NCBI RefSeq assembly: GCF_013280595.1
Contig: NZ_JAAATY010000042.1
Location: 1 to 64,000 of the forward strand
Source: Kibdelosporangium persicum
GTDB lineage: Bacteria > Actinomycetota > Actinomycetes > Mycobacteriales > Pseudonocardiaceae
Reading direction: 5' to 3'
Length of the DNA: 64,000 nt
Shown: positions 1 to 64,000 of the stretch, piece by piece
How positions within the stretch are numbered: the stretch's first letter is position 1
How the letters are laid out: each line of letters begins with the position of its first letter
Notes under the pieces: generated by a model
Told to the model about the DNA's origin: nothing
Database searches by the model: none
Seen by the model: only the letters and a program-made list of their open reading frames with translations
Made by a program: the position numbers and the translations under genes

Positions 1-1299
<1,299 letters not shown>

Positions 1300-1336
1300 C
1301 TCGGTTTTGATCAACCCGTGCGGGGTAGCCGAGCGC

Positions 1337-1516
1337 ATGGACGACAAGACTCGGCGCGACGACAGCGACCAGGATCTGACGGCTTCCCTGGCCGAGGACA
1401 GCGACGACCCGACGGAGGAGAACACCACTCCGGGACGTGCGCAGGTGATGGGCGACACCGGCCGAGAGGCCAATCCCACCGGCACCATCGGCCAGAACGA
1501 CTACCCGGTGGAGTAG
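1337..1516 (+). CDS. Small hydrophilic protein of unknown function
   Basis: A 59-residue acidic and polar protein beginning 'MDDKTRRDDSDQD' and ending 'GQNDYPVE'. It has no hydrophobic segment, no cysteines and low sequence complexity, so it is probably disordered. It lies 37 bases after glgX and 9 bases before the metallo-hydrolase gene, in the same direction. I do not recognise a family. A start at 1307 (in frame) would add ten residues but looks less likely. Confidence 0.5.
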   Translation: MDDKTRRDDSDQDLTASLAEDSDDPTEENTTPGRAQVMGDTGREANPTGTIGQNDYPVE

Positions 1517-1525
1517 GCACAGGCC

Positions 1526-2338
1526 ATGGGACACCGGATAGCCGACGAGTCGTTGTTCTTCGTGGGCAACGCGACCGCGGTGCTGAGGCTCGGGCCGTTC
1601 ACTGTGCTGACCGACCCGAACTTCCTGCACCGCGGCCAGTGGACCCACATCGGTCAGGGCGTGGTCTCCCGCAGGCGCACCGAACCGGCGATCCAGATCG
1701 GTCAACTGCCCGGCCTGGACGCCGTGGTGCTGTCGCACATGCACGGCGACCACTTCGACCGGATCGCCAGCCGCGAACTGGACCGTGATCTGCCGATCCT
1801 CACCACACCGCACGCAGCACGACGACTGACCAAACGCGGCTTCCGTGCGCCTGTGTCCCTGCGGACGTGGTCGGACTTCACGATGACGAAGGACGGTGCG
1901 ACGCTCACCGTGACCTCGCTGCCGGGCAAGCACGCGCTGGGCTTCGCGGCACGGGTGCTGCCGCCTGTGATGGGCAGCATGGTGGAGTACCAGGCCGCCG
2001 GCGACCCGGGCCCGCCGTTGCGCATCTACCTCAGCGGCGACACCCTGGTGCACAACGAACTACGCGAGATCCGGGAACGCTACCCGCGGATCGACCTGGC
2101 CATCGTCCATCTCGGCGGCACGAAGGTGCTCGGCCTGTTGCTCACCATGGACGCCAAGCAAGGGGTGGATCTGGTGGAACTGCTGGCGCCCCGGCACGTG
2201 ATCCCGGTGCACTACGACGACTACGGCGTGATGAAGTCGCCGCTGTCGGACTTCGTGGTCGAGATGACCGAACGGCGGCCGTCCGCCGAGGTGACATACC
2301 TCTACCGCGGTGACTCGTTTCCCTGGGCCCGGCTCTGA
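1526..2338 (+). CDS. Metallo-beta-lactamase-fold hydrolase
   Basis: A 270-residue MBL-fold protein of the UlaG/L-ascorbate-lactonase-like type. The metal motif is 'SHMHGDHFD' (H71, H73, D75, H76), with later ligands in 'YLSGDTLVH' and 'IPVHYDDY'. No signal peptide is visible, so it is cytoplasmic. Proteins of this group act as hydrolases of phosphodiester or lactone bonds, but the substrate cannot be deduced here. The gene follows the small ORF by 9 bases and may be cotranscribed with it. Confidence 0.85.
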   Translation: MGHRIADESLFFVGNATAVLRLGPFTVLTDPNFLHRGQWTHIGQGVVSRRRTEPAIQIGQLPGLDAVVLSHMHGDHFDRIASRELDRDLPILTTPHAARRLTKRGFRAPVSLRTWSDFTMTKDGATLTVTSLPGKHALGFAARVLPPVMGSMVEYQAAGDPGPPLRIYLSGDTLVHNELREIRERYPRIDLAIVHLGGTKVLGLLLTMDAKQGVDLVELLAPRHVIPVHYDDYGVMKSPLSDFVVEMTERRPSAEVTYLYRGDSFPWARL

Positions 2339-2585
2339 CCGGCCGACCACGGCGGACAGTTCACCGGCTGGCCGGGCGCGGTGACCGTTACGTTGCCGCA
2401 CACGAGGGTTCCCGTCGGTCCATCGTCCGAACAGGACTGTGCGCCGCCCGGAACCGACCGAGCACCCACGCCGGCATACCGCGCCGTCACGCTTCGAAAC
2501 ATCGTTCGGAAACAGCATAGGGACACCGGCCACGGGTATCCGATGACTGGCCAGCGGACCGAAATGGTGACCGGGGATCGAGCCA

Positions 2586-3080
2586 ATGCAGAGGCACGAA
2601 CACGGAGGACCACTTCCGGCACCCCTGCGGGCGTGGGCGGCCACCCTGCCCGATCTCGCCGGGGACGTCGTCACCGACGCCGACTTGTCCGAACCGTACC
2701 TGCACCTGTCGGCACCGGCGACGCCATCCCAGCTCGCGCCGATCCGCGACCGTGTTCTGGAATGGACTTATGCGGTCCGCCTGCTCGAGGACGAGCGCCA
2801 GGACATCGTGATGGCCACGGACGAAGCCGTGTCCAACGCCGTCCGGCACGCCTATCATCACGAGAGCGGCATGGTCACCGTGTTCGCCGCGTGTGATCGC
2901 CTGGCACGCGCTGTGCACGTGGTCGTCTCGGACGACGGCACCTGGTCGGCGCCGTCCGGCACGGGCAACGGCGGGCGTGGACTGGAGATGATGGACGCGC
3001 TGTCCGACGTGTTCGACCTGCACCATGACGCCCGAGGGACCACAGTGGTACTGCGCTGGGCTCGACGCGCCAACGCCTGA
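2586..3080 (+). CDS. Anti-sigma regulatory factor / serine kinase (RsbW-like HATPase)
   Basis: A 164-residue protein with a GHKL ATPase domain filling residues ~45-160. The N box is 'ATDEAVSNAVRHAY' (E80, N84), the first glycine box is 'VVSDDGTW', and the second is 'GNGGRGLEMM' (127-136). There is no histidine-kinase dimerisation domain, so it belongs to the RsbW/SpoIIAB-like family, which binds sigma factors and phosphorylates STAS antagonists. No partner sigma factor or antagonist gene lies beside it; such orphans are common in actinomycetes. Confidence 0.85.
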   Translation: MQRHEHGGPLPAPLRAWAATLPDLAGDVVTDADLSEPYLHLSAPATPSQLAPIRDRVLEWTYAVRLLEDERQDIVMATDEAVSNAVRHAYHHESGMVTVFAACDRLARAVHVVVSDDGTWSAPSGTGNGGRGLEMMDALSDVFDLHHDARGTTVVLRWARRANA

Positions 3081-3086
3081 GCGGGA

Positions 3087-3605
3087 TCAACGCCGGTCCA
3101 TCGGTCCCCATTCGGGTGAGTTCTGCTCTTCCACCAGGCGTTCGGCCGCATGCAGGACCGTGTCGGCGACCCAGGCCACGGGCCGGTCGCACTTCACCAG
3201 CGGTTCGTTGTCCGGTCCACGCGCCACCTCGATGCCGCGCAGCACCCATGGACGGACGCCAGGGCCGCGCAGCTCAGGCAAGTGACGGTAGTCGTACAAC
3301 CGCCTGGCCAGCCACAGCCGCAATGACCGATCCCACCACGGCTCGACACGCAGCGAACTCGCCGACAGCCCGGGCAGGGCGACACCGGTCAGCCCGTCCC
3401 GGCTGGACTGACCGTGGGCGAGGTCGACGTCCGGCCCCAACGACCAACGGACGTACAGGTCCCCGCCGTTCTCGGCCGCCACCAGCGCGGCGAGTTCGTC
3501 CAGACTGACGATCGTCCGGGTCAGCGAAGCGTCATCCGGTGCGCGGTCCACACCACTCGAATGCCCGGTCCGCGTGGGGTTCATGCGGCCCGCCGCACTG
3601 TCCAT
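3087..3605 (-). CDS. Conserved actinobacterial protein (DUF6098-like)
   Basis: A 172-residue soluble protein, convergent with the anti-sigma factor gene. The core 'TIVSLDELAALVAAENGGDLYVRWS' followed by 'LPGLSASSLRVEPWW' and 'YRHLPELRGPGVRPWVLRG' matches my memory of a conserved actinobacterial family of unknown function (DUF6098). It has no signal peptide or membrane segment. The name is recalled, not searched. The ATG at 3605 is used; in-frame M8 is an alternative start. Confidence 0.65.
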   Translation of the reverse strand: MDSAAGRMNPTRTGHSSGVDRAPDDASLTRTIVSLDELAALVAAENGGDLYVRWSLGPDVDLAHGQSSRDGLTGVALPGLSASSLRVEPWWDRSLRLWLARRLYDYRHLPELRGPGVRPWVLRGIEVARGPDNEPLVKCDRPVAWVADTVLHAAERLVEEQNSPEWGPMDRR

Positions 3606-3615
3606 CCTGGATGAA

Positions 3616-4143
3616 TCAGCCCGAGGCCGTCTCGACCTTGAGCGGCAGGTCCTGGAGCTGCACGACGGTGGCCTCCGGGCTGTCCGGTACCACCAGGTCC
3701 ACCGGCGCCCCGAGCCGGCAGTGTTCCCCGCGCGGCGGGAAATGGTCCAGATGCGCCCACAGCCGCATCGGCTGGGCGGAACCGAGCTCGATCGTGCCGC
3801 CGGGCTGACGGACCGTCGCGACGATGTCGGCGACGAGCAGCATGTCGAACTGCGACGACGACGCCCGCAGGTGGCCGATCGACTTCGCCTCGGTGTCCTT
3901 CAGGCGCACTTCGATGGTGCCGCCGTCCTCGGCGCCGCCCGCGTCCGGCAGCTCCGCCTTCAAGGCTAAGGACGGGAGTTCCAGCGTGATCCCGTCCGCC
4001 GTCTCCCGGGCGCCGGCCCGCACCGTGCAGTCGCCGGTGAAACGCACCCGCACCGGCCTGGCCCGCAGGGTGAGCTCCGCGTCGGGCGCGTCACACCGGA
4101 TCCGGAACTCGTCGCCTTCGGACGGAAGCGTCGTACTCGGCAT
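3616..4143 (-). CDS. Conserved hypothetical protein
   Basis: A 175-residue protein, mostly predicted beta-strand, with many short acidic and hydrophobic alternations ('FRIRCDAPDAELTLRARPVRVRF'). It has no signal peptide or transmembrane segment. It ends 10 bases before the start of the next leftward gene, so the two are probably cotranscribed. I do not recognise the family. Confidence 0.6.
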   Translation of the reverse strand: MPSTTLPSEGDEFRIRCDAPDAELTLRARPVRVRFTGDCTVRAGARETADGITLELPSLALKAELPDAGGAEDGGTIEVRLKDTEAKSIGHLRASSSQFDMLLVADIVATVRQPGGTIELGSAQPMRLWAHLDHFPPRGEHCRLGAPVDLVVPDSPEATVVQLQDLPLKVETASG

Positions 4144-4325
4144 GGTTCTCCCTCACTGCGATCTTTCCTCACCGCGCTGTTCTCACAGCGTTCTTTCTCA
4201 CTGCGAAACGGGCCAGCGCGACCACACCTCGATATACCCAGACGCCGTCGATCCAATCGCCGGCGCCGAGCGACTGTGATCTTGTAGTTTTCGTTCCCTG
4301 TAGTCAGACCGAAGGAAGGACACCT

Positions 4326-5150
4326 ATGGTCACGCGCCCGGCCGTTGTCCGGCTCGCGCTCGCCGTCGTACTGCTGCCGACACTCGCCGTGCCGGCCGCG
4401 GCGCAGGACAGCGCCCTGCCCGCATGCCCCGCTGTGTTCGCACACGGCGGCTATCCGACCGGGCCGAACGCATGGGAACGCGATCAGGTGCGGCAGCCCA
4501 ACAACCCGACTGCGTTACAGGACTACAAGAACAAGGGCGCGAGCGGTGTCGAGGCCGATCTGCAGCTGACCAAGAACGGCACGAAAGCCGTTATGTGGCA
4601 CAACACCTCCACCCTCCGGCTGACCGGCTCGAAGGCCGACGTCAACACGCTGTGGTGGAACACCGGCAGCGACAAGCTGAACGGCCGCACCATCGAGGTC
4701 GGCCCGTACAAGGGCGAGCGTGTGCACACCTTCCGCGAGTTCCTCGACGCCGCCAGGAGAATCGGCATGGTTCCGCTGGTGGAGATCAAGGGGGAGGCCA
4801 AACAGTCGCTGCTCAACGCCGACCCGGCGATCAGGAACACCGGGTGGGCCGAGGTGATCGCCCCGGTCCGGGAGCGCGTCGCGACCCAGGAAATCATGGT
4901 CTACACCCATGACGCGGCGTTGAAACCAGAGCTGACCACCCGCTTCACCAACGCGGGACTGGCGGCGGTGATCGCGGGCGGTGCGCACCGGCCGGTCTGG
5001 CCGGACACCGTCGCGTGGGAGGAGCCCCCGCCGTCGTGGACCGGTAACCAGGCGTCCTGGCAGGCCGCGCTGGACAAAGGCCCGCGGCGCATGGCGACCA
5101 GCTGGCCGCAGCAGATGCGAACCTGGCTGAACGGCCGCTGCACGGCCTGA
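4326..5150 (+). CDS. Secreted glycerophosphodiester phosphodiesterase-like protein
   Basis: A 274-residue protein with a Sec signal peptide (residues 1-~26, ending 'VPAAA'). The mature part has the GDPD-family signatures in order: 'FAHGGYP' (a variant of the catalytic HRG), 'GVEADLQLTKNGTKAVMWHN' (metal-binding E76 and D78, second catalytic His at ~92) and 'VPLVEIKGE'. It would hydrolyse glycerophosphodiesters outside the cell. The catalytic HRG is HGG here, so the usual Arg is missing and activity is uncertain. Confidence 0.75.
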   Translation: MVTRPAVVRLALAVVLLPTLAVPAAAQDSALPACPAVFAHGGYPTGPNAWERDQVRQPNNPTALQDYKNKGASGVEADLQLTKNGTKAVMWHNTSTLRLTGSKADVNTLWWNTGSDKLNGRTIEVGPYKGERVHTFREFLDAARRIGMVPLVEIKGEAKQSLLNADPAIRNTGWAEVIAPVRERVATQEIMVYTHDAALKPELTTRFTNAGLAAVIAGGAHRPVWPDTVAWEEPPPSWTGNQASWQAALDKGPRRMATSWPQQMRTWLNGRCTA

Positions 5151-5169
5151 ATGTGCTAGCTTCCGGTGA

Positions 5170-5790
5170 ATGCGCACAGCTTCGACGCGACGTCGTGGAA
5201 CTGTCCCATTCACCGGCATATTCGCTGTGGTGCTCGTGTTCTCACTGCTCGGTTCCGGGCCGGTCGCCCAGGCCTCGCAGGGTCGCGAGTGCGAGACCCC
5301 GTCGATCGATCGCCTCCAACAGTGGATCGCCAGCGGCGAGGGCACCACGGTACCGCCGACCGGCAGCCTGCTTGTCCGCGAAGGCAAGCGGTACGCGGCG
5401 AAGGTGACGTTCCTCAACGCCGAGTGGCACGTGGTGGTCGTGTGGCTCGCGAACCAGTTCGAGGCCCAGGCCGACTTGTCGAAGTCGTCCGGTTTCTGGA
5501 TGACCTACAGCTCGACGGACGACGTCTACGTCCAGCTGCGCCCGGCGTCGCACTGGAGCGGCGGCGACAAGTGGCTGACGCTGGTGCCGTCGACGGGCGG
5601 CAAGCTCGTCCGGAAGTTCTTCAGCTTCTCCCCCAGGAACTGGACCTCACTTCCCGAACTGGGCACGCCGTCGTACCCGTTCGCCACGGCGTTGCGGGAG
5701 GCACGCGGCCTGGTTTTCGTCGGCAAGACGCCGAACAAGCTGGAGTTCCGCGGCCTGCGCATCGACGGCTACCGGCCACCGTGCCTGTGA
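5170..5790 (+). CDS. Secreted protein of unknown function
   Basis: A 206-residue protein with an N-terminal basic stretch followed by a hydrophobic segment ('[20 protein letters not shown]'), a probable signal peptide. The mature part is rich in aromatic residues and predicted strands ('[14 protein letters not shown]', '[23 protein letters not shown]'), suggesting a beta-sandwich. It starts 19 bases after the phosphodiesterase-like gene and is probably cotranscribed with it. Family not recognised. Confidence 0.6.
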
Positions 5791-5860
5791 GCCGGACGAC
5801 CACTCCACTTCGGACGCACCTAATCAGTCGTGTGAGTCGACCGGGCCGTATGGTTCCGGT

Positions 5861-6778
5861 GTGTCGCTGCGAGAGCTCGTCGTGCTGGGAACCGCCAGTC
5901 AAGTACCGACCAGGCAACGCAACCACAACGGCTATCTGTTGCGCTGGGACGGCGAAGGCATTCTGTTCGATCCGGGCGAAGGTACACAGCGGCAGATGCT
6001 GATGGCGGGTGTCGCGGCGAACGACATCACCCGCATCTGCCTCACGCACTTCCACGGCGACCACTGCCTTGGCGTACCAGGCGTTGTGCAACGCCTGTCC
6101 TTGGACGGCGTGCGCCACAGGGTTTTCGCGCACTACCCGGCGTCCGGCCGGCAGTACTTCGACCGGCTACGGCACGCCTGTCCGTTCCATGAAGTGGCCG
6201 AGATCCACGAGGAACCGGTGGATCGGGATGGCCCAGTCGCGGCGGGTGCGTTCGGCGTGCTCGAAGCACGTCGGCTGGACCACACCATGGAGGCGTTCGG
6301 CTACCGGCTGGTCGAACCCGACGGCAGGCGTATGGTGCCCGAACGTCTGGACGCGTTCGGCGTGACCGGTCCGGCCGTGGGCGAACTGCAGCGCAACGGT
6401 GTCCTGGACGTCGACGGCCGTACCGTGCGAGTGGAAGACGTCAGCGTGCCGAGGCGGGGACAACGATTCGCCTTCGTGATGGACACCCGCCTGTGCGACG
6501 CGGTCCACGAACTGGCCGAGGGTGTCGACATGCTGGTGATCGAAGCGACCTTCCTCGCCGAGGACACGTCGTTGGCGACCGAGTACGGACACATGACCGC
6601 GGCGCAGGCAGGCCGCGTCGCCCAGGAAAGCGGTGTCCGGCAGCTCGTACTGACCCATTTCTCCCAGCGGTACGACGAGCCCGCGCGGTTCCACGCCGAA
6701 GCCGCCGAGGTGTTCGACGGCGACATCGTCGTGGCTGAGGACCTGATGCGGATTCCCGTGCCGAAGCGCCGCCCGTGA
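5861..6778 (+). CDS. rnz: Ribonuclease Z (tRNA 3' endonuclease)
   Basis: A 305-residue protein matching the usual length of RNase Z. The N-terminal '[22 protein letters not shown]', the metal motif '[11 protein letters not shown]' (H63, H65, D67, H68), the late '[10 protein letters not shown]' and the C-terminal 'LTHFSQRY' are all present. It removes 3' trailers from pre-tRNAs in the cytoplasm using two zinc ions. A GTG start at 5861 is used. The gene stands alone between the secreted protein and a small ORF. Confidence 0.93.
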
Positions 6779-6872
6779 CGCCCGTCGAGCCCGTGGTCAC
6801 ATGTTTACCCGTTCGGGTGGCCTCAGCGGGCGTTCAAGTGGGTACTTGACATGGCGCCGAAGGGAGGTAGCG

Positions 6873-7058
6873 ATGGGAAGGCACCGATTCGACGAGAACG
6901 ACGAGGCAAAGTGGGGCGGACCGGATCTCGTCGCCCATGAACGCCAGCAGTCCGTCACACATTCAGGCACCGGCCGGAACCTGTCCTCCTGGCGACCGGC
7001 CGCACATGACGATCAAAGCAGTGCCGACACCGACCCACCTGCAGGCACCCCCTCGTGA
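6873..7058 (+). CDS. Small polar protein of unknown function
   Basis: A 61-residue protein ('MGRHRFDENDEAKWGGPDLV...') preceded by a good ribosome-binding site, GGGAGG, about 8 bases upstream of the ATG. It is rich in Asp, Ser, Pro and His and likely disordered. Its stop codon lies inside the left arm of a long hairpin that is probably its terminator. Family not recognised. Confidence 0.5.
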   Translation: MGRHRFDENDEAKWGGPDLVAHERQQSVTHSGTGRNLSSWRPAAHDDQSSADTDPPAGTPS

Positions 7059-7099
7059 GTGTTTATCAGGGTTAGAACACTGATAAACACTCACGAGGG
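7050..7099. terminator. Long perfect hairpin, probable bidirectional terminator
   Basis: Arms at 7050-7069 and 7080-7099 are perfectly complementary over 20 bp, with a 10-base loop. The stem contains an AT-rich 'GTTTATCA' block, unusual for this DNA. It lies between convergent genes (the small ORF at 6873 and the membrane protein ending at 7120), which fits a shared terminator. There is no long T-tract, as is usual in actinomycetes. Confidence 0.8.
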
Positions 7100-7119
7100 C
7101 TGACCAGCGCGAAGGGGGA

Positions 7120-7338
7120 TCACCAGCGCGTGTGCCGGTGACGCACCGGCCGCTGGGGTGGCGTGCGCTCGCGCCGGTTTACCCACGAGTCGAACGCGAC
7201 AAGCAGGCCGGTGAGGACAGCGGCCACCAGGCCCCACAGCACCACGCCGTTGAGAAGAAGCACGATCGCCACGCTTCCCAAGGCCGCCGCCGGCAACGTG
7301 ACGTACGGGTCGATCGGTCCGAAGAAGTTGCTCACCAC
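7120..7338 (-). CDS. Small membrane protein
   Basis: A 72-residue protein with two likely transmembrane helices ('VTLPAAALGSVAIVLLLNGVVLWG' and 'LVAAVLTGLLVAFDSWV') and a basic C-terminal tail ('RRERTPPQRPVRHRHTRW'). It follows the gene at 7346-7897 by 7 bases, so the two probably form an operon. Function unknown. Confidence 0.55.
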   Translation of the reverse strand: MVSNFFGPIDPYVTLPAAALGSVAIVLLLNGVVLWGLVAAVLTGLLVAFDSWVNRRERTPPQRPVRHRHTRW

Positions 7339-7345
7339 GACCTCG

Positions 7346-7897
7346 TCAGCAGACCGCTTCGTTGACCGCCGCCGCCACGGCCTCGAGTTCCGCGGACGGT
7401 GGGCAGCTGATCAGCACGAGTTTGGTCAGCGCGTCGCGGATGTCGGTGCGTGGGGTCAACGTGCCGGAGTGACGCTGCGTCGTGATCGCGACGGTGCCGC
7501 CCCGGGCGAGCAGGTCGAGTGCGTTGAGCACCGACCTGGCCGGCAGGATGATGTCGACATCGAACCGGACCGGCGCCTTGGCCCGGACGGACAGTTCGAG
7601 CAAGGCGTGCCGGGGATCGATGATCGTCCAGTGACACCGGGCCTGCACGACCGAGATGCGATCGAGGTGCTCGGGCCGCTCCAGCAGTTCGTACAGCGGC
7701 AGGACACCCGGGTCCTCGTCAGGTTCGCGCTCGCCGAGGACCACCGCGAACACCGGCCAGAGGTCTGCTTCCTGGACCGTGGCGGCGGAGACCGCGACCC
7801 GTCGGGGCCACAACAGCAGTGCCTCACGCGCCACCAGGTTGGGCCGGACGGTGATCTGTCCGTGGTCCGCGTCCATGGTTGTCGGCATGTCATCCAT
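7346..7897 (-). CDS. Conserved hypothetical protein
   Basis: A ~183-residue soluble protein. From residue ~15 it reads 'ITVRPNLVAREALLLWPRRVAVSAATV', followed by alternating strands and helices. The frame is open upstream to 8203, but that part overlaps the histidine kinase gene antisense and is dismissed. No clear Shine-Dalgarno is visible; ATGs at 7897, 7888 and 7876 are all possible starts. I do not recognise the family. Confidence 0.5.
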   Translation of the reverse strand: MDDMPTTMDADHGQITVRPNLVAREALLLWPRRVAVSAATVQEADLWPVFAVVLGEREPDEDPGVLPLYELLERPEHLDRISVVQARCHWTIIDPRHALLELSVRAKAPVRFDVDIILPARSVLNALDLLARGGTVAITTQRHSGTLTPRTDIRDALTKLVLISCPPSAELEAVAAAVNEAVC

Positions 7898-7982
7898 CCG
7901 TGGGGGTGGTTGCTTGCTGCCCCACAGCTTGGTCAGCTCATGTTGAGACGACCTTGGTGCCTTCTTTGCGGTTGTATGACGC

Positions 7983-9347
7983 TCAGTCGTCGATGCACGG
8001 CAGCGTGACGGTGAACCGCGCTCCGCCGCCGGGACGATCTGTGCACCGCACCCGGCCCTCATGGGCGGCGACCGTCTCCGCGACCAGGGCCAGCCCCAGT
8101 CCGGTGCCGGACGTGCCGCCCCGGGCGGTGTGTCCGGTGGCGAAACGCTCGAACACCCGCTCGCGTTCGTCCACGGGAACACCGCGGCCCGCGTCGTCGA
8201 CATGGATCACCACGTCGCGGCCGACTCGCTGAACGGTCACTCCGACCAGTCCACCGCCGTGACGGTCCGCATTGTCCATCAGGTTGACGAACGCGCGCTC
8301 CAAAGCGAGCTTGCGGCCGTTCACCCTGCAGTCGGCCGCCACCACCAGCAGCTCGCCCGAGCGGTTCGAGTCCGCCATGGTGTGCGCCAGCAGTTCACCC
8401 ATGGACAACGGCTCCGGCGGATCATGGTGCAGGCCGGCCTCGGTCCGAGCCAAAGCCAGCAGGTCGTCGAGCAGACGGCGGAGGTGGTCGACCTCGTTGA
8501 CGACCAACCGCAGCGCACGCTGCGAGCGCTCCGGCATGTCGTCGCTGTACCGGTCAAGCACGCCGACACCGGTCACGAGCGTGGTCAACGGGGTGCGCAG
8601 TTCGTGGCTGACGTCGCCGAAGAACCGGCGTTCGCGTTCGATGCGTCGCTGCAGCGAGTCGACCATGCTGTTGAACGATTCGGTGATGGTGGCCAGGTCA
8701 CGGTCATGGGTCCGCTCCAGCCTGGTGTCCAGTTCTCCCCCGGCGATCTGCGCCGCGGTACCGGCGACGTCTCGCAACGGTTGCAGGACCCGGCGGCTGG
8801 CCCACATGCCCAACGCGGCCGCGCCGAGAGTGGCCGCGATGCCGCACGCCGCCAGGACCGTGCGCAGAATCGCGAGGGTGGTCTGGAGCTCTTCGAGCGG
8901 CGCGATCTCGAACAGGCCCGAGCCACCGGGCAGCGGGATGCCCACGGCAAGGAAAGGCCGCCCGTCGTGGTTGAGCGGCAGCGTCGTCTGGGTGCCCGAT
9001 GTGACGGCAGGTACCAGGTCGGCGGGCAGATCGCCTGGCCCGACCGAAGCCTGCGAGGTGAACCACTCCCCCTCCCACCGCAACAACAACGCCGTGTTGG
9101 CCGGCGGGTCCAGCGCCGTCAGCACCTCCTGTGCCGACGCGCCCGGCATTGCCAGCCGTCCCCGCATGAAGTCCGCGTCGGCTGATGCCTGCCGCTCGGC
9201 CGAGCGCTGCCGTTGCACGTCCAGGTAGCCCCGGCTGATGGTGTAGACCGACACCGCCAGCACCAGGGAGACCAGGCCCGCGCCGAGGGCGAAGGTCAGG
9301 ATCACCCGGCCGCGCAGGCCAAGACCGAGGCGCTTAACGCTGGGCAT
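7983..9347 (-). CDS. Sensor histidine kinase
   Basis: A 454-residue membrane kinase. TM1 is at ~12-36 and an extracytoplasmic sensor loop at ~37-155. TM2 is at ~160-183 and a HAMP domain at ~184-237. The HisKA motif 'FFGDVSHELRTPL' has H248, the N box is 'ERAFVNLMDNADRHG', and the G boxes are 'VDDAGRGVP' and 'GTSGTGLGLALV'. It autophosphorylates H248 and passes the phosphate to the regulator encoded just upstream. The response-regulator gene overlaps it by 14 bases, so translation is coupled. The signal is unknown. Confidence 0.92.
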   Translation of the reverse strand: MPSVKRLGLGLRGRVILTFALGAGLVSLVLAVSVYTISRGYLDVQRQRSAERQASADADFMRGRLAMPGASAQEVLTALDPPANTALLLRWEGEWFTSQASVGPGDLPADLVPAVTSGTQTTLPLNHDGRPFLAVGIPLPGGSGLFEIAPLEELQTTLAILRTVLAACGIAATLGAAALGMWASRRVLQPLRDVAGTAAQIAGGELDTRLERTHDRDLATITESFNSMVDSLQRRIERERRFFGDVSHELRTPLTTLVTGVGVLDRYSDDMPERSQRALRLVVNEVDHLRRLLDDLLALARTEAGLHHDPPEPLSMGELLAHTMADSNRSGELLVVAADCRVNGRKLALERAFVNLMDNADRHGGGLVGVTVQRVGRDVVIHVDDAGRGVPVDERERVFERFATGHTARGGTSGTGLGLALVAETVAAHEGRVRCTDRPGGGARFTVTLPCIDD

Positions 9348-10041
9348 CGAGCCGGTAACCGAGCCCGCGCACGGTCACCACGATCCGGGGATCGGACGGA
9401 TCCCGCTCGATCTTGGTACGCAACCTGCGGATATGGACGTCGACGATGCGGTCGTCGCCGAAGAAACCGCGGTCCCAGACCCGCTCAAGCAGGCTGCTGC
9501 GGCTCAGCACCCGGCCCGGCTCGCTCGCCAGTTCGCACAGCAGCCGGAACTCCGTCAGGGTCAGGTGCAGTTCCTGGTCCCCACGCCGCACCGTGCCACC
9601 GGCCGGTGACAGCACCAACGGACGTTGCGGATCGGCGTCAAGCAGCATGTCCCGCGGTTCCTGCGGTCCAGGCGTGCGGGCTCGCCGCCGCAACGCCCGC
9701 AGGCGAGCGGTGATCTCCTTGATCTGGAACGGCTTGGTGACGTAGTCGTCGGCGCCCGCCTCAAGGGCCGCGACGATGTCGTGGGTGTCGTCTCGGGCGC
9801 TGACCACGATGATCGGCACGTCGTGGTCGTAACGGACCTGCCGGATGCAGCTGAAGCCGTCCATCTCGCCCAGCATCAGGTCCACGATCATCACGTCCGG
9901 CGGTCCGTGGCGGCGCAGGCCGGCCAGCGCCGACTCGGCGTCCGGCGCCTCGGCCACGTCGTAGCCCTCATCCTCCAGCGCCAGCCGCAATGCCGCTCGA
10001 ACCCGATCATCGTCCTCAACGACAAGCAGTTTCGCGCCCAC
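9334..10041 (-). CDS. OmpR/PhoB-family response regulator
   Basis: A 235-residue regulator. The receiver domain (1-~120) has acidic pocket 'VVEDDDR', phosphoacceptor D54 in 'VMIVDLMLGEMDG', and the switch and Lys motif 'YVTKPFQ'. A winged-helix DNA-binding domain occupies ~135-232 ('LTLTEFRLLCELASEPGRVLSRSSLLERVW', 'VDVHIRRLRTKIERDPSDPRIVVTVRGLGYRL'). It is the partner of the kinase downstream. Target genes cannot be told from this window. Confidence 0.93.
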   Translation of the reverse strand: MGAKLLVVEDDDRVRAALRLALEDEGYDVAEAPDAESALAGLRRHGPPDVMIVDLMLGEMDGFSCIRQVRYDHDVPIIVVSARDDTHDIVAALEAGADDYVTKPFQIKEITARLRALRRRARTPGPQEPRDMLLDADPQRPLVLSPAGGTVRRGDQELHLTLTEFRLLCELASEPGRVLSRSSLLERVWDRGFFGDDRIVDVHIRRLRTKIERDPSDPRIVVTVRGLGYRLDAQR

Positions 10042-10186
10042 GGGGTCTCATGCTGCCAAACGCCCCGGGCGCCCGCCGGGCAGGCGCGGCGAGTCGTCAC
10101 ACAACCGCAAAGTGACAGCCAGTCCCACCTCAACGTCGGACGGTCATCGTGAACCCGCGGACCACGCCAATCCGGGGAGTTACTGC

Positions 10187-10567
10187 ATGTCAGCGGCCAC
10201 GCACCGACAAGGCTTCCAGCCGCCCGGCCGCCGGTACCTGCCCGGCGCCGGCCTGGTCATGGCGGCCGGAGTGTGGCTGGTGATCGTTTCGGCCAGCTGG
10301 ACCTACGGCGACGTCGACAGTTGGCTCGACGCGCGATGGAACGACGCCGCCGCCGGATCGGTCCTCGCTGTGGTGGGTATGGTCCGAATCGTCCGGCCGG
10401 TGCTGACGAACGCGGCACGGCTGCTGTCGATTCTCGTCGGCAGCTGGCTGATCATCGCGCCTTTTGTCGTGGGTTACGGCTTCGGCGCCGACTCCACCCC
10501 GGCAACGGCCAACGACGTGCTGATCGGGGCGGTGATCACCGGCATGGCCGTCTTCGGACGGATATGA
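10187..10567 (+). CDS. SPW-repeat integral membrane protein
   Basis: A 126-residue protein with four likely transmembrane helices. Two copies of an SPW-type pattern appear: 'AAGVWLVIVSASWTYGD' and 'LVGSWLIIAPFVVGYG', each followed by a hydrophobic helix. The family is small, membrane-embedded and of unknown function. The ATG at 10187 is chosen because GGGGAG lies 7 bases upstream; a longer frame begins at 10112. It is divergent from the two-component system. Confidence 0.65.
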   Translation: MSAATHRQGFQPPGRRYLPGAGLVMAAGVWLVIVSASWTYGDVDSWLDARWNDAAAGSVLAVVGMVRIVRPVLTNAARLLSILVGSWLIIAPFVVGYGFGADSTPATANDVLIGAVITGMAVFGRI

Positions 10568-10746
10568 CAACAGTTGGTTCGGGCACTGTTCCGTGGCTTG
10601 TGGATCATGCGGTTCGCCTGGCGAATGTGAGGCCCGAACGACACGGCCACACTGTTGGCCAACGCAAGAGTTGCGCATGCCATGTTTTTTGGCGATGATG
10701 CCGCCTCGGTCCCCGCGACACCCGGAACAAGGTGGCACTGCATCGA

Positions 10747-10947
10747 ATGACTGCGATCCCCCCACACGATGACGTGTCGAAGCTGACCTTGGTCTGCGAC
10801 GGGTGTGGCGACAGCGTGTCGGAAAACAAGCCGTCCGCCGACTATCGAGCCGCGTGGTTACTGCTGTGGCAACAGGCTGTGCACGCTTCATGGAAGGGCA
10901 ACGCGCGGCCGATCGGCCCACACTACTGCCCGGAATGCGAAGCCTGA
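10747..10947 (+). CDS. Small zinc-ribbon-like protein, copy 1
   Basis: A 66-residue protein with paired CxxC motifs: 'LVCDGCGD' near the start and 'HYCPECEA' at the end, flanking a helical, Trp-rich centre ('AAWLLLWQQAVHASW'). Four cysteines in this arrangement suggest one bound zinc. It is clearly paralogous to the gene at 11053-11259. The ATG at 10747 is used; GTG at 10732 is an alternative. Function unknown. Confidence 0.6.
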   Translation: MTAIPPHDDVSKLTLVCDGCGDSVSENKPSADYRAAWLLLWQQAVHASWKGNARPIGPHYCPECEA

Positions 10948-11052
10948 ACTTGATCTTTCCGGGTGTCTCCCGAACAGAGGCAACTGTTGCATCGCGCAAG
11001 ATTAGCCAGTTGAATTGCCGGACCGTGCGACGCGACGACTATCGAGAAGGAC

Positions 11053-11259
11053 ATGACGGCACAGCCCAAAAACCATCACTCGGACTCACGGCTCGCCCTG
11101 GTCTGCGACAGCTGTCAGACCACGCGCAGCACCTCGACCGAATACCTGACCTTTCGCGGCGCGTGGCTGCAACTGTGGCAGCACGCGACCAACGAAGGAT
11201 GGCACGGCACCGATCAGCCGACCGGACCACACCGCTGTCCCTCATGCGTTTCACGGTGA
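11053..11259 (+). CDS. Small zinc-ribbon-like protein, copy 2
   Basis: A 68-residue paralogue of the preceding small gene: 'LVCDSCQT', 'GAWLQLWQHATNEGW' and 'HRCPSCVSR' align one-to-one with its CxxC motifs and Trp-rich centre. A GAGAAGGA ribosome-binding site lies just before the ATG. The ~105-base gap between the copies holds no other gene. The role is unknown; small paired CxxC proteins often bind zinc and may act in regulation. Confidence 0.6.
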   Translation: MTAQPKNHHSDSRLALVCDSCQTTRSTSTEYLTFRGAWLQLWQHATNEGWHGTDQPTGPHRCPSCVSR

Positions 11260-11351
11260 CCGAGGTGGACAAACGCCACGCCGGATCGCGCAGGCCGACG
11301 TTCCGGCGGTGTGCCGAGCCACGGGGAGCCGGATGAGGTACAACTACACAT

Positions 11352-11840
11352 ATGGCTCGCGTTCTGCCCACCTCCCAGGCTCCTGACGACGTCGACGCCG
11401 TCACCGACGCGGTGTTGGCCGCGTCCCGGCTGTTGGTGACCGTCTCGGCTCGGTCGATCGCGGCGGTTGACGACACCATCACGATCCCGCAGTTCCGGCT
11501 CCTGGTAGTGCTGGGCAGCGAAGGCCCGCAGAAACTCACCTCGGTGGCCCAGGCTCTGGGAGTCAACCCGTCGACCGCCACGCGCATGGTCGACCGTTTG
11601 GTCACGGCGGGCCTGATCGACCGGCAGCCCAATCCGGCCTCTCGGCGTGAACTGGTGGTCGCCCTCACCAGACGGGGCCGGACGGTCGTCAGCAACGTCA
11701 CCAAGCGCCGGCGCGCCCAGATCGAACAGATCGTCGGGCAGATGTCCCCGACCTCCCGGCGCGGACTGGTACGGGCACTGTCGGCGTTCGCCGCCGCAGG
11801 CGGGGAATCGACCGGCAACACCGAGATCTTCTGGGTCTAG
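11352..11840 (+). CDS. MarR-family transcriptional regulator
   Basis: A 162-residue winged-helix protein. The helix-turn-helix is 'LTSVAQALGVNPSTATRMVDRLVTAGLIDRQP', followed by the wing 'NPASRRELVVALTRRG'. It acts as a dimeric DNA-binding regulator. No divergent target gene lies upstream, so it is unclear what it controls; the two zinc-ribbon-like genes precede it in the same direction. Confidence 0.88.
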   Translation: MARVLPTSQAPDDVDAVTDAVLAASRLLVTVSARSIAAVDDTITIPQFRLLVVLGSEGPQKLTSVAQALGVNPSTATRMVDRLVTAGLIDRQPNPASRRELVVALTRRGRTVVSNVTKRRRAQIEQIVGQMSPTSRRGLVRALSAFAAAGGESTGNTEIFWV

Positions 11841-11927
11841 GCTCCAGCGCGCAGGCCGGAATCCGGCCGGTGTTCCGGTCCCATGCCGGGTATCACTGCA
11901 TTGGGCACGTATCCGCGCCCAGCTTGG

Positions 11928-12140
11928 TCATCCCGAGTGACCACGGCCGTCAGTATGGGTCAGTTGGGATGCGCGTATGTAGAGGTACTTCTGCTCAGGA
12001 AGACTGGCGGTCAGCCGGGCCGCGCGGAGGTAGTCCTCTTGGGCTTCCCGGTTCCTGCCGGCCATCTCCACTGGTCGGAGCGACACGGGTCTGGCGGACA
12101 TGCCGTGTTCACGTCTCCAGGCAGCGGCGGAGCCGGTCAA
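11928..12140 (-). pseudogene. Possible remnant of an ECF sigma factor C-terminus
   Basis: This leftward frame contains 'RNREAQEDYLRAARLTASLPEQKYL', which resembles the last ~30 residues of large ECF sigma factors with a TPR-like C-terminal extension (pattern GR..EA...Y.RAL.LT....E..YL..R). No sigma2 or sigma4 region is found upstream; instead the frame runs into the SRPBCC gene. If the match is real it is a decayed fragment. The evidence is a short visual similarity only. Confidence 0.3.
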
Positions 12141-12540
12141 GGTCGGCGCTGATGTTCTTGTGCACCTGTTTGGCCAGCAGAGGCGTCGCCCATCGGAAAA
12201 ACCACCCGGGCCGGCCCGTGGCGTGGATCGCGACCTCGGTCCCGCCCTCGACGTCGGCCAGTTCGTAGCGAACGGTCATCGGAAACGGTCGCTCGACCTG
12301 AAGCTCGACCAGCCGGTCGGGCTCGTGCTTGGTGACAACGTATCGGTACGTGAACGAGCGGCCCAGAAAACGCGCCGTGCGCTCGACCTTCGCACCGGTG
12401 ACGAGCAGTCCTGGTCGAGCGGGAACACTGGAGGTGATCCCACCCGTCCAGCGCATGTCGTTCGCCGGATCGAACATGAACGCCGCGACATCCGCCCTCG
12501 TTCGGCGGACGCGCACCACGGGACGGACATCGACAGCCAT
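12109..12540 (-). CDS. SRPBCC-family (START/polyketide-cyclase fold) protein
   Basis: A 143-residue protein with the SRPBCC pattern: an N-terminal strand ('VRPVVRVRRTRADVAAFMFDPANDMRW'), a central 'YRYVVTKHEPDRLVELQVERPFPMTVRYEL' and a long C-terminal helix ('FRWATPLLAKQVHKNISADLDRLRRCLE'). The fold binds small hydrophobic ligands. The ATG at 12540 is chosen because GGAGGG sits 8 bases upstream; an in-frame GTG at 12555 overlaps that site. Confidence 0.75.
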   Translation of the reverse strand: MAVDVRPVVRVRRTRADVAAFMFDPANDMRWTGGITSSVPARPGLLVTGAKVERTARFLGRSFTYRYVVTKHEPDRLVELQVERPFPMTVRYELADVEGGTEVAIHATGRPGWFFRWATPLLAKQVHKNISADLDRLRRCLET

Positions 12541-12705
12541 ATCGGCTCCCTCCACACGGACTCGTGCGGGATCAGTCCATCACGAGAGGTCTCTTCGCGC
12601 AGCTGGAAACCCTCACGAGAGCCGACGGACCGCACGTCCCGGGGAACGCGGTCTCGGGGGCAGGAAAGCCCAGCAAGGTGCCGTCGCGACGCAGGGAGAT
12701 GGCCG

Positions 12706-13323
12706 TTAATCATGGAACGTACGGTCGAGGTGATAGCCCAGCACCGCAATGGCTTCCGCCGGCGTGCGTTGTCCGACCAGGACACCAGTACCGAGTCCAT
12801 GGCTCACCGCGAGCAGGCGTGCCGCTTCGGTCGGAGCATCGAGATCGGCGGGCAACTCGCCTGTCGCCTGCGCCCGAGCCAGCACATCGCCGAGTTGTCG
12901 TTCCAGTCGTTTCGGACCCTCGACGAACGGTTGCTCAGCCAGTTCCCGGTCGGTCATCGCCAGTACCGCGTACGACGTCCACATCAAGTGGAACGTGCGA
13001 CTTCGCTCGTCGGTCGGCAGAGCCTCGGCCAGCAGCGCCTCGACGAGAACACGCGCTGGCACCGGATCTGGCAGTTCGGCCAGCCGCGCGGCCCACCGGT
13101 CGCGGCTCTCACACTCCAGATACTCGAGCGTGGCGTGCATCAGACGCGCTTTGGACTGAAAGTAGTGCTGAACCAACCGCAGAGAGACCTCCGTCTCCGC
13201 GGCCACTGCTCGCATGGTCACCGCATGCAAGCCCTCCCGCACGGCCACCCGCAGCAGACCTTCGATGATCTGCTTCCGGCGAACAGCGTGATCGACGACC
13301 TTCGGCACGTTTTTATGATACAC
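12706..13323 (-). CDS. TetR-family transcriptional regulator
   Basis: A 205-residue protein with an N-terminal TetR helix-turn-helix ('AVTMRAVAAETEVSLRLVQHYFQSKARLM') and an all-helical ligand-binding C-terminal domain. It is transcribed divergently from the MFS pump gene, 20 bases away, and the gap contains a palindrome. It most likely represses the pump and itself. The start is uncertain: the GTG at 13323 lies inside the palindrome, and GTG at 13308 is an alternative; neither has a clear Shine-Dalgarno. Confidence 0.88.
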   Translation of the reverse strand: MYHKNVPKVVDHAVRRKQIIEGLLRVAVREGLHAVTMRAVAAETEVSLRLVQHYFQSKARLMHATLEYLECESRDRWAARLAELPDPVPARVLVEALLAEALPTDERSRTFHLMWTSYAVLAMTDRELAEQPFVEGPKRLERQLGDVLARAQATGELPADLDAPTEAARLLAVSHGLGTGVLVGQRTPAEAIAVLGYHLDRTFHD

Positions 13324-13336
13324 GTGTATAACAAAA
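13311..13336. promoter_or_regulatory. Palindromic operator between tetR and MFS pump
   Basis: The 12-base perfect palindrome ATACACGTGTAT (13318-13329) lies exactly between the divergent starts and is flanked by a T-run on the left and an A-run on the right that extend the symmetry. Its place fits a TetR operator covering both promoters. The inference is from position and symmetry only. Confidence 0.65.
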
Positions 13337-13343
13337 AAAGGGG

Positions 13344-14654
13344 GTGCTTCCCGTGGTACTGGCGCTGGCGTGCGTGGCGCAGTTCATGGTGGTGCTGGAT
13401 GTGTCGATCGTGAACGTGGCGTTGCCGTCGATCCAGCGCGTGCTCGGCCTCGGTGAGTCGGGCCCGCAGTGGGTGGTGAACGCTTACGCGCTGGTGTTCG
13501 CCGGCTTTCTGTTGCTCGGTGGGCGGTTGGCTGACCTGTACGGGCTGCGGCGGGTGTTTCTGTCCGGCCTCGTCCTGTTCGGCGGAGCCAGCCTGGCCGG
13601 CGGTCTGGCCGACGACGCCGGCCTGCTCATCGCGGCACGTGCCGCACAGGGCCTGGGTGCCGCGATCCTCGCCCCCGCGACGGTGACCGCACTCACCACC
13701 ACGTTCCGGGAAGGACCAGAGCGAACTCGCGCGTTGGCGATCTGGACCGCGGTCGGCCTGGCGGGCGGCACGGCGGGCAACCTGATCGGCGGAGTGCTGA
13801 CCGAGTACCTGTCATGGCGGTCGACGTTGCTGATCAACGTCCCCCTGTGTGCACTGGCTGTCCCTCTTGTCCTGCGCGGTCTCGCCCCTGCTCCTGTTCG
13901 TCGAACCCGGTCCCGCTTGGATCTTCCCGGCGCGGTGCTCGCCACGAGTGGACTGGCGGCACTGGCCTACGGGTTCGCGCACAACCCGGCCGCGCTCGCG
14001 ATCGGCGTCGCTGCTCTTGCGTCATTCGTTGTGGTGGAAGCGAGATCCACGGCCGTGCCGCTGTTCCCGTTACGCTTGCTGCGGTCCCCGGCAATCCGGG
14101 TGGGCAACATCGCCATGCTGCTCGCCGGAGCGTGCCTCAACCCGATGTGGTACTTCCTCACCCTGACCATGCAGAACCTCCTGCACTACCCGGCTTTGCT
14201 CACCGGACTTGGCTTTCTGCCGCACACCGTGGTCTCGATCGCCGTCGGGATGTTCCTCACACCAAGACTCATGCGACACGTGGACAGCCGCATCCTGGTC
14301 AGCGTCGGCGCACTGATCGGCGCGGCCGGATTCTGGTGGCAGAGCCGAATCTCCCCGGACAGCGACTACCTGTCCGGCATTCTCGGCCCAGCAGTGATCA
14401 TCTCGTTCGGCGGCGGACTGCTCAACACACCGATCACCACCATCGTCACCTCAGGTGTCAACGCGGCGGATGCCGGTGCGGCGTCAGGCTTGATGAACAC
14501 GACCAAACAGATCGGCGGCGCGCTGGGCCTCGCCGTTCTGGTGACTGCCACGGACACGTACGCCGAGGCGTTTCTCGCGATCGGCGCGGTCCTCGTGGTC
14601 GTCGCCATATTCGGTCGTGTGCTGCCCGCACGCCGCTGCGACGAGAAAGCGTAA
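13344..14654 (+). CDS. MFS drug exporter (DHA2/EmrB-QacA type)
   Basis: A 436-residue membrane protein with the DHA2 signatures: 'QFMVVLDVSIVNVALPSI' in TM1 (motif D1), 'GGRLADLYGLRRVFLSG' (motif A) and a motif-C-like segment 'AIWTAVGLAGGTAGNLIGGVLTEYLSWRSTLLINVP'. It would use proton motive force to expel small molecules. It is shorter than most 14-TM members. It is divergent from, and probably repressed by, the adjacent TetR protein. A GTG start at 13344 is used. Confidence 0.87.
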   Translation: MLPVVLALACVAQFMVVLDVSIVNVALPSIQRVLGLGESGPQWVVNAYALVFAGFLLLGGRLADLYGLRRVFLSGLVLFGGASLAGGLADDAGLLIAARAAQGLGAAILAPATVTALTTTFREGPERTRALAIWTAVGLAGGTAGNLIGGVLTEYLSWRSTLLINVPLCALAVPLVLRGLAPAPVRRTRSRLDLPGAVLATSGLAALAYGFAHNPAALAIGVAALASFVVVEARSTAVPLFPLRLLRSPAIRVGNIAMLLAGACLNPMWYFLTLTMQNLLHYPALLTGLGFLPHTVVSIAVGMFLTPRLMRHVDSRILVSVGALIGAAGFWWQSRISPDSDYLSGILGPAVIISFGGGLLNTPITTIVTSGVNAADAGAASGLMNTTKQIGGALGLAVLVTATDTYAEAFLAIGAVLVVVAIFGRVLPARRCDEKA

Positions 14655-14685
14655 CTGTTTGTGTCTCGTCGCCCGAAGCCGTATG

Positions 14686-14895
14686 TCAATGCGCGTCGGC
14701 GAGCCGTCCGGACAGCTTGCTGTGCAGCTTTTCGCTGTGCGGGTTCAGGCCGGTGATCTCCGCCGCGATGCCGCGGGAGGCGAACTTCGCCGTGACCACG
14801 TCCAGTGTGGCCACTGCGGAACTGTCCCAGACGTGGGCGCCGGACAGGTCGATGACGACCTTCGAGACGGATTCGGAGTAGTTGAACGAATGCAT
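14686..14895 (-). pseudogene. Truncated SulP transporter: STAS-domain tail only
   Basis: The 69 residues from M ('MHSFNYSESVSKVVIDLSGAHVWDSSAVATLD...GLNPHSEKLHSKLSGRL') match the C-terminal STAS domain of SulP-family anion transporters, whose full length is ~490-550 residues. None of the ~10 membrane helices is present; upstream on this strand is the MerR gene read antisense. Full SulP genes are often found divergent from a MerR gene of this type, so a deletion of the membrane part is likely. A functional free STAS protein is the alternative. Confidence 0.55.
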
Positions 14896-14915
14896 GACGA
14901 AGGCGAGGGCATCGC

Positions 14916-15323
14916 GTGGGCGAGCACATGCAGATCGGCGAAGTGGCCGAACGCACCGGCCTGTCCCTGCGCACCATCCGGTACTACGAAGAAGTCGGCC
15001 TCGCGGTCCCCAGCGCCCGCAGCCAAGGCGGATTCCGGCTCTACACACAGTCGGAGTTGGACCGGCTGAACCTGATCAAGCGCATGAAACCCCTTGGCTT
15101 CCACCTGGAGGAAATGCGGGACCTGCTCGCCGTCCTCGACCCTGACAAGGCCTCCGGCAAGCGGCTGACCGCCGGTCAGCGCCGTGCACGACTGCGCGAG
15201 TACACCGAAACCGCCGAGGAACGGTGCACAGAACTTCGAGCAACCCTCGCCACAGCCGAGGAGTTCGCCGACATGCTCCGCGCCCGCCTGCACGATACGG
15301 AACCCGTGAACAACGGCAAGTAG
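14916..15323 (+). CDS. MerR-family transcriptional regulator
   Basis: A 135-residue regulator with the MerR DNA-binding start 'MQIGEVAERTGLSLRTIRYYEEVGLAVPSARSQGGFRLYTQSEL', a dimerisation helix (~75-125) and no effector cysteine pair. The GTG at 14916 ('MGEHMQIGEV') is used; M5 at 14928 is equally possible. It is divergent from the SulP remnant, and regulators of this type are commonly paired with SulP carbonate/sulfate transporters. Confidence 0.85.
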   Translation: MGEHMQIGEVAERTGLSLRTIRYYEEVGLAVPSARSQGGFRLYTQSELDRLNLIKRMKPLGFHLEEMRDLLAVLDPDKASGKRLTAGQRRARLREYTETAEERCTELRATLATAEEFADMLRARLHDTEPVNNGK

Positions 15324-15440
15324 GGCGTTCTCTTCCCTGGTCGGCAGATGCGGCCGGCGCCGTTCGCTGCTCACTCCCGGCTGACCTGGGACACCTACCT
15401 TGACCAGCGGACCTGGTCGAAACGTGCCAATCGGCGTTCC

Positions 15441-15896
15441 TCACCCGTTCCCACTCCGGGCATGCCACCGGTCGATCACCGCGGGCAGCTCGTTCATCAG
15501 GTACGTGTAGAAGTCGCGCATCTCGACCAGGCGCTGACCGGCGACACTGTGCTCGCCGACCGCGTCGATCCCCTCGTTGGCCGCTTCCTGCATGACCTTG
15601 ACGATCTCGTTCTGACTGGACATCAGGATGGCCCAGGCGCCGGGCCGGAACCGGAAGTGTTCCCGCCTGCTGCCCGGGGCGGGCACCCGCTCGATCAGCC
15701 CGACCGCCGTGAGCGACTTGATCGCCGTGGACACCGTGCCCGGGCTGATGGTGAGCCATTCGGACAGCTCGCCCGCGGTCACCGTCTCCTGCTCGGCGAA
15801 CAGCAGAGCACACATCACCCGCGCGGTCATCCGCTGCATCCCACCAGTGGTCAGCGTCAGCGCGAGCCGCTCAGCCGCCTCCATCCGCCCGTCCAT
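15441..15896 (-). CDS. MarR/GbsR-type transcriptional regulator of the adjacent ABC exporter
   Basis: A 151-residue winged-helix protein: 'MTARVMCALLFAEQETVTAGELSEWLTISPGTVSTAIKSLTAVGLIERVPAPGSRREHF' covers the helix-turn-helix and wing, followed by helices for dimerisation. It is transcribed away from the three-gene ABC exporter, with an 80-base shared region containing an inverted repeat. It is probably the repressor of that operon. Confidence 0.85.
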   Translation of the reverse strand: MDGRMEAAERLALTLTTGGMQRMTARVMCALLFAEQETVTAGELSEWLTISPGTVSTAIKSLTAVGLIERVPAPGSRREHFRFRPGAWAILMSSQNEIVKVMQEAANEGIDAVGEHSVAGQRLVEMRDFYTYLMNELPAVIDRWHARSGNG

Positions 15897-15927
15897 CGGT
15901 CTCCTTCCCAGATCCTGACGCGATCTT

Positions 15928-15971
15928 AACAGTACCGAATCTTTGCAAATCTGCGAAAACTCGATACTGTT
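15928..15971. promoter_or_regulatory. Inverted repeat in the marR/ABC divergent promoter
   Basis: Eleven-base arms at 15928-15938 (AACAGTACCGA) and 15961-15971 (TCGATACTGTT) are complementary with one mismatch, and an inner TTTGCAAA palindrome lies between them (15942-15949). The region is AT-rich and separates the two divergent starts, as expected for the regulator's operator over both promoters. Confidence 0.6.
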
Positions 15972-15976
15972 CTGGC

Positions 15977-16840
15977 ATGACCGTCATCGAGGTCGACGAC
16001 CTCACCTTCACCTATCCCGGCAGCGCCGAACCGGCCGTGCGCGGCATGGACTTCACCGTCGGCACGGGCGAGATCTTCGGGTTCCTCGGCCCCAGCGGCG
16101 CGGGCAAGTCGACCACCCAGAAGATCCTCATCGGCCTGCTGACCGGCCACGGCGGCACAGTGTCGGTGTGGGGCAAGGACCCGGCCGCCTGGGGACAGGA
16201 CTACTACCAGCGCGTCGGTGTGTCCTTCGAACTGCCCAACCACTACCAGAAACTCACCGCACTGGAGAACCTCCAGTTCTTCGCATCCCTGTACGACAAG
16301 TCCACACTGGACCCGATGGAGCTGCTCGACTCCGTCGGCCTCGCCGAGGACGCCCACACTCGCGTCGGCAGGTTCTCCAAGGGAATGCAGATGCGGCTGG
16401 TGTTCGTCCGCGCCCTGCTGCACGACCCCGACCTGCTGTTCCTCGACGAACCCACCTCCGGGCTCGACCCGGTCAACGCCCGCAAGGTCAAAGACATCGT
16501 GCTGCGCGAGAAAGCCCGCGGCAAAACCATCTTCCTGACCACCCACGACATGGCCACCGCCGACCAGCTCTGCGACCGCGTCGCGTTCGTCGTCGACGGC
16601 CGGATCGCCGCGATGGATTCGCCCCGTGAGCTCAAAGTCGCCCGTAGCCAGCGCGAAGTGCGCGTCGAGTACCGCAACGAGTCGGAATCGTTGACCGCCA
16701 CGGACTTCCCGCTCGACGGACTGGCCGACAACCCGGACTTCCTCGCCGTGCTGCGTACCGAACGCGTGGAAACCCTGCACAGCCAAGAAGCGAGCCTGGA
16801 CGACGTGTTCGTCGAGGCCACCGGCCGGAGCCTGACATGA
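15977..16840 (+). CDS. ABC transporter ATP-binding protein
   Basis: A 287-residue ABC ATPase: Walker A 'GPSGAGKSTTQ' (38-48), signature 'VGRFSKGMQMRL' (an LSGGQ variant, FSKGM), Walker B 'DLLFLDEPTSGLD', and the switch His in 'TTHDMA'. Its C-terminal ~70 residues form the extension common in drug and lantibiotic exporters. It overlaps the next gene by 4 bases (ATGA). The three-gene set resembles the Rv2688c-Rv2686c fluoroquinolone exporter organisation. Confidence 0.9.
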   Translation: MTVIEVDDLTFTYPGSAEPAVRGMDFTVGTGEIFGFLGPSGAGKSTTQKILIGLLTGHGGTVSVWGKDPAAWGQDYYQRVGVSFELPNHYQKLTALENLQFFASLYDKSTLDPMELLDSVGLAEDAHTRVGRFSKGMQMRLVFVRALLHDPDLLFLDEPTSGLDPVNARKVKDIVLREKARGKTIFLTTHDMATADQLCDRVAFVVDGRIAAMDSPRELKVARSQREVRVEYRNESESLTATDFPLDGLADNPDFLAVLRTERVETLHSQEASLDDVFVEATGRSLT

Positions 16841-17547
16841 GCCGCCTGACGGCCGCGCTGAAGCTGGAGATCACCCTCCAGCGCCGGTACAAGTTCCTGC
16901 ACGCCGCGGTGTTCTCCGGTGTGCTGTGGCTCGCCCTGCTGCTGCCCATGCCCAGCGACCTGCGCTCCACAGCGGAGCCCTACGTCATCCTCGGCGATCT
17001 GATGATCGTCGGCTTCTTCTTCGTCGCCGCCGCCGTCTTCTTCGAGAAAGGCGAACGAACCCTGCACGCACTGGTCGCCACACCATTGCGGTTCCGGGAA
17101 TACCTCGCGTCCAAAGTAGTCACACTGACCACGTTATCCGTTGTGCTCGCGGTGTTCGTGGCCACCACCACACACGGCGTGCACTACGACCTGCCGTTGC
17201 TCGTGCTCGGCGCCACACTGGGAACCATCTTGATGCTCCTGCTCGGCTTCCTCACCGCACTGCCGTTCACGTCCGTCAGCGACTGGTTCATGCCCTCGGT
17301 GCTCCCGATCGCGCTGTTCAACCTGCCGATCTTCCACTACTCAGGACTGTCGGACGCGGCCTGGTTCTTCCTGATTCCCACCCAGGGACCGCTCATGGTC
17401 CTCGGTGCCGCCTTCGACCAGAAAACCCTGACCGCGTGGCAGTTCGCCTACAGCGTGGGCTATCCAGTGCTGTTCGCGGCCGGGATGTGGCTGCTGGCCC
17501 ACCGGATGTTCGACAAGTACCTCGTGGCCAAGACCGGAGGAGCCTGA
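16837..17547 (+). CDS. ABC transporter permease, subunit 1
   Basis: A 236-residue protein with about six transmembrane helices, e.g. 'FLHAAVFSGVLWLALLLPM' and 'LVLGATLGTILMLLLGFLTALPF', of the ABC-2 type. The cytoplasmic 'FFEKGERTLHALVATPLRFREYLASKVVT' segment between early helices is typical of ABC-2 permeases. Its start overlaps the ATPase stop, so translation is coupled. It pairs with the next permease as a heterodimer. Confidence 0.85.
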   Translation: MSRLTAALKLEITLQRRYKFLHAAVFSGVLWLALLLPMPSDLRSTAEPYVILGDLMIVGFFFVAAAVFFEKGERTLHALVATPLRFREYLASKVVTLTTLSVVLAVFVATTTHGVHYDLPLLVLGATLGTILMLLLGFLTALPFTSVSDWFMPSVLPIALFNLPIFHYSGLSDAAWFFLIPTQGPLMVLGAAFDQKTLTAWQFAYSVGYPVLFAAGMWLLAHRMFDKYLVAKTGGA

Positions 17548-17548
17548 C

Positions 17549-18277
17549 ATGACCAACGCCTTCGCCGCATTCGGCCGCAACGACCTGCGTGGCGTCGGTC
17601 GCGATACCCTGCTGGCCGGCATGTTCCTCGCACCGCTGGTCTGGATCGCCATGGTCCGGTTCGCCACCCCACCGGTCACCCGCCTACTGGCTGAGAACCA
17701 GGTCGACCTGAGGCCGTACTACCCACTGATCCTCGTCGGCTTCCTGTTGCTCACCAGCGCGATCATCGTCGGCGGCGTCACCGCGCTGATCGTGCTGGAA
17801 GAGCGGGACGCCAACACCCTGGCCGCGGTGCGGATCACCCCGGCGTCCCTGGGCCGCTACATCGGCTACCGGGCGATCATCGCCGTCCTCCTCACGACGG
17901 TCTACGTCATCGGCACGATCACCGCCAGCGGCCTGTTCCCCGCCCGTCACCTACCCGCGCTGATCCCGATCGGCCTGCTGACCGGCTTGTCCGCGCTCGT
18001 GATCGCACTGGCCATCCTGGCCGTCGCCAAGAACAAGGTCGAAGGGATCGCCGCGATCCGCGCACTGGGCATCGTCGTCGCCGGACTGCCCCTGCTGCCC
18101 GCGTTCATCGATTCGAACTGGCAGCTGGCCTTCGGAGTGCTGCCCACCTACTGGCCCGCCCAAGCGTTCCTGACCGCGAGCGACGGCGGCACGTGGTGGC
18201 CGTACCTCATCGGAGGCATCGCCTACCACGCACTCGTCGTGTGGCCGCTGTACCGCCGCTTCATCCGCGCGCGTTAG
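17549..18277 (+). CDS. ABC transporter permease, subunit 2
   Basis: A 242-residue ABC-2 permease with six predicted helices; the conserved cytoplasmic element is '[28 protein letters not shown]'. It starts one base after the first permease ends, so the three genes form one operon. The end of the gene is overlapped antisense by the unterminated reading frame of the neighbouring epimerase gene. Confidence 0.85.
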
Positions 18278-19222
18278 CCGGAGTTGCGCGTCGAACCAAG
18301 CAACAGTCCTTTGTAGACCCCGGTGGAGCGGGATCTGGGGAACCCACCGAAGCACTTGCTGGGCGCGAGTGATGTCGGGACGCCGGACCGAAGGGTCGTC
18401 CACGGGCCGGTCGACGAACCGAATCGAACTGCGGCACCGGGTCAGGTCGCGGATCGTATGGGCCAGTTCGAGGATACTGGTCTCCGCTGTGTTGCCGATG
18501 TTGATCGGCCCGCTGTCGCCTGAGGCGGCGAACAACAGGATTCCGTCCACTGTGTCGTCGACAAAGCAGACCGAGCGAGTTTGACTGCCGTCCCCGGTCA
18601 CTGTGAGAGGCTGGTTTGTCAGCGCCTGACGGACCAAAGTGGGGATGACACGCCCGTCGTCCAGACGCATGCGAGGTCCATAGGTGTTGAAGAGGCGCGC
18701 GATTCCGGTATTGACGTCGTACGTTCGGCGATACGCCATTGTGAGAGCCTCGGCGAAGCGTTTCGCCTCGTCGTACACGCTCCGCGGACCGACCGGGTTG
18801 ACGTTGCCCCAGTACGTCTCCGGTTGTGGGTGGACCAGTGGATCTCCGTAGACCTCGGAGGTGGAAGCCAGGATGAAGCGTGCCCGTTTTGTCCTGGCCA
18901 GGCCGAGGGCGTTCAGCGTCCCGATCGATCCCGCCTTGAGGGTGTGCACCGGCAGCCGCAGATAATCCACGGGAGACGCCGGTGAAGCGAGATGAAATAC
19001 CAGGTCCACCCGCCCGGGAATCCCTATCCGATCGGTCACGTCATGTCTGATGAGCTGGAACCGCGGGTTGGCCAGCAAGTCGCCGACGTTCGCCGCGGTC
19101 CCGGTGAGGAAGTTGTCCAGGCAGATCACTTCCGCCTGCCGGCCCAGTAACCGTTCGCACAGGTGCGAGCCGAGGAAACCCGCACCTCCGGTGACCACGA
19201 CACGCCCTACCGAATCAGCCAT
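17951..19222 (-). CDS. UDP-glucuronate decarboxylase-like SDR, with an antisense overrun at its 3' end
   Basis: The first ~311 residues (from 19222 to about 18290) are a complete extended SDR: '[19 protein letters not shown]' (NAD-binding GxxGxxG), '[41 protein letters not shown]' (Ser and YxxxK catalytic residues) and '[10 protein letters not shown]'. This pattern is typical of UDP-xylose synthases and dTDP-glucose 4,6-dehydratases; UDP-glucuronate decarboxylase is favoured. The frame has no stop where the family normally ends and runs ~110 residues through the permease gene antisense to 17951. A TAA in another frame near 18284 suggests a late frameshift or sequence error. It may supply a pentose nucleotide sugar to the cluster that follows. 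Confidence 0.75.
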
Positions 19223-19248
19223 CGTCACACTCTTCCCTCGACGAGCAG

Positions 19249-20289
19249 TCACACGCACTCGGCGATGACCGTCGGAATGCACGCCGCCAGGTCGTCCAGG
19301 AGATCACATCGCCCTGCCACTTCCGCGGGCAACTCGAACGACAACGACAGTTCGCGCAGCACCACCCAGTACATCGCTGGTTCAAGGATTTCACGCCGCA
19401 AGCCGCCGCACCCGGCTTTCCTGGCCGCCTGGTTATATGCGGCGACGAACCGTATGCAGCGCGCCCACTCGCGAGGACCGGCAAACCACGGCGGGCCCGA
19501 GAAGTAGAGCGCGGCGTAGGCCACGTCCTCTTCCGGCCAGCCAGGTCTCATGAAGTCGAAATCATGCACCAGGCGAATCTCGTCGCGGATCACCAGGACG
19601 TTCTCGGGCCGGAAGTCCCCATGCAGCACGGTTGCGTCCTGGTCCGCCGGCGCGAAGAAGCCCGGAAAGCGGCGGGCGATCTCATGCGACGTTTCTTGGG
19701 CTTTCTGAAGCCTGTCCCGTGTGTCGGGCGAGTCGGTCGTTCGAATCGACTTCTGCCAGAGCTGGTCCGACTGAGCGATCCACCGTGCCGGCGACTGTCT
19801 GCGGACGAGTGAACTGTCCGCCGCTCCGTTGCTCTCAGCAAGGATGGCCTGCCCGACGCGGTGCAGTTCACAGAGGACATCAGGCCCATGGTCCGCGAAG
19901 GCCGAGTGCGGGTCCGTTGCGCTCGCACTGGCGAAGTCGCTGCACCACGGGTACACCATGACGGTATAGCCCGCGCAGCGCGCGGCATAGCGTCCTTCGT
20001 GCAGTCGCACTGGCGGGAGTACATAGGGGTAGCCGCGCATTTTGAGGGCGGCGAGAGTCCGGCCGATGACGTCGAGTTCGTCCAGTGTCCACCGTACGGC
20101 CACAGTGGCCTCATTCATCACCTTGACGCAGTGGGATCCCACGCGAAGCAGGGCGTTCCACGACGAGGTCGTCACCGGCTGGACAGTGGAGACGTCGATG
20201 TCGTGGGGTAGCTCGCGACAGATGGCCGCCGCGTTCGACGTGACGCCACGCTTCCACTCCGACAGCGTGGGAGCGTCCGGTGTGGACAT
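19249..20289 (-). CDS. Phosphotransferase of the aminoglycoside-kinase (APH) fold
   Basis: A 346-residue kinase-like protein. The N-lobe is at ~30-110. The catalytic loop is '[15 protein letters not shown]' (H-G-D-x-x-x-x-N) and the metal-binding motif is '[12 protein letters not shown]', a DFD in place of DxD. It would phosphorylate a small molecule such as a sugar or amino-sugar alcohol. It is in a tight leftward series with the epimerase downstream and the radical SAM gene upstream, so it may be a biosynthetic kinase or a self-protection enzyme of this cluster. The substrate is unknown. Confidence 0.8.
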
Positions 20290-20314
20290 CCGCGTTCATC
20301 CTTCCGGCCGGCTT

Positions 20315-22060
20315 TCAGCAGTCCCCGGACACTCCGAGGGGTGCCGCCGACATGGCCGCCTGGCTTCGTGGAGGAACTCCGATCTCCTGGCCAGGCCCGC
20401 TGAACGCGGCGTACTTGAACGCGGAGAAGCGGCCCACGATGTGCGCGGGGAAGGCTTGCAGCGTCGAGACCATCTCCCGCGCGCGGCGTGCGGACGTCCT
20501 GTAGTGATCAGTCACCAAGTCGCTCACCTTCGCCAGGTCGCCTTCGCTGCCCGCAGCCAGTGCGCGGACGAAGAAGTCGTAACCGTCACGGTTCTGGCTC
20601 ATGATCTTCGTCTCGACCGCCGCGTTGATCTCGTCGGCGATCTCCTCCGGGTGGTTGCGGTACACGGCGGGTACGTCGATCATGCGCAGCCTGCGGAAGA
20701 AGTCGTCGACCTCGACCCATTGCTTGTCGCCTGCCTTGTGGAGGACGTCAGCGAGTTCTCCGATGCGCGGCTCCTCGTAGCGGTACTCGCGATACCCCGA
20801 CTTGTAGTTGAAGTCGGACGGCAGCAAGCCCTTCTCGATGAGCTGGCTCGCGATCGGCGTTCCCGGATAGGCATACAGGACCTGGGACATGTTGGTGTAG
20901 AGGTAGGTCTCCTCGATGTCCTGGAGGAAGTCGGCGTCGATCCGGAGGTCCTCCCAGGAGGTGAACGGGTCGAACATGATGAAGCCGACCTGCAGGCCGA
21001 TGCGGTACTTGCGGACCAGCGAGACCGCCCGCCGGTACACGTCGGGATTGGTGTGTTTGTCGAGGTACTCCAGCCGCCTGGGGGAACCGGACTCCAGTCC
21101 CATGTAGGCACACGTCAGGCCGCTGTCGGCCAGCGCCTTCATCAGTTCTTCCTGCCCGTCCACGGAGTCCGCCCGCATCAGGACTCGGTAGGTCACGCCC
21201 AGCTTCGCCTCACGCAGGACTTCGGCCAGCTCGAGGGCCCGGAACCGGCTGCGCCTCGACGGCAGGGTGAAGTTGTCGTCGCTGAACCAGAAGTGGTCGA
21301 TACCGAACTCGTCACGCAGGTACTTGATCTCCTCGACGATCTTGTCCGCGGACCGGTCACGCCAGCGGCGAAGGTAGCCCAGAGCGGGGTACACGCAGAA
21401 GGTGCACCGGAACGGGCAGCCTCTGCTCGTGTAGATGCGTGCGTCCTTGATGGCGACGTCCCGGTCGAGGAGCTCCCGCAGGGTGTCCCTGGCGGGGAAG
21501 GGAAGGTCGTCGATATCCGGCTCGGGCGGGTTGGACGTGAGCCTGATCTGCAGCAGCGGCAACATCCCCGCGGACTCGTCGACGTCCCGGTACCACAGTC
21601 CGGGCACAGTGGACAGCGGTTCGCCGCGCTCCAGGGCCTCGATCAGTCTGAGCATCGGTATCTCACCGTCGCCCGCGACGATCGTGTCCACATAGGGCTC
21701 TCGGCGCAGGATTTCCTCCGCGCAACTGGCGGCCTGATGACTGCCCCAGCACACATGCAGGTGGGGTTTGCGTTGCTTGATGGCGGTGGTCACGGTCAGC
21801 GCCTGGCCTATGGTGAGGCCGGTGACGGAGATTCCCACGATCTCGGGGTCGTAGCGCAGGATCCGCTCGGTCACCTCCTCCGGCGTGCAGACCGCGTCGA
21901 AGACCGAGTCCTCGACCTGGAAGTTGAGTATCGTGACCTCGTGCCCGAATTGCCGTAGATAGGCCGCGATCGATCCAAGCCCGAGATGTTCGCCACCAGC
22001 CAAAGAGGTGGGGGACGAATTCCGATATCCACTGCCCGGAAGCACGAGAGCGACGCGCAT
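20315..22060 (-). CDS. B12-binding-domain radical SAM enzyme
   Basis: A 581-residue protein. An N-terminal cobalamin-binding-like Rossmann domain (1-~150: 'LGLGSIAAYLRQFGHEVTILNF', 'IVGISVTGLTIGQALTV', 'IVAGDGEIPMLRLIEAL') lacks the DxHxxG histidine, as in many class B enzymes. The radical SAM domain has the cluster motif 'TSRGCPFRCTFC' (C215, C219, C222) followed by a TIM-barrel; the C-terminal ~150 residues are helical. Such enzymes do methyl transfer or ring chemistry at unactivated carbons. The ATG at 22060 is chosen because of the GAGGTGAT ribosome-binding site just upstream. Confidence 0.87.
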   Translation of the reverse strand: MRVALVLPGSGYRNSSPTSLAGGEHLGLGSIAAYLRQFGHEVTILNFQVEDSVFDAVCTPEEVTERILRYDPEIVGISVTGLTIGQALTVTTAIKQRKPHLHVCWGSHQAASCAEEILRREPYVDTIVAGDGEIPMLRLIEALERGEPLSTVPGLWYRDVDESAGMLPLLQIRLTSNPPEPDIDDLPFPARDTLRELLDRDVAIKDARIYTSRGCPFRCTFCVYPALGYLRRWRDRSADKIVEEIKYLRDEFGIDHFWFSDDNFTLPSRRSRFRALELAEVLREAKLGVTYRVLMRADSVDGQEELMKALADSGLTCAYMGLESGSPRRLEYLDKHTNPDVYRRAVSLVRKYRIGLQVGFIMFDPFTSWEDLRIDADFLQDIEETYLYTNMSQVLYAYPGTPIASQLIEKGLLPSDFNYKSGYREYRYEEPRIGELADVLHKAGDKQWVEVDDFFRRLRMIDVPAVYRNHPEEIADEINAAVETKIMSQNRDGYDFFVRALAAGSEGDLAKVSDLVTDHYRTSARRAREMVSTLQAFPAHIVGRFSAFKYAAFSGPGQEIGVPPRSQAAMSAAPLGVSGDC

Positions 22061-22266
22061 ATGATCACCTCTTGTGTGAGCGCGGCTTGGACGAGCGGGC
22101 CCTGCGAGGACTCTAACAGAGTGGTGGATGACAGGCATACGCACCAAATTGGTGAACGTGACGCCGCATGCTCACTGAATGTGTTCCCAACTCCGGGCTC
22201 CGCACACGCGATCGATCAATTGCCCACCAGAAGACGCGCGCAGGCACCGTACCCATGATGGCGCGT
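22061..22266. other. Intergenic region between glycosyltransferase and radical SAM genes
   Basis: About 206 bases without a supported gene. The DNA is less GC-rich than its surroundings and lies directly upstream of the leftward radical SAM gene, so it probably holds a promoter for the 22060-to-18.3 kb series. No clear hairpin or repeat was seen. Confidence 0.4.
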
Positions 22267-23469
22267 TCAGTTCCGGCGAAACAACAGGACACTGCTGAAG
22301 AAGGCTTTTCGCTTGACGACCAGCAGGCCGACGGCGGCGAACAGCGCGGTGGTGATGATGCTCGGAAACAGCGCGCAGTGCGCAGCAATTCCCGGCACCG
22401 AGTTCTTGTAGTGGTTACGTGTGAGAACCGCCGACCGGACGATCTGCAGGACGTACAACACGTAAGGGGCGAGAAACACCGGCCACACCGTGCCCTGCCA
22501 CGGCGCGAGCATCGCTGCGATCACCATCACGTAGTACTGGAACTCCCACATCACGTGGTACGAGTAGATCGATATCTTCTCGTTCCAGTCTTTCCTCGAT
22601 CTCGCCGTTCTGACCTGCATCGGGATATGCTGAATCGTGCCGAGGGTCCACCGGACGCGCTGCAGGAACAAGCCCCGGATCGTCTGGCGCTCGACTTCGC
22701 GGGCGAGTACCCGGGGAAGAATCCGAACCTGACTCCCCTCGCTGACCGCGCGGTACGTGGCGGTCAGGTCCTCCAGGAACCCGTGTTCGAGCAGATCACG
22801 GTATTTCTTGTAGTCGACCAGTTGCAGTCCGCCGGGAAAGTTCGACATCCCGAACCGGTTCCTGACGCTCTGCAGAACGCTCTGCCGATACAGGCGGTTG
22901 TTGCAGACGACATGGGAGACGAGAGTTCCTCGCCGCTCCTGAAGCGGCAGAATGAGGCACGCCGTGAAATCGGCGTTCGACTCCTGGTGGAATGTCCACA
23001 GCTCCTGCAAGGCTGTTGGTTCGAGCACGATATCGGCGTCCAGGAGCAGCGCCGTTTTGGTGTCGATCTTGGAGCCGCCGTACAGCAGGCCGGCGACCTT
23101 TCCGGAGGTGTCGGCAGGCAGGTGCTCGACCGCCATCTCGACGCCTGCCGCGGCGAAAGTATCGACGAACGACTTGGCGATCAGCTCCGAGTCGTCGGTA
23201 CACCTGTCCAGCACGACCACGACCTTCGCACAAGAACACAGGTCGCTCTGGCTCAGCGAGTGCAGACAACGGTAAAGGGTTCTCCCCTCGTTGAACACGG
23301 GGATCACCACCGAGATCTGTCGTTGCGACAGGGTGGGCTGCCCGGTGCGGACAGCGGGCCGGGGATCTGTCCGCACGCCGAACGAGTGGATCAGATAGAA
23401 GAGCTGGAAGAAGGCGATACAGCCGACGGGCGGCAGGAGAACCCAGCCGATAATGCTCAGACCGGTCAC
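22267..23469 (-). CDS. Family-2 processive-type glycosyltransferase, membrane-bound
   Basis: A 400-residue integral membrane GT2. It has an N-terminal TM helix ('IIGWVLLPPVGCIAFFQLFYLIHSF'), a catalytic domain with 'SVVIPVFNEGRTLYRCLHSL', DxD as 'LLLDADIVLEP', the catalytic Asp region 'GFLEDLTATYRAV', and 'LFLQRVRWTLG', which is the QxxRW motif of processive enzymes such as cellulose, chitin and hyaluronan synthases. At least three C-terminal helices follow. The GTG at 23469 is used because GGAGGT lies 8 bases upstream. The donor is unknown; it belongs to the same leftward series as the phosphoribosyltransferase. Confidence 0.82.
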   Translation of the reverse strand: MTGLSIIGWVLLPPVGCIAFFQLFYLIHSFGVRTDPRPAVRTGQPTLSQRQISVVIPVFNEGRTLYRCLHSLSQSDLCSCAKVVVVLDRCTDDSELIAKSFVDTFAAAGVEMAVEHLPADTSGKVAGLLYGGSKIDTKTALLLDADIVLEPTALQELWTFHQESNADFTACLILPLQERRGTLVSHVVCNNRLYRQSVLQSVRNRFGMSNFPGGLQLVDYKKYRDLLEHGFLEDLTATYRAVSEGSQVRILPRVLAREVERQTIRGLFLQRVRWTLGTIQHIPMQVRTARSRKDWNEKISIYSYHVMWEFQYYVMVIAAMLAPWQGTVWPVFLAPYVLYVLQIVRSAVLTRNHYKNSVPGIAAHCALFPSIITTALFAAVGLLVVKRKAFFSSVLLFRRN

Positions 23470-23483
23470 CTGCGTACCTCCGC

Positions 23484-24011
23484 TCAGGGTTGTCGTGCGA
23501 CGGCCAGTCTCGACTCCATCTGGCGGAGCTCCTCTCCGGACATCCACGGATAGAACAGCCAGTTCGACCGTTCTTCGACGTAGAAATCCGGTTTCATCGG
23601 CGAATATGTCTTGACCTGGAGAGTCGCCACCCGCACCGCGGCGGCGCCCGCCCTGAAGACTTCCTCGACGACCACACTGATGCTCGCCCCGGAGTCCAGG
23701 ACGTCGTCCACGACCAGCACGCGCTTGTCCTGGAGGTCCACCGCGTTGAGCGGAACGACCACCGTGGCGGGTTCGGCCTCGTAGGCCCCGTTGCCCTGCC
23801 CGGCCCCCGTCACCTGCCCCGCTTGGACGACCTTGATGCCGAGGACGATGTCGATGGCGAGAGCGTTGGCCAACACGACTCCCGGCACGGCGCCTCCGCG
23901 CAGCACGCAGACCACCGAGTCGAACACCTCGCCTGAGTCACGGACAATGCCGGCAAGACGCGCGCAGAGCTGGTCGACGTCTTCCCAGGTGTACACATCG
24001 ATGTCCGGCAT
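23484..24011 (-). CDS. Phosphoribosyltransferase (type I, purine-salvage-like)
   Basis: A 175-residue type I PRTase. The PRPP-binding loop is 'RVLVVDDVLDSGAS' (residues 97-110) and the early 'VVCVLRGGAVPGVVLANAL' loop binds pyrophosphate. The size and layout are like hypoxanthine/xanthine-guanine PRTases, though the base-recognition end ('WLFYPWMSGEE') is its own. It either couples a base to PRPP or acts on an unusual base. It sits between the glycosyltransferase and a radical SAM gene with gaps of only 3-14 bases, so it is likely pathway-specific rather than general salvage. Confidence 0.83.
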   Translation of the reverse strand: MPDIDVYTWEDVDQLCARLAGIVRDSGEVFDSVVCVLRGGAVPGVVLANALAIDIVLGIKVVQAGQVTGAGQGNGAYEAEPATVVVPLNAVDLQDKRVLVVDDVLDSGASISVVVEEVFRAGAAAVRVATLQVKTYSPMKPDFYVEERSNWLFYPWMSGEELRQMESRLAVARQP

Positions 24012-24014
24012 CGA

Positions 24015-25145
24015 TCACTCCAGATAGCCGTTGTGGACTTCCCAGTCGATCGTGTTCCGCATGCTGACGTCGTAGATCGTGCCGGCGTCCGGATACTTCC
24101 GGTAAAGCTTCCCCTCGTATTCGGCCAACGCTGTGATATCGGCGACGGACGGCTGTGGGCGACGCGCCATGGCGGTTCCCGGATCGGCATGGAAGACGTT
24201 GGTCGCGAGACCGATCCGGCGATCGAGAATATCCTCCATGCCTTCCATACTGCTTTCCACGGGTTCCAGGCCCCAGATGATGCCGCAGTACACCTGGTAG
24301 TCGCCGAACACATCCCGCGCGTACGCGAGCGCGTCCCACCATTTGTCGTAGCCGTACAGCCTGTCCTTTCCCGGACAGATCGAGGAGAACAGCTTCCGGT
24401 CGTAGATCTCGATGTTGAAGGCGATCGAGGACACCCCTACCCGCTTGAATTCCTCGATGATCGAGAAATCCTGCGGCGGATGGGTGAGCAGATGCATCTT
24501 GATCTTCGGATCACAGGCGTCGTGGATGGCCTTCAGCGGTTCGAGGATCGTATGCCTGATATCCTCGTCGTCCACCGGCGTGCCGGTGGTGTTGGTGATC
24601 ATCGGGATATGCCACCCGGAGTTCTGAATGTGACGAGTCGCCTCCATGATCCGCCGCCGCGGGAAATCGGTGACCAACGGCTTGGCGATGGTGCTCCGGG
24701 CCGCCCGCAGCGAACAGAAACGGCATTGCGCCCCTTTGTCGAAGTAGTGGCAGTCCGGGTAGAGGAAGAACCCCGGCGTGACCGCGCCGTAGGCCGAGAT
24801 GACGTCATCGGTACGGACTCCGTCGGTGAGCGTCTTGCCGAAGAAGGGAAGCGCCTCGGGCAGGCCGACGGACTGACGCCACTCGCCGTCGTAATAGAGG
24901 TTGAGCTCGTCACCGTCGTACCGGAGGGTCCACGGCGAGTTGTCTCGCCGGAGAACCGAGACGACAAGCTCGTCGCCGAGAAGCAGGACCTGCGGCAGGC
25001 GATGCCGACGCTGCGCGCCACGATTGGTAATACAGTATCCATAGGTATTCTCGTAATACCTTTCCGCGCTCGACTCGAACATGTCCAAGTCGAACCGCAA
25101 TCCATGCGAGATGATGGATATCTTGTTCACCAAGGAGCTGCGCAC
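24015..25145 (-). CDS. Radical SAM enzyme with a CX8CX2C cluster motif
   Basis: A 376-residue protein. The only candidate [4Fe-4S] motif is 'DCHYFDKGAQCRFCSLRAAR' (C132, C141, C144), spaced CX8CX2C instead of the standard CX3CX2C. It lies well inside the chain, after a ~125-residue N-terminal domain. 'MITNTTGTPVDDEDI', 'KIKMHLLTHPP' and 'SIAFNIEIYDRKLFSSICPGKDRLYGYDKW' follow the order of radical SAM barrel strands (GGE-like and SAM-ribose regions are degenerate). The GTG start at 25145 has AAGGAG upstream. The reaction is unknown; the PRTase partner 3 bases downstream hints at nucleotide-like chemistry. Confidence 0.78.
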   Translation of the reverse strand: MRSSLVNKISIISHGLRFDLDMFESSAERYYENTYGYCITNRGAQRRHRLPQVLLLGDELVVSVLRRDNSPWTLRYDGDELNLYYDGEWRQSVGLPEALPFFGKTLTDGVRTDDVISAYGAVTPGFFLYPDCHYFDKGAQCRFCSLRAARSTIAKPLVTDFPRRRIMEATRHIQNSGWHIPMITNTTGTPVDDEDIRHTILEPLKAIHDACDPKIKMHLLTHPPQDFSIIEEFKRVGVSSIAFNIEIYDRKLFSSICPGKDRLYGYDKWWDALAYARDVFGDYQVYCGIIWGLEPVESSMEGMEDILDRRIGLATNVFHADPGTAMARRPQPSVADITALAEYEGKLYRKYPDAGTIYDVSMRNTIDWEVHNGYLE

Positions 25146-25584
25146 ACTGTTCTCCTTACCGGCCCGGAACGCCAGCCAGGCAGGCCGATCCGCCTAAGAA
25201 CAGAAAATAGTCTTCCCACGGAGAGTACTCGCGGCCCGTTGAATGGTTCAAGGTGCCGGTTGGGTGAACGATCCTGATGTTCACCCGGACGGTGGACGTG
25301 ACATCCAGAGGCTTGCCCGCCCCTCAAGAAGTGGCTTTACTCGACAGACGGCCTTGCCCGGCTTTCGTGCGGAGATGATGATGCGACAAGATCCGATTGA
25401 CGAGGCACCGGCGCGTGCAAACGCGCCGCCGAACACTGTCTGATTCTCTCGGAGTCGCAGGCCTGCGAGATGCGTTGATCCTAATGGTACGACGCCGTCA
25501 GAGTGGCGCCACCGGATTTCTTGCCGCCCGGCTGTCATGGTGAAGACCGTCGGGCGTACGGGCGATCCTCGTGGTCCGAACAGG
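25146..25584. other. 439-base gene-free region with two hairpin-forming elements
   Basis: No supported coding frame. It contains an 8-bp perfect stem with a GCAA tetraloop (25409-25428) and a 14-base perfect palindrome TCGCAGGCCTGCGA (25455-25468). It lies downstream of the leftward aldo/keto reductase gene and upstream of the radical SAM gene, so it may carry a terminator followed by the promoter of the 25145-to-22267 operon. Confidence 0.5.
25409..25428. terminator. GNRA-loop hairpin, probable terminator of the aldo/keto reductase gene
   Basis: Arms CGGCGCGT (25409-25416) and ACGCGCCG (25421-25428) pair perfectly around a GCAA loop, a very stable RNA hairpin. It is ~155 bases past the end of the leftward reductase gene. 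Confidence 0.5.
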
Positions 25585-26556
25585 TCAGCTTTGCCGGTGC
25601 CGAAATATGCGCGAGATGCGGGCCATCACCTCTTCGGAGAGCAGCGGGACGACAGCGACCGCATCCAGGTTCTGCCTGAGTTGCAGCGGATCGCTCGCCC
25701 CGGTGATCACGGTGGACACCGTCTTGTTCGCCGCGCACCAGGCGATGGCCAGCTGCGCCGTCGTGCAGCCGAGGTCTGCTGCCACCACGGACAGTTCATC
25801 GACCTGCCGCGCCGAGTCGCCGTCCGTCAGCTTGCCCAGGAACGATTCGTGGCCGGCCAAGGCGGCCCGGGATCGGGACGACACCCCGTCCCGGTACTTG
25901 CCGGTCAGCATTCCCGAGGCGAGTGGGCTCCACGTGGTCAACCCGATTCCCAGCTCGCTGACCAAGGCGTGATACTCCTCGTCCACCCAGCGTGTCGTGA
26001 ACAGGTTGTACTCCGGTTGCTCCACCACAGGCTTACGCAAGCCGTACCGGTCGGCGATCGACCACGCCGCGCGTACCTCGCTCGCCGACCACTTGGAGGT
26101 TCCCCAGTAGAGCGCCTTTCCGGCCCCGATGATGTCCGACATGGTCCAGACGATCTCCTCCACGGTCGTGTCGGGATCAGGACGGTGGCAGAACAGCAGA
26201 TCCACGAATCCGGTCCGCAGCCGCGTGAGACAGCCGTCGATCGCGTGCAGAAGATACTTGCGGTTCAGCGTACGCCGCAGGTTCACCTCATCGTGGATAC
26301 CCCAGTAGAGCTTGGTGGACAGCACGTAGGTCTCCCGGCTCCAGCCCAAGTCCTCGATCGCCGCCCCCAGCACCGACTCCGACCTGCCGTTGCCGTACAC
26401 CTCCGCGGAGTCGAAGAAGTTCACGCCGGCCTGCCGCGCCACCTCCAGGCACTCCCTCGCCGCCGCACTGTCCATCTGGTCCGAAAAGGTCACCCAAGTG
26501 CCGTAGGACAGCACGCTGAGCTTGAGCCCGGCACGGCCAAGCCTTCGGTACTCCAT
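25585..26556 (-). CDS. Aldo/keto reductase (Kv-beta/YghZ-like)
   Basis: A 323-residue (beta/alpha)8 reductase using NADPH. The catalytic tetrad is visible: Asp and Tyr in 'NFFDSAEVYGNG', Lys in 'LSTKLYWG', His in 'LLFCHRPD'. Cofactor-binding 'GTSKWSASEVRAAW' and the C-terminal 'VSTVITGASDPLQLRQNLDA' are typical of the potassium-channel-beta-subunit-like group. It is divergent from the 2-oxoglutarate oxygenase gene, with 55 bases between their starts, so the two are probably regulated together within this cluster. Confidence 0.9.
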   Translation of the reverse strand: MEYRRLGRAGLKLSVLSYGTWVTFSDQMDSAAARECLEVARQAGVNFFDSAEVYGNGRSESVLGAAIEDLGWSRETYVLSTKLYWGIHDEVNLRRTLNRKYLLHAIDGCLTRLRTGFVDLLFCHRPDPDTTVEEIVWTMSDIIGAGKALYWGTSKWSASEVRAAWSIADRYGLRKPVVEQPEYNLFTTRWVDEEYHALVSELGIGLTTWSPLASGMLTGKYRDGVSSRSRAALAGHESFLGKLTDGDSARQVDELSVVAADLGCTTAQLAIAWCAANKTVSTVITGASDPLQLRQNLDAVAVVPLLSEEVMARISRIFRHRQS

Positions 26557-26611
26557 GTCCCCTCCTCCGTCTGCGAGGAATCAGCCTGGTCCACCCGAGG
26601 AGGAATGTGAA

Positions 26612-27454
26612 GTGGGGACTCTGCCCATAGTCCATTCACCCTGGAGCGCACGGGAAGCACGAACCCTGGCCAGAGAGGGCTTCTCGAAGGAGGGGCACGC
26701 CTTCCGGGCCGCCGTCCTCGGCGCGCTGCGGTCCCCGGCGTGCTGTTGCCTGCTGCGAACCACCGGTTTCCACGAGTTCGGCGACCCGGCGGACACCCAG
26801 GCCTTCGTCACGGCGCTCACCGGCTTGCTCGGCCAGGTGTCCGACGACAACCGCGGCACCACGGGAAACTACGTCGACAGGGTGGAGCCCACTGACCCCG
26901 ACGGGTCCGACATCACCGTAGGGCTGGGCGAATGCGAAGCACATTCGGACGAAAGCTCGAAGCTGCTCCCCGAGGACATCGTGATCCTGTGGTGCGTCCG
27001 GCAAGCAAGCGCCGGGGGCGCGAGCCGGATCTGGGCCTCTCCCCGCCTTCGGCCACACCTGGGCGACGCCGAGGCCACGCTGCGAGAACCGGAGTTCCTC
27101 TTCGGCGGCAACGGCCGGGTGCCCGGGCGGGTCGTCAAGGCACCGGTCCTCTATGGATCGGACGGAATCCGCTTTCGCCTGGGCGCACTCCGGTCAGGGC
27201 ACGAGGTCTGCCACCGTCCACTTCGTCCAGACCAGGAACAGGCCGTACAGCGCCTCATCGAGGCGTTCACCAAGGTCCAGCCGACCGAACTGCTGCTCCA
27301 GCCAGGCGAGGCACTGGTCATGCTCAACCGTAGAGTCCTGCACGCGCGCACGTCGTTCTCCGACCGAAGACGGCTCCTGCTGCGGACCCGCTGCTTCAAT
27401 CCGGAGATGTCCAACAGCCAGCACGACCAAGCACGGTGGTACCGGTCTGGATGA
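26612..27454 (+). CDS. Fe(II)/2-oxoglutarate oxygenase (TauD/clavaminate-synthase-like)
   Basis: A 280-residue double-stranded beta-helix protein. The metal ligands are 'EAHSDESSKLLPED' (HxD) and the distal His in 'NRRVLHARTSF', with the 2OG-binding Arg in 'RRRLLLRTRCF'. It resembles the clavaminate-synthase-like group acting on amino acids. The GTG start at 26612 follows a GAGGAGG ribosome-binding site by 8 bases; an upstream in-frame extension is dismissed. It probably hydroxylates a pathway intermediate of the cluster at 18-30 kb. Confidence 0.8.
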   Translation: MGTLPIVHSPWSAREARTLAREGFSKEGHAFRAAVLGALRSPACCCLLRTTGFHEFGDPADTQAFVTALTGLLGQVSDDNRGTTGNYVDRVEPTDPDGSDITVGLGECEAHSDESSKLLPEDIVILWCVRQASAGGASRIWASPRLRPHLGDAEATLREPEFLFGGNGRVPGRVVKAPVLYGSDGIRFRLGALRSGHEVCHRPLRPDQEQAVQRLIEAFTKVQPTELLLQPGEALVMLNRRVLHARTSFSDRRRLLLRTRCFNPEMSNSQHDQARWYRSG

Positions 27455-27480
27455 GGTCGATGCGAGGTCGTCGCCGGACT

Positions 27481-28290
27481 TCAGGTGCTGCACTTCTCCC
27501 GGATGCGGGCGGCCCGGACTGTGTCGGGGTGCTCCTCGCCGAGGGCGAGGCGCATCCGCGTCCAGGTCTCGTCGGCCAGTTGACGGGCGTGGGTCGGCTG
27601 TCCCGCCTCATGGAGTGTGATCGCCAGGTGGTAGGCCGCACGCAGAGTGTCCCGGTGATTCACGCCCAGGACGTGACGGCAGCGGGAGAACGCGGCTTCG
27701 CCCAGCACGCCGGCACGTTCGTAACGTCCGAGGGCACGGAGTGTCGCCCCGAACTGGTAGGCCGAGATCAGAGTGTGGGGGTGTTCTTCACCCAGGACAC
27801 GCCGCTGGTGGATCAGCGTGGCCAGACCCAGGTCATATGCCTGTTCGCACTTTCCCGTTTCCCGATGGACGACTGCCAGGATGTAAGCGGTTCGCAGCGT
27901 ACGAGGATGGTGCTCGCCCATCACCCGACGCATGCGGACGAGTGTGTCCTCGGCCAGCTCTCGCGCCCGGTCGTGCTGGTGCAACTCGCGCAGGTACACA
28001 CTGACGCAGTAGGCCGCGCGCAAGGTGTCGGGGTGATCGGCGCCCAAGGCCTGCCGTTGCCCGACGAGCGTCTCCGCGCCGAGGTCGAGTGCCTGGTCGT
28101 AGTGCCCCAGTTCACGGTAGGAAAGCGCGAGGACGAAGGCGATGCGCAACGTGTCGGGATGTGCGTCGCCGAGATCTCTTTTCATGCGAATGAGAAGGCC
28201 GTCAGCCAGCGCCCTGGCACGCTCGTAATGACCTGCCTCCCACAGGGTGTAAGCCTGATCGACAGCGGTTTTGTAGTGGTGTCCGTCCAC
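27481..28290 (-). CDS. Tetratricopeptide-repeat protein
   Basis: A 269-residue protein made of about six 42-residue TPRs of the kinesin-light-chain type, each with the pattern 'LG..HPDTLRAAY.L......G....A..L'. It has no other domain and is soluble. Such KLC-type TPR proteins in actinomycetes are scaffolds or regulators. It is convergent with the oxygenase gene and divergent from the sulfotransferase gene; its role in the cluster is unknown. Confidence 0.85.
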   Translation of the reverse strand: MDGHHYKTAVDQAYTLWEAGHYERARALADGLLIRMKRDLGDAHPDTLRIAFVLALSYRELGHYDQALDLGAETLVGQRQALGADHPDTLRAAYCVSVYLRELHQHDRARELAEDTLVRMRRVMGEHHPRTLRTAYILAVVHRETGKCEQAYDLGLATLIHQRRVLGEEHPHTLISAYQFGATLRALGRYERAGVLGEAAFSRCRHVLGVNHRDTLRAAYHLAITLHEAGQPTHARQLADETWTRMRLALGEEHPDTVRAARIREKCST

Positions 28291-28408
28291 GGTCCCAGCG
28301 TCTCAGGCAGGCCCGAGTCCGAGTACACCTCCATGCGAGAGTTACCCGTTCGGTCGACGAAAAAGCGTTGCCCAGACCATCTCCGCCCAGGTTGGGCGGC
28401 GGAACCGG

Positions 28409-29248
28409 ATGAAACGAGTTGCCATGGCCAGCAGTGTCGCCGAAGCCGACGACAGCCTGTCGCCCATAGTGATCCTGGCATCAGGTCCTCGATGTGGAAG
28501 TACGCTGCTGCAACGGTTGTTGTGTTCGCACTCCCGTGTCCTGGTGTGGGGCGAACAGGACGGCGCCCTCCGCAGTCTGTTCGGTTTCGTGCGCCGCTTC
28601 AACGACTGGAAGTGCAGGTGGTCCGAACGAGTCGACCGGGAGATCACCGACTTCGGCTACGACGGGTTCATCGCCAACCTGATGCCCCCGACGGAAGCGC
28701 TCCACGATGGGGTCCGGGCGCTGATGCTGCGCCTGTTCGCCGAGCCGGCGGCCGCCCTCGGAAGACCGCGATGGGGCCTGAAGGAGATTCGGTACGGCCA
28801 AGCCGAATACCAGGACATGCTGTCACTTTTCCCTGCCGCGAAAGCCGTTCATCTCACCCGTGATCCCCGTCGCGTGCTCACCTCCCTGGCCGGCTGGCAG
28901 CGCGGCCACGCGTGGACGGTCGAAGCCGCCCGGACGGCGATGCGACGCTGGGTCGACATCAACGAGAGCTTCATCCGCACACCGATGCCGTCGTGCCTCA
29001 CCATCCGATATGAGACCTTGATCGCCGAACCGCATGCGGGCCTCCGCCGAATCGCCCACTGGTTCGACATCGATCCCGCCGAGCTCGACCACAGTGTTTT
29101 CGACCGCCGGGTTCACCAGATCGGCGGCGCGGGGAAGGGCGCGCGCGACCTGGTGACGTTCACCGAGCTGCACCCTGACATCCGCCGGCTCGTCGCCGAC
29201 GATCACCTGGCCGAGATCGCGCACTACTTCGGTTACGGCACCGCATGA
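28409..29248 (+). CDS. PAPS-dependent sulfotransferase (cluster at 18-30 kb)
   Basis: A 279-residue sulfotransferase. The 5'-phosphosulfate loop is 'ILASGPRCGSTLLQRLL' and the 3'-phosphate motif is 'HLTRDPRRVLTSLAGW'; Trp and Arg residues downstream fit an acceptor pocket. It transfers sulfate from PAPS to a hydroxyl or amine. It precedes a methyltransferase gene in the same direction by 78 bases. Its sequence is clearly different from the sulfotransferase at 60.5 kb. Confidence 0.85.
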   Translation: MKRVAMASSVAEADDSLSPIVILASGPRCGSTLLQRLLCSHSRVLVWGEQDGALRSLFGFVRRFNDWKCRWSERVDREITDFGYDGFIANLMPPTEALHDGVRALMLRLFAEPAAALGRPRWGLKEIRYGQAEYQDMLSLFPAAKAVHLTRDPRRVLTSLAGWQRGHAWTVEAARTAMRRWVDINESFIRTPMPSCLTIRYETLIAEPHAGLRRIAHWFDIDPAELDHSVFDRRVHQIGGAGKGARDLVTFTELHPDIRRLVADDHLAEIAHYFGYGTA

Positions 29249-29326
29249 ACCTCCTGCGCGGCCTATGAGCAGAAGTTCGCCGGTTGCGCCCTGCCGGAAC
29301 AGTCGAGACCACACCTGGAGGCACGA

Positions 29327-29980
29327 ATGGAACCGAAGGTGCTCCTGCGGCTCGCCGAAGAGAACCGCAAGATGTCCTCTTTGGACCGTCTAATCCACAT
29401 CCACTGGGTGGTACGGCACCTGCTCACCTGTGGCATTCCTGGGCATCTGGTCGAAGTGGGCTGCCACGCGGGCGGCACCAGCGTGTACCTCAAGATGCTG
29501 ATCGACGAGTTCGACCCGACCAGGGAGTTGCACCTGTACGATTCGTTCCAGGGCATGCCGACACCCTCCGGAATGGACAGCCGACTGTCCGAAGGAGACT
29601 ATCGAAGCAGTGTGGACGACGTCCGTGCGGTGTTCGCGCGATGGGAGGTCGAGCTGCCGTCGGTGCACGCCGGATGGTTCGAGGACACGCTGCCGCGCGA
29701 ACTGCCGGACAAGATCGCTTTCGCCTACCTCGACAGCGACTTCTACGACTCCATCGGCGTGAGCCTCGCAGAGGTCTGGCCACGCGTGGTCGCCGGCGGC
29801 ATGGTGCTCGTCGACGACTACGGGGACCGCAGCCGCAACCCGCACTCATGGGAAGGACTTCCCGGGGTCAGGAAGGCGGTCGACGAGTTCTTCGCCGACC
29901 GCGTCGAGAAGCCGTTCATGCTCGCCGGTACAAGCGCTCTCTCCATGGTGTGCGTCGAAAAGAAGGCGGTCGCGATGTGA
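29327..29980 (+). CDS. TylF/MycF-type O-methyltransferase
   Basis: A 217-residue class I SAM methyltransferase. The SAM motif is 'LVEVGCHAGGTSVYLK', followed by 'LYDSFQGMP', and the metal-binding acidic residues are in 'FAYLDSDFYDS' and 'MVLVDDYGDRS'. The family (macrocin O-methyltransferase) methylates sugar hydroxyls in a Mg-dependent way, which suits a cluster containing a sugar-nucleotide enzyme and a glycosyltransferase. It is shorter than TylF at the N terminus. It is probably cotranscribed with the sulfotransferase. Confidence 0.85.
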   Translation: MEPKVLLRLAEENRKMSSLDRLIHIHWVVRHLLTCGIPGHLVEVGCHAGGTSVYLKMLIDEFDPTRELHLYDSFQGMPTPSGMDSRLSEGDYRSSVDDVRAVFARWEVELPSVHAGWFEDTLPRELPDKIAFAYLDSDFYDSIGVSLAEVWPRVVAGGMVLVDDYGDRSRNPHSWEGLPGVRKAVDEFFADRVEKPFMLAGTSALSMVCVEKKAVAM

Positions 29981-30097
29981 CCGGCAGGACCGCGGCCACG
30001 GCATCACCGGTGTTCGCCGAAAGTGACCGGCAGTCCTGCGGCGACAGCGCCTGTCGACTACGGTGATCAGCGTCAAACCGGACAAAACGGAGGTAGT

Positions 30098-31111
30098 GTG
30101 CTCGAGATCAGCGGACTGACCTGGGCGATCACTATCGGCCTGATCGTCGTGTTGCTGGCTGTGGATCTCATCCTCGCCACTGTCCGGCCACATCGGGTCG
30201 GCTTCCGGGAGGCGAGCCTGTGGTCGGTGTTCTACGTCCTGGTCGCGGTCGCCTTCGGCGTCTGGTTCGCGGCGGTGTACGGCGGCGGAGCCGGGGCGGA
30301 GTACTTCGCCGGATACATCGTCGAGAAGAGCCTGTCGGTCGACAACCTCTTCGTCTTCGTCATCATCATGACCACGTTCGCCGTGCCGGAGGAGCACCAG
30401 CACAAGGTGCTGACGTTCGGCATCGTCCTCGCCCTGATCATGCGAGCGATCTTCATCGCGCTCGGTGCCACGCTGCTCGCGTTGTTCTCGTTCATGTTCC
30501 TGCTGTTCGGCCTGCTGCTGATCTACACGGCCGTCCAGTTGTTCCGGCACCGCGACGAGGACCCCGACATCGAGAACAACGTCGTCGTGAACACCGCCCG
30601 CAGGGTCGTGCCGGTCACCGACGAGTACGTCGGCAGCAGGATCTTCACCCGTGCCGACGGCCGCAGGGTGGCCACGCCCCTGTTCATCGTGCTGGTCGCC
30701 ATCGGCGGCGTCGACCTGCTGTTCGCGCTGGACTCCATTCCGGCGGTGTTCGGCGTGACCGAAGAACCCTACATCGTCTTCGCCGCCAACGCCTTCGCCC
30801 TGCTCGGCCTGCGCGCCTTGTTCTTCCTCGTCAAAGGCCTGCTCGACCGGCTGGTGTACCTCTCGACCGGGCTTTCGGTGATCCTGGCCTTCATCGGCGT
30901 GAAACTGATCCTGCACTGGGCCCACGTCGACATCGACGAGCGGGTACCGGAAGTACCCACCCCGCTCAGTCTCGGCGTCATCATCGGCATCCTGGCGATT
31001 GCGACCGTGGCCAGCCTCGTCAAGACCAGCCGCGATCCCTCGGCCAAAGCCCATGCGGGCTCGCTACGAGCCCACCACCCGGGCAAACCCCAGGACACCG
31101 CCAACGAGTGA
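30098..31111 (+). CDS. TerC-family integral membrane protein
   Basis: A 337-residue protein with about nine transmembrane helices and the TerC signatures 'EKSLSVDNLFVFVIIM' and 'DLLFALDSIPAVFGVT', whose acidic residues in the membrane are thought to bind Mn or other metal ions. Members (TerC/Alx) handle manganese or tellurite stress. The GTG start at 30098 follows a GGAGGT site; the longer frame from 30023 is less likely. It appears unrelated to the cluster on its left and marks its edge. Confidence 0.9.
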   Translation: MLEISGLTWAITIGLIVVLLAVDLILATVRPHRVGFREASLWSVFYVLVAVAFGVWFAAVYGGGAGAEYFAGYIVEKSLSVDNLFVFVIIMTTFAVPEEHQHKVLTFGIVLALIMRAIFIALGATLLALFSFMFLLFGLLLIYTAVQLFRHRDEDPDIENNVVVNTARRVVPVTDEYVGSRIFTRADGRRVATPLFIVLVAIGGVDLLFALDSIPAVFGVTEEPYIVFAANAFALLGLRALFFLVKGLLDRLVYLSTGLSVILAFIGVKLILHWAHVDIDERVPEVPTPLSLGVIIGILAIATVASLVKTSRDPSAKAHAGSLRAHHPGKPQDTANE

Positions 31112-31168
31112 CTTCGGCGCGCTCAGCAGGCCAGCAGTCCCCGTTTTTCCCGTCCTGGGGCACAAACG

Positions 31169-32035
31169 TCAGGTGGGTTCGACGGTGAGGTCCTGGGTGC
31201 CGAGGACGGCGAGCAGTTCCAGCTGCTCGACGGAATCCGTGCCGACAACGGGAGTGAACCACAGCAGCCGCTGCCTGCCGTCTTCGGTGAACAGGCTGAG
31301 GCAGTTGACCTCGATCACGCCCAGGCTGGGATGCACGATGCGCTTCCGGTCGCTGCGCCTGACCGCCACGTGGTGTTCTTCCCACAGCTCGGTGAACTCG
31401 GGGCTCTGCCGCAGCAGTTCGGCGACCAGCGCGTTGGCCTCCTGGTCGTCGCCGCCACGCCGGGCGACGGCGGCGCGCAGGTCGGCGACGAAGGTCCGGG
31501 AGTGGTAGGCGTGGTCCGCGTCCGGGTACATGGAGCGCGTCGCCGGTTCGGCGAACCAGCGGTAGACCAGGCTCGCCCGCATGCCGGTCGTCGCGGGCGG
31601 AGCGCCGCACAGGGCGACGGCGAGGGGGTTCTGCACGAGCGTGACGTGCAGGTCGGTGATCACCTGGGCGGGTGTGGTGGTGAGGCGGCTGAGCAGGTCG
31701 AGCATGCCGGGGTGGACGTGTGTCGCGGCGCTGCCCGGGCGCGGGAGCGGGCGCCCCGCCAAGTGGTAGAGGTGGTCGCGCTCGTCCAGGCTGAGCCGCA
31801 GCGCGCGGGCCAGGGCTGCCAGCATCTGCTCCGAGGGCTGTGCGCCGCTGCCGCGTTCGAGCTCGATGTAGTAGTCCACGGATGCGCCCGCGAGCTGGGC
31901 GACCTCGTCACGGCGCAGCCCGGGAACCCGTCTGCGCGGGCCGTGCGGCAATCCGACGGTGGCCGGCCGGATCCGGTCCCGCCGTGATTTGAGGAACGCG
32001 CCCAGTTCAGTCAGGTTCACCCGGCCAGTGTCCAC
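31169..32035 (-). CDS. XRE-family regulator with MmyB-like ligand-binding domain, copy A
   Basis: A 288-residue regulator. A helix-turn-helix lies at ~8-85 ('LGAFLKSRRDRIRPATVGL', 'VPGLRRDEVAQLAGASVDYYIELERG') and a PAS-like MmyB domain covers ~100-280 ('DLLSRLTTTPAQVITDLHVTLVQNPLAVALCG'). The family binds DNA and an unknown, possibly lipid, ligand. It is divergent from the SDR gene and probably controls it. A close paralogue is encoded at 37309-38178. Confidence 0.88.
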   Translation of the reverse strand: MDTGRVNLTELGAFLKSRRDRIRPATVGLPHGPRRRVPGLRRDEVAQLAGASVDYYIELERGSGAQPSEQMLAALARALRLSLDERDHLYHLAGRPLPRPGSAATHVHPGMLDLLSRLTTTPAQVITDLHVTLVQNPLAVALCGAPPATTGMRASLVYRWFAEPATRSMYPDADHAYHSRTFVADLRAAVARRGGDDQEANALVAELLRQSPEFTELWEEHHVAVRRSDRKRIVHPSLGVIEVNCLSLFTEDGRQRLLWFTPVVGTDSVEQLELLAVLGTQDLTVEPT

Positions 32036-32146
32036 CTGGGCGCCCCTGCCCAGCCAGGGGATGATGTCCCCCCGGTCAGCAGCATCTGGTTGCCCCCGCC
32101 CGCCGGTCGCACAGTGGAGTCCTCACTGAAGGACTGGAGTTCCACG

Positions 32147-32887
32147 ATGACCGGAGCACAACCCAGGGTCGCCGTCGTGACGGGCGGTTCGCGCGGCATC
32201 GGCCGCGCGATCGTCACGCGGCTCGCCGCCGACGGCTGTGCTGTCGTGGTCGGCTACGCCGGGCACGGAGATCTCGCCGACGAGGCGGCCGCAGCGGTAC
32301 AGGCGGCGGGCGGCCAAGCTGTCGCGGTACGCGCCGACGTCACCGACGAGCGCGCGGTCGCCACCCTGTTCGACACCGCCCGCGAGACGTTCGGCGGCGT
32401 CGACGTCGTGGCGCACGCTGCCGGGCAGCTGAGGCTGTCCCCCGTGGCCGATCTCGATCTCACCGCCCTCGACGAGCTGTACCGGACCAACATCCGCGGC
32501 ACGTTCGCCGTCGCCCAGCAGGCCACCCGCGTGCTGCGCCCCGGCGGCGCGCTGATCACGTTCTCGACCTCGGTGGTCGGCCTCGCCTTCCCCCACTACG
32601 GCGCCTACAGCGCCACCAAGGGCGCGGTCGAGGCACTGACGATGGTGCTCGCGCGCGAGTTGCGCGGCCGGGACGTCACCGTCAACGCGGTCGCCCCTGG
32701 CCCGACCGCGACCGACATGTTCCTCGACGGCAAGGACGAGCAGACGATCGCCCGGCTGGCCGCACAGCCGCCGCTCGAACGCCTCGGCACACCCGCCGAC
32801 ATCGCCGAGGTGGTGGCTTTCCTGGCCGGGCCCCACGGGCGCTGGGTCAACGGTCAGGTCGTCCGCGCCAACGGCGGGATCATCTGA
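32147..32887 (+). CDS. Short-chain dehydrogenase/reductase (FabG-like)
   Basis: A 246-residue classical SDR: 'VVTGGSRGIGRAI' (NADP-binding TGxxxGIG), 'AHAAGQL' (a variant of NNAG), and the catalytic Ser plus 'YSATKGAVEAL' (YxxxK). The C-terminal 'PLERLGTPADIAEVVAFLAGPHGRWVNGQVVRANGGI' is typical. The substrate is unknown. It is divergent from, and probably controlled by, the MmyB-like regulator; a tautomerase gene follows. Confidence 0.9.
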   Translation: MTGAQPRVAVVTGGSRGIGRAIVTRLAADGCAVVVGYAGHGDLADEAAAAVQAAGGQAVAVRADVTDERAVATLFDTARETFGGVDVVAHAAGQLRLSPVADLDLTALDELYRTNIRGTFAVAQQATRVLRPGGALITFSTSVVGLAFPHYGAYSATKGAVEALTMVLARELRGRDVTVNAVAPGPTATDMFLDGKDEQTIARLAAQPPLERLGTPADIAEVVAFLAGPHGRWVNGQVVRANGGII

Positions 32888-33019
32888 TGGAGGCCGCGGT
32901 GCCGGCGACCAGAACGTCACCAGCGCCTCCGCGGCGACAAAAGCGTTACCCGACCGGCCTTCCGCACCCACATCGGTCCACTTTGACCTGAGGACCACAA
33001 CCACAAGGAGAAAAACGCC

Positions 33020-33229
33020 ATGCCGTTCGCCAACTTCAAGGTACCCGCGGGCACCCTGACCGCCGAGCATAAGGAAACCATCGTCCACCGCACCACCGAG
33101 CTCTACGTCGAGATCTACGGCGAGCGTGCCCGCCCCACCACGATGGTCCTCGTCGAGGAGGTCCCCGACGGCGGCTGGGGAATCGGCGACCACGTGCTCA
33201 CCCTCGCCGAACTCCAGAACAACGGATGA
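33020..33229 (+). CDS. Tautomerase-superfamily protein (4-oxalocrotonate tautomerase-like)
   Basis: A 69-residue protein whose second residue is Pro ('MPFANFKVPAGTLTAEHKETIVHRTTELYVEIYG'), the catalytic base after Met removal. The length and the 'TMVLVEEVPDGGWGIGDH' strand fit the 4-OT family, which forms small oligomers that catalyse keto-enol tautomerisation. A purine-rich AAGGAG ribosome-binding site precedes the ATG. The substrate is unknown. Confidence 0.87.
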   Translation: MPFANFKVPAGTLTAEHKETIVHRTTELYVEIYGERARPTTMVLVEEVPDGGWGIGDHVLTLAELQNNG

Positions 33230-33376
33230 CCGGAACCCGATGACCAGCGCGCGGTCCGCGGTTGGTGAGCGGACCGCGTGTGGCACAGGAACATCCAGCG
33301 CTTGGCGACCTGCTCGCCGTGCCCAGGCAAGACCTTCGACGGATTCGTCCCCGCTGAGCTGAGTGTGGAGCAAAGC

Positions 33377-34435
33377 ATGTACCACAAACGATTTGTCGCC
33401 GCTCTGTTGGCGGCCGCGCTGGCCGTGCCGACCGGCGTCGCGCACGCGCACCCTGGCCACGGAGGCCCCGCCACCGAAGCGCCCGCGGTGAATCCGCTGT
33501 ACGGCAATGGATGGCAGCGACTCGCTCCGATCGCGGGCGGCCCGCGTCAGGAGCACAGCGTCGCCGCGATCGGTAAGCACGTGTACGTGATCGGCGGCAT
33601 CCGCCCGGACGGCAACGGCGGTTTTGTCACCGTGCCGGATGTCGAGGTCTACGACACCATCAGGAACACGTGGCGGCACGCCGCCCCGCTGCCGGTTCCG
33701 ATGAACCATCCCAACGCCGTCGCCGTGGGAGGGAAGCTGTACGTCCTGGGCGGGCTGTCAGGCGGCGCGTCGTGGCAGGCATTGCGCGACAGCTTCGTCT
33801 ACAACCCGGTGACCGACAGGTGGACCGCCCTGCCGCCGATGCCGGTCGGCATCGAACGGGGCAGCGCCGCGATGGGTGCGTTCGGCCGGCGAATCTACCT
33901 CGCGGGTGGCATGCGCACCCTCACGCCCGGCCCTGGCGGCCTCCAGGACACCGTCGCATCAGTCCATTCCTACGATGTGCTCACCCGTCGCTGGACCACG
34001 CTGCCCGATCTGCCGGAGGCTCGTGACCACGTCGGCGGCGCGGTTGTCGGCCGCACCTTCTACGTGCTCGGCGGCCGTGACCGGGGACAGGTCAACGTGC
34101 GGGACACCACCTACGCCATGGATCTGCCCAGTGGCAAGTGGACCGAACGCGCACCGATGCCCACGCCGCGCGGAGGCATCGCCGCGGCCGCGGTCGGTTC
34201 CAAGATCTACACGTTCGGCGGCGAAGGCAAGATCGTGAACGGTGCGAACACCGTCTTCAGCGAGACCGAGGCCTACGACGTCCGCAGTGACCGCTGGGAG
34301 AAGCTGGCACCGATGCCGATCCCCCGGCACGGCACAGCCGCCATCGCGGTCGGCGGCACGATCTACATCCCTGGTGGCGGAAATCTCGGTGGTGGCGCGC
34401 CGCTGGACGTTCACGACGCCTTCCGGGCGAAGTGA
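33377..34435 (+). CDS. Secreted kelch-repeat beta-propeller protein
   Basis: A 352-residue protein with a Sec signal peptide ('FVAALLAAALAVPTGVAHA') and five to six kelch blades, each with the pattern 'VGGKLYVLGG...YNPVTDRWTALPPMP'. It is predicted to be extracellular and may bind carbohydrate or protein; no catalytic residues of galactose oxidase were recognised. The ATG at 33377 is chosen from the signal peptide. Confidence 0.85.
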   Translation: MYHKRFVAALLAAALAVPTGVAHAHPGHGGPATEAPAVNPLYGNGWQRLAPIAGGPRQEHSVAAIGKHVYVIGGIRPDGNGGFVTVPDVEVYDTIRNTWRHAAPLPVPMNHPNAVAVGGKLYVLGGLSGGASWQALRDSFVYNPVTDRWTALPPMPVGIERGSAAMGAFGRRIYLAGGMRTLTPGPGGLQDTVASVHSYDVLTRRWTTLPDLPEARDHVGGAVVGRTFYVLGGRDRGQVNVRDTTYAMDLPSGKWTERAPMPTPRGGIAAAAVGSKIYTFGGEGKIVNGANTVFSETEAYDVRSDRWEKLAPMPIPRHGTAAIAVGGTIYIPGGGNLGGGAPLDVHDAFRAK

Positions 34436-34501
34436 ACGGGTAACCCGCCCGCGGTCCGAACCATTCGCCCAGCGAGCGTGATCAATGTGCTGATCAGCTC
34501 A

Positions 34502-34545
34502 CAGGAGCCTGCAACAGTTTGCCTCGGCACTGTTGCAGGCTCCTG
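34502..34545. terminator. 17-bp perfect hairpin between convergent genes
   Basis: Arms at 34502-34518 and 34529-34545 are perfectly complementary with a 10-base loop. It lies between the kelch gene (ending 34435) and the leftward oxidoreductase gene (ending 34581), so it can terminate both. A short alternative pairing of CCTCGGCA with TGCCGAGG overlaps it. Confidence 0.8.
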
Positions 34546-34580
34546 CCGAGGTGCCGGCCAACACGGCGATCCGGCGGACG

Positions 34581-35600
34581 TCACGCCGTGACGTCGACCA
34601 GGACCTTGCCGACGGCGCCGCTCTCCACCGCTCGGTGCGCGTCGGCGGTGCGGTCGAGCGGAAAGCGGACCAGCGGCAGACCGTGCTCCTCGCCGACCGG
34701 CAGCGCGCCGTCGCGGATCGCGGCGACGACGTCCTCGACGGCCGCGGCGATCAGCTCCGGACCGACCGTGTAGAGCACCAGGAACTGCAAGCGCGTGTTG
34801 AGCACCATGTTCTGCAGTACGTCCAGTTCGACCGGCTTGCCACCGTCGTTGGCGTAGATCGAGATCGTGCCGCGCGTCCGCAGCACGGCCATGTCCAGTG
34901 CGAGGTTCGCGCCGAGCGCCACCTCGGCGATGATGTCGACACCGTCCGGGGCGATCTTGCGGATCTCGGCGGCCGGGTCACCCTCGCGATAGTTGATCAC
35001 GTGGTGGGCCCCGGCGGCAGTGGCCAGCCTGCCCTTCTCGGGACCGCTGACCGTGCTGATCACGGTGGCGCCGGCCCATCGGGCGAGCTGGATCACCGCG
35101 TGCCCGACCGCCCCGGCCCCACCCGCGGCGAGCACCACCTTGCCTTCGAGCGTCCCGGGCCGCAGACGGCGCGGCCCGTCCTCCGCAACGGTGAGCGCGC
35201 GGTGAGCGGTGATCGCGGGGACGCCGAGTGAGGCGCCGATGTCGAAACTCGCCTCGTCGGGCAGCGGCGCGACCCGTTCGGCGGGCACGACGGTGAACTC
35301 GGCGGCGGTACCGGTGGGCCGCCCGGCGGCGGCGAGGTACAACCAGACCCGCTCACCGACCCGGCTCTGGTCGATCCCCGCACCGACGGCGTCGATCGTG
35401 CCTGCGCCGTCGTGGTGCGGGGTGACCTCGGGGAACTGCTTGGGTTGGCCGGCGCCGGAGCGGGCCTTCCAGTCGGTCGGGTTGACGCCGGACACGGCGA
35501 CCCGGACGCGAACCTCGCCCGGGCCGGGCTCCGGCAGGTCACGGTCGACGAGCCGGAGAACGTCGGGGCCGCCGTTGTCGCGGTAGGTGATGGCCTTCAT
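34581..35600 (-). CDS. Quinone-oxidoreductase-like MDR dehydrogenase
   Basis: A 339-residue medium-chain reductase: 'VSGVNPTDWKARSG' and 'VTPHHDGAGTIDAVG' in the GroES-like domain, 'VVLAAGGAGAVGHAVIQLARWAGATVI' in the NADPH Rossmann fold. No structural zinc cysteines are present, as in quinone oxidoreductases and enoyl reductases. The ATG at 35600 begins 'MKAITYRDNGGPDVL', a typical start. It is downstream of a TetR-AKR pair and probably in their operon. Confidence 0.88.
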   Translation of the reverse strand: MKAITYRDNGGPDVLRLVDRDLPEPGPGEVRVRVAVSGVNPTDWKARSGAGQPKQFPEVTPHHDGAGTIDAVGAGIDQSRVGERVWLYLAAAGRPTGTAAEFTVVPAERVAPLPDEASFDIGASLGVPAITAHRALTVAEDGPRRLRPGTLEGKVVLAAGGAGAVGHAVIQLARWAGATVISTVSGPEKGRLATAAGAHHVINYREGDPAAEIRKIAPDGVDIIAEVALGANLALDMAVLRTRGTISIYANDGGKPVELDVLQNMVLNTRLQFLVLYTVGPELIAAAVEDVVAAIRDGALPVGEEHGLPLVRFPLDRTADAHRAVESGAVGKVLVDVTA

Positions 35601-35643
35601 GATCCGTCCTTGGAGCCTGCTGAAGAAGGGTGCCGGGCGTGGG

Positions 35644-36537
35644 TCAGCCGATGGAGATTTCGCTGGAGCGGGACTCGATGGCATCCAGCTTGGCGAGGGT
35701 CGCGGCGTCAAAGCTGATCTTGCCTGCCGCCACGTTGTCCTCGAGGTGGGCGGCGTCGGCGGTGCCGGGGATGAGCAGCACGTTGGGGGCGTGGTGCAGC
35801 AGCCAGGCGAGGCCGACCTGGGTCGGTGTGACGCCCAGCGACTCGGCCACGGCGTGCACGGCCGGCTCGTCAGTCGCCTTGGGCAGTCCCGGGAAGGCCC
35901 CGCCGAGCGGGAAGTACGGTACCCAGGGGATGCCTTCGGCCAGGCACAACCGCAGCATGTCCTCGTCGGCGCGGGAGACGACGCTGTAGGCGTTCTGCAC
36001 GCAGGCGATCCCCGCAGGCAGAGCGCGGCGCAGGCCGTCGAGGGTGACGCTGCTCAGGCCGATCGCGCCGATCTTGCCCTCGTCGCGCAGGGCGATCATC
36101 GCCGCGAGCTGGTCGTCGAGGTCGACCACTTGGTCGCCCTCAGGACGCAGGCCGGGGCCGGAGTCGAGGCGGCGGAGGTTGACCACCGCGAGCTGGTCGA
36201 CGCCGAGGCTGCGCAGGTTGTCCTCGACGCTGGCGCGTAGCTGCTCGGGCCGTTGCGCCGGACGCAGTGGCAACCGCCCGCCCGGGTTGGGGTCGGCACC
36301 GACCTTGGTGACGACCAGGACGCCGTCCTCGGGGCGCAGCGTCTCGCGGATCACGTCGTTGGCGAATCCGAAGCCGTAGAACTCGGCGGTGTCCACGTGG
36401 TCGACGCCCAGCTCGACCGCGCGGCGCAGCAGTGCGACCGCCTCGCTGCGACGGTCGTGCAGGCGTTCGAGCTGTAACGCGCCGTAGCCCACCCGGGACA
36501 CGGTGCGGTCGGCGAACGTAGCGGTCAGGGCGGTCAT
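35644..36537 (-). CDS. Aldo/keto reductase with a substituted catalytic His
   Basis: A 297-residue AKR-fold protein: 'HVDTAEFYGFG' carries Asp and Tyr and 'VTKVGADP' carries Lys, but where other AKRs have LxxHxPD this one reads 'AVVNLRRLDSG', so the catalytic His is replaced by Asn. It may still reduce aldehydes slowly or act on other substrates. It overlaps the TetR gene by 4 bases, so regulator and reductase are translated together. Confidence 0.85.
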   Translation of the reverse strand: MTALTATFADRTVSRVGYGALQLERLHDRRSEAVALLRRAVELGVDHVDTAEFYGFGFANDVIRETLRPEDGVLVVTKVGADPNPGGRLPLRPAQRPEQLRASVEDNLRSLGVDQLAVVNLRRLDSGPGLRPEGDQVVDLDDQLAAMIALRDEGKIGAIGLSSVTLDGLRRALPAGIACVQNAYSVVSRADEDMLRLCLAEGIPWVPYFPLGGAFPGLPKATDEPAVHAVAESLGVTPTQVGLAWLLHHAPNVLLIPGTADAAHLEDNVAAGKISFDAATLAKLDAIESRSSEISIG

Positions 36538-37103
36538 GATGCTGTCTCCTCAGTCGGTGATCGCAAGGCGGCGTGTAGCAGTTCGGCGAGGTAGAGGGCC
36601 GACACGCGGTCAGCGATCGGGGTGGCCTGTTCCCGGGCCTCGGCGGGATCGTGGTGCTCGACCTTGACCAGCCACGCTGTGACGCAGTCGTGCAGCATCG
36701 CACGCATCCGGTCGATCATGTCGACGACGACGCCGCGGATGACCGGGTCGGTCGTCGCCTCACCCCAGGTCTGCACACCGACCCGCGCTTCGACGGGGTT
36801 GATGTTGGCGATCAGCCGGGCCAGCAGTTCGTCGGGATCGGGCGGAGTGTCGCCGGCGGCGTACTCGCCGAGGACTTCGGCGCGCTTGGCGAGCACCGCG
36901 CCGGCGGCGGCCCGGACCAGGTCGGCCTTGCTGCTGTAGTGCGTGTAGATCGATCCAGTCGAGAGGCCGGACTCGGCCGTGATGTCGGCGATCGAGGTCC
37001 GCTCCAGGCCGTTGCGGCCGAAGCAGCGGACGGCGGCGTCGGTGATCTGGGCGCGCCGGAGTTCCTTGCGCGCGTCGGTGAGTCGCGGCACCACACCCCA
37101 CAA
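36534..37103 (-). CDS. TetR-family regulator of the AKR/MDR operon
   Basis: A 189-residue protein with the TetR helix-turn-helix 'RTSIADITAESGLSTGSIYTHYSSKADLV' and a helical effector domain. It is the first gene of a leftward operon with the aldo/keto reductase and quinone-oxidoreductase-like genes. Two operator-like palindromes lie 2-52 bases upstream, so it is likely an autorepressor. The GTG/ATG choice near 37103 is uncertain. Confidence 0.87.
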   Translation of the reverse strand: MWGVVPRLTDARKELRRAQITDAAVRCFGRNGLERTSIADITAESGLSTGSIYTHYSSKADLVRAAAGAVLAKRAEVLGEYAAGDTPPDPDELLARLIANINPVEARVGVQTWGEATTDPVIRGVVVDMIDRMRAMLHDCVTAWLVKVEHHDPAEAREQATPIADRVSALYLAELLHAALRSPTEETAS

Positions 37104-37104
37104 A

Positions 37105-37155
37105 AAGAATCGCCGTTCTGCTTGTGGCTCACACTAACAGAATCGTGATTCTGTT
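37105..37155. promoter_or_regulatory. Two TetR-type operator boxes
   Basis: Box 1 (37136-37155) has perfect 9-base arms AACAGAATC/GATTCTGTT around a 2-base centre. Box 2 (37105-37120) is an imperfect version, AAGAATCGCCGTTCTG, with the same AGAATC and TTCTG ends. Both are immediately upstream of the leftward tetR gene. Symmetry, spacing and position support autorepression. Confidence 0.7.
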
Positions 37156-37308
37156 TGCTGTCTGATGTGCGGCACGCTGTCAGCCAGACGCAGGGCCGGT
37201 ACGCCTGACCTGGGCCGTAGTACCGGAGGCGTGGCACATTTCAGCCATCCCGCATCCGAGTCGTCGCTCGGGTCTACGAGATGGCCACGTCAGCCGCCGA
37301 CGGCCCTA

Positions 37309-38178
37309 CTACGCCTCGAACTGCTGCGTCAGCAGTCGCAGTGCGTCCGCCGAACTCGCGTCGTTCGGTGTGTAGATCTCCAGCCGGTGGTCAGGGCTGT
37401 CGGGCTGCAGCCATACCTGGTAGTCGACGTTCAGCGCGCCGACAGTCGGGTGCTGCAACCGCATGGTCCCGATGGTGCAGTCGGCCACGTCCCCGGTCGC
37501 CCACATCGCCGCGAACTCGTCGCTGCGCATCGTGAGCTCACCGATCAGCTCGGCCAGGCGCGCGTCCGTGGGGTACCGGCCCGCGGTGAGCCGGAGGAAG
37601 GCGACGTGGATCCGGGCGACCTCGTCCCAGTTGCGGTGCAGGTCCCGAGTGAGCGGATCGAGGAAGAACATCCGCGGGATCGACGGCCGGTGCGCCGGAT
37701 CTTGTGGCGCGTCGAAGGGAAGGTGCTCGGCCTTGAGCGCGTGTCCGGCACGGTTCCACGCGAGCACGTCGTCACGTCTGCCAAGCACGATCGCCGGTGT
37801 CCGGTCGCCCAGCGATTCCAGCAACGCGAGAACACGCGGGTGCGGATGCTCCCGCGGCGGCTCGGAAAGCCCGGGACTCGCGGGCTGCCGCGCGAGGTTG
37901 TGCAGGTGGACGGTCTCAATGTGATCGAGTCGCAGCACTCGCGCGAGAGCGTCGAGGACCTGCTCGGACGCGGTCTCGGCCTGTCCCTGCTCCAGCCGCG
38001 TGTAGTACCCCGCGCTGACGCCCGCGAGCTGGGCGAGCTCTTCCCGGCGCAGCCCAGGAACCCGGCGGGCGGTCCCGTAGGTGCGCAGTCCGATGTCGGC
38101 CGGGGTGATTCGATCACGACGGTTCTTCAAGAAGGCGCCAAGGCTCTCCACGACACCGAGCCTATGTCGCTCAACCAC
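37309..38178 (-). CDS. XRE-family regulator with MmyB-like domain, copy B
   Basis: A 289-residue paralogue of the regulator at 31169-32035 ('LGAFLKNRRDRITPADIGL', 'VPGLRREELAQLAGVSAGYYTRLEQG', then the MmyB domain ending 'EIYTPNDASSADALRLL'). It is divergent from the MFS gene at 38256 and may control it. The start could be the GTG at 38178 or an in-frame GTG eight or nine codons later. Confidence 0.87.
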   Translation of the reverse strand: MVERHRLGVVESLGAFLKNRRDRITPADIGLRTYGTARRVPGLRREELAQLAGVSAGYYTRLEQGQAETASEQVLDALARVLRLDHIETVHLHNLARQPASPGLSEPPREHPHPRVLALLESLGDRTPAIVLGRRDDVLAWNRAGHALKAEHLPFDAPQDPAHRPSIPRMFFLDPLTRDLHRNWDEVARIHVAFLRLTAGRYPTDARLAELIGELTMRSDEFAAMWATGDVADCTIGTMRLQHPTVGALNVDYQVWLQPDSPDHRLEIYTPNDASSADALRLLTQQFEA

Positions 38179-38255
38179 GTCGCTGGGTGTACCTGCTGGG
38201 TGTACCCACGGCTCGGGGATGGCTGGCGAACGCGTCCTGCCGGACTGTGCACGAC

Positions 38256-39749
38256 ATGTCTCGACAGCACTCCCCCGGCCTGCGGGCCTGGCTTGGCCTC
38301 CTGGTCCTCCTCGGTCCCGTCCTGCTGGTCTCGATGGACGGGTCGATCCTCTTCCTGGCGATGCCCCGGATCAGCCAGGCCCTCACCCCGACCGCCGGCC
38401 AAGCCCTGTGGATCCTGGACAGCTACGGTTTCGCCGTCGGTTCCCTGCTGATCGCGTTCGGCGCCATCGGCGACCGGTACGGCAGGCTGAGGCTGCTGAT
38501 GGTCGGCGCGACGGTTTTCGGCATCGGCTCAGTCGCGGCGGCGTTCGCGCCGAGCGCGGAGTTTCTCATCGCCGCGCGTGCCCTGATGGGCGTCGCCGGC
38601 GCGACTCTCCTGCCGTCCGCGCTGGCGGTGTTGAGCGAGCTGTTCGCCGATCCGCGGCGACGGGCGCAGGCCATCGGTATCTTCGCGGCCGCGTTCGCCG
38701 CCGGGTTCGCCATCGGCCCGGTCGTCGGCGGTGTCCTGCTGCGGACGTTCTGGTGGGGTTCGGTTTTCCTGGTCAACCTGCCGGTGATCGCCTTGTTCCT
38801 GGTCCTCGCGCCGGTCCTGCTGCGTGAGGTCCGCGCGACGCGGCCAGGCCGAGTCGACCTCACCAGTGTCGTGCTGTCCGCGGTCGGCCTGTTGCTCGCG
38901 GTCTACGGCCTCAAACACGCGGCCACCGAGGGCCTGTCAGTCGACTCCGTTGTCATCGGGATCGCAGGCGTGATCCTGCTTGTGTGGTTCGCGCGACGGC
39001 AAAGGCGCCTCGAGCACCCGTTGATGGAGTTCTCGCTCTTCCGTGATCGTGTCTTCACGATCGCGATCATCACCGGGCTGTTGCCGTTGGCGGCGTGGTC
39101 GGCGACCGCGTACCTGGCGGGGATCTACCTCCAGTCCGTCCTTGGCTTGTCGGTCCTGGCCGCGGCGTTGCTCGCGCTTCCTGGCGCCGCGGTGCTCACC
39201 ATCACCTGCATCGTCACGCCCTTCGTGGTCGACCGCGTCGGTAAGCGAACCTCGCTCGCCATCTGTCACCTCTCGATCGCGGCAGGCCTGCTGTTCCTGC
39301 TCGCCACCACGATCACGGGCGGGATCGGTTGGTACATCGCGTCCACAGCCGTCGCAGGTGTCGGCTACGGCATCTCCTTCGCGGTTGTCGCCGACACCGC
39401 GGTCGGTGCCGTGCCCGTTGAACGAGCCGGTTCGGCCGGAGCGATCGCCGAGACCAGCAACGAGATCGGCAACGCACTGGGCATCGCGTTGCTCGGTTCT
39501 CTTGCCGCCCTGGTGTTCCGGATTTCCGGACCGGACTTGGCCCCCACTCTCGACGAGACGCTCCAGCTCCCCGGCCTCGTGCCCGCGCTGGCCGAGGAAG
39601 CGAAGACAGCCTTCGTCACGGGCTTGCACGTGGTCGCCGCAACAGCCAGCGTCCTGCACACCGCGCTCGCCGTGCTTGCCCTGCGCTGGATACCGGTGCC
39701 GAGCCGGACCGTCCCAACCCGGACTCTGGGACCACAGGGACCACGGTGA
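38256..39749 (+). CDS. MFS drug exporter (DHA2 family, 14 TM)
   Basis: A ~497-residue transporter with 'LLVSMDGSILFLAMPRISQAL' in TM1, 'GAIGDRYGRLRLLMVGA' (motif A), 'AAFAAGFAIGPVVGGVLL' (motif C) and roughly 14 helices. It exports small molecules by proton antiport, SmvA/QacA-like. The ATG at 38256 ('MSRQHSPGLRAWLGLL') is favoured; a frame from 38187 would add 23 residues. It lies just left of the NRPS cluster, convergent with cysC, so it could belong to either neighbour. Confidence 0.85.
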   Translation: MSRQHSPGLRAWLGLLVLLGPVLLVSMDGSILFLAMPRISQALTPTAGQALWILDSYGFAVGSLLIAFGAIGDRYGRLRLLMVGATVFGIGSVAAAFAPSAEFLIAARALMGVAGATLLPSALAVLSELFADPRRRAQAIGIFAAAFAAGFAIGPVVGGVLLRTFWWGSVFLVNLPVIALFLVLAPVLLREVRATRPGRVDLTSVVLSAVGLLLAVYGLKHAATEGLSVDSVVIGIAGVILLVWFARRQRRLEHPLMEFSLFRDRVFTIAIITGLLPLAAWSATAYLAGIYLQSVLGLSVLAAALLALPGAAVLTITCIVTPFVVDRVGKRTSLAICHLSIAAGLLFLLATTITGGIGWYIASTAVAGVGYGISFAVVADTAVGAVPVERAGSAGAIAETSNEIGNALGIALLGSLAALVFRISGPDLAPTLDETLQLPGLVPALAEEAKTAFVTGLHVVAATASVLHTALAVLALRWIPVPSRTVPTRTLGPQGPR

Positions 39750-39758
39750 GTGCAGACC

Positions 39759-40319
39759 TCAGTGCCAGACACTCCCGGCTGTCTCGGCGGCGCACATCAC
39801 GTCCACCAACTGCCGCAACTCCGCCAAGCATTCGAGCACAGTGGTGTGGTCCGTGCGCAGGTGCAGTTCGGCAGCATCCGGCGGTTCGTACGGGTCGTCG
39901 ATCCCGGTCAGTCCCCGCAGCTCGCCGCGGCGTGCCTTGGCGTACAGGCCTTTGACGTCGCGGTGCGCACACACCTCGACCGGGGCGTCCACCCACACTT
40001 CCGCATAACGCAGACCGGCGTCGATGTGCAGCTGCCGGACCCATTGGCGGGCGGATCGGTACGGCGCGATCACCGGGACCACCACGACAACTCCATGCGC
40101 GGCCAGCATCGCCGCGAGCCGACCGGCACGGCGGACGTTCTCGATCCGGTCCGCCCGTGAGAAACCCAGCTCGGGGAAGAAGTCCTTGCGCAGCAGATCA
40201 CCGTCCAGCACCTCGGCCCGGTGGCCCAGCCGCGCGGCCAGCTCAGTGGCCAGTGTGGACTTCCCTGAGCTGGGCAGCCCGGTGAACCACAGCGTGCAGC
40301 CCGTCCGCATGCCGCTCAC
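39759..40319 (-). CDS. cysC: Adenylylsulfate kinase (APS kinase)
   Basis: A 186-residue APS kinase. The P-loop is 'FTGLPSSGKSTLA' (G14-T22), followed by 'VLDGDLLRKDFFPELGFSRADRIENVRR', 'VIAPYRSAR' and 'VDAPVEVCAHRDVKGLYAKARRGEL', all typical of CysC. It makes PAPS from APS and ATP. It overlaps the exporter gene upstream by 4 bases (GTGA), and a sulfotransferase lies at 60.5 kb, so it probably supplies sulfate donor for the NRPS product rather than for assimilation; no CysD/N/H genes are near. Confidence 0.9.
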   Translation of the reverse strand: MSGMRTGCTLWFTGLPSSGKSTLATELAARLGHRAEVLDGDLLRKDFFPELGFSRADRIENVRRAGRLAAMLAAHGVVVVVPVIAPYRSARQWVRQLHIDAGLRYAEVWVDAPVEVCAHRDVKGLYAKARRGELRGLTGIDDPYEPPDAAELHLRTDHTTVLECLAELRQLVDVMCAAETAGSVWH

Positions 40320-41581
40320 GCCTTCGCCGGCACCTTCGCGGATTCCTGGCCTTGCAGGTCACGCACCGCCCGCAAGGGGCTCAGCAGGATGCACAGCACC
40401 GAGACAGTCGCCATGACACCGGCGATGACGAGGCTCAACCGGACGCCGACGGTGCTGCCGAGCACACCGGCGAGCACGCCACCGAACGCCGCCATGCCCC
40501 ACACCACCGACAGCGCCGCGCCGTTGACCCTGCCGAGCATCTCGACCGGCACCAAGGTCTGGACCAGGCTCAGCACGTGGATCTGGTAGACCGAGTAAGC
40601 GAAGCCGAGCAGGAACTGCGAGACGATCAACGCCACCAGCGCGAGGCTCACGCCGGCGATCGGCAGCACCAGGATGGCCACGCCGACCATCACGATGGAG
40701 AGCGCCAGCGCTCCGCTGACCGTCACGATCGCGGCCACCTTCTTGGCCAGCACGCCGCCGAGGATCATGCCGATGCCCGCGCCCGCGAACGCGATGCCCA
40801 CCTCGACCTGGCTCAGCGAAGCCTCCTGGTACGCGTACAGCAGAACCAGCGGAGTCGCCACCCCGGACGCCAAGTTGACCAGCGTGGTCGACAGCATCAG
40901 GTTGCGCAGCCTGCCGTCACCGAGGACCGTGCCGAACCCGTCCCGCATTCCACCGAGCACGCCACCGCCCTTGGCCCCGGGCGTCTTCTCAGGCTCCGGC
41001 TCCCGGTGTTTGATCAGCACCACCGCGACCAAGGAGACCAGGAAGGACAACGCGTCCACCAGCACCGCGACGGCGTTGCCCACCGCCTGCATCAGGCCAC
41101 CACCGGCCGCGGCGCCGCCGACGGTCGCCATGGATCGGCTGATCTGGAGCTTCTGGTTGCCTTCCATGATCGCGTCCCGCCCCACCAGGGAGGGCAGGTA
41201 CGCCTGGTAGGCCACCTCGAAGAACACGGTCAGGATCGCGGTCAGGCCCGCGACGACGAACAGGTGGGCCATGCTGAGCACGTCCAGCCAGTACGCCACC
41301 GGCACGGTCGCCAGGACGACCAGCCGTCCGAGATCGGCGAGAATCAGCACGGACCGCCGGGAGACCCGGTCGATCCAGGCGCCCGCGATCGGGCTCAGCA
41401 GCAGGAAGGGCAACGCGCCGAGCAAAGCGAGCACGCCGACCTCGAAGGCCCCGCGGTGCAGGTCGACGATGGCGATGGTCGGCAGCGCGATCCGGGAGAT
41501 CCGGTCGCCGAAGTTGCTGACCGTCTGCCCGAACCACAGCTTGGTGAAGTCCGAATGGCCGCGTAGCCGGCTCTCTGCCAT
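40316..41581 (-). CDS. MFS exporter (EntS-like), probable product exporter
   Basis: A 421-residue, 12-TM protein with the enterobactin-exporter-like start 'FTKLWFGQTVSNFGDRISRIALPTIAI' and 'PIAGAWIDRVSRRSVLILADLGR' (motif A variant). EntS-type transporters often export peptides and siderophores from NRPS clusters. It sits between cysC and the C-T NRPS gene, in one leftward operon (28-base gap from the NRPS stop), which supports the role of cluster exporter. Confidence 0.87.
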   Translation of the reverse strand: MAESRLRGHSDFTKLWFGQTVSNFGDRISRIALPTIAIVDLHRGAFEVGVLALLGALPFLLLSPIAGAWIDRVSRRSVLILADLGRLVVLATVPVAYWLDVLSMAHLFVVAGLTAILTVFFEVAYQAYLPSLVGRDAIMEGNQKLQISRSMATVGGAAAGGGLMQAVGNAVAVLVDALSFLVSLVAVVLIKHREPEPEKTPGAKGGGVLGGMRDGFGTVLGDGRLRNLMLSTTLVNLASGVATPLVLLYAYQEASLSQVEVGIAFAGAGIGMILGGVLAKKVAAIVTVSGALALSIVMVGVAILVLPIAGVSLALVALIVSQFLLGFAYSVYQIHVLSLVQTLVPVEMLGRVNGAALSVVWGMAAFGGVLAGVLGSTVGVRLSLVIAGVMATVSVLCILLSPLRAVRDLQGQESAKVPAKA

Positions 41582-41609
41582 GGCTGTCTCCGCTCGGTGG
41601 TGGTTGGTT

Positions 41610-43367
41610 TCAGTGGAGGCCGGAGAGTTTCCGCCCGACCTCGTCGTTGTCCATTGTGGATAGACGAGCGCGCAGCAGCCGCTCGACGTGTGCCGCCTGG
41701 CCCGCGACCGTGGGATGGGTGAAGAGGTCGGCCACCGAGACGGTCAGTCCGAAGACGGCCTCGAACTGGAAGGCGAGCTTGGCCACGGTCAGCGAATGGC
41801 CGCCGAGCGCGAACAGGTCGTCGTCCGACCGGACCGGGTCGTGGCCGAGTTCCCGCCACAGGTCGGCGATCTGCTCCTCGATCGCCCCGGTCGGTGGCCG
41901 GGTGGCCGGCTCGGCCGAACGCCGCTGATCCGGCCCGGAGCCGGCTGCCGGGCCGATGCCGGTCGGCGCGGGCAACTCACTCAGTGGCAGGTCCGGTTGC
42001 GCGACCGCCGCGGCCAGACACGCCTGGAATGCCCTGGCCAGACTGGCAACGGTGTCGCGGTCGATGATTTCGTCGTCGTACGCCCAGTGCACGGTCATCG
42101 CCGCGCCATCGCGGACGACCTTGACCTCCAGGTCGTTCTGGGACACCGCGAGCCCCAGGTCGACCTCGCTGACGACCAGCCCAGGGAACGGAGGAACCGA
42201 CGATTCCGTTGGCTCGTAGGAGAAGACGACGTTGAGAAACGACATCGGCCGGGCCAGCCGGCGCGCCAGCAGCGCGTAGGGAAGGTCTTGGTGATCGTAC
42301 GCCTCGACGACGGATTCCCTTTCGCCCGCCAGAAACCGGCGTACGGTCAGCGTGTCGTCGACAGGATGGCGCAGTACCACCATGTTGATCAGAAAACCGA
42401 TGAGCGCCTGCGTCTCCGGACGGGTCCGGCCGGTCATCGGTGTGCCGACGAGCACGTCCCGCTCCCCTGTGCCGCGCCACAGGACGACCCGCAGGACGGC
42501 GAGCAACAGCATGAACGGTGTGACGCGTTCGATCTGGGCCAGCCCGAGCACTCCGGCGGACTGATCGGTGGTCAGTGGCGTGGCGAGGAACTCACCTCGA
42601 GTGGTACGCAACCGCGGCCGCGGCCGGGATCCCGGCAAGGTCAGCGGCCGAGGCGGCTCGGCCAGCCTGGCGTCCCAATAGGACAGCAGGCTCTCCAGTC
42701 GCTCGCCGGTGAGGTACTTCCGTTGCCACACAGCGAAGTCCGGGTACTGGACGGCGAGTTCGGGCAGGACGGCGGGTGTCCCGGTCACCTCGGACCGGTA
42801 CAGCTCAGCCAGTTCGGCCAGGAACACGGCGTCCGACGAGGCATCGACGAGGATGTGGTGCCGTGCGACAAGCACGAACGTGTCGTCGGCCGCGCGGCGG
42901 TACACCCTCGTGCGCAGCATCGGACCGGTGCGCACGTCGAATCCTTTGGCCAACTCCTGGCGCGCCTGCTCAGCACATTCCTCTTCGCTGTGTCCCAAGA
43001 GGTCGACCACCGCGAAGTCCATGAACGGCGGTGGATGGACCTCCTGCATCGGCTCGCCGTCGACCATCGCGAAGGTCGTCCGCAACGCTTCGTGCCTGCC
43101 GATCAGGGCCGTGACCGCACGCCGCAGCGCCTCGGTGTCGACGGCGCCCTTGGCTCGCAGGAACAACGGCGCGGCGCCGACGACGGACGGGCCCAACAGC
43201 TGATCGACCAGCCACATCTGTTCCTGGGCATAAGACTGGGGAACGAAGACCTGGTCCGCGGACCGCGGCCGGAGAACCGGCGCCCCGGAACCGGACTCGG
43301 CACGGCCCGCCCGCATCTGGTCGACGAGAAGCCTACGTTCGGCCGACAGACGTCCCATCTGAACCAT
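41610..43367 (-). CDS. NRPS didomain: condensation-carrier (C-T)
   Basis: A 585-residue protein. The condensation domain spans ~40-480 with an intact active-site motif 'VARHHILVDASSD' (H170, H171, D175; the usual Gly is Ala). A carrier domain at ~495-570 has 'DDLFALGGHSLTVAKLAF' with the phosphopantetheine Ser at ~528. There is no adenylation domain, so the carrier must be loaded in trans, for example by one of the free-standing A domains. GAGGA precedes the ATG. It is cotranscribed with the exporter and cysC, and its promoter region carries a 12-base element shared with the SARP gene. Confidence 0.88.
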   Translation of the reverse strand: MVQMGRLSAERRLLVDQMRAGRAESGSGAPVLRPRSADQVFVPQSYAQEQMWLVDQLLGPSVVGAAPLFLRAKGAVDTEALRRAVTALIGRHEALRTTFAMVDGEPMQEVHPPPFMDFAVVDLLGHSEEECAEQARQELAKGFDVRTGPMLRTRVYRRAADDTFVLVARHHILVDASSDAVFLAELAELYRSEVTGTPAVLPELAVQYPDFAVWQRKYLTGERLESLLSYWDARLAEPPRPLTLPGSRPRPRLRTTRGEFLATPLTTDQSAGVLGLAQIERVTPFMLLLAVLRVVLWRGTGERDVLVGTPMTGRTRPETQALIGFLINMVVLRHPVDDTLTVRRFLAGERESVVEAYDHQDLPYALLARRLARPMSFLNVVFSYEPTESSVPPFPGLVVSEVDLGLAVSQNDLEVKVVRDGAAMTVHWAYDDEIIDRDTVASLARAFQACLAAAVAQPDLPLSELPAPTGIGPAAGSGPDQRRSAEPATRPPTGAIEEQIADLWRELGHDPVRSDDDLFALGGHSLTVAKLAFQFEAVFGLTVSVADLFTHPTVAGQAAHVERLLRARLSTMDNDEVGRKLSGLH

Positions 43368-43409
43368 CGATCCTCAGCCCCCGTCCATCGGCAGTCATCC
43401 ACGGACGTT

Positions 43410-43450
43410 CACTATAGTTATGGGGCTGATTACTCATGTCAAGACATAGT
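43410..43450 (-). promoter_or_regulatory. Candidate promoter of the C-T/exporter/cysC operon with shared 12-mer
   Basis: Read on the minus strand, a consensus -35 TTGACA is followed after 16 bases by TAACTA, inside the 12-mer ATAACTATAGTG (43421 to 43410). The 12-mer ends 42 bases before the C-T start codon and recurs exactly, in the same orientation, upstream of the SARP gene at 55657. It may be the -10 region, an activator site, or both. Confidence 0.6.
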
Positions 43451-43500
43451 GGGCGCCAAGGCGGGATGTCGACGTTCTCGCCCGCGCGCCGATTGGAAGG

Positions 43501-44793
43501 TCAGGAGCGCGGACGGTCCGCCGACTCCCGCAGCTGATCGATCCGGCGCCAGGCTTCAGCGGCATGCCGGAAGCTACCCAGCCGCTCACTCTGCACGGCC
43601 GTCCTGCGCAACAGGTCAACAGCCTCGTCATACCGGCCAAGCTGGGCCAACGCATCGCTGTAACCGACCTGCGCCGTCACGAGGTCAAGCCCGGTCAGCG
43701 CGTTCTTTCCACTGGTGACCGCACCGAACAGCTCGGCAGCCGCCGCCGGGTTCCCCGACGCCAACTCGTACCGGGCACGTTCCCGGGCCGCGGCGGTCTG
43801 CTCGACCACTGACCCGGTCAGCCGGGCGGTCAGCTCGGTCACCTCGAGCCATTCCGCGGCCTGGGCGAGGTCGCCGGCGTCGAGCAGGATGGACACCGTC
43901 GAGCGGCAGAACCGCAGCCAGTCACTGGTCGGCATCGCCGCGTACGACAGCGTGGCACGGGCCCGCGCCAGGTGGTCACGGGCGAGGTCGAACTCGCCCA
44001 TCCGGGCGTAGGCCATGCCCGCCGCCCAGTGCCCACGACCCAGCACACCCGGAGCGGCATCGGGGCCCAGACCGTCCGCGATGGCCAGCATCTCCGTGAG
44101 CAGGGGGCGTGCCGTGTCGAACTCGCCCAGCTCACACAGGATGGAGACGAGCACGCCCAGCAGGCGGACGTGGTCGGCGCCGCCTCGGATGTCCGACTGT
44201 TCCAGTACCGTCATCGTGCCGTAGCCGGCCACCCGGGCATCCCAGAGCCTGCCGAGTTCACGCAAGGTGGCGACCCGGTCGATGGCGAGCGACACCTGGA
44301 TCTCGACCGCGGCCCGCACCTCCGGCAGCGCGGTCAGCTCGTCGAGCAGTTCCAGCCGCTCGGCCTGCATCGCCAAGGCGGCGAGCACGCCGGAGAGCTC
44401 GATCCCCAGTTCGAGGTACTGCTCCCGGTCGCCGGACTTGCCCAGCGCCGAGCGGCGCTCTTCCAGCATCTTCTTGGCCCGCGCGAAATCGCCCATCGCG
44501 ACCAGCCTGCGAGCCTCGAACCGGTCGACGATCCGGTTGTGACCACCCTGTTTGGCCGGTGTGAGGCTGTCCCACGACTCGTCGCCGAGCAGGTCGCCGG
44601 GTGTCGTGTCGAGCGCGGCGGCGAGGTGGACGACGACGTCGAGCGTCGGCACCCGCTCACCGTTCTCCAGCAGCGAGATGTAGCTCGGGGCGACGACGCC
44701 GCCCGCGATGTCCTTTTGCGAGAGCCCACCGGCCATCCGCCGCGCACGCAGTCGCTTCCCGAACTCGGGCTGGTCCACCTTCACCGGATCCAC
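43501..44793 (-). CDS. XRE-type regulator with TPR-like C-terminal domain
   Basis: A ~430-residue protein. The N-terminal helix-turn-helix is 'FGKRLRARRMAGGLSQKDIAGGVVAPSYISLLENGERVPTLDVVVHLAAAL', and the remaining ~340 residues are helical repeats of TPR type ('GRLWDARVAGYGTM', 'GEFDTARPLLTEMLAIADGLG', 'GRYDEAVDLLRRTAVQSERLGSF'). Similar proteins regulate antibiotic clusters and respond to peptides or small molecules. The start is uncertain; the GTG at 44793 is chosen as first codon before 'DPVKVDQPEF', but the frame is open to 44913. It lies at the left of the NRPS core. Confidence 0.8.
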   Translation of the reverse strand: MDPVKVDQPEFGKRLRARRMAGGLSQKDIAGGVVAPSYISLLENGERVPTLDVVVHLAAALDTTPGDLLGDESWDSLTPAKQGGHNRIVDRFEARRLVAMGDFARAKKMLEERRSALGKSGDREQYLELGIELSGVLAALAMQAERLELLDELTALPEVRAAVEIQVSLAIDRVATLRELGRLWDARVAGYGTMTVLEQSDIRGGADHVRLLGVLVSILCELGEFDTARPLLTEMLAIADGLGPDAAPGVLGRGHWAAGMAYARMGEFDLARDHLARARATLSYAAMPTSDWLRFCRSTVSILLDAGDLAQAAEWLEVTELTARLTGSVVEQTAAARERARYELASGNPAAAAELFGAVTSGKNALTGLDLVTAQVGYSDALAQLGRYDEAVDLLRRTAVQSERLGSFRHAAEAWRRIDQLRESADRPRS

Positions 44794-44823
44794 GCTCGCT
44801 CTCAACAGAGTGAGTACACTGAA

Positions 44824-44843
44824 GTCACCATGTTGATGGTAAC
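44824..44843. promoter_or_regulatory. Imperfect palindrome in the XRE/GNAT divergent region
   Basis: GTCACCAT and ATGGTAAC (one mismatch) flank GTTG, between the divergent XRE-TPR and acetyltransferase genes. It is a plausible binding site for the XRE protein; no second copy was noticed elsewhere. Confidence 0.4.
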
Positions 44844-44869
44844 AGCAGAAAGATTGCAAGCGGGGACAC

Positions 44870-45499
44870 GTGGGCCGGTTCTTTACTGGTGTGCACGTGG
44901 CTGCTAGCGTCACCGCCGTGTCTCTCGAGGTTCACCCGGCCACCGCCGACCGCTTCGACGATGTCGCGACGCTGCTGCGGCCGCGCCGAGAAGACGCGCC
45001 TGCCTGCTGGTGCCTCTACTACCGGCTGACGTCCAGCGAGTTCAACAAGCTCAAGGGCAAAGAGCGCCCGCAGCACATGCGGGACCTGTGCGAGCGGGAG
45101 CACTCTCCGGGCATGCTCGCCTACGTGGACGACACCGTTGTCGGCTGGTGCGCACTGGGACCGCGGACGGAGATGGGACGGCTACAGCGCTCCCGCACGA
45201 TCCCCAAGCTGGACGACCGTCCTGTGTGGAGCATTGTGTGCTTCGTGGTACGGGCGGGCTACCGGCGCAAAGGCGTGGCCCGCGCTCTGCTGAACGGCGC
45301 CATCGACTACGCCCGTGACTGCGGGGTGGAGGCCCTCGAGTCCTATCCCGTCGACACCGACGGCGCACGGATCAACGGCTCGTTCGCCTACGTCGGCACC
45401 GTGGGAATGTTCGAAGCAGCGGGCTTCGAACGGGTGCTGGAGACTGCGTCCCGCCGCGCCAACCTGCCCCGCTGGCTCATGCGGCTCGAACTGTCCTGA
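44870..45499 (+). CDS. GNAT-family N-acetyltransferase, paralogue 1
   Basis: A 209-residue acetyltransferase. 'VWSIVCFVVRAGYRRKGVARALLNGAIDYARDCG' holds the acetyl-CoA motif (RxxGxA), and the N-terminal 'DAPACWCLYYRLTSSEFN' and 'GMLAYVDDTVVGWCALGPRTEMGRLQRSR' are shared with the GNAT at 61212-61784. GTG at 44870 or 44918 may be the start. The two GNATs lie 16 kb apart in the NRPS cluster; acetylation for self-resistance or tailoring is possible but unproved. Confidence 0.83.
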   Translation: MGRFFTGVHVAASVTAVSLEVHPATADRFDDVATLLRPRREDAPACWCLYYRLTSSEFNKLKGKERPQHMRDLCEREHSPGMLAYVDDTVVGWCALGPRTEMGRLQRSRTIPKLDDRPVWSIVCFVVRAGYRRKGVARALLNGAIDYARDCGVEALESYPVDTDGARINGSFAYVGTVGMFEAAGFERVLETASRRANLPRWLMRLELS

Positions 45500-46288
45500 T
45501 CACTCCGCACGCCACCGCGGGTCACGTTTCTCGACGAACGCCCGCGGTCCCTCTTCGGCGTCCCGGCTGCGCATCCGGATGTCCTCCCAGGGGTACCGAG
45601 TCGTGAACGCCTGCGCCAGCGGCAGGTGCGCCGACGCCGCGGCGGCTTGCTTGATCGCCCGCACGGCCAGCGGAGCGCACCTCAGGATGTCGGTGACCCA
45701 GCCGGCCACGGCGGCGTCCAGTTCCTCTGCCGGAACGACTTCGTTGACCAGACCCAGGTCGTACGCCCGGCCGGCGCTCAACGACCGGCCGGTGATCAGG
45801 TGCCCGATGGCTGTCCGGTACGGCAACTGCCTGGTCAACCGGAAAACCCCGCCGGCGCCCGCGATCAGGCCAAGACGTGCCTCGGGCAGAGCGAACGTGG
45901 CGTCCGCCGAGGCGACGATGACATCGCAGGCCAGGGCGAGCTCGAACCCGCCGCCGAGCGCGTATCCGTTGACCCTGGCCACAACCGGCTTGGACAAGTC
46001 GAACCGCTCGGTCAGGCGTGGCCAGCCCGGCTTGCCGCGGCTGCCGAAGCTGGCGGCCGGGGTCCCGTTGCGGACCAGTTCCTTCAGGTCCTGCCCTACC
46101 GAGAAGGCACGGTCACCGGCCCCGGTCAGAACCGCCACCCACACGTCGTCGTCCCGCTCGAAGTCGTCCCAGATCTCCGCCAGTTCCTCGTGAGTACGCA
46201 AATCCATGGCGTTCAGCACGTGCGGGCGCGACAGCGTGACGTACCCGACTCGGTCCCGTTTCTCGTAACGGACACGCTTTTCAGCCAC
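45500..46288 (-). CDS. dpgD: DpgD: enoyl-CoA hydratase/isomerase of the dihydroxyphenylglycine pathway
   Basis: A 262-residue crotonase-fold protein: '[14 protein letters not shown]' and '[42 protein letters not shown]' form the oxyanion hole and carry the acidic residue. DpgD helps turn the cyclised tetraketide-CoA into 3,5-dihydroxyphenylacetyl-CoA together with DpgA and DpgB. The GTG at 46288 gives an 8-base overlap with dpgC; the longer open frame upstream is antisense noise within dpgC. It is the last gene of the operon. Confidence 0.9.
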
Positions 46289-47609
46289 GTTCACCGTCCG
46301 CCTGGGACTGGAGGGCGAACCGTGCGGTCTTGGCAAGCACGTCCGCGTCGTGGATCCGCAACGCCTGGGCGAGCGCGAACTCCGCGAGGTACTCGCGGAA
46401 TCTGTCGCCGGGTTCGGCCGCGAGCCGGAGCATCCGGCGATTGGCCACCACCGCGGGGCCGTTGAGCCGTCGCACACCCGATTCGATCGCGGCCCGCATG
46501 TCCTGGGGTTCCACGACTTCGTCGCAGAACAACCCGCCATCGGGTTCCTGCGCGTGAATCGTGCGGCCACCGAGAACGAGCTGCCGCGGCAACCGTCCCC
46601 AGCCGGACCGGGCCAGCCGCAGGTTGGCCAGGCCGGGGATGATTCCCTCGTTCGCGGCGGGCAGGCTGAAGAAGGCCCGTGACTCGGCGATGACGTGGTC
46701 GACGACCAGCAGCAGCTGCGCGCCACCGCCGATGGCGAACGAGTCGACCGCGGCGATCCACGGCTTCTCCAGTGCCGGCCGCGGCCAGGTGTCCGCCACC
46801 AGACCGCGAGCGATCTTGTTGAGCGGACCGAGTTCACGGCGGAGCAGGAAGTCCACAAAGGATATCCGGCCCGCGTTGAGGTGCTTGAGGTTGATGCCCG
46901 CGCTGAACACCCGCTTGCCCGCATGCCGGGGATGCGACATCTCGCCGCCGCGCAGGACCCCGACGCCGACCTCGTCGTCCAGCAGCACGAGGTCCACCGC
47001 TGTCTCCAGGTCTTCGGTGAGCCTGTTGTCCTCGGCGTTGAGGGTGTGGTGGTTGCGGAAAGTCACGTGCGCGGCGGCGTCGTGGCGCTCGATCAGGACC
47101 GTGCCCAGATCGAGCCGGCCGAAGCACTGGAAGTCGGCGAGCAGCGCCAGTGCCCGGGGCGTGGGCTTGCGCATCACGTCAACGAGATGCCGCCCCGGGC
47201 CTGGTGCCGCGAGCACGGCACGGAAGAAGATCGCCTGGTCGATCTCCCTGCCTTCCTTGCCCGCCTGGTCATGTCCGGCCTCCGCGGCCATCTGCGCGCG
47301 TGTCGGCACCAGGCCGGGAAAGGCATCGGCCACCGCGAAAACCAGCTCGGCCAACCGGAGATCGGCTGTCCTGCCGTCGGTCACGGTGTCGTACACGACC
47401 GTCGCATGGGCTTGCAGGAACCGGGCGCGTGCGGCACGGCAAGAGTGATGGATCCGATCGGCGCGATCCTGCTCCTGACGGCCGCGGCTGGGTTTGGCCG
47501 CCAGACCGGCCAGCAGTTCCTCCCCGGTGGTGACATGTCTCGTCAACGCGGTCAGGTCGGCGGTCAGCTCGCCGGTCACAGCAGGCTGGGCGAGGATCGT
47601 GTCGTCCAT
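46281..47609 (-). CDS. dpgC: DpgC: 3,5-dihydroxyphenylacetyl-CoA 1,2-dioxygenase
   Basis: A ~442-residue cofactor-free dioxygenase, far longer than ordinary crotonases. The N-terminal ~190 residues are a DpgC-specific helical domain; the crotonase core then shows '[19 protein letters not shown]', '[20 protein letters not shown]', '[45 protein letters not shown]' as in the balhimycin and vancomycin enzymes. It converts 3,5-dihydroxyphenylacetyl-CoA with O2 to 3,5-dihydroxyphenylglyoxylate. The ATG at 47609 gives a 4-base gap after dpgB; an upstream in-frame start at 47648 would overlap dpgB. Confidence 0.93.
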
Positions 47610-47613
47610 CGCG

Positions 47614-48300
47614 TCAGTCCGGACGGGTCTGTCGCAATGCCCGGTCACAGGCCGCGAGATGAGCGCCGAGGGCGTCCTCGAAGCTCATCGTCGCGGCGTC
47701 GAGCAGCAACCTGCGGCGTACCGCCACGTCCACGCCCGCGTCGCCACTGAGCGCCGCCGACCTGGTCCGCACCGCCTCGACCGCCGCGTCGCGATCGTCC
47801 ACGAGTTCGTCGACCAGGCCGACCTCGAGCGCCCGCTGCGCGGAGAACGACTGCTCGAACAACAGCACAGCCCGGGACCGGGCCACCCCGAGCTGGTTGG
47901 CCAGCCGGTACAGGGCCATGCCCGGCCATGAGCCACCCGGACCGACCGGCACCGCCAAGCGCAGGTCACGCAGCCCGATCCGGTAGTCACCGGCGAGCAG
48001 CAGTTCCAGTGCCGGGCCGCCGCAGTTCCCGCCCGCCACGGCGATCGACGCCGGACCGAGCCGCTCCACCCGCCGCAACGCCTGCTCCCATTTGCCGACC
48101 AGGTGCACGTTCACCTCGCCGGGCCACGGCCGTCCGGCGCCGGGCTGGTCGGTGCCGTTGACGCGGAGCACCGCGACCAGACCGGCAGCGAGGTCCTCGA
48201 CGCGGTCGCAGAACGCGTGCACTGCCGCCACCAGTTCAGGCGACAGCGACACGTCACTGTCCACGTCGAGGACGAACTCGGTGTCCATGCCGAGTGTCAC
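47614..48300 (-). CDS. dpgB: DpgB: enoyl-CoA hydratase-like partner of DpgA
   Basis: A 228-residue crotonase-like protein: 'VAGGNCGGPALELLLAGDYRIGLRDLRLAVPVGPGGSWPGMALYRLANQLG' marks the core. DpgB increases DpgA turnover and dehydrates the cyclised intermediate. The GTG at 48300 or the ATG at 48288 may be the start. It is 42 bases after dpgA and just before dpgC, in the conserved dpgABCD order. Confidence 0.9.
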   Translation of the reverse strand: MTLGMDTEFVLDVDSDVSLSPELVAAVHAFCDRVEDLAAGLVAVLRVNGTDQPGAGRPWPGEVNVHLVGKWEQALRRVERLGPASIAVAGGNCGGPALELLLAGDYRIGLRDLRLAVPVGPGGSWPGMALYRLANQLGVARSRAVLLFEQSFSAQRALEVGLVDELVDDRDAAVEAVRTRSAALSGDAGVDVAVRRRLLLDAATMSFEDALGAHLAACDRALRQTRPD

Positions 48301-48342
48301 TATCCACCGCCTCTGCCAACGAGCCGCGATGTCCCTGGCCGC

Positions 48343-49455
48343 TCAATAGCGCACCAGCGCGGCTTCGATCGTCGATCCGGGGCCCATCGTCAGGAAGACC
48401 CCGTGATCCCCTTCGTTGATCGCGCCCTCTTCGAGCAGCCGTTCGTAGGAGAACAGGAAAGATCCGCTGGAGAGGTTGCCGAAGTCCTCGAGGACGCCGA
48501 CCGTGTGGCGCACGTCGTGCCGGCTCAGCCCGAGGTTCACCACCATCGAGTCGATGACTTTCCGGCCGCCGGAATGGATGGTCCAGTGCCGGATGTCGCT
48601 GCGCCGCAGGCCCGTGCCGTCCAGCAGCCGGTTGACGATTCCCTCGGCGTTCGAGCCGACCACGTAGGGAATGTCCCGGTCCAGGAAGAAACTCAGCTTC
48701 CCGTGGTCGTCGTCCCAGTCGAACCGCATCGCCTCGATGGCGTCGGGAATGAGGCAGCTGGCGAATTTCAGGATGGTGGCGCCGGGACCGGTGCGCTCCG
48801 GCCCGGCGACCAGGGCGACCGCCGCCGCCCCGTCGCCGAACAAGCTGTTCACCACGGCCGTGCGCATGGTTCCGTCGACCACGTACGCCGCTGAGCAGGC
48901 CTCGATGCACACCATGACGGCCACCTGGCCCGGGTGGGCGCGGGCCCACGAGGCGACCGCGCTCAGCCCGTTCAGCCCGGCGTTGCACCCCATTCCCACG
49001 ATGTCGATGCGGCCGCAACCGTGCCAGAGACCAAGTTCGCGGATCAGCAACGCGCTGAATCCGGGAGTCAGAAACCCGGTCGACGAGACACAGCACAGGT
49101 ACTGCACCGCGTCGAGGGTGAGTTCCGCGTCCTTCAGGCAGGCCTGAAGGGCCCTGGCGCCCATGTCGATACCGGAGTCGCGGTGTTTCCTGACCAGTTC
49201 TCCCTGGGTCTCCACATACCTCGTGCCGTCCGGTCCCGCACCGGGCAGGTTCAGATACCGGCGTTTGATCGCACTGTTGTGGAATACCGAACGGATCCGT
49301 TCGTCGTCGATCCGGTAGATGTCCAGCAACTCGTCCTGGGTGTAGGAGAACGCCGGAACCGCCGTGCCGACTCCGCGTATTCGCGGGGCCGTTGTCACCG
49401 CTGTGCCGTGACTGTCCACAACCACCCCTCGGCTCGATGGCGATGACACAGGCAC
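48343..49455 (-). CDS. dpgA: DpgA: type III polyketide synthase (3,5-dihydroxyphenylacetyl-CoA synthase)
   Basis: A 370-residue chalcone-synthase-fold enzyme. The catalytic Cys is in 'DIVGMGCNAGLNGL', the His in 'HWTIHSGGRKVID' and the Asn in 'DFGNLSSGSFLFS'. N-terminal 'RIRGVGTAVPAFSYTQDELL' is family-typical. DpgA condenses four malonyl-CoA units. It is not a chalcone synthase because the DpgBCD genes follow in order. The GTG start at 49455 shares a base with the stop of the upstream oxygenase gene (TAGTG), so translation is coupled. Confidence 0.95.
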   Translation of the reverse strand: MPVSSPSSRGVVVDSHGTAVTTAPRIRGVGTAVPAFSYTQDELLDIYRIDDERIRSVFHNSAIKRRYLNLPGAGPDGTRYVETQGELVRKHRDSGIDMGARALQACLKDAELTLDAVQYLCCVSSTGFLTPGFSALLIRELGLWHGCGRIDIVGMGCNAGLNGLSAVASWARAHPGQVAVMVCIEACSAAYVVDGTMRTAVVNSLFGDGAAAVALVAGPERTGPGATILKFASCLIPDAIEAMRFDWDDDHGKLSFFLDRDIPYVVGSNAEGIVNRLLDGTGLRRSDIRHWTIHSGGRKVIDSMVVNLGLSRHDVRHTVGVLEDFGNLSSGSFLFSYERLLEEGAINEGDHGVFLTMGPGSTIEAALVRY

Positions 49456-50222
49456 TAGCTGAACATGGCTTCCATGGTCTCGTGGGTCTGCGTCTTGAGC
49501 CGGTCGGACTCGCTGCCCCAGCAGGTGTTGAGGATGATCCGCGTCTTCTCCTCGTTGAGCGGGACCGTCCGGTGCAGCGTGGTGTCCGAACGCAGGAAGT
49601 ACAGGTCACCGGTCTGATGCGCGTACGTCTTGATCGGGTGGTTCACGAGGTACTCGTGTACCCGCGGGTTCTCCTTGTCCCAGTCGGTGTGCGGTACGCA
49701 CTGCAACATGCCGCCGTACTCGAGCGCGGGCGCCTCGATGATCCAGATGACGGTGAACGAGAAGTCACCCCAGTGCCAGCCGTGCGTGTCGCCCTTCTTG
49801 TGCTGGCGGATGATGACGTACTTCTCGTCCTCCCACGGGCACTCGACCACCGGCTGGGCGGCCACCTGCGACAGGAAGCCGGTCAGCACCTCCGACTGGT
49901 ACACCGCCGGGATGAGGTGGCCGTCCTCGGCGATGGACTTCTGGCTGACGGTGCTCATGTACCTCGGCGAGCTGCCGGTCTCCTTCATCAGCAGGTCGAT
50001 CCGCCGGGCGTGCAGGTCGATCAGGCTGTAGACCTCGTCGGACACCTGCCTGAACAGGTCCTCCGGCACCAGGCCGGTGAGCTTGACGTAGCCCTCACGG
50101 CGGAAGTGCTGGGACAACGCGCGGACCGAGTTCGGATCGCGGTAGCGCTCGGCGATGTGCTCGGCGAGCCGGTCGTCGAGCTGGCTGGGTGTAATGGATT
50201 GCACGGACAACGTTGCCTCCAC
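49455..50222 (-). CDS. Putative Fe(II)/2OG amino-acid halogenase (BesD-like, HxG metal motif)
   Basis: A 255-residue 2OG/Fe(II)-fold protein. The first metal motif is 'THGWHWGDFSF', with H150-W151-G152: Gly stands where hydroxylases have the iron-binding Asp. The distal His is H217 in 'TTLHRTVPL' and the 2OG-binding Arg is probably R228 in 'KTRIILN'. A Gly or Ala here opens a chloride site on iron in radical halogenases. From memory, BesD uses H137, G139 and H204, the same 67-residue spacing and a similar length (~250 aa). D153, one residue further on, is unlikely to be a ligand. It is the first gene of the dpg operon. A hydroxylase with an unusual motif remains possible. Confidence 0.7.
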   Translation of the reverse strand: MEATLSVQSITPSQLDDRLAEHIAERYRDPNSVRALSQHFRREGYVKLTGLVPEDLFRQVSDEVYSLIDLHARRIDLLMKETGSSPRYMSTVSQKSIAEDGHLIPAVYQSEVLTGFLSQVAAQPVVECPWEDEKYVIIRQHKKGDTHGWHWGDFSFTVIWIIEAPALEYGGMLQCVPHTDWDKENPRVHEYLVNHPIKTYAHQTGDLYFLRSDTTLHRTVPLNEEKTRIILNTCWGSESDRLKTQTHETMEAMFS

Positions 50223-50519
50223 TGGTCCACGCCGCCTTGCCGCGTCCGTTGCCGGCCGCGGAGTCGGCGAAACTGATCACCGGCAACGTAAGTTCGCCGC
50301 AGTGACGAAGCGGTTATCACCGGCCGGGGCTCAACACATCGTTGACCAGGAGATCAGCGGCCGTGACGATGCACCGGACCTGCGGATCCACAACGCTGTT
50401 CCTCGTGGAATCACTGACATCTCCCGCTCCGCGCCCGATCGATCGCACCGACTGGCCCTGGTGACCGTCCCGCCCGGCGCCACCGGGCCGCGAACCACCC
50501 CATCGACGGCACCGGAAAG
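50223..50519. promoter_or_regulatory. Divergent promoter region between the dpg operon and the NRPS operon
   Basis: About 297 gene-free bases separating two divergent operon starts (halogenase-dpgABCD leftward, NRPS rightward). It should contain promoters for both. I saw no long hairpin, and no copy of the ATAACTATAGTG element found at 43410 and 55657. Confidence 0.5.
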
Positions 50520-53500
50520 GTGACACCAGTGATCGTCTCCGGAACCTCGTACGGCCCGGAAGCACCCGCCACGGTGTTGCCTGCGCAGCTGGAGACCTGG
50601 TTCGCCGAACAGCTGGCCGGGACTACCGCGGTTTTCCACCGCGGCAAGGCTTTCCGGTTCCTCGGCCGGGTCGACGCCGACCGCCTCGCCGCGGCGATGA
50701 CCCACGTCATGCGCAGGCATGAGGCGCTGCGGACGACGTTCGAGAGCGTGGACGGAGTCCCCCTGCCGCGCCGGTCCGACCTGAGGGCCGACGTCGTGGT
50801 GGTGGACACGGACGGGCTCACCGACCGGCAACGTGCCGCGTTGGCCCGTGCCCAGGTGTCGCACCCGTTCGACTTACCGCACGGTCCGCTGGTACGAATC
50901 CGGCTGTACCGGTCCGGCCCCGAGGACCATCTCCTTGTCCTTGTCGCGCATTCGATGGTGTGCGATCTCGAATCCCTCGACATCGTGCTGGCCGATCTGT
51001 GCGCCGCCTACACGTCGGCCTCTCCCGGGCTTGTCCGTCTGCCGGCTCCGGCCGGGCCGTCCTGGTCGGCGGCCGCGGCCGCGACCCGGGAATGGCTCGG
51101 CACCGGCGCGGCACTGGATTCGCTGTCGTACTGGCTGGCCCGGCTGGCCGGCGTGCCCGATCGGGTGGCGTGGCCACGGGCCCGGCCCGGTGGTCAGGCC
51201 GTCACCGTGTGCCGTCCGGTCGGCCCCGGCCTCGCGGCAGGCGTGGCCGGCCTGGCCGCACGGCACGGGACGACGTCGCAGACGGTACTGCTCACCGCGC
51301 TCCGGGTGCTGCTGAGTCGGTACACCGGTCAGCCGGACCTGCTCATCGCGACGCCGATGACCATGCGCACCGACCAGACGGCCGGTGTCGTGGGTCAGCT
51401 GGGCAATCTGGTGGTGCTGCGCAACGACCTCCGCGAGAATCCGAGCTTCGCCGAAGGGCTCGCGGACGAGCACCACGGCAGCAGCCGCGTGGGGCAGGCC
51501 GGGAAGTTCCCGTTCGCGTTGCTGGCCACTGCCCTGAAACCCAGCACCAGCCCGGCGTCCGGCTCCGTCGTGCAGGTCCACTTCCACGACGAGCCCGCGC
51601 CTTCGGCGGGCCCGGCATGGCCCGGCGTGCGGGTTGACCAGGTCGCCCTGGACCTGCCGACAACGATGTGCGATCTGTCCCTGACCGCACGCACGCATCA
51701 CGACGGCACAGTCCGGGAACTGGTCTGGGCGAGCGCCACCGGCGAACTCGACGACGTGAGTGTGCGCGATCTCGCCGACCGGTTCGTGATCCTGCTTCAG
51801 GACGCGATCACCAACCCGGAGAAGCGAGTCGCCGAGCTGCGTGTGCTCTCCCCACGCGACGAGAGGGCGCTCGACCGGTACAGCAGCCCGGCCCCGTTGC
51901 CGGTGCCGGAGCAGGCGACACTGAGCCTGATCGACCTGGTGTACCACTGGGTCGGCCGTTCCCCGGACACCGTGGCGATCCGCTGCGGCACGGATGCCTT
52001 GACGTATCACGAGTTCGGTGCGCTGAGCAAACACATCGCCCAGCGAATCACCGACCTGCGCCTGCCACTGGAGACCCGGGTGGGGGTGTTGCTCAGCCGA
52101 AGTGCGGAACTTCCGGCCGTGTTGCTCGGGGTGGCGCAGGCAGGCTGCACGGTCGTGCCGCTCGATCCCACGCACCCACCAGACCGGCTGGCCTATGTGC
52201 TGCGCGACTCGGGCGCCCGGGTGCTGATCACCGACGGCATCGTGGACGGGCTGGTCATCGACGACAGCGTCCGGGTGCTGCCGTTGGCCGCGCTGCGCAC
52301 CGGGATCACCGAGTCTGTCGACGGACCCATCACCTGGCCGGCGGATCTGCTCGACCGGGCGGCATATGTGCTGTACACGTCCGGCTCGACCGGGACGCCC
52401 AAAGGCATCGCGGTGACGCACCGAGGTCTGGCGAACTGTCTGCTGGCCACCCGTGAACTGCTCGGTTTCCAGCCCGGGCAGAGCCTGCTCGCGGTCACCA
52501 CGATCTCGTTCGACATCGCCACGCTGGAGCTCTACCTTCCGCTGATCTCCGGCGGCCAGACGGTCGTCGCGGGCTCGTCGGCCGCCCGCGACGGCGACGC
52601 GCTCAAGGACCTGCTTGCGGCGGTCAGGCCGGACTTCATGCAAGCCACGCCGATGACCTGGCAGATGCTGTTCCTGTGCGGCTGGCCCGGCGACCCTGAC
52701 CTGGTCGCGCACGTCGGTGGCGACCTCGTCACGCCGGAACTCGCGGCGCGGCTGACCGCCTGCACCAAAGCCATGTGGCACACGTACGGGCCGACCGAGG
52801 CGTCGATGTACATGGCCTGCGAACCTGTGCCGCGAGGACCACAGCCACCAGTCCTGCCCATCGGCAGGCCGATCGGGGGCGCCGGTGTCCTCATCGTCGA
52901 CCGGTGGCTGCAGCCGGTGCCGCCGGGAACCGTGGGGGAACTCTGCATTCGCGGGGTGTGCCTGGCTCGCGGCTATCCCAGCATGCCGGGCTTCACCGCG
53001 ACACGGTTCATCCCGGACCCGTTGCGCCCCGGCGAGCGCGTCTACCGCACCGGTGACCTCGCCATGCTGCGCCCGGACGGCCGCATCGAGTTGCGTGGAC
53101 GCAACGACCGTCAGGTCAAGATCCGAGGACACCGCGCGGAGCCGGGCGAGGTCGAGACGATTCTCGGCAGGCACCCCGACGTGGCCATGGCCGCGGTGGT
53201 CATTTCGGGAACCGGTTCGGACAGCTACCGGATCGTCGCCTACCTCCAGCCCACGGAAGAGGCCGGCGAGTCCGTTGTGGACAACGTGAGGGAGTACGCG
53301 AGCCGCCTGCTGCCCGCGTTCCTGGTCCCGTCCTCCTATGTCGTGGTGAAGTCCATGCCCCTCAACCCGAACGGGAAGACCGACCGGGCCGTGCTCGCCC
53401 GGTTGTCGGCCTGGCCTCCCGCGGTCGACCACAGGCCTCGACGGCAGAGCCGGGAGGAGGAGTGGGTCACCACCACGTGGTCGGCCGTGCTCGGTACCGC

Positions 53501-54197
53501 CGAGGTGTCGGCCGCGAGCTTCTTCCGGCAGGGCGGTGACCTGGTGCGGGCCGCCAAAGTCGTGGCACGGGCCAAGCAGGAGCTCGGGATCGACCTCGCG
53601 CTGGAGACAGTGGTGGAATCGCCGACCATCCCGGCGCTGGCGCGCCGCATCCGGTGCGCCATGGTGCGTGGCGGCAGCCCTCGCGCGGACGTCACGAGTT
53701 CGTGGCTGGCCGAGTCCGCGGGCCGCCTGCCGCCGCTGGTGTTGCTGACCCGGCCGGACGATCCTTCGGACTACACCGGCCTCGCGGCGGCCTTGGAGCC
53801 CGGCCGCGGAATGTGCCGGATCGACGTACCCGACGAACACGGTCTAACCACCCGGGAACAGTTGTCAGGCCTGCTGACCGTGATCGGGTCCGACTCGGTC
53901 GTGCTCGCCGGACGCGGCGACGGCGGCAGGCCCGTGCTGCGCACGGCCTGTGCGCTGTACCAGGAAACCGGACTGCTGCCGCCGGTGCTGGTCCTCGGTG
54001 GCGCACCGCCCGACCGTGACGCGGTCGCGGGCTACCGGGGCTCGGTGTACTGGGTCGCCGACGTCCATTCGATCCGGACGACCGGCCGCGACCTCGGCCG
54101 CAGACCGTCGGTTGTCGCCCTTCCCGGCGGCCCCGAGGAGCTCTTGGGCGACGCGAACTGCACCCGTGTCGCGGGGGTCGTCGCCAGCATGACCTGA
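50520..54197 (+). CDS. NRPS C-A-T-TE-like protein with degenerate C, T and TE motifs
   Basis: A 1225-residue protein. The condensation domain (~15-450) reads 'LVAHSMVCDLESLD': catalytic HHxxxDG is HSxxxDL (H144, S145, D149, L150), so the second His is lost. The adenylation domain (~470-1000) is intact: 'LYTSGSTGTPKG', 'TYGPTEAS', 'YRTGDL' and 'NPNGKTDR'. By manual alignment its code is D-I-L-Q-H-G-T-M-Y-K, closest to glycine (DILQLGLIWK). The carrier motif reads 'FFRQGGDLVRAA': the phosphopantetheine Ser is Leu. The C-terminal ~150 residues look like a shortened thioesterase with 'LAGRGDGGRP' for GHSxGG. Only the A domain appears functional; it probably loads a carrier in trans. GTG start; GGAAAG lies immediately upstream. 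Confidence 0.85.
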   Translation: MTPVIVSGTSYGPEAPATVLPAQLETWFAEQLAGTTAVFHRGKAFRFLGRVDADRLAAAMTHVMRRHEALRTTFESVDGVPLPRRSDLRADVVVVDTDGLTDRQRAALARAQVSHPFDLPHGPLVRIRLYRSGPEDHLLVLVAHSMVCDLESLDIVLADLCAAYTSASPGLVRLPAPAGPSWSAAAAATREWLGTGAALDSLSYWLARLAGVPDRVAWPRARPGGQAVTVCRPVGPGLAAGVAGLAARHGTTSQTVLLTALRVLLSRYTGQPDLLIATPMTMRTDQTAGVVGQLGNLVVLRNDLRENPSFAEGLADEHHGSSRVGQAGKFPFALLATALKPSTSPASGSVVQVHFHDEPAPSAGPAWPGVRVDQVALDLPTTMCDLSLTARTHHDGTVRELVWASATGELDDVSVRDLADRFVILLQDAITNPEKRVAELRVLSPRDERALDRYSSPAPLPVPEQATLSLIDLVYHWVGRSPDTVAIRCGTDALTYHEFGALSKHIAQRITDLRLPLETRVGVLLSRSAELPAVLLGVAQAGCTVVPLDPTHPPDRLAYVLRDSGARVLITDGIVDGLVIDDSVRVLPLAALRTGITESVDGPITWPADLLDRAAYVLYTSGSTGTPKGIAVTHRGLANCLLATRELLGFQPGQSLLAVTTISFDIATLELYLPLISGGQTVVAGSSAARDGDALKDLLAAVRPDFMQATPMTWQMLFLCGWPGDPDLVAHVGGDLVTPELAARLTACTKAMWHTYGPTEASMYMACEPVPRGPQPPVLPIGRPIGGAGVLIVDRWLQPVPPGTVGELCIRGVCLARGYPSMPGFTATRFIPDPLRPGERVYRTGDLAMLRPDGRIELRGRNDRQVKIRGHRAEPGEVETILGRHPDVAMAAVVISGTGSDSYRIVAYLQPTEEAGESVVDNVREYASRLLPAFLVPSSYVVVKSMPLNPNGKTDRAVLARLSAWPPAVDHRPRRQSREEEWVTTTWSAVLGTAEVSAASFFRQGGDLVRAAKVVARAKQELGIDLALETVVESPTIPALARRIRCAMVRGGSPRADVTSSWLAESAGRLPPLVLLTRPDDPSDYTGLAAALEPGRGMCRIDVPDEHGLTTREQLSGLLTVIGSDSVVLAGRGDGGRPVLRTACALYQETGLLPPVLVLGGAPPDRDAVAGYRGSVYWVADVHSIRTTGRDLGRRPSVVALPGGPEELLGDANCTRVAGVVASMT

Positions 54198-54211
54198 CGG
54201 AGACGAGAGGC

Positions 54212-55660
54212 ATGACCGACGACCTGTTGACCCGTTTCCTCGCCCTGTCCCCCGCTGACCGCCGCCAGTTGCTGTCCGGCGACGCCGGTCCGACCGGCCC
54301 GCGAGCCAGCCAGATCCCCGCGGCCCCGCGTGGACCATGGCCCGTCCGCTTGCCTGTCTCGCCCGGCCAGCAAGCACAGTGGATGATGTGGCGGATGGCG
54401 CCGGACAGCGTCACGTACCACGTGCCCGCGTGTTACGAGATCACCGGCCCGTTGGTGCCAGCACTGCTGATCAAGGCCGTCAACGCGGTCGTGGCCCGTC
54501 ACGAGATCATGCGCACCACGTACGCCCAGGAAGGCGTGCGGGTGATGCAGGTGATCCACCGGGATCTGCCCGCCGACGTGCGGATTGGCACGGCGGGTTC
54601 GCGCGAGGAGGCAGTGGCGCTCGCGGCCGTGGCCGCCCGTGAGCCGTTCGACCTGCGTAACGGTCCCCTCGTACGGGTTCGGCTGTGGCGTTTCGCGCCG
54701 CGACGGCACTTGCTGCTGCTCTTGCTGCATCACATCACCGTCGACGAGCGTTCGTCGCGAATCCTGGAGCGCGAGCTCGCCGTCTATTACCGCGCCGCGG
54801 TGTGCGAACAGCCGGCGGCGCTTCCGCCGTTGCCGGTGCAGTACGGCGACTACGCGGTCTGGCAGCGCACCCTGGACTCGGACGCCGACCTGGTTTACTG
54901 GAGTAAACAGCTACGCGGCGCGAAGGACATGCGGCTGCCATCCGATCATCCGTGGCCTGCCGTGAGCACGTTGCCGGGCGCGACCGTGCAACTGCCGCTA
55001 CCCCATGGCCGGGAGGCACTGGCCGACCTGTCCGCCCGGCTCGGTGGCACGCCCTTCACCGCGCTGGCCGCGGCGTTCGCCGTGTTCCTCGCCGGGGAGA
55101 CCGGGACGGACGACGTCTTGTTCGGCTGCCCCGTGGCCTGCCGCACCGACAGCGCGATCGCCGAGTTGATCGGATACTTCATGAACTCCGTGGTGTTGCG
55201 GATTCGTACGGCGCCGTCAGTGACCTTCGCCGAGCTGGCGACCGAGGCCCGTGATGTGGTCGGTGGCGCGCTACGCCATCAGGCCGCGCAGTTCCACGAC
55301 GTCGTCACCGCGGTCGGTGCCAAACCGGGCGCGTTCCACAATCCCTTGTTCGACGCCATGCTCGTGTTCCTGTCGGGCGACCAGACCGGCCACCACGCCT
55401 CGCTCGCGCCGGATCTGCCGATGCGGCCGGTCATCCTGCCCATGCCCAACGCGCACCGGTACATCACCTTCACCGTTGTGGAGGAGCCTTCGGCCGCGAC
55501 GCTGACCGTGCATTACCCGAGCGAGGCCTACACGAGCAGCACCGTCGAACGCTGGGCAGGGCGGCTCAGCCGTGTCATCGCCCGCGCCGCGGCCGAGCCC
55601 ACGAAGACGGTCGCCGACTTGGTCTCCTCGCCGGGGACCCTTGAGCACACCGGTCGATAA
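54212..55660 (+). CDS. Free-standing NRPS condensation domain
   Basis: A 482-residue protein consisting of one condensation domain. An N-terminal ~25-residue segment ('DDLLTRFLALSPADRRQLLSG') resembles a docking helix, and the domain runs from ~40 to 475 with motif 'LLLHHITVDERSSR' (H173, H174, D178; Gly replaced by Glu), likely active. There is no A or T domain. It would join intermediates held on separate carriers, for example the C-T and A-T proteins. It starts 14 bases after the preceding NRPS gene, in the same operon. Confidence 0.88.
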   Translation: MTDDLLTRFLALSPADRRQLLSGDAGPTGPRASQIPAAPRGPWPVRLPVSPGQQAQWMMWRMAPDSVTYHVPACYEITGPLVPALLIKAVNAVVARHEIMRTTYAQEGVRVMQVIHRDLPADVRIGTAGSREEAVALAAVAAREPFDLRNGPLVRVRLWRFAPRRHLLLLLLHHITVDERSSRILERELAVYYRAAVCEQPAALPPLPVQYGDYAVWQRTLDSDADLVYWSKQLRGAKDMRLPSDHPWPAVSTLPGATVQLPLPHGREALADLSARLGGTPFTALAAAFAVFLAGETGTDDVLFGCPVACRTDSAIAELIGYFMNSVVLRIRTAPSVTFAELATEARDVVGGALRHQAAQFHDVVTAVGAKPGAFHNPLFDAMLVFLSGDQTGHHASLAPDLPMRPVILPMPNAHRYITFTVVEEPSAATLTVHYPSEAYTSSTVERWAGRLSRVIARAAAEPTKTVADLVSSPGTLEHTGR

Positions 55661-55684
55661 CTATAGTGTGTTTACTGTAGTTAT
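55657..55684 (+). promoter_or_regulatory. Inverted repeat with shared 12-mer upstream of the SARP gene
   Basis: ATAACTATAG (55657-55666) and CTGTAGTTAT (55675-55684) pair with one mismatch around an 8-base spacer. The 12-mer ATAACTATAGTG (55657-55668) is identical to the one upstream of the C-T gene and ends 46 bases before the SARP ATG. It overlaps the TAA stop of the condensation gene. It may be a promoter and activator site that starts a second transcript inside the operon. Confidence 0.6.
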
Positions 55685-55714
55685 TTTGACGGCAGAGGTG
55701 TGCAGGGAGATGCC

Positions 55715-56551
55715 ATGCTGCAGGACGGTGCACCACCAGACCAGGGCCGAGGCACCACGGTGAGAACCCTCGGCCAGTTCAGCGTCGTCATCAACGGCAT
55801 CAGGATCGAGCGCTGGCGCGCGGGCCGGGCCCGCCAGTTGTTCCAGTGCCTGCTGACCGAGGCGGGAAAGCCGGTGTCCAAGGCGACCCTGATCGACTCG
55901 GTCTGGGGGGATTCGACCGCCCGGTCCCCTGACGTCTCCCTCAAGGTGGCCGTCTACCACCTGCGTAACCTGATCACCGACGCACATCGCCGCGGCCACG
56001 GCAGCGGGCGGCCCCAGTTGTGGATCGACCTGCACCGCAACGGTTACTCGTTGACCGCGAGCGAGGCCGTGATCGACGTCGACGATTTCGAACGCGCACT
56101 CGACGCCGGCGCTCGTGCGGCGAAGGCGGGCCGTGAACGCGAGGTCCGCAGGCACTACCGCACCGCCGTCGATCTCTACACCGGCTCCTATCTGCCGGAA
56201 TGCCAGGACGTCTGGGCGATGGTGCGCCGTGAGCAACTGAAGGACCGCCTGCTCGGCGCCATCGACGAGCTGACCCTGCTGGCACGGCGGGACGGCGACC
56301 GGACCGTCATGCCCGAGCTGCACCAACGGATGCTGCAGATCGATCCGTGCCGCGAGGAGAGCTACCGGGAGCTGATGCGCTGGCACGCCGGGGCGAACCA
56401 GCCGTCACGCGTGATGCACTGGTACTTCACCTGCGCCAACCAGCTGCGCACCCAACTCGGCATCGAGCCCGACCGCAGCACCAGGCAGCTGTTCTACGAC
56501 GCCGTCCGTGGCGATCTCGCCGCCAGGACCGGTGGGCCGGCCGAGCGATGA
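55715..56551 (+). CDS. SARP-family transcriptional activator
   Basis: A 278-residue activator: an OmpR-type winged helix at ~10-105 ('TVRTLGQFSVVINGIRIERWRAGRARQLFQCLLTEAGKPVSKATLIDSVWGD', 'HRNGYSLTA') and the BTAD domain at ~110-265 ('DVDDFERALDAGARAAKAGREREVRRHYRTAVDLYTGSYLPECQD'). SARPs switch on antibiotic clusters by binding direct repeats near -35. The ATG at 55715 follows an AGGGAG site; a GTG at 55700 is in frame. It overlaps the A-T gene by 4 bases (ATGA), so activator and biosynthetic genes are translated together. Confidence 0.92.
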   Translation: MLQDGAPPDQGRGTTVRTLGQFSVVINGIRIERWRAGRARQLFQCLLTEAGKPVSKATLIDSVWGDSTARSPDVSLKVAVYHLRNLITDAHRRGHGSGRPQLWIDLHRNGYSLTASEAVIDVDDFERALDAGARAAKAGREREVRRHYRTAVDLYTGSYLPECQDVWAMVRREQLKDRLLGAIDELTLLARRDGDRTVMPELHQRMLQIDPCREESYRELMRWHAGANQPSRVMHWYFTCANQLRTQLGIEPDRSTRQLFYDAVRGDLAARTGGPAER

Positions 56552-58278
56552 ACGGCTATCGAGGCGCGCGGCGGCTGATCGACGCCGTCGAACTGGCGGC
56601 GACTGACACACCGGACGCGGTGGCCGTCACCGCGCCGGACGGAACCTTCACCTTCGCCGAGGTGCTCACCCGGGCCCGGCAGCTGAGCGGCGCCCTCGCC
56701 GACGTGCGCGGCGAGGAGTCGGTAGGACTCTACCTCGGCCGCTCGCGGCACATGGTGCCCGGCCTGCTCGCGGTGTGGCTGGCCGGCGCGTCAGCCGTCC
56801 TGATGGACCCGGCCCACCCGGCCGAACGCATGAAGTTCCTGCGGGAGGACGCCAACCTGCGGCTGGTCGTCGCCGAGCGGCCGCCCGACGGATTGGCCCC
56901 GACCACAACGCTCATCAGCCCGGACGCCACCGGCCCGCTCTCGGCACGTCGCCCTGTCCATCCGGAGAACCGCGCTTACCTTGTGTACACCTCCGGCACG
57001 ACCGGTCGGCCGAAGGGCGTCGAGACCAGCTACCGGAACCTCGACACGTTCCTGGACGCGCTGGCCCTGCTCCGGCTGGAGCGTGGCGGGCTCGGTCTCA
57101 ACGCGGTGTCCCCCGCCTTCGACGGCTGGCTCTGGTGCACGTTGCTGTACCTGTTGCACGGCAAGGGTGTCGCGATCGTCGACCCGGCAGGCGACCAGAG
57201 CCTGGACGCCACGCTCGCGACACTCCGGACCGACACCGTGAGCCTGACCCCATCGCTGCTGGCCACCTTGAAGGCACCGCTGCCGACGACCAAAGTCCTT
57301 GTCGTCGCGGGTGAAGCGTGCCCACCGGCGATGGCACGGCGATGGCAGGCCGGCCGTCGCCTTCTCAATGTGTACGGCCCGAGCGAAACGACGATCGCGG
57401 CAACCTGGGCGGACACCGCCGCCGGGGACGACCCCACCACGATCGGCCGGCCGATGCCGGGCTACCGCGGGTACGTGCTGGACGAACGGCTCGAACCGGT
57501 GGCCGCCGACGAGATCGGTGAGCTGTACGTCTCGGGCCCGGCGGTCGCCCGTGGCTACCGCAACCGCCCCGGCCTGACGGCGAGCCGGTTCCTGCCGGAC
57601 CCGTTCGCCACGGGGAGCCGGATGTACCGCACCGGCGATCTGGTGCGGCTCGACGAGCACGGACGGCTGCATTTCCTCGGCCGGGCCGACAACCAGGTCA
57701 AGCTGCGAGGTTTCCGGGTCGAGCTCGGCGAAGTCGAGCGAGTGGCCGCCCAGGTGGCCGGGGTCGCCGCGACGGCCTGTTTCGTCGCGACGGCGGGGGA
57801 TGTGCTGGGGCTGGCGTTCGTGGCCTTGGCCGGCCATGATCCAGCCGTTGTCGCGAAAGCGATCCGTGCACGCTGTGCGGAACTCCTGCCCGACTTCATG
57901 TGCCCGGCCACAGTGGACGAGGTCCCCGCGCTGCCGACCGCCCACACCGGCAAAGTCGACCGGACCGCGTTGGCCAGGGCACTGGCGTACTCGGATTCGG
58001 GACGGTCACCCGGCGACGGCCGCCCGCCGAGCACTGCGCGAGAACACCAGGTGTGCGAGGTGTGGGCCAACCACCTCGGCAGGCCGGTGACGGACGTCGA
58101 CGGGAACTTCTTCGAACTCGGCGGCCATTCCCTGCTCGCCGCCCGTGCGGTCGCCGAACTGCGGCGCAGGACCGGCCTGCCGGTGTCAGCCCGTCACCTG
58201 CTGTCGAACCCCACAGCCGCGGATCTCGCCGGCGAGTTGGACCGTCTTGCCGCACAACACGAGATGTCCGCGCCATGA
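56548..58278 (+). CDS. NRPS didomain: adenylation-carrier (A-T), aromatic amino acid predicted
   Basis: A 576-residue protein. The A domain (~10-490) has 'YLVYTSGTTGRPKG' (147-157), 'VYGPSETTI', 'YRTGDLVR' and 'THTGKVDRTAL'; the carrier has 'FFELGGHSLLAARAVAEL' with Ser ~528. By manual alignment the specificity code is D-G-W-S-V-A-V-I-A-K, which resembles the DxWxVAxVxK codes of Phe and especially Trp domains; I am unsure. It overlaps the type II TE gene by 4 bases, with MbtH and P450 genes next: an amino acid is probably held on this carrier, beta-hydroxylated, then released or passed on. Confidence 0.87.
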   Translation: MNGYRGARRLIDAVELAATDTPDAVAVTAPDGTFTFAEVLTRARQLSGALADVRGEESVGLYLGRSRHMVPGLLAVWLAGASAVLMDPAHPAERMKFLREDANLRLVVAERPPDGLAPTTTLISPDATGPLSARRPVHPENRAYLVYTSGTTGRPKGVETSYRNLDTFLDALALLRLERGGLGLNAVSPAFDGWLWCTLLYLLHGKGVAIVDPAGDQSLDATLATLRTDTVSLTPSLLATLKAPLPTTKVLVVAGEACPPAMARRWQAGRRLLNVYGPSETTIAATWADTAAGDDPTTIGRPMPGYRGYVLDERLEPVAADEIGELYVSGPAVARGYRNRPGLTASRFLPDPFATGSRMYRTGDLVRLDEHGRLHFLGRADNQVKLRGFRVELGEVERVAAQVAGVAATACFVATAGDVLGLAFVALAGHDPAVVAKAIRARCAELLPDFMCPATVDEVPALPTAHTGKVDRTALARALAYSDSGRSPGDGRPPSTAREHQVCEVWANHLGRPVTDVDGNFFELGGHSLLAARAVAELRRRTGLPVSARHLLSNPTAADLAGELDRLAAQHEMSAP

Positions 58279-59045
58279 CCGGCTCGTATCTGGTGTCCTG
58301 GCAGCCCGACGATCCCGGTCGGCCACTACTGCTGTGCTTGCCGCCCGCGGGTGCGGGCGCCGGGCAGTTCCGGGTGTGGCAACAGCGATTCGGTCCGGTG
58401 GTGCAGGTCGTCGGGGTGCAGCTGCCGGGCCGGGAATCACGCTGGCCGGAACCCCATCCGTCCTCTGTGGACGCCATGGTCGGCGACGTGCTCACGGAAC
58501 TGCTGCCAAGGCTGCCTGCCGGACGCGGCCTCACGGTCTACGGGCACAGCTTCGGCGGGCTGCTCGGCTACGAGATCGTCCGTGCCCTCGGCGACCGGCA
58601 CGGGCTTCGGCCCACGGCACTGGTCGTGGCCGCCTGCCGGCCACCGCACATGTGGGTGGACGCCGGGCACACCTTGCTCGACGACGTGCAAGAGGTGAGC
58701 CGGCTGCTCGAAGCGCGCCCGGGCATGGCCGACATCGAGGAGGAGGACCGTGAGCTCTGGCTCGACCTGCTGCGCAAGGACGCCGTGTTGTCGCTGTCCT
58801 TCACCGGCCCCGGTGACGTTCCACTGAGCTGTCCCATCCTGGCCTGGGCCGGGGACGAGGACAGCATCGCCGACGCCGGGCAACTCGACGGCTGGGGCGG
58901 CTACACGGCGAGCACGTTCCACCGCACCACGTTCGCCGGGAACCACTACTTTCCCGACACCCAGCTCGATCTGATCCTTGACCGGCTCGGCGAGCTCGCC
59001 GGAGGGCCGGCGCTGACCGAGGGAGCACGAGACCGCAGTGGCTGA
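58275..59045 (+). CDS. Type II thioesterase
   Basis: A 256-residue alpha/beta hydrolase of the TEII group: 'LLLCLPPAGAGAGQFRVWQQRFG', 'VVGVQLPGRESRW', the nucleophile elbow 'VYGHSFGGLLGYEIV' (S92), Asp in 'AGDEDSIAD' and His in 'FAGNHYFPDTQ'. It hydrolyses acyl or aminoacyl groups from carrier proteins; here it may release the modified amino acid from the A-T protein or clean misloaded carriers. It overlaps MbtH by 8 bases. Confidence 0.9.
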   Translation: MTGSYLVSWQPDDPGRPLLLCLPPAGAGAGQFRVWQQRFGPVVQVVGVQLPGRESRWPEPHPSSVDAMVGDVLTELLPRLPAGRGLTVYGHSFGGLLGYEIVRALGDRHGLRPTALVVAACRPPHMWVDAGHTLLDDVQEVSRLLEARPGMADIEEEDRELWLDLLRKDAVLSLSFTGPGDVPLSCPILAWAGDEDSIADAGQLDGWGGYTASTFHRTTFAGNHYFPDTQLDLILDRLGELAGGPALTEGARDRSG

Positions 59046-59238
59046 CAAGGCTTTCGACGAGTGGACGGTCCTGATCAACGACGAGCAGCAGTACGCCCTC
59101 CACCCGGCCGGACACGGTCCGCCGCCGGGCTGGCGCCCGGCCGGATTCACCGGGTCCGAGGCTGACTGCGTGCGGCACGTCGACGAGCACTGGACCGACA
59201 TGCGGCCGCTGAGCCTCCGCAAGGCCATGGACGGCTGA
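59038..59238 (+). CDS. MbtH-like protein
   Basis: A 66-residue protein with the full MbtH signature: 'DEWTVLINDEQQYALHP', 'PPPGWRPAGFTGSEADCVRHVDEHWTDMRPLSLR', with the conserved Trp residues. MbtH proteins bind adenylation domains and are needed for their folding and activity. It probably serves the A domain encoded just upstream and perhaps others in the cluster. The GTG start at 59038 is used. Confidence 0.93.
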   Translation: MADKAFDEWTVLINDEQQYALHPAGHGPPPGWRPAGFTGSEADCVRHVDEHWTDMRPLSLRKAMDG

Positions 59239-59250
59239 GGAGGTGAAGCG

Positions 59251-60441
59251 GTGCACGTGGACCTGAAGGATCACAGTCTGTTCGCGGCCAACCGGCACCT
59301 TCCGGTACTGGACTGGCTACGGAAGAACGCACCGGTGCACTGGCACGAGGACCCGGCCGGGGGCGGTTTCTGGGTGCTCACCCGGCACCGGGACGTGACC
59401 AGGGTGTACGCCGACCACGAGACGTTCAGCTCCCGGCACGGGATGCGGCTCGACAGCGACCCGGACGCGGTGAAAGCCGTGTCCCAGCGCATGTTGATCG
59501 TGTCCGACCCGCCGACGCACACGGCGTTGAAGAAGGCGGTCGGTGCTTCGTTCGGACCGGCTGAGCTGCCCCGGCTGGAACTCCTCGTCCGGCAGGTGGT
59601 CCGGGAGGTGCTCGACGACGCCCTGGTGGACGGCCGGGTCGACCTCGTCGATGTCGTGAAGACGATCCCCAACCACGTGGTCTGCGCGATCATGGGGCTG
59701 CCCAGGAGCGACTGGGCCTGGATCGGCGAGATCACGACCGGCGCGTTCGAGTCCGGTGACGAGTCGGAGCGAGCGGGTGCGCACGCGGAGATCTTCCTGT
59801 ACTTCTCCGAGATCCTCGCACGTCGCCGGGCGGACCCCGGCGACGACTTCATCAGCAGAGTCGCGTGTGGACAGTCGGGCAGCCGGGCGCTGAGCGACGA
59901 AGAGGTGGTGTTCAACTGCAACGGCGTGCTGGCCGGGGCGAACGAGACCACCCGGCATTCGGCGGCGGGCGCGGTGCTCGCGTTCATCGAGCACCCTGAC
60001 CAGTGGAACCGGCTGCGCGAAGGCGGCCCGGCGGCGATTCCCGCCGCCGTCGAGGAGATCCTGCGCTGGACCACACCTGGCGTGCACGCCTTGCGGACAG
60101 CGACCCGGGACACCTCGGTCGGCGGGGTGCGGATTCAGGCCGGTGATCAGGTCACGGTGTGGAACGCCGCGGCCAACCACGACGACGAGGTCTTCCCCGA
60201 ACCCGGCCGGTTCGACATCGCGCGTACGCCCAACCGGCATGTGACGTTCGGGCACGGCAGGCATGTCTGCGTCGGCGCTCGGCTCGCCCGGCTCGAACTG
60301 GCCGTCTACCTCGAAGAGCTGATCGGCCGGGTGGCGGCGGTCGAGGGATGCGGTGCGCCGGTGTTCACCGCGTCCAACTTCACCTGGGGCCTGCTCAGCC
60401 TGCCGGTTGACGTGCGGCTGGCGGCCAGGCCGGGACCATGA
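59251..60441 (+). CDS. Cytochrome P450, probable beta-hydroxylase of a carrier-bound amino acid
   Basis: A 396-residue bacterial P450. The heme loop is 'FGHGRHVCVGARLARLE' (C340), the ExxR motif is E269-R272, and the I-helix motif is 'LAGANETTRHS' (229-235), with Asn-Glu in place of the usual (D/E)T pair. Together with an A-T didomain, MbtH and a TEII, it matches the arrangement of NovH/NovI, NikP1/NikQ, BpsD/OxyD and the quinoxaline cassettes, whose P450s beta-hydroxylate aminoacyl-S-carrier substrates. Start: GTG at 59251, 12 bases after mbtH. Confidence 0.88.
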   Translation: MHVDLKDHSLFAANRHLPVLDWLRKNAPVHWHEDPAGGGFWVLTRHRDVTRVYADHETFSSRHGMRLDSDPDAVKAVSQRMLIVSDPPTHTALKKAVGASFGPAELPRLELLVRQVVREVLDDALVDGRVDLVDVVKTIPNHVVCAIMGLPRSDWAWIGEITTGAFESGDESERAGAHAEIFLYFSEILARRRADPGDDFISRVACGQSGSRALSDEEVVFNCNGVLAGANETTRHSAAGAVLAFIEHPDQWNRLREGGPAAIPAAVEEILRWTTPGVHALRTATRDTSVGGVRIQAGDQVTVWNAAANHDDEVFPEPGRFDIARTPNRHVTFGHGRHVCVGARLARLELAVYLEELIGRVAAVEGCGAPVFTASNFTWGLLSLPVDVRLAARPGP

Positions 60442-60471
60442 CAGTGTCCGTGCGGCAGAAGGAGAGATGGC

Positions 60472-61206
60472 ATGACGAGAGCTGGCAACCGGCGGATCCT
60501 CGCCTTGTGGAGCGCGCCGCGGTCGAGGTCGACGGCGTTCCTGCGGATGATCGTCGAACGCGGCGACTTCGAGGTACTGCACGAACCCTTCTCCGGCCTG
60601 GCCGACTTCGGGCAGGCCGTGGTCGCGGGCACCACGGTCGTCACCGAGCACGACCTCATCGCCGCCATCCGGTCGCGTGCCGGCCATGGGCCGGTGTTCT
60701 TCAAGGACACCACGGACTTCCACTACCCCGGCCTGCTGGCCGACGACGAGTTCCTGCGCGAGGCGACACACACCTTCCTGATCAGGGACCCGGCCGAGGT
60801 GATCGCGTCGCACTACGCGCTGAACCCGGACGTACGGCTGGAGGACATCGGATTCGGCCGGCTGAGTGAGATCTACGACGCTGTCGCCGCCCAGACCGGC
60901 GAGCCGCCCGTGCTGATCACCGCGGAAGACCTCGTGGAGCGTCCCGCGGAAACTGTCCGGGCGTACTGCGACGCCATCGGTATCCCGTTCGTCGCGTCCG
61001 CCTTGGCCTGGCGGCCCGGCGTGCTGAACGAGTGGCGCAGTGCCCAGCGGTGGCACGAATCCACCAGCCGCACCAACGGTTTCACCGGAACCCGTGCGTC
61101 CTATCCGGACACGGTGACGAACAACCCCGTGCTGGCCGGGTTTCTCGAACACCACCGCCCGTACTACGAGAAGCTCCGGCAACGGGCGCTGCCCGTGCCG
61201 GGCTGA
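60472..61206 (+). CDS. PAPS-dependent sulfotransferase (NRPS cluster)
   Basis: A 244-residue protein. The 5'-phosphosulfate loop is 'LWSAPRSRSTAFLRMIV' and the 3'-phosphate motif is 'TFLIRDPAEVIASHYAL'. 'VFFKDTTDFHYPGLL' and 'PPVLITAEDLVERPAETVRAYCDAIGIPF' complete the fold. It would sulfate the peptide or a monomer using PAPS from the CysC protein encoded at 39.8 kb. It follows the P450 gene by 30 bases in the same operon. The family also contains a few non-sulfotransferase P-loop enzymes. Confidence 0.82.
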   Translation: MTRAGNRRILALWSAPRSRSTAFLRMIVERGDFEVLHEPFSGLADFGQAVVAGTTVVTEHDLIAAIRSRAGHGPVFFKDTTDFHYPGLLADDEFLREATHTFLIRDPAEVIASHYALNPDVRLEDIGFGRLSEIYDAVAAQTGEPPVLITAEDLVERPAETVRAYCDAIGIPFVASALAWRPGVLNEWRSAQRWHESTSRTNGFTGTRASYPDTVTNNPVLAGFLEHHRPYYEKLRQRALPVPG

Positions 61207-61211
61207 GCCGC

Positions 61212-61784
61212 TCAGCCCTTGAGCTTCCGGCGCATGATGACCCGGCTGCCTGTCGAGGGCTCGCGGTAGACCGAGAACCCGGCCTTGGTGAACAGGTCGA
61301 TGGTGCCGGCGGAGAGCACCGACTTCTTCTTGGGGTTGGTGCCGGCGATGGGATAGCCCTCGATGACGGTCGCGCCCTGCGCGCGAGCGTGCTTGACGGC
61401 CGCCTCAAGCAGGTTGCCCGCCACCCCGGCGCCTCGGCTCTCCTTCTTGACGTACACGCAGACCACCGACCACACGCCCGCGTCCTCCGGGTCGGCCGGT
61501 TCTAGGCCTTTGGTGCGGAACACCCGCTTGTACACGGTGCGTGGCGCCACCGAGCACCAACCGACGGGCTTGCCGTCCTGATACGCCAGAACGCCCGCCT
61601 GGCCGCCGGAACGCACCACCTCCTCGAGCACGGCCTGGTTGTCCGCCGGGGTCTTGCCGTTGGCCTCCTGGTTGGTCAGCCGCCAGAACGTGCACCAGCA
61701 GCCCGCGCTGCCACCGCTGGGTCCGAACACCTCCGTCACGTCGTCCCAGCTTGTGGAGTCCACGGACCGGGTCCGGATCGCCAT
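61212..61784 (-). CDS. GNAT-family N-acetyltransferase, paralogue 2
   Basis: A 190-residue acetyltransferase with acetyl-CoA motif 'VYVKKESRGAGVAGNLLEAAVKHARAQG'. It shares 'GCWCTFWRLTNQEAN', 'GVLAYQDGKPVGWCSVAPRT' and 'VWSVVCVYVKKESRGAGVA' with the GNAT at 44870-45499. It is convergent with the sulfotransferase gene and lies downstream of the partial NRPS gene, 37 bases after its stop on the same strand. A role in self-protection or acylation is possible. Confidence 0.83.
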   Translation of the reverse strand: MAIRTRSVDSTSWDDVTEVFGPSGGSAGCWCTFWRLTNQEANGKTPADNQAVLEEVVRSGGQAGVLAYQDGKPVGWCSVAPRTVYKRVFRTKGLEPADPEDAGVWSVVCVYVKKESRGAGVAGNLLEAAVKHARAQGATVIEGYPIAGTNPKKKSVLSAGTIDLFTKAGFSVYREPSTGSRVIMRRKLKG

Positions 61785-61821
61785 CGGTCACCCTTCCTGT
61801 AGTTCACGAGAACGTGGGTCG

Positions 61822-64000
61822 TCAGCCTGCCGACAGCCGGTTCAGCGCCGCCGAGACCTCGTCGGCGGAATACTCCCCGATCTCGTCGTCGAACAGCCGG
61901 TCTACCAGAGCCGCCTGAGCCGTAACGGTGTTGTGGGTGAAGAACTCGGCGACCGGGATGACGATGCCGAACAGCTCCTCGACCCGTGCCGCCAGCCCGG
62001 TCACCACCAGTGAGTTGCCGCCGAGATCGAACATGCTGACCTCGGTGGGCGGGTGGTGGACGTCCAGCAGTTCCCGCCAGATGTCGCTGATCTTCCGCTC
62101 GGTCTCGGTCAGCTCACGCTCGGTCGACTCCGCCGGCTGGGCGTCCTGGGCGGGGACGGTCCGCGCGAGGGCCTTGCGGTCGACCTTGCCGCTCGGGGTG
62201 AGCGGGAAGCGGTCCACAAAAAGGAACCGTGCCGGGATCATGTACTCCGGCAGTGTCCGGGCCAGCCGGTCCCGCAGCTCGCCCGCGGACAGCCGGGCAT
62301 CGTTCGCCGGCACGCAGTAGGCGATCAGCCGTGGCCCATGCCCGTTGGCCTCCGGCCCGTCCTGCAGGACGACCGCGGCGTCGGCGATCCGTGCCTCACC
62401 GCAGATCTGTGCCTCCACCTCACCGAATTCGACCCGGTAGCCCCGGATCTTGACCTGGTCGTCGGTCCTGCCGATGAAGTCCATCCGCCCGTCCGGCCGT
62501 TTGCGACCGACGTCACCGGTCAGATAGACCCGGCCGGTCGCCAGCTCGGGGAACCGCTCCGCGGTCAGTTCCCGCCTGCCGAGATAGCCCTGGGCGAGAC
62601 CACAGCCGGACACGCAGATCTGGCCGGGAACACCCACCGGCAACGGCCTCAGCCGGGCGTCGACCACGTCGATCGCCGCCCCGTCCCTGGCGAACCCGAT
62701 GCTCGGCAACGCGGGCCATCCGGCCGGGTCCGGGTCGAGCAGTTCGGCGCTGGCCGGATGGGCTTCGGTGGGCCCGTACTGGTTCTCCAGGCTCGCCCCG
62801 GTCCGCGTGAAGAACTCGCGAATGGCCGGCGTGACCCGCAACTGCTCGCCCGACGTGATGACCTCGCGAAGCTGCGCGGGGTAGCGACCGAGCCGCACCG
62901 CCGTCTCGGCGAGCATCCGCAGCGCCACGAAAGGCACGAACAGCCGGTGAATCCGGTGAGCGTCAAGATAGTCGAGCAACTGGCGCGGATCGCGCCGCGT
63001 CTGTTCGTCGACCAGCACGATCGTGCCGCCGGTCGCCCAGGTGGAGAACACCTCCTGGAACGAGGCGTCGAAGCTGGCCGGGGAGAACTGCAGGGTGTTC
63101 CAGCCGGGTCCGGCCGCCGAACGCCGGGCTTGCCAGCCGAGCATGGTGGCCACTGGTTTGTGCGGCATCGCGACACCCTTGGGGCGTCCGGTCGAGCCGG
63201 ACGTGTAGATGACGTACACGAGATCCTGCGGGCTCACCGCGGGAGTGTCAGCGGATTCGGGCGTGCCCTGGGGAACACCGTCCAGGCTGATCACCCGGCA
63301 GCCGGCCGGGACGGTCAGCCGGCCGCTGAGGTCGGTGTCCTGGATCAGGACGTTCGCGCCGCTGTCGCTGAGCATGAAGTTCAGCCGGTCGACGGGGTAC
63401 GTGACATCGAGCGGCACGTAGCCGGCGCCTTGACGCAGTGCCGCGAGCATGGCCACGACGAGATGCGGGGATCGACGGCAGTGCAAGGCGACCAGCCTGG
63501 CACCCGCCAATCGCGGTGCGAGCGCGGCCGCCGCCTGCTGCACCTCGCGGTAGGTCAGCCGGCCGCCCGGCCAGGACATCGCCACGTCGTCCGGCCGTCG
63601 CCGGGCCGTGTTCTCGAAAAGCTCGTGAGCGAAGGTGGTGTCGGCATGCACCTCGGCCGGTTCGGCGATCCGGCCGGTTTCCGCCTCGGTCGGGCCGATG
63701 TCCAGGTCGCCCACGCACTCGTGCGGCCGGGCGACGGCGTCGGCCAGCAGAGCGCTGAGGGCGGTGGTGATCCGGGCTGCCGTGTCCGGGCCGTAGAGGT
63801 CGGTGGCGTACTCGATCGTGCCCTGATAGCCCGCGCCGACGGCGGTCAGGGTGATGGCCAGGTCGGTTCCCGGCCATCCGGTTGTCATCTCGACGATTTC
63901 CGTGTCCGCATCCCCCAGCCGTGGCGCGGTCGTCTGCTCGTCGTCGAGCCGCACCAGCACCCGGAACAACGGCGACCGGCCGAGGTCCGCTTCAAGCGCG
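61822..64000 (-). CDS. NRPS (C)-A-T protein, N-terminal part outside the window
   Basis: The leftward frame is open to the right edge. The first visible residues ('EADLGRSPLFRVLVRLDDEQ') are the end of a condensation domain. Next is an A domain with 'VIYTSGSTGRPKG', 'NQYGPTEAHPAS', 'YLTGDVGRKRPDGR' and 'TPSGKVDRKAL', then a carrier 'MFDLGGNSLVVTGL' with an intact Ser. By manual alignment the code is D-A-Q-F-I-S-Q-P-A-K, close to the proline type (DVQFIAHVVK). The C-terminal tail ('EYSADEVSAALNRLSAG') resembles that of the C-T protein and may be a docking helix. It is transcribed against the SARP operon. Confidence 0.9.
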   Translation of the reverse strand, partial: ALEADLGRSPLFRVLVRLDDEQTTAPRLGDADTEIVEMTTGWPGTDLAITLTAVGAGYQGTIEYATDLYGPDTAARITTALSALLADAVARPHECVGDLDIGPTEAETGRIAEPAEVHADTTFAHELFENTARRRPDDVAMSWPGGRLTYREVQQAAAALAPRLAGARLVALHCRRSPHLVVAMLAALRQGAGYVPLDVTYPVDRLNFMLSDSGANVLIQDTDLSGRLTVPAGCRVISLDGVPQGTPESADTPAVSPQDLVYVIYTSGSTGRPKGVAMPHKPVATMLGWQARRSAAGPGWNTLQFSPASFDASFQEVFSTWATGGTIVLVDEQTRRDPRQLLDYLDAHRIHRLFVPFVALRMLAETAVRLGRYPAQLREVITSGEQLRVTPAIREFFTRTGASLENQYGPTEAHPASAELLDPDPAGWPALPSIGFARDGAAIDVVDARLRPLPVGVPGQICVSGCGLAQGYLGRRELTAERFPELATGRVYLTGDVGRKRPDGRMDFIGRTDDQVKIRGYRVEFGEVEAQICGEARIADAAVVLQDGPEANGHGPRLIAYCVPANDARLSAGELRDRLARTLPEYMIPARFLFVDRFPLTPSGKVDRKALARTVPAQDAQPAESTERELTETERKISDIWRELLDVHHPPTEVSMFDLGGNSLVVTGLAARVEELFGIVIPVAEFFTHNTVTAQAALVDRLFDDEIGEYSADEVSAALNRLSAG

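Follow-up and report, generated by a model that had tools for sequence, protein, structure and literature searches.

The window analysed here is a stretch of 64,000 nucleotides of Kibdelosporangium persicum that forms the first part of a 79,607-base contig (C42). On its reverse strand lies an open reading frame, hal, which encodes a predicted Fe(II)/2OG radical halogenase of 255 residues, followed by the four genes dpgA, dpgB, dpgC and dpgD (Table 1). All four Dpg proteins score above the cut-offs of their NCBIfam equivalogs, and the genes are adjacent and on one strand. The proposal of the initial annotation that a halogenase gene heads a dpgABCD operon is borne out by this gene order. Genes of a nonribosomal peptide synthetase (NRPS) cluster lie on both sides, with the nearest NRPS gene on the right transcribed divergently from hal.

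Table 1. Features of the hal-dpg locus and of the surrounding NRPS cluster (positions in the window).
Feature	Position	Strand	Evidence and remarks
Adenylylsulfate (APS) kinase, may provide PAPS to the sulfotransferase	39759..40319	-	PF01583, 181 bits
C-T didomain NRPS protein	41610..43367	-	Pfam
dpgD, enoyl-CoA hydratase	45500..46288	-	NF042430, 462 bits (cut-off 400); GTG start
dpgC, (3,5-dihydroxyphenyl)acetyl-CoA 1,2-dioxygenase	46281..47609	-	NF042432, 570 bits (cut-off 530); ATG start, longer ORF to 47648
dpgB, enoyl-CoA hydratase	47614..48300	-	NF042431, 240 bits (cut-off 140)
dpgA, 3,5-dihydroxyphenylacetyl-CoA synthase (type III PKS)	48343..49455	-	NF042429, 611 bits (cut-off 425); start perhaps 49419
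hal, HalB-clade Fe(II)/2OG radical halogenase (predicted), 255 aa	49455..50222	-	ORF, PDB sequence match, Pfam, alignment, tree, AlphaFold2 model
NRPS C-A-T, divergent from hal	50520..54197	+	Pfam; pocket residues D-I-L-Q-H-G-T-M-Y (picked by motif)
Stand-alone condensation domain	54212..55660	+	PF00668, 244 bits
SARP-type regulator (Trans_reg_C + BTAD)	55700..56551	+	Pfam
NRPS A-T protein	56548..58278	+	Pfam, translation; start inferred by eye from the translation, ORF from 56347
ORF with stand-alone thioesterase	57900..59045	+	PF00975, 100 bits; domain from residue 144
MbtH-like protein	59038..59238	+	PF03621, 49 bits
Cytochrome P450	59251..60441	+	PF00067
Sulfotransferase	60472..61206	+	PF19798
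NRPS, thioesterase-like (hydrolase-like) N-terminal domain, then C-A-T	61822..64000, on to contig base 65796	-	Pfam

For hal itself, the start analysis left three candidate codons (GTG 50222, TTG 50210 and GTG 50204). The core of the protein, GDTHGWHWGDFSF, holds H150, G152 and D153 within the motif G144-D-T-H147-G-W-H150-W-G152-D153-F, and the distal histidine is H217. The spacing of 67 residues between H150 and H217 is equal in the aligned BesD of S. cattleya, such that the first description of an Fe/2OG protein with H150, G152 and a distal histidine 67 residues later holds in the reading frame as well as in the alignment.

The junction between hal and dpgA allows two readings. The stop codon TAG of hal has one G in common with the first GTG of dpgA (TAGTG), in agreement with the translational coupling claimed initially. 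An alternative GTG at 49419 is better placed: GAGGGG is found five bases upstream of it, and it lies nearer to residue 26, where the DpgA model begins. With this start a gap of 35 bases to hal would result. Coupling is thus possible as one of these two readings. Further downstream, the dpgB stop is separated from the dpgC ATG by four bases and the dpgD GTG overlaps the dpgC stop. Overall, hal and dpgABCD probably form one transcript.

Enzymes of the BesD family install chlorine on unactivated carbons of free amino acids. Hal belongs to this family by its match to the Pfam HalD model PF23169 (340.5 bits against a cut-off of 26), which found no protein in any of 14 control genomes. A search of the PDB returned HalB as the closest solved relative (E = 7e-118, well past what chance would give), followed by HalD (7e-75), HalA (2e-67), BesD (1e-65) and a lysine hydroxylase (2e-55). 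Identity to HalB was 66% over 247 columns. In a single alignment the identities of the others to Hal were 46% for HalD, 48% for HalA, 43% for the hydroxylase and 41% for BesD. On the BesD equivalog NF042920 (L-lysine 4-chlorinase) Hal scores 255.7 bits, below the curated cut-off of 450, while the S. cattleya BesD segment itself reaches 462.5 bits. Judged by this missed cut-off, Hal is not BesD itself.

A quick maximum-likelihood tree of 90 rows, with SH-aLRT support and no bootstrap, placed Hal within a 24-row clade together with SwHalB (SH-aLRT 91), while BesD, HalA and HalD fell in other clades. The HalB row from the PDB is identical to that of locus L049 of Streptomyces wuyuanensis. The rows closest to Hal by path came from Streptosporangiaceae, within an inner branching of the HalB clade that is loose. 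Taken together, the sequence comparisons strongly support that Hal is a BesD-family halogenase and place it, within this family, in the HalB clade. The initial label of a BesD-type radical halogenase therefore stands with regard to family, clade and halogenase-type residues (see below), but the closest enzyme is HalB and not BesD.

SwHalB (PDB 7u6i and 7u6j), an L-lysine 5-chlorinase, has the same metal-site and neighbouring residues as Hal, although its own locus gave no match to dpg or NRPS queries within 10 kb on each side, unlike the hal locus. The BesD of Streptantibioticus cattleyicolor, an L-lysine 4-chlorinase, shares with Hal the HxG motif, the family and the histidine spacing, but differs in clade and is only 41% identical over the 251-column ORF segment (47% over the best 210 residues). 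HalA shares the fold and the three determinants discussed below at 44-48% identity. The lysine hydroxylase shares the fold, but has D, N and V at these three positions.

The metal site bears on whether such a protein is a halogenase or a hydroxylase. In the alignments the hydroxylase has H-W-D-D where the halogenases have H-W-G-D. G152 of Hal aligns with the Asp ligand of the hydroxylase, while D153 falls on the last Asp of HWDD and HWGD, which is common to halogenases and hydroxylase. On this alignment we reject D153 as a metal ligand, the one alignment result that had initially been named as speaking against a halogenase. Hal thus has HxG instead of HxD with the distal histidine kept; HxG/A is treated as a mark of such halogenases in a 2026 preprint (PMC12871659). 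Hal furthermore has G152, I159 and N232, as do HalB, HalD, HalA and BesD, whereas the hydroxylase 7jsd has D, N and V. The same three positions were exchanged in the variant Hydrox-3R (D142G/N149I/V223N), which is reported to turn the hydroxylase into a halogenase with 84% chlorination selectivity, the Asp-to-Gly change alone being insufficient for efficient halogenation (PMC13244439). I159 and N232 are accordingly second-sphere residues of halogenase type, yet they separate the two classes weakly, as the following comparison shows.

Of 102 family loci, L002-L005 yielded no match and L001 is the locus of the window; in the other 97 we compared the residues. HxG was found in 80 and HxD in 17 of them, shares that are not family-wide since most loci were picked by closeness to Hal. 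The triple of Gly, Ile and Asn was present in 77 of the 80 HxG loci. Ile and Asn also occur in HxD loci, however (the I159-type residue in 6 and the N232-type residue in 14 of the 17), such that in this set only the Gly separates the classes. All 25 HalB-like loci (L041-L063, L096, L116) have HxG. The tree places HalA and the lysine hydroxylase as sister rows, from which it follows that a switch between HxG and HxD has occurred within the family. One HxG locus of the set, L090, has a Gly at the column of the distal histidine.

An AlphaFold2 model of Hal, built with 29 aligned rows, had a mean pLDDT of 90.9 and a pTM of 0.89, and shows the double-stranded beta-helix fold of the family. It superimposed on HalB with glycine or lysine to within 0.9-1.0 Å (TM 0.95 by query length) for three of four chains, the fourth (7u6i_B) giving 6.0 Å; for lysine-bound HalB (7u6j) the values were 1.0 Å and 0.95. 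The distances were 1.1-1.3 Å for BesD, 1.4 Å for HalD with ornithine, 1.1-1.7 Å for HalA with lysine including variants (entry 9oer), and 3.8-4.0 Å for PDB 9oet. The hydroxylase 7jsd, which has the same fold, deviated by 1.1-1.2 Å in three of four chains and by 3.0 Å in the fourth. Because it fits about as well as BesD, the predicted fold cannot decide on the reaction: it names the family. The geometry of the metal ligands of Hal rests on the alignment rather than on a side-chain superposition.

We then asked how rare a hal gene beside dpg genes is. Genome contigs of 84,980 species were scanned with a two-row alignment of Hal and HalB and the patterns DTHGWHW and HETM[EN]AM. The scan found 199 relatives; the 80 that ranked highest by closeness to Hal were kept. 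A scan with Hal alone, for which the automatic peptide patterns were poor, returned 59 stretches with no confirmed relative. In the flanks of the best 80 of the 199 relatives (at most 10 kb a side, some contigs being much shorter) neither dpgB nor dpgC was found at E = 1e-8. The sole dpg-like matches near these loci were a 25% match to DpgA in L103 and DpgD-like matches in L109. Among plasmid records 36 matches were obtained, none with 60% or more identity to Hal.

The converse search started from genomes related to that of the window. Among 390 genomes of its family, 46 encode DpgA and 12 a protein matching PF23169 at E <= 1e-40; solely the genome of the window has both. Ten of these 12 proteins have HxD, and HxG is found solely in Hal and in a protein of genome G183 (locus L014), which groups with HalA in the tree. 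In a sample of 394 genomes of the class, 11 encode DpgA and 7 a PF23169 protein, and both occur in the window's genome and in G532, where they lie on separate contigs and the protein has HxD. The Dpg-using clusters, glycopeptide and other, provide a further comparison: DpgA is 56-73% identical to that of the window in 19 other dpg loci, but within 15-20 kb around each of these no hal was found at E = 1e-15, while here hal heads the operon. Among the matches listed, none of the 19 loci resembles the cluster of the window. At locus L198 (genome G003) a weak PF23169 match lies 57 kb from dpgA, with no match to hal or dpg there. A search of titles and abstracts found nothing on a BesD-type halogenase together with Dpg genes, which we do not take as absence from print. 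The peptide biffamycin contains chloro-Trp and hydroxy-Lys, and the terms Dpg and dihydroxyphenylglycine are absent from its description (PMC13285481). The initial remark that no BesD-family enzyme was known to be coupled to the Dpg pathway is in agreement with these data, as no other case appeared in the family set, the class sample or the flanks searched. The enzyme family is already known, while the setting in a Dpg operon is new.

The base composition of hal differs from that of the genes behind it. Its GC3 is 0.95 compared to 0.84-0.87 for dpgA-D and is the highest in the gene list of the contig, a list that missed a few genes. The high GC3 together with the Streptosporangiaceae kin suggests that hal alone was acquired and joined a Dpg operon that was already in place.

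The NRPS cluster extends beyond the window. To its right, contig C42 carries a second stand-alone C domain, a C-A-T protein with an eroded A domain, another C-A-T protein, a LuxR regulator, a second P450 and an A-T-reductase. To the left of the dpg genes a C-T protein, transporters and the APS kinase are found. The pocket residues of the A domains were picked by motif, the positions following the numbering of GrsA. None of the resulting codes matched a code known to us for Dpg or lysine, and no A domain of the cluster could be confidently assigned to either residue in this way. In Micromonospora solifontis (L055) an A domain beside a HalB homologue has acidic and aromatic pocket residues resembling those of the NRPS at 2372-5671 of contig C46 (see below). 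We dropped it as a clue to the substrate, since the whole-domain identity is just 40% and other domains score higher. NRPS domains occur in the fetched flanks of 6 of the 25 HalB-like loci, so that use of a HalB-like enzyme by an NRPS is not odd in itself. None of 41 PF00155 (class I/II) matches that could provide the Dpg aminotransferase lies on the 79.6-kb contig C42, and formation of Dpg itself would therefore need a gene elsewhere.

A possible place for this gene is contig C46. The ends of C42 and C46 have 165 identical bases in common. This sequence is a repeat: it gave 73 matches in the genome, of which 33, at 71-73%, represent such places in opposite-strand reading, and at least 40 places remain. 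Because of this repetition the overlap proves nothing about adjacency. The ends that fit C42 are the starts of C46, C55, C23 and C5 and the reversed ends of C2 and C38; in C38 the repeat copy stops 43 bases before the contig end. The sole identical full-length copy among these six contigs is that of C46. Condensation domains are found in two of the six, in C46 from 4.2 kb inside the break and in C38 at least 37 kb away. C46 encodes two NRPS proteins, an enzyme resembling a Trp 6-halogenase (E = 1.4e-272 to 6ul2) and a flavin reductase. It also carries an aminotransferase candidate (19670-20977) that is 48% identical over 285 residues to the product of a PLP enzyme gene of another dpg locus and reached the cut-off of no NCBIfam equivalog. 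C46 is a plausible candidate for the continuation of C42.

From the computed family, clade, residue states, fold and gene order we infer the following role of Hal. Fe(II) would be held by H150 and H217, with chloride in the site left open by G152. Reaction with 2OG and O2 would yield a chloro-ferryl species, which would abstract a hydrogen from an unactivated carbon of a free basic aliphatic amino acid, followed by rebound of the chlorine. L-lysine is the most likely substrate because the closest enzyme acts on lysine: HalB is described as an L-lysine 5-chlorinase (PMC10187165), and SwHalB yields chloro-, bromo- and azido-lysine according to a review (PMC8407142). That the chlorine goes to C5, the site used by SwHalB, is a guess from relatedness. 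The gene neighbourhoods vary among the HalB-clade loci, such that the neighbourhood does not fix the substrate. Since its relatives suggest a substrate of the free basic aliphatic amino acid type, Hal probably supplies the NRPS that also takes up Dpg, and a Dpg intermediate is the less likely substrate. Co-transcribed hal and dpgABCD would then form a single precursor-supply operon, in which Hal provides chloro-lysine or a close analogue while DpgABCD provide 3,5-dihydroxyphenylglyoxylate, from which an aminotransferase would give Dpg. Both precursors would be consumed by the divergent NRPS cluster, and the product may contain a chlorinated amino acid beside Dpg. We consider it probable that Hal is a lysine-type halogenase of the HalB clade that sits in a Dpg precursor operon and serves the divergent NRPS.

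The chlorine may, however, not be retained. Hal could be a true halogenase whose chlorination is cryptic, the chlorine being lost by cyclisation or elimination such that an aziridine, azetidine, pyrrolidine or unsaturated residue forms and the product carries no Cl. In 5-chloro-lysine the amines are positioned for ring closure, and the two P450s, the sulfotransferase and the APS kinase of the cluster could tailor the residue. BesD provides the precedent as a cryptic halogenase, its pathway ending in an alkyne amino acid (PMC8407142). Among the Pfam-scanned contig genes to the right of position 37309 there is, on the other hand, no evident chlorine-removing enzyme, and we hold this course of events to be possible without expecting it. 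A halogenase of another free amino acid, such as ornithine, leucine, isoleucine, norleucine or similar, is unlikely. While HalD takes ornithine (title of the PDB entry; PMC8407142) and PrHalE leucine, isoleucine and norleucine (PMC8407142), HalB, which acts on lysine, is much closer to Hal than any other enzyme with a structure and a name, at 66% identity and with a 1.0 Å fit of its lysine complex.

The signs of acquisition described above also allow for hal being a recent arrival that is expressed from its place in front of the dpg genes yet contributes nothing to the product. In addition to the GC3 and the Streptosporangiaceae kin, this would agree with the sole other HxG protein among the 12 strong members of the family set falling with HalA. 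The gene is intact, though, keeps its conserved residues and is packed tightly against dpgA. Moreover, clusters of this kind often contain acquired genes, most of which are put to use. We regard a passenger gene as quite unlikely. Finally, hydroxylation by Hal, or its action on an intermediate of the Dpg pathway, e.g. dihydroxyphenylacetyl-CoA, is highly improbable: the shared operon, the HxG/HxD switches in the family and the hydroxylase of the same fold would fit, but Hal has the halogenase-type residues G152, I159 and N232, all 25 HalB-like loci have HxG, and the family members described so far take free aliphatic amino acids (PMC8407142), with Hal closest to lysine-binding HalB.

Returning to the lysine-type halogenase in a Dpg precursor operon, we tentatively propose as product of the cluster an undescribed nonribosomal peptide that contains Dpg and a halogenase-derived lysine, either chlorinated or ring-closed, as well as chloro-Trp if C46 continues C42. 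Its assembly line would comprise several stand-alone C domains, a module with a defective A domain and the A-T-reductase.

To our knowledge, few natural products that use BesD-family enzymes are known, and we know of no earlier member that serves a Dpg-using NRPS, such that Hal, if our reading is true, would be the first known case. For biocatalysis, Hal is predicted to be a new lysine-type halogenase. At this locus a precursor operon that already existed has apparently gained a halogenase by the acquisition of one gene, and the most plausible reading of the shared operon is that its enzymes together supply building blocks for a single NRPS product. With a HalB relative linked through gene order to a Dpg NRPS, the locus is a concrete place to seek a peptide with a chlorinated aliphatic residue.

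To the right of the halogenase-dpgABCD region, contig NZ_JAAATY010000042.1 (C42) encodes several NRPS proteins (table). One of them carries a thioesterase-like domain ahead of its C-A-T module, which is an unusual order. In a second protein the C and T domains are intact and enclose an eroded adenylation domain, for which the Pfam AMP-binding match was limited to the last part of the domain and scored below the cut-off. The A-T-reductase protein suggests an aldehyde or alcohol end, or else a reduced building block. Since an APS kinase and a sulfotransferase share one region, a sulfated product or a sulfate-driven ring closure is also suggested.

Features of contig C42 and of contig C46, its candidate continuation
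Feature	Contig	Position	Position in locus
APS kinase	C42	window 39759-40319	
Sulfotransferase	C42	window 60472-61206	
NRPS, thioesterase-like domain at start, then C-A-T	C42	window 61822-64000, on to contig base 65796	
NRPS protein with eroded adenylation domain	C42	67355-70165	L023 7748-10558
A-T-reductase protein	C42	76391-79606	L023 16784-19999
165-bp element	C42	79443-79607 (outside window)	
165-bp element	C46	1-165	
Flavin-dependent halogenase	C46		L202 17447-19087

The flavin-dependent halogenase on C46 has tryptophan 6-halogenases as very close relatives; a flavin reductase gene and a PLP aminotransferase gene come after it. These genes are possibly the other end of the window's gene cluster. 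The 165-bp element is bounded by inverted repeats (TAGGTCGTGTTTC...GAAACACGACCTA) and looks MITE-like; copies of 86-100% identity occur at at least 40 places across the genome, and several contig ends carry it.

Family members with the halogenase-type HxG motif were found in five Legionella species (L093, L098, L103, L107 and L117), where they form a single well-supported clade. A cyanobacterial HxG relative (L090 10001-10621) has Gly in the distal-histidine column; either the alignment is locally wrong there or the metal site is broken.

In Actinoplanes aureus (L057) and Streptomyces iranensis (L060) an NRPS lies close to the HalB-like gene, and the gene rows downstream, judged by eye, resemble each other, with genes alike in length and start; they look like a common uncharacterised pathway. 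At loci L041-L051, L058 and L063, which include the S. wuyuanensis locus L049, the HalB source, certain gene families recur near the HalB homologues. A 325-aa epimerase-like gene lies near the homologue at 11 of these loci (L049 included), and a 370-aa gene adjoins it at 10 (L049 not included). Such recurrence suggests a native HalB pathway.
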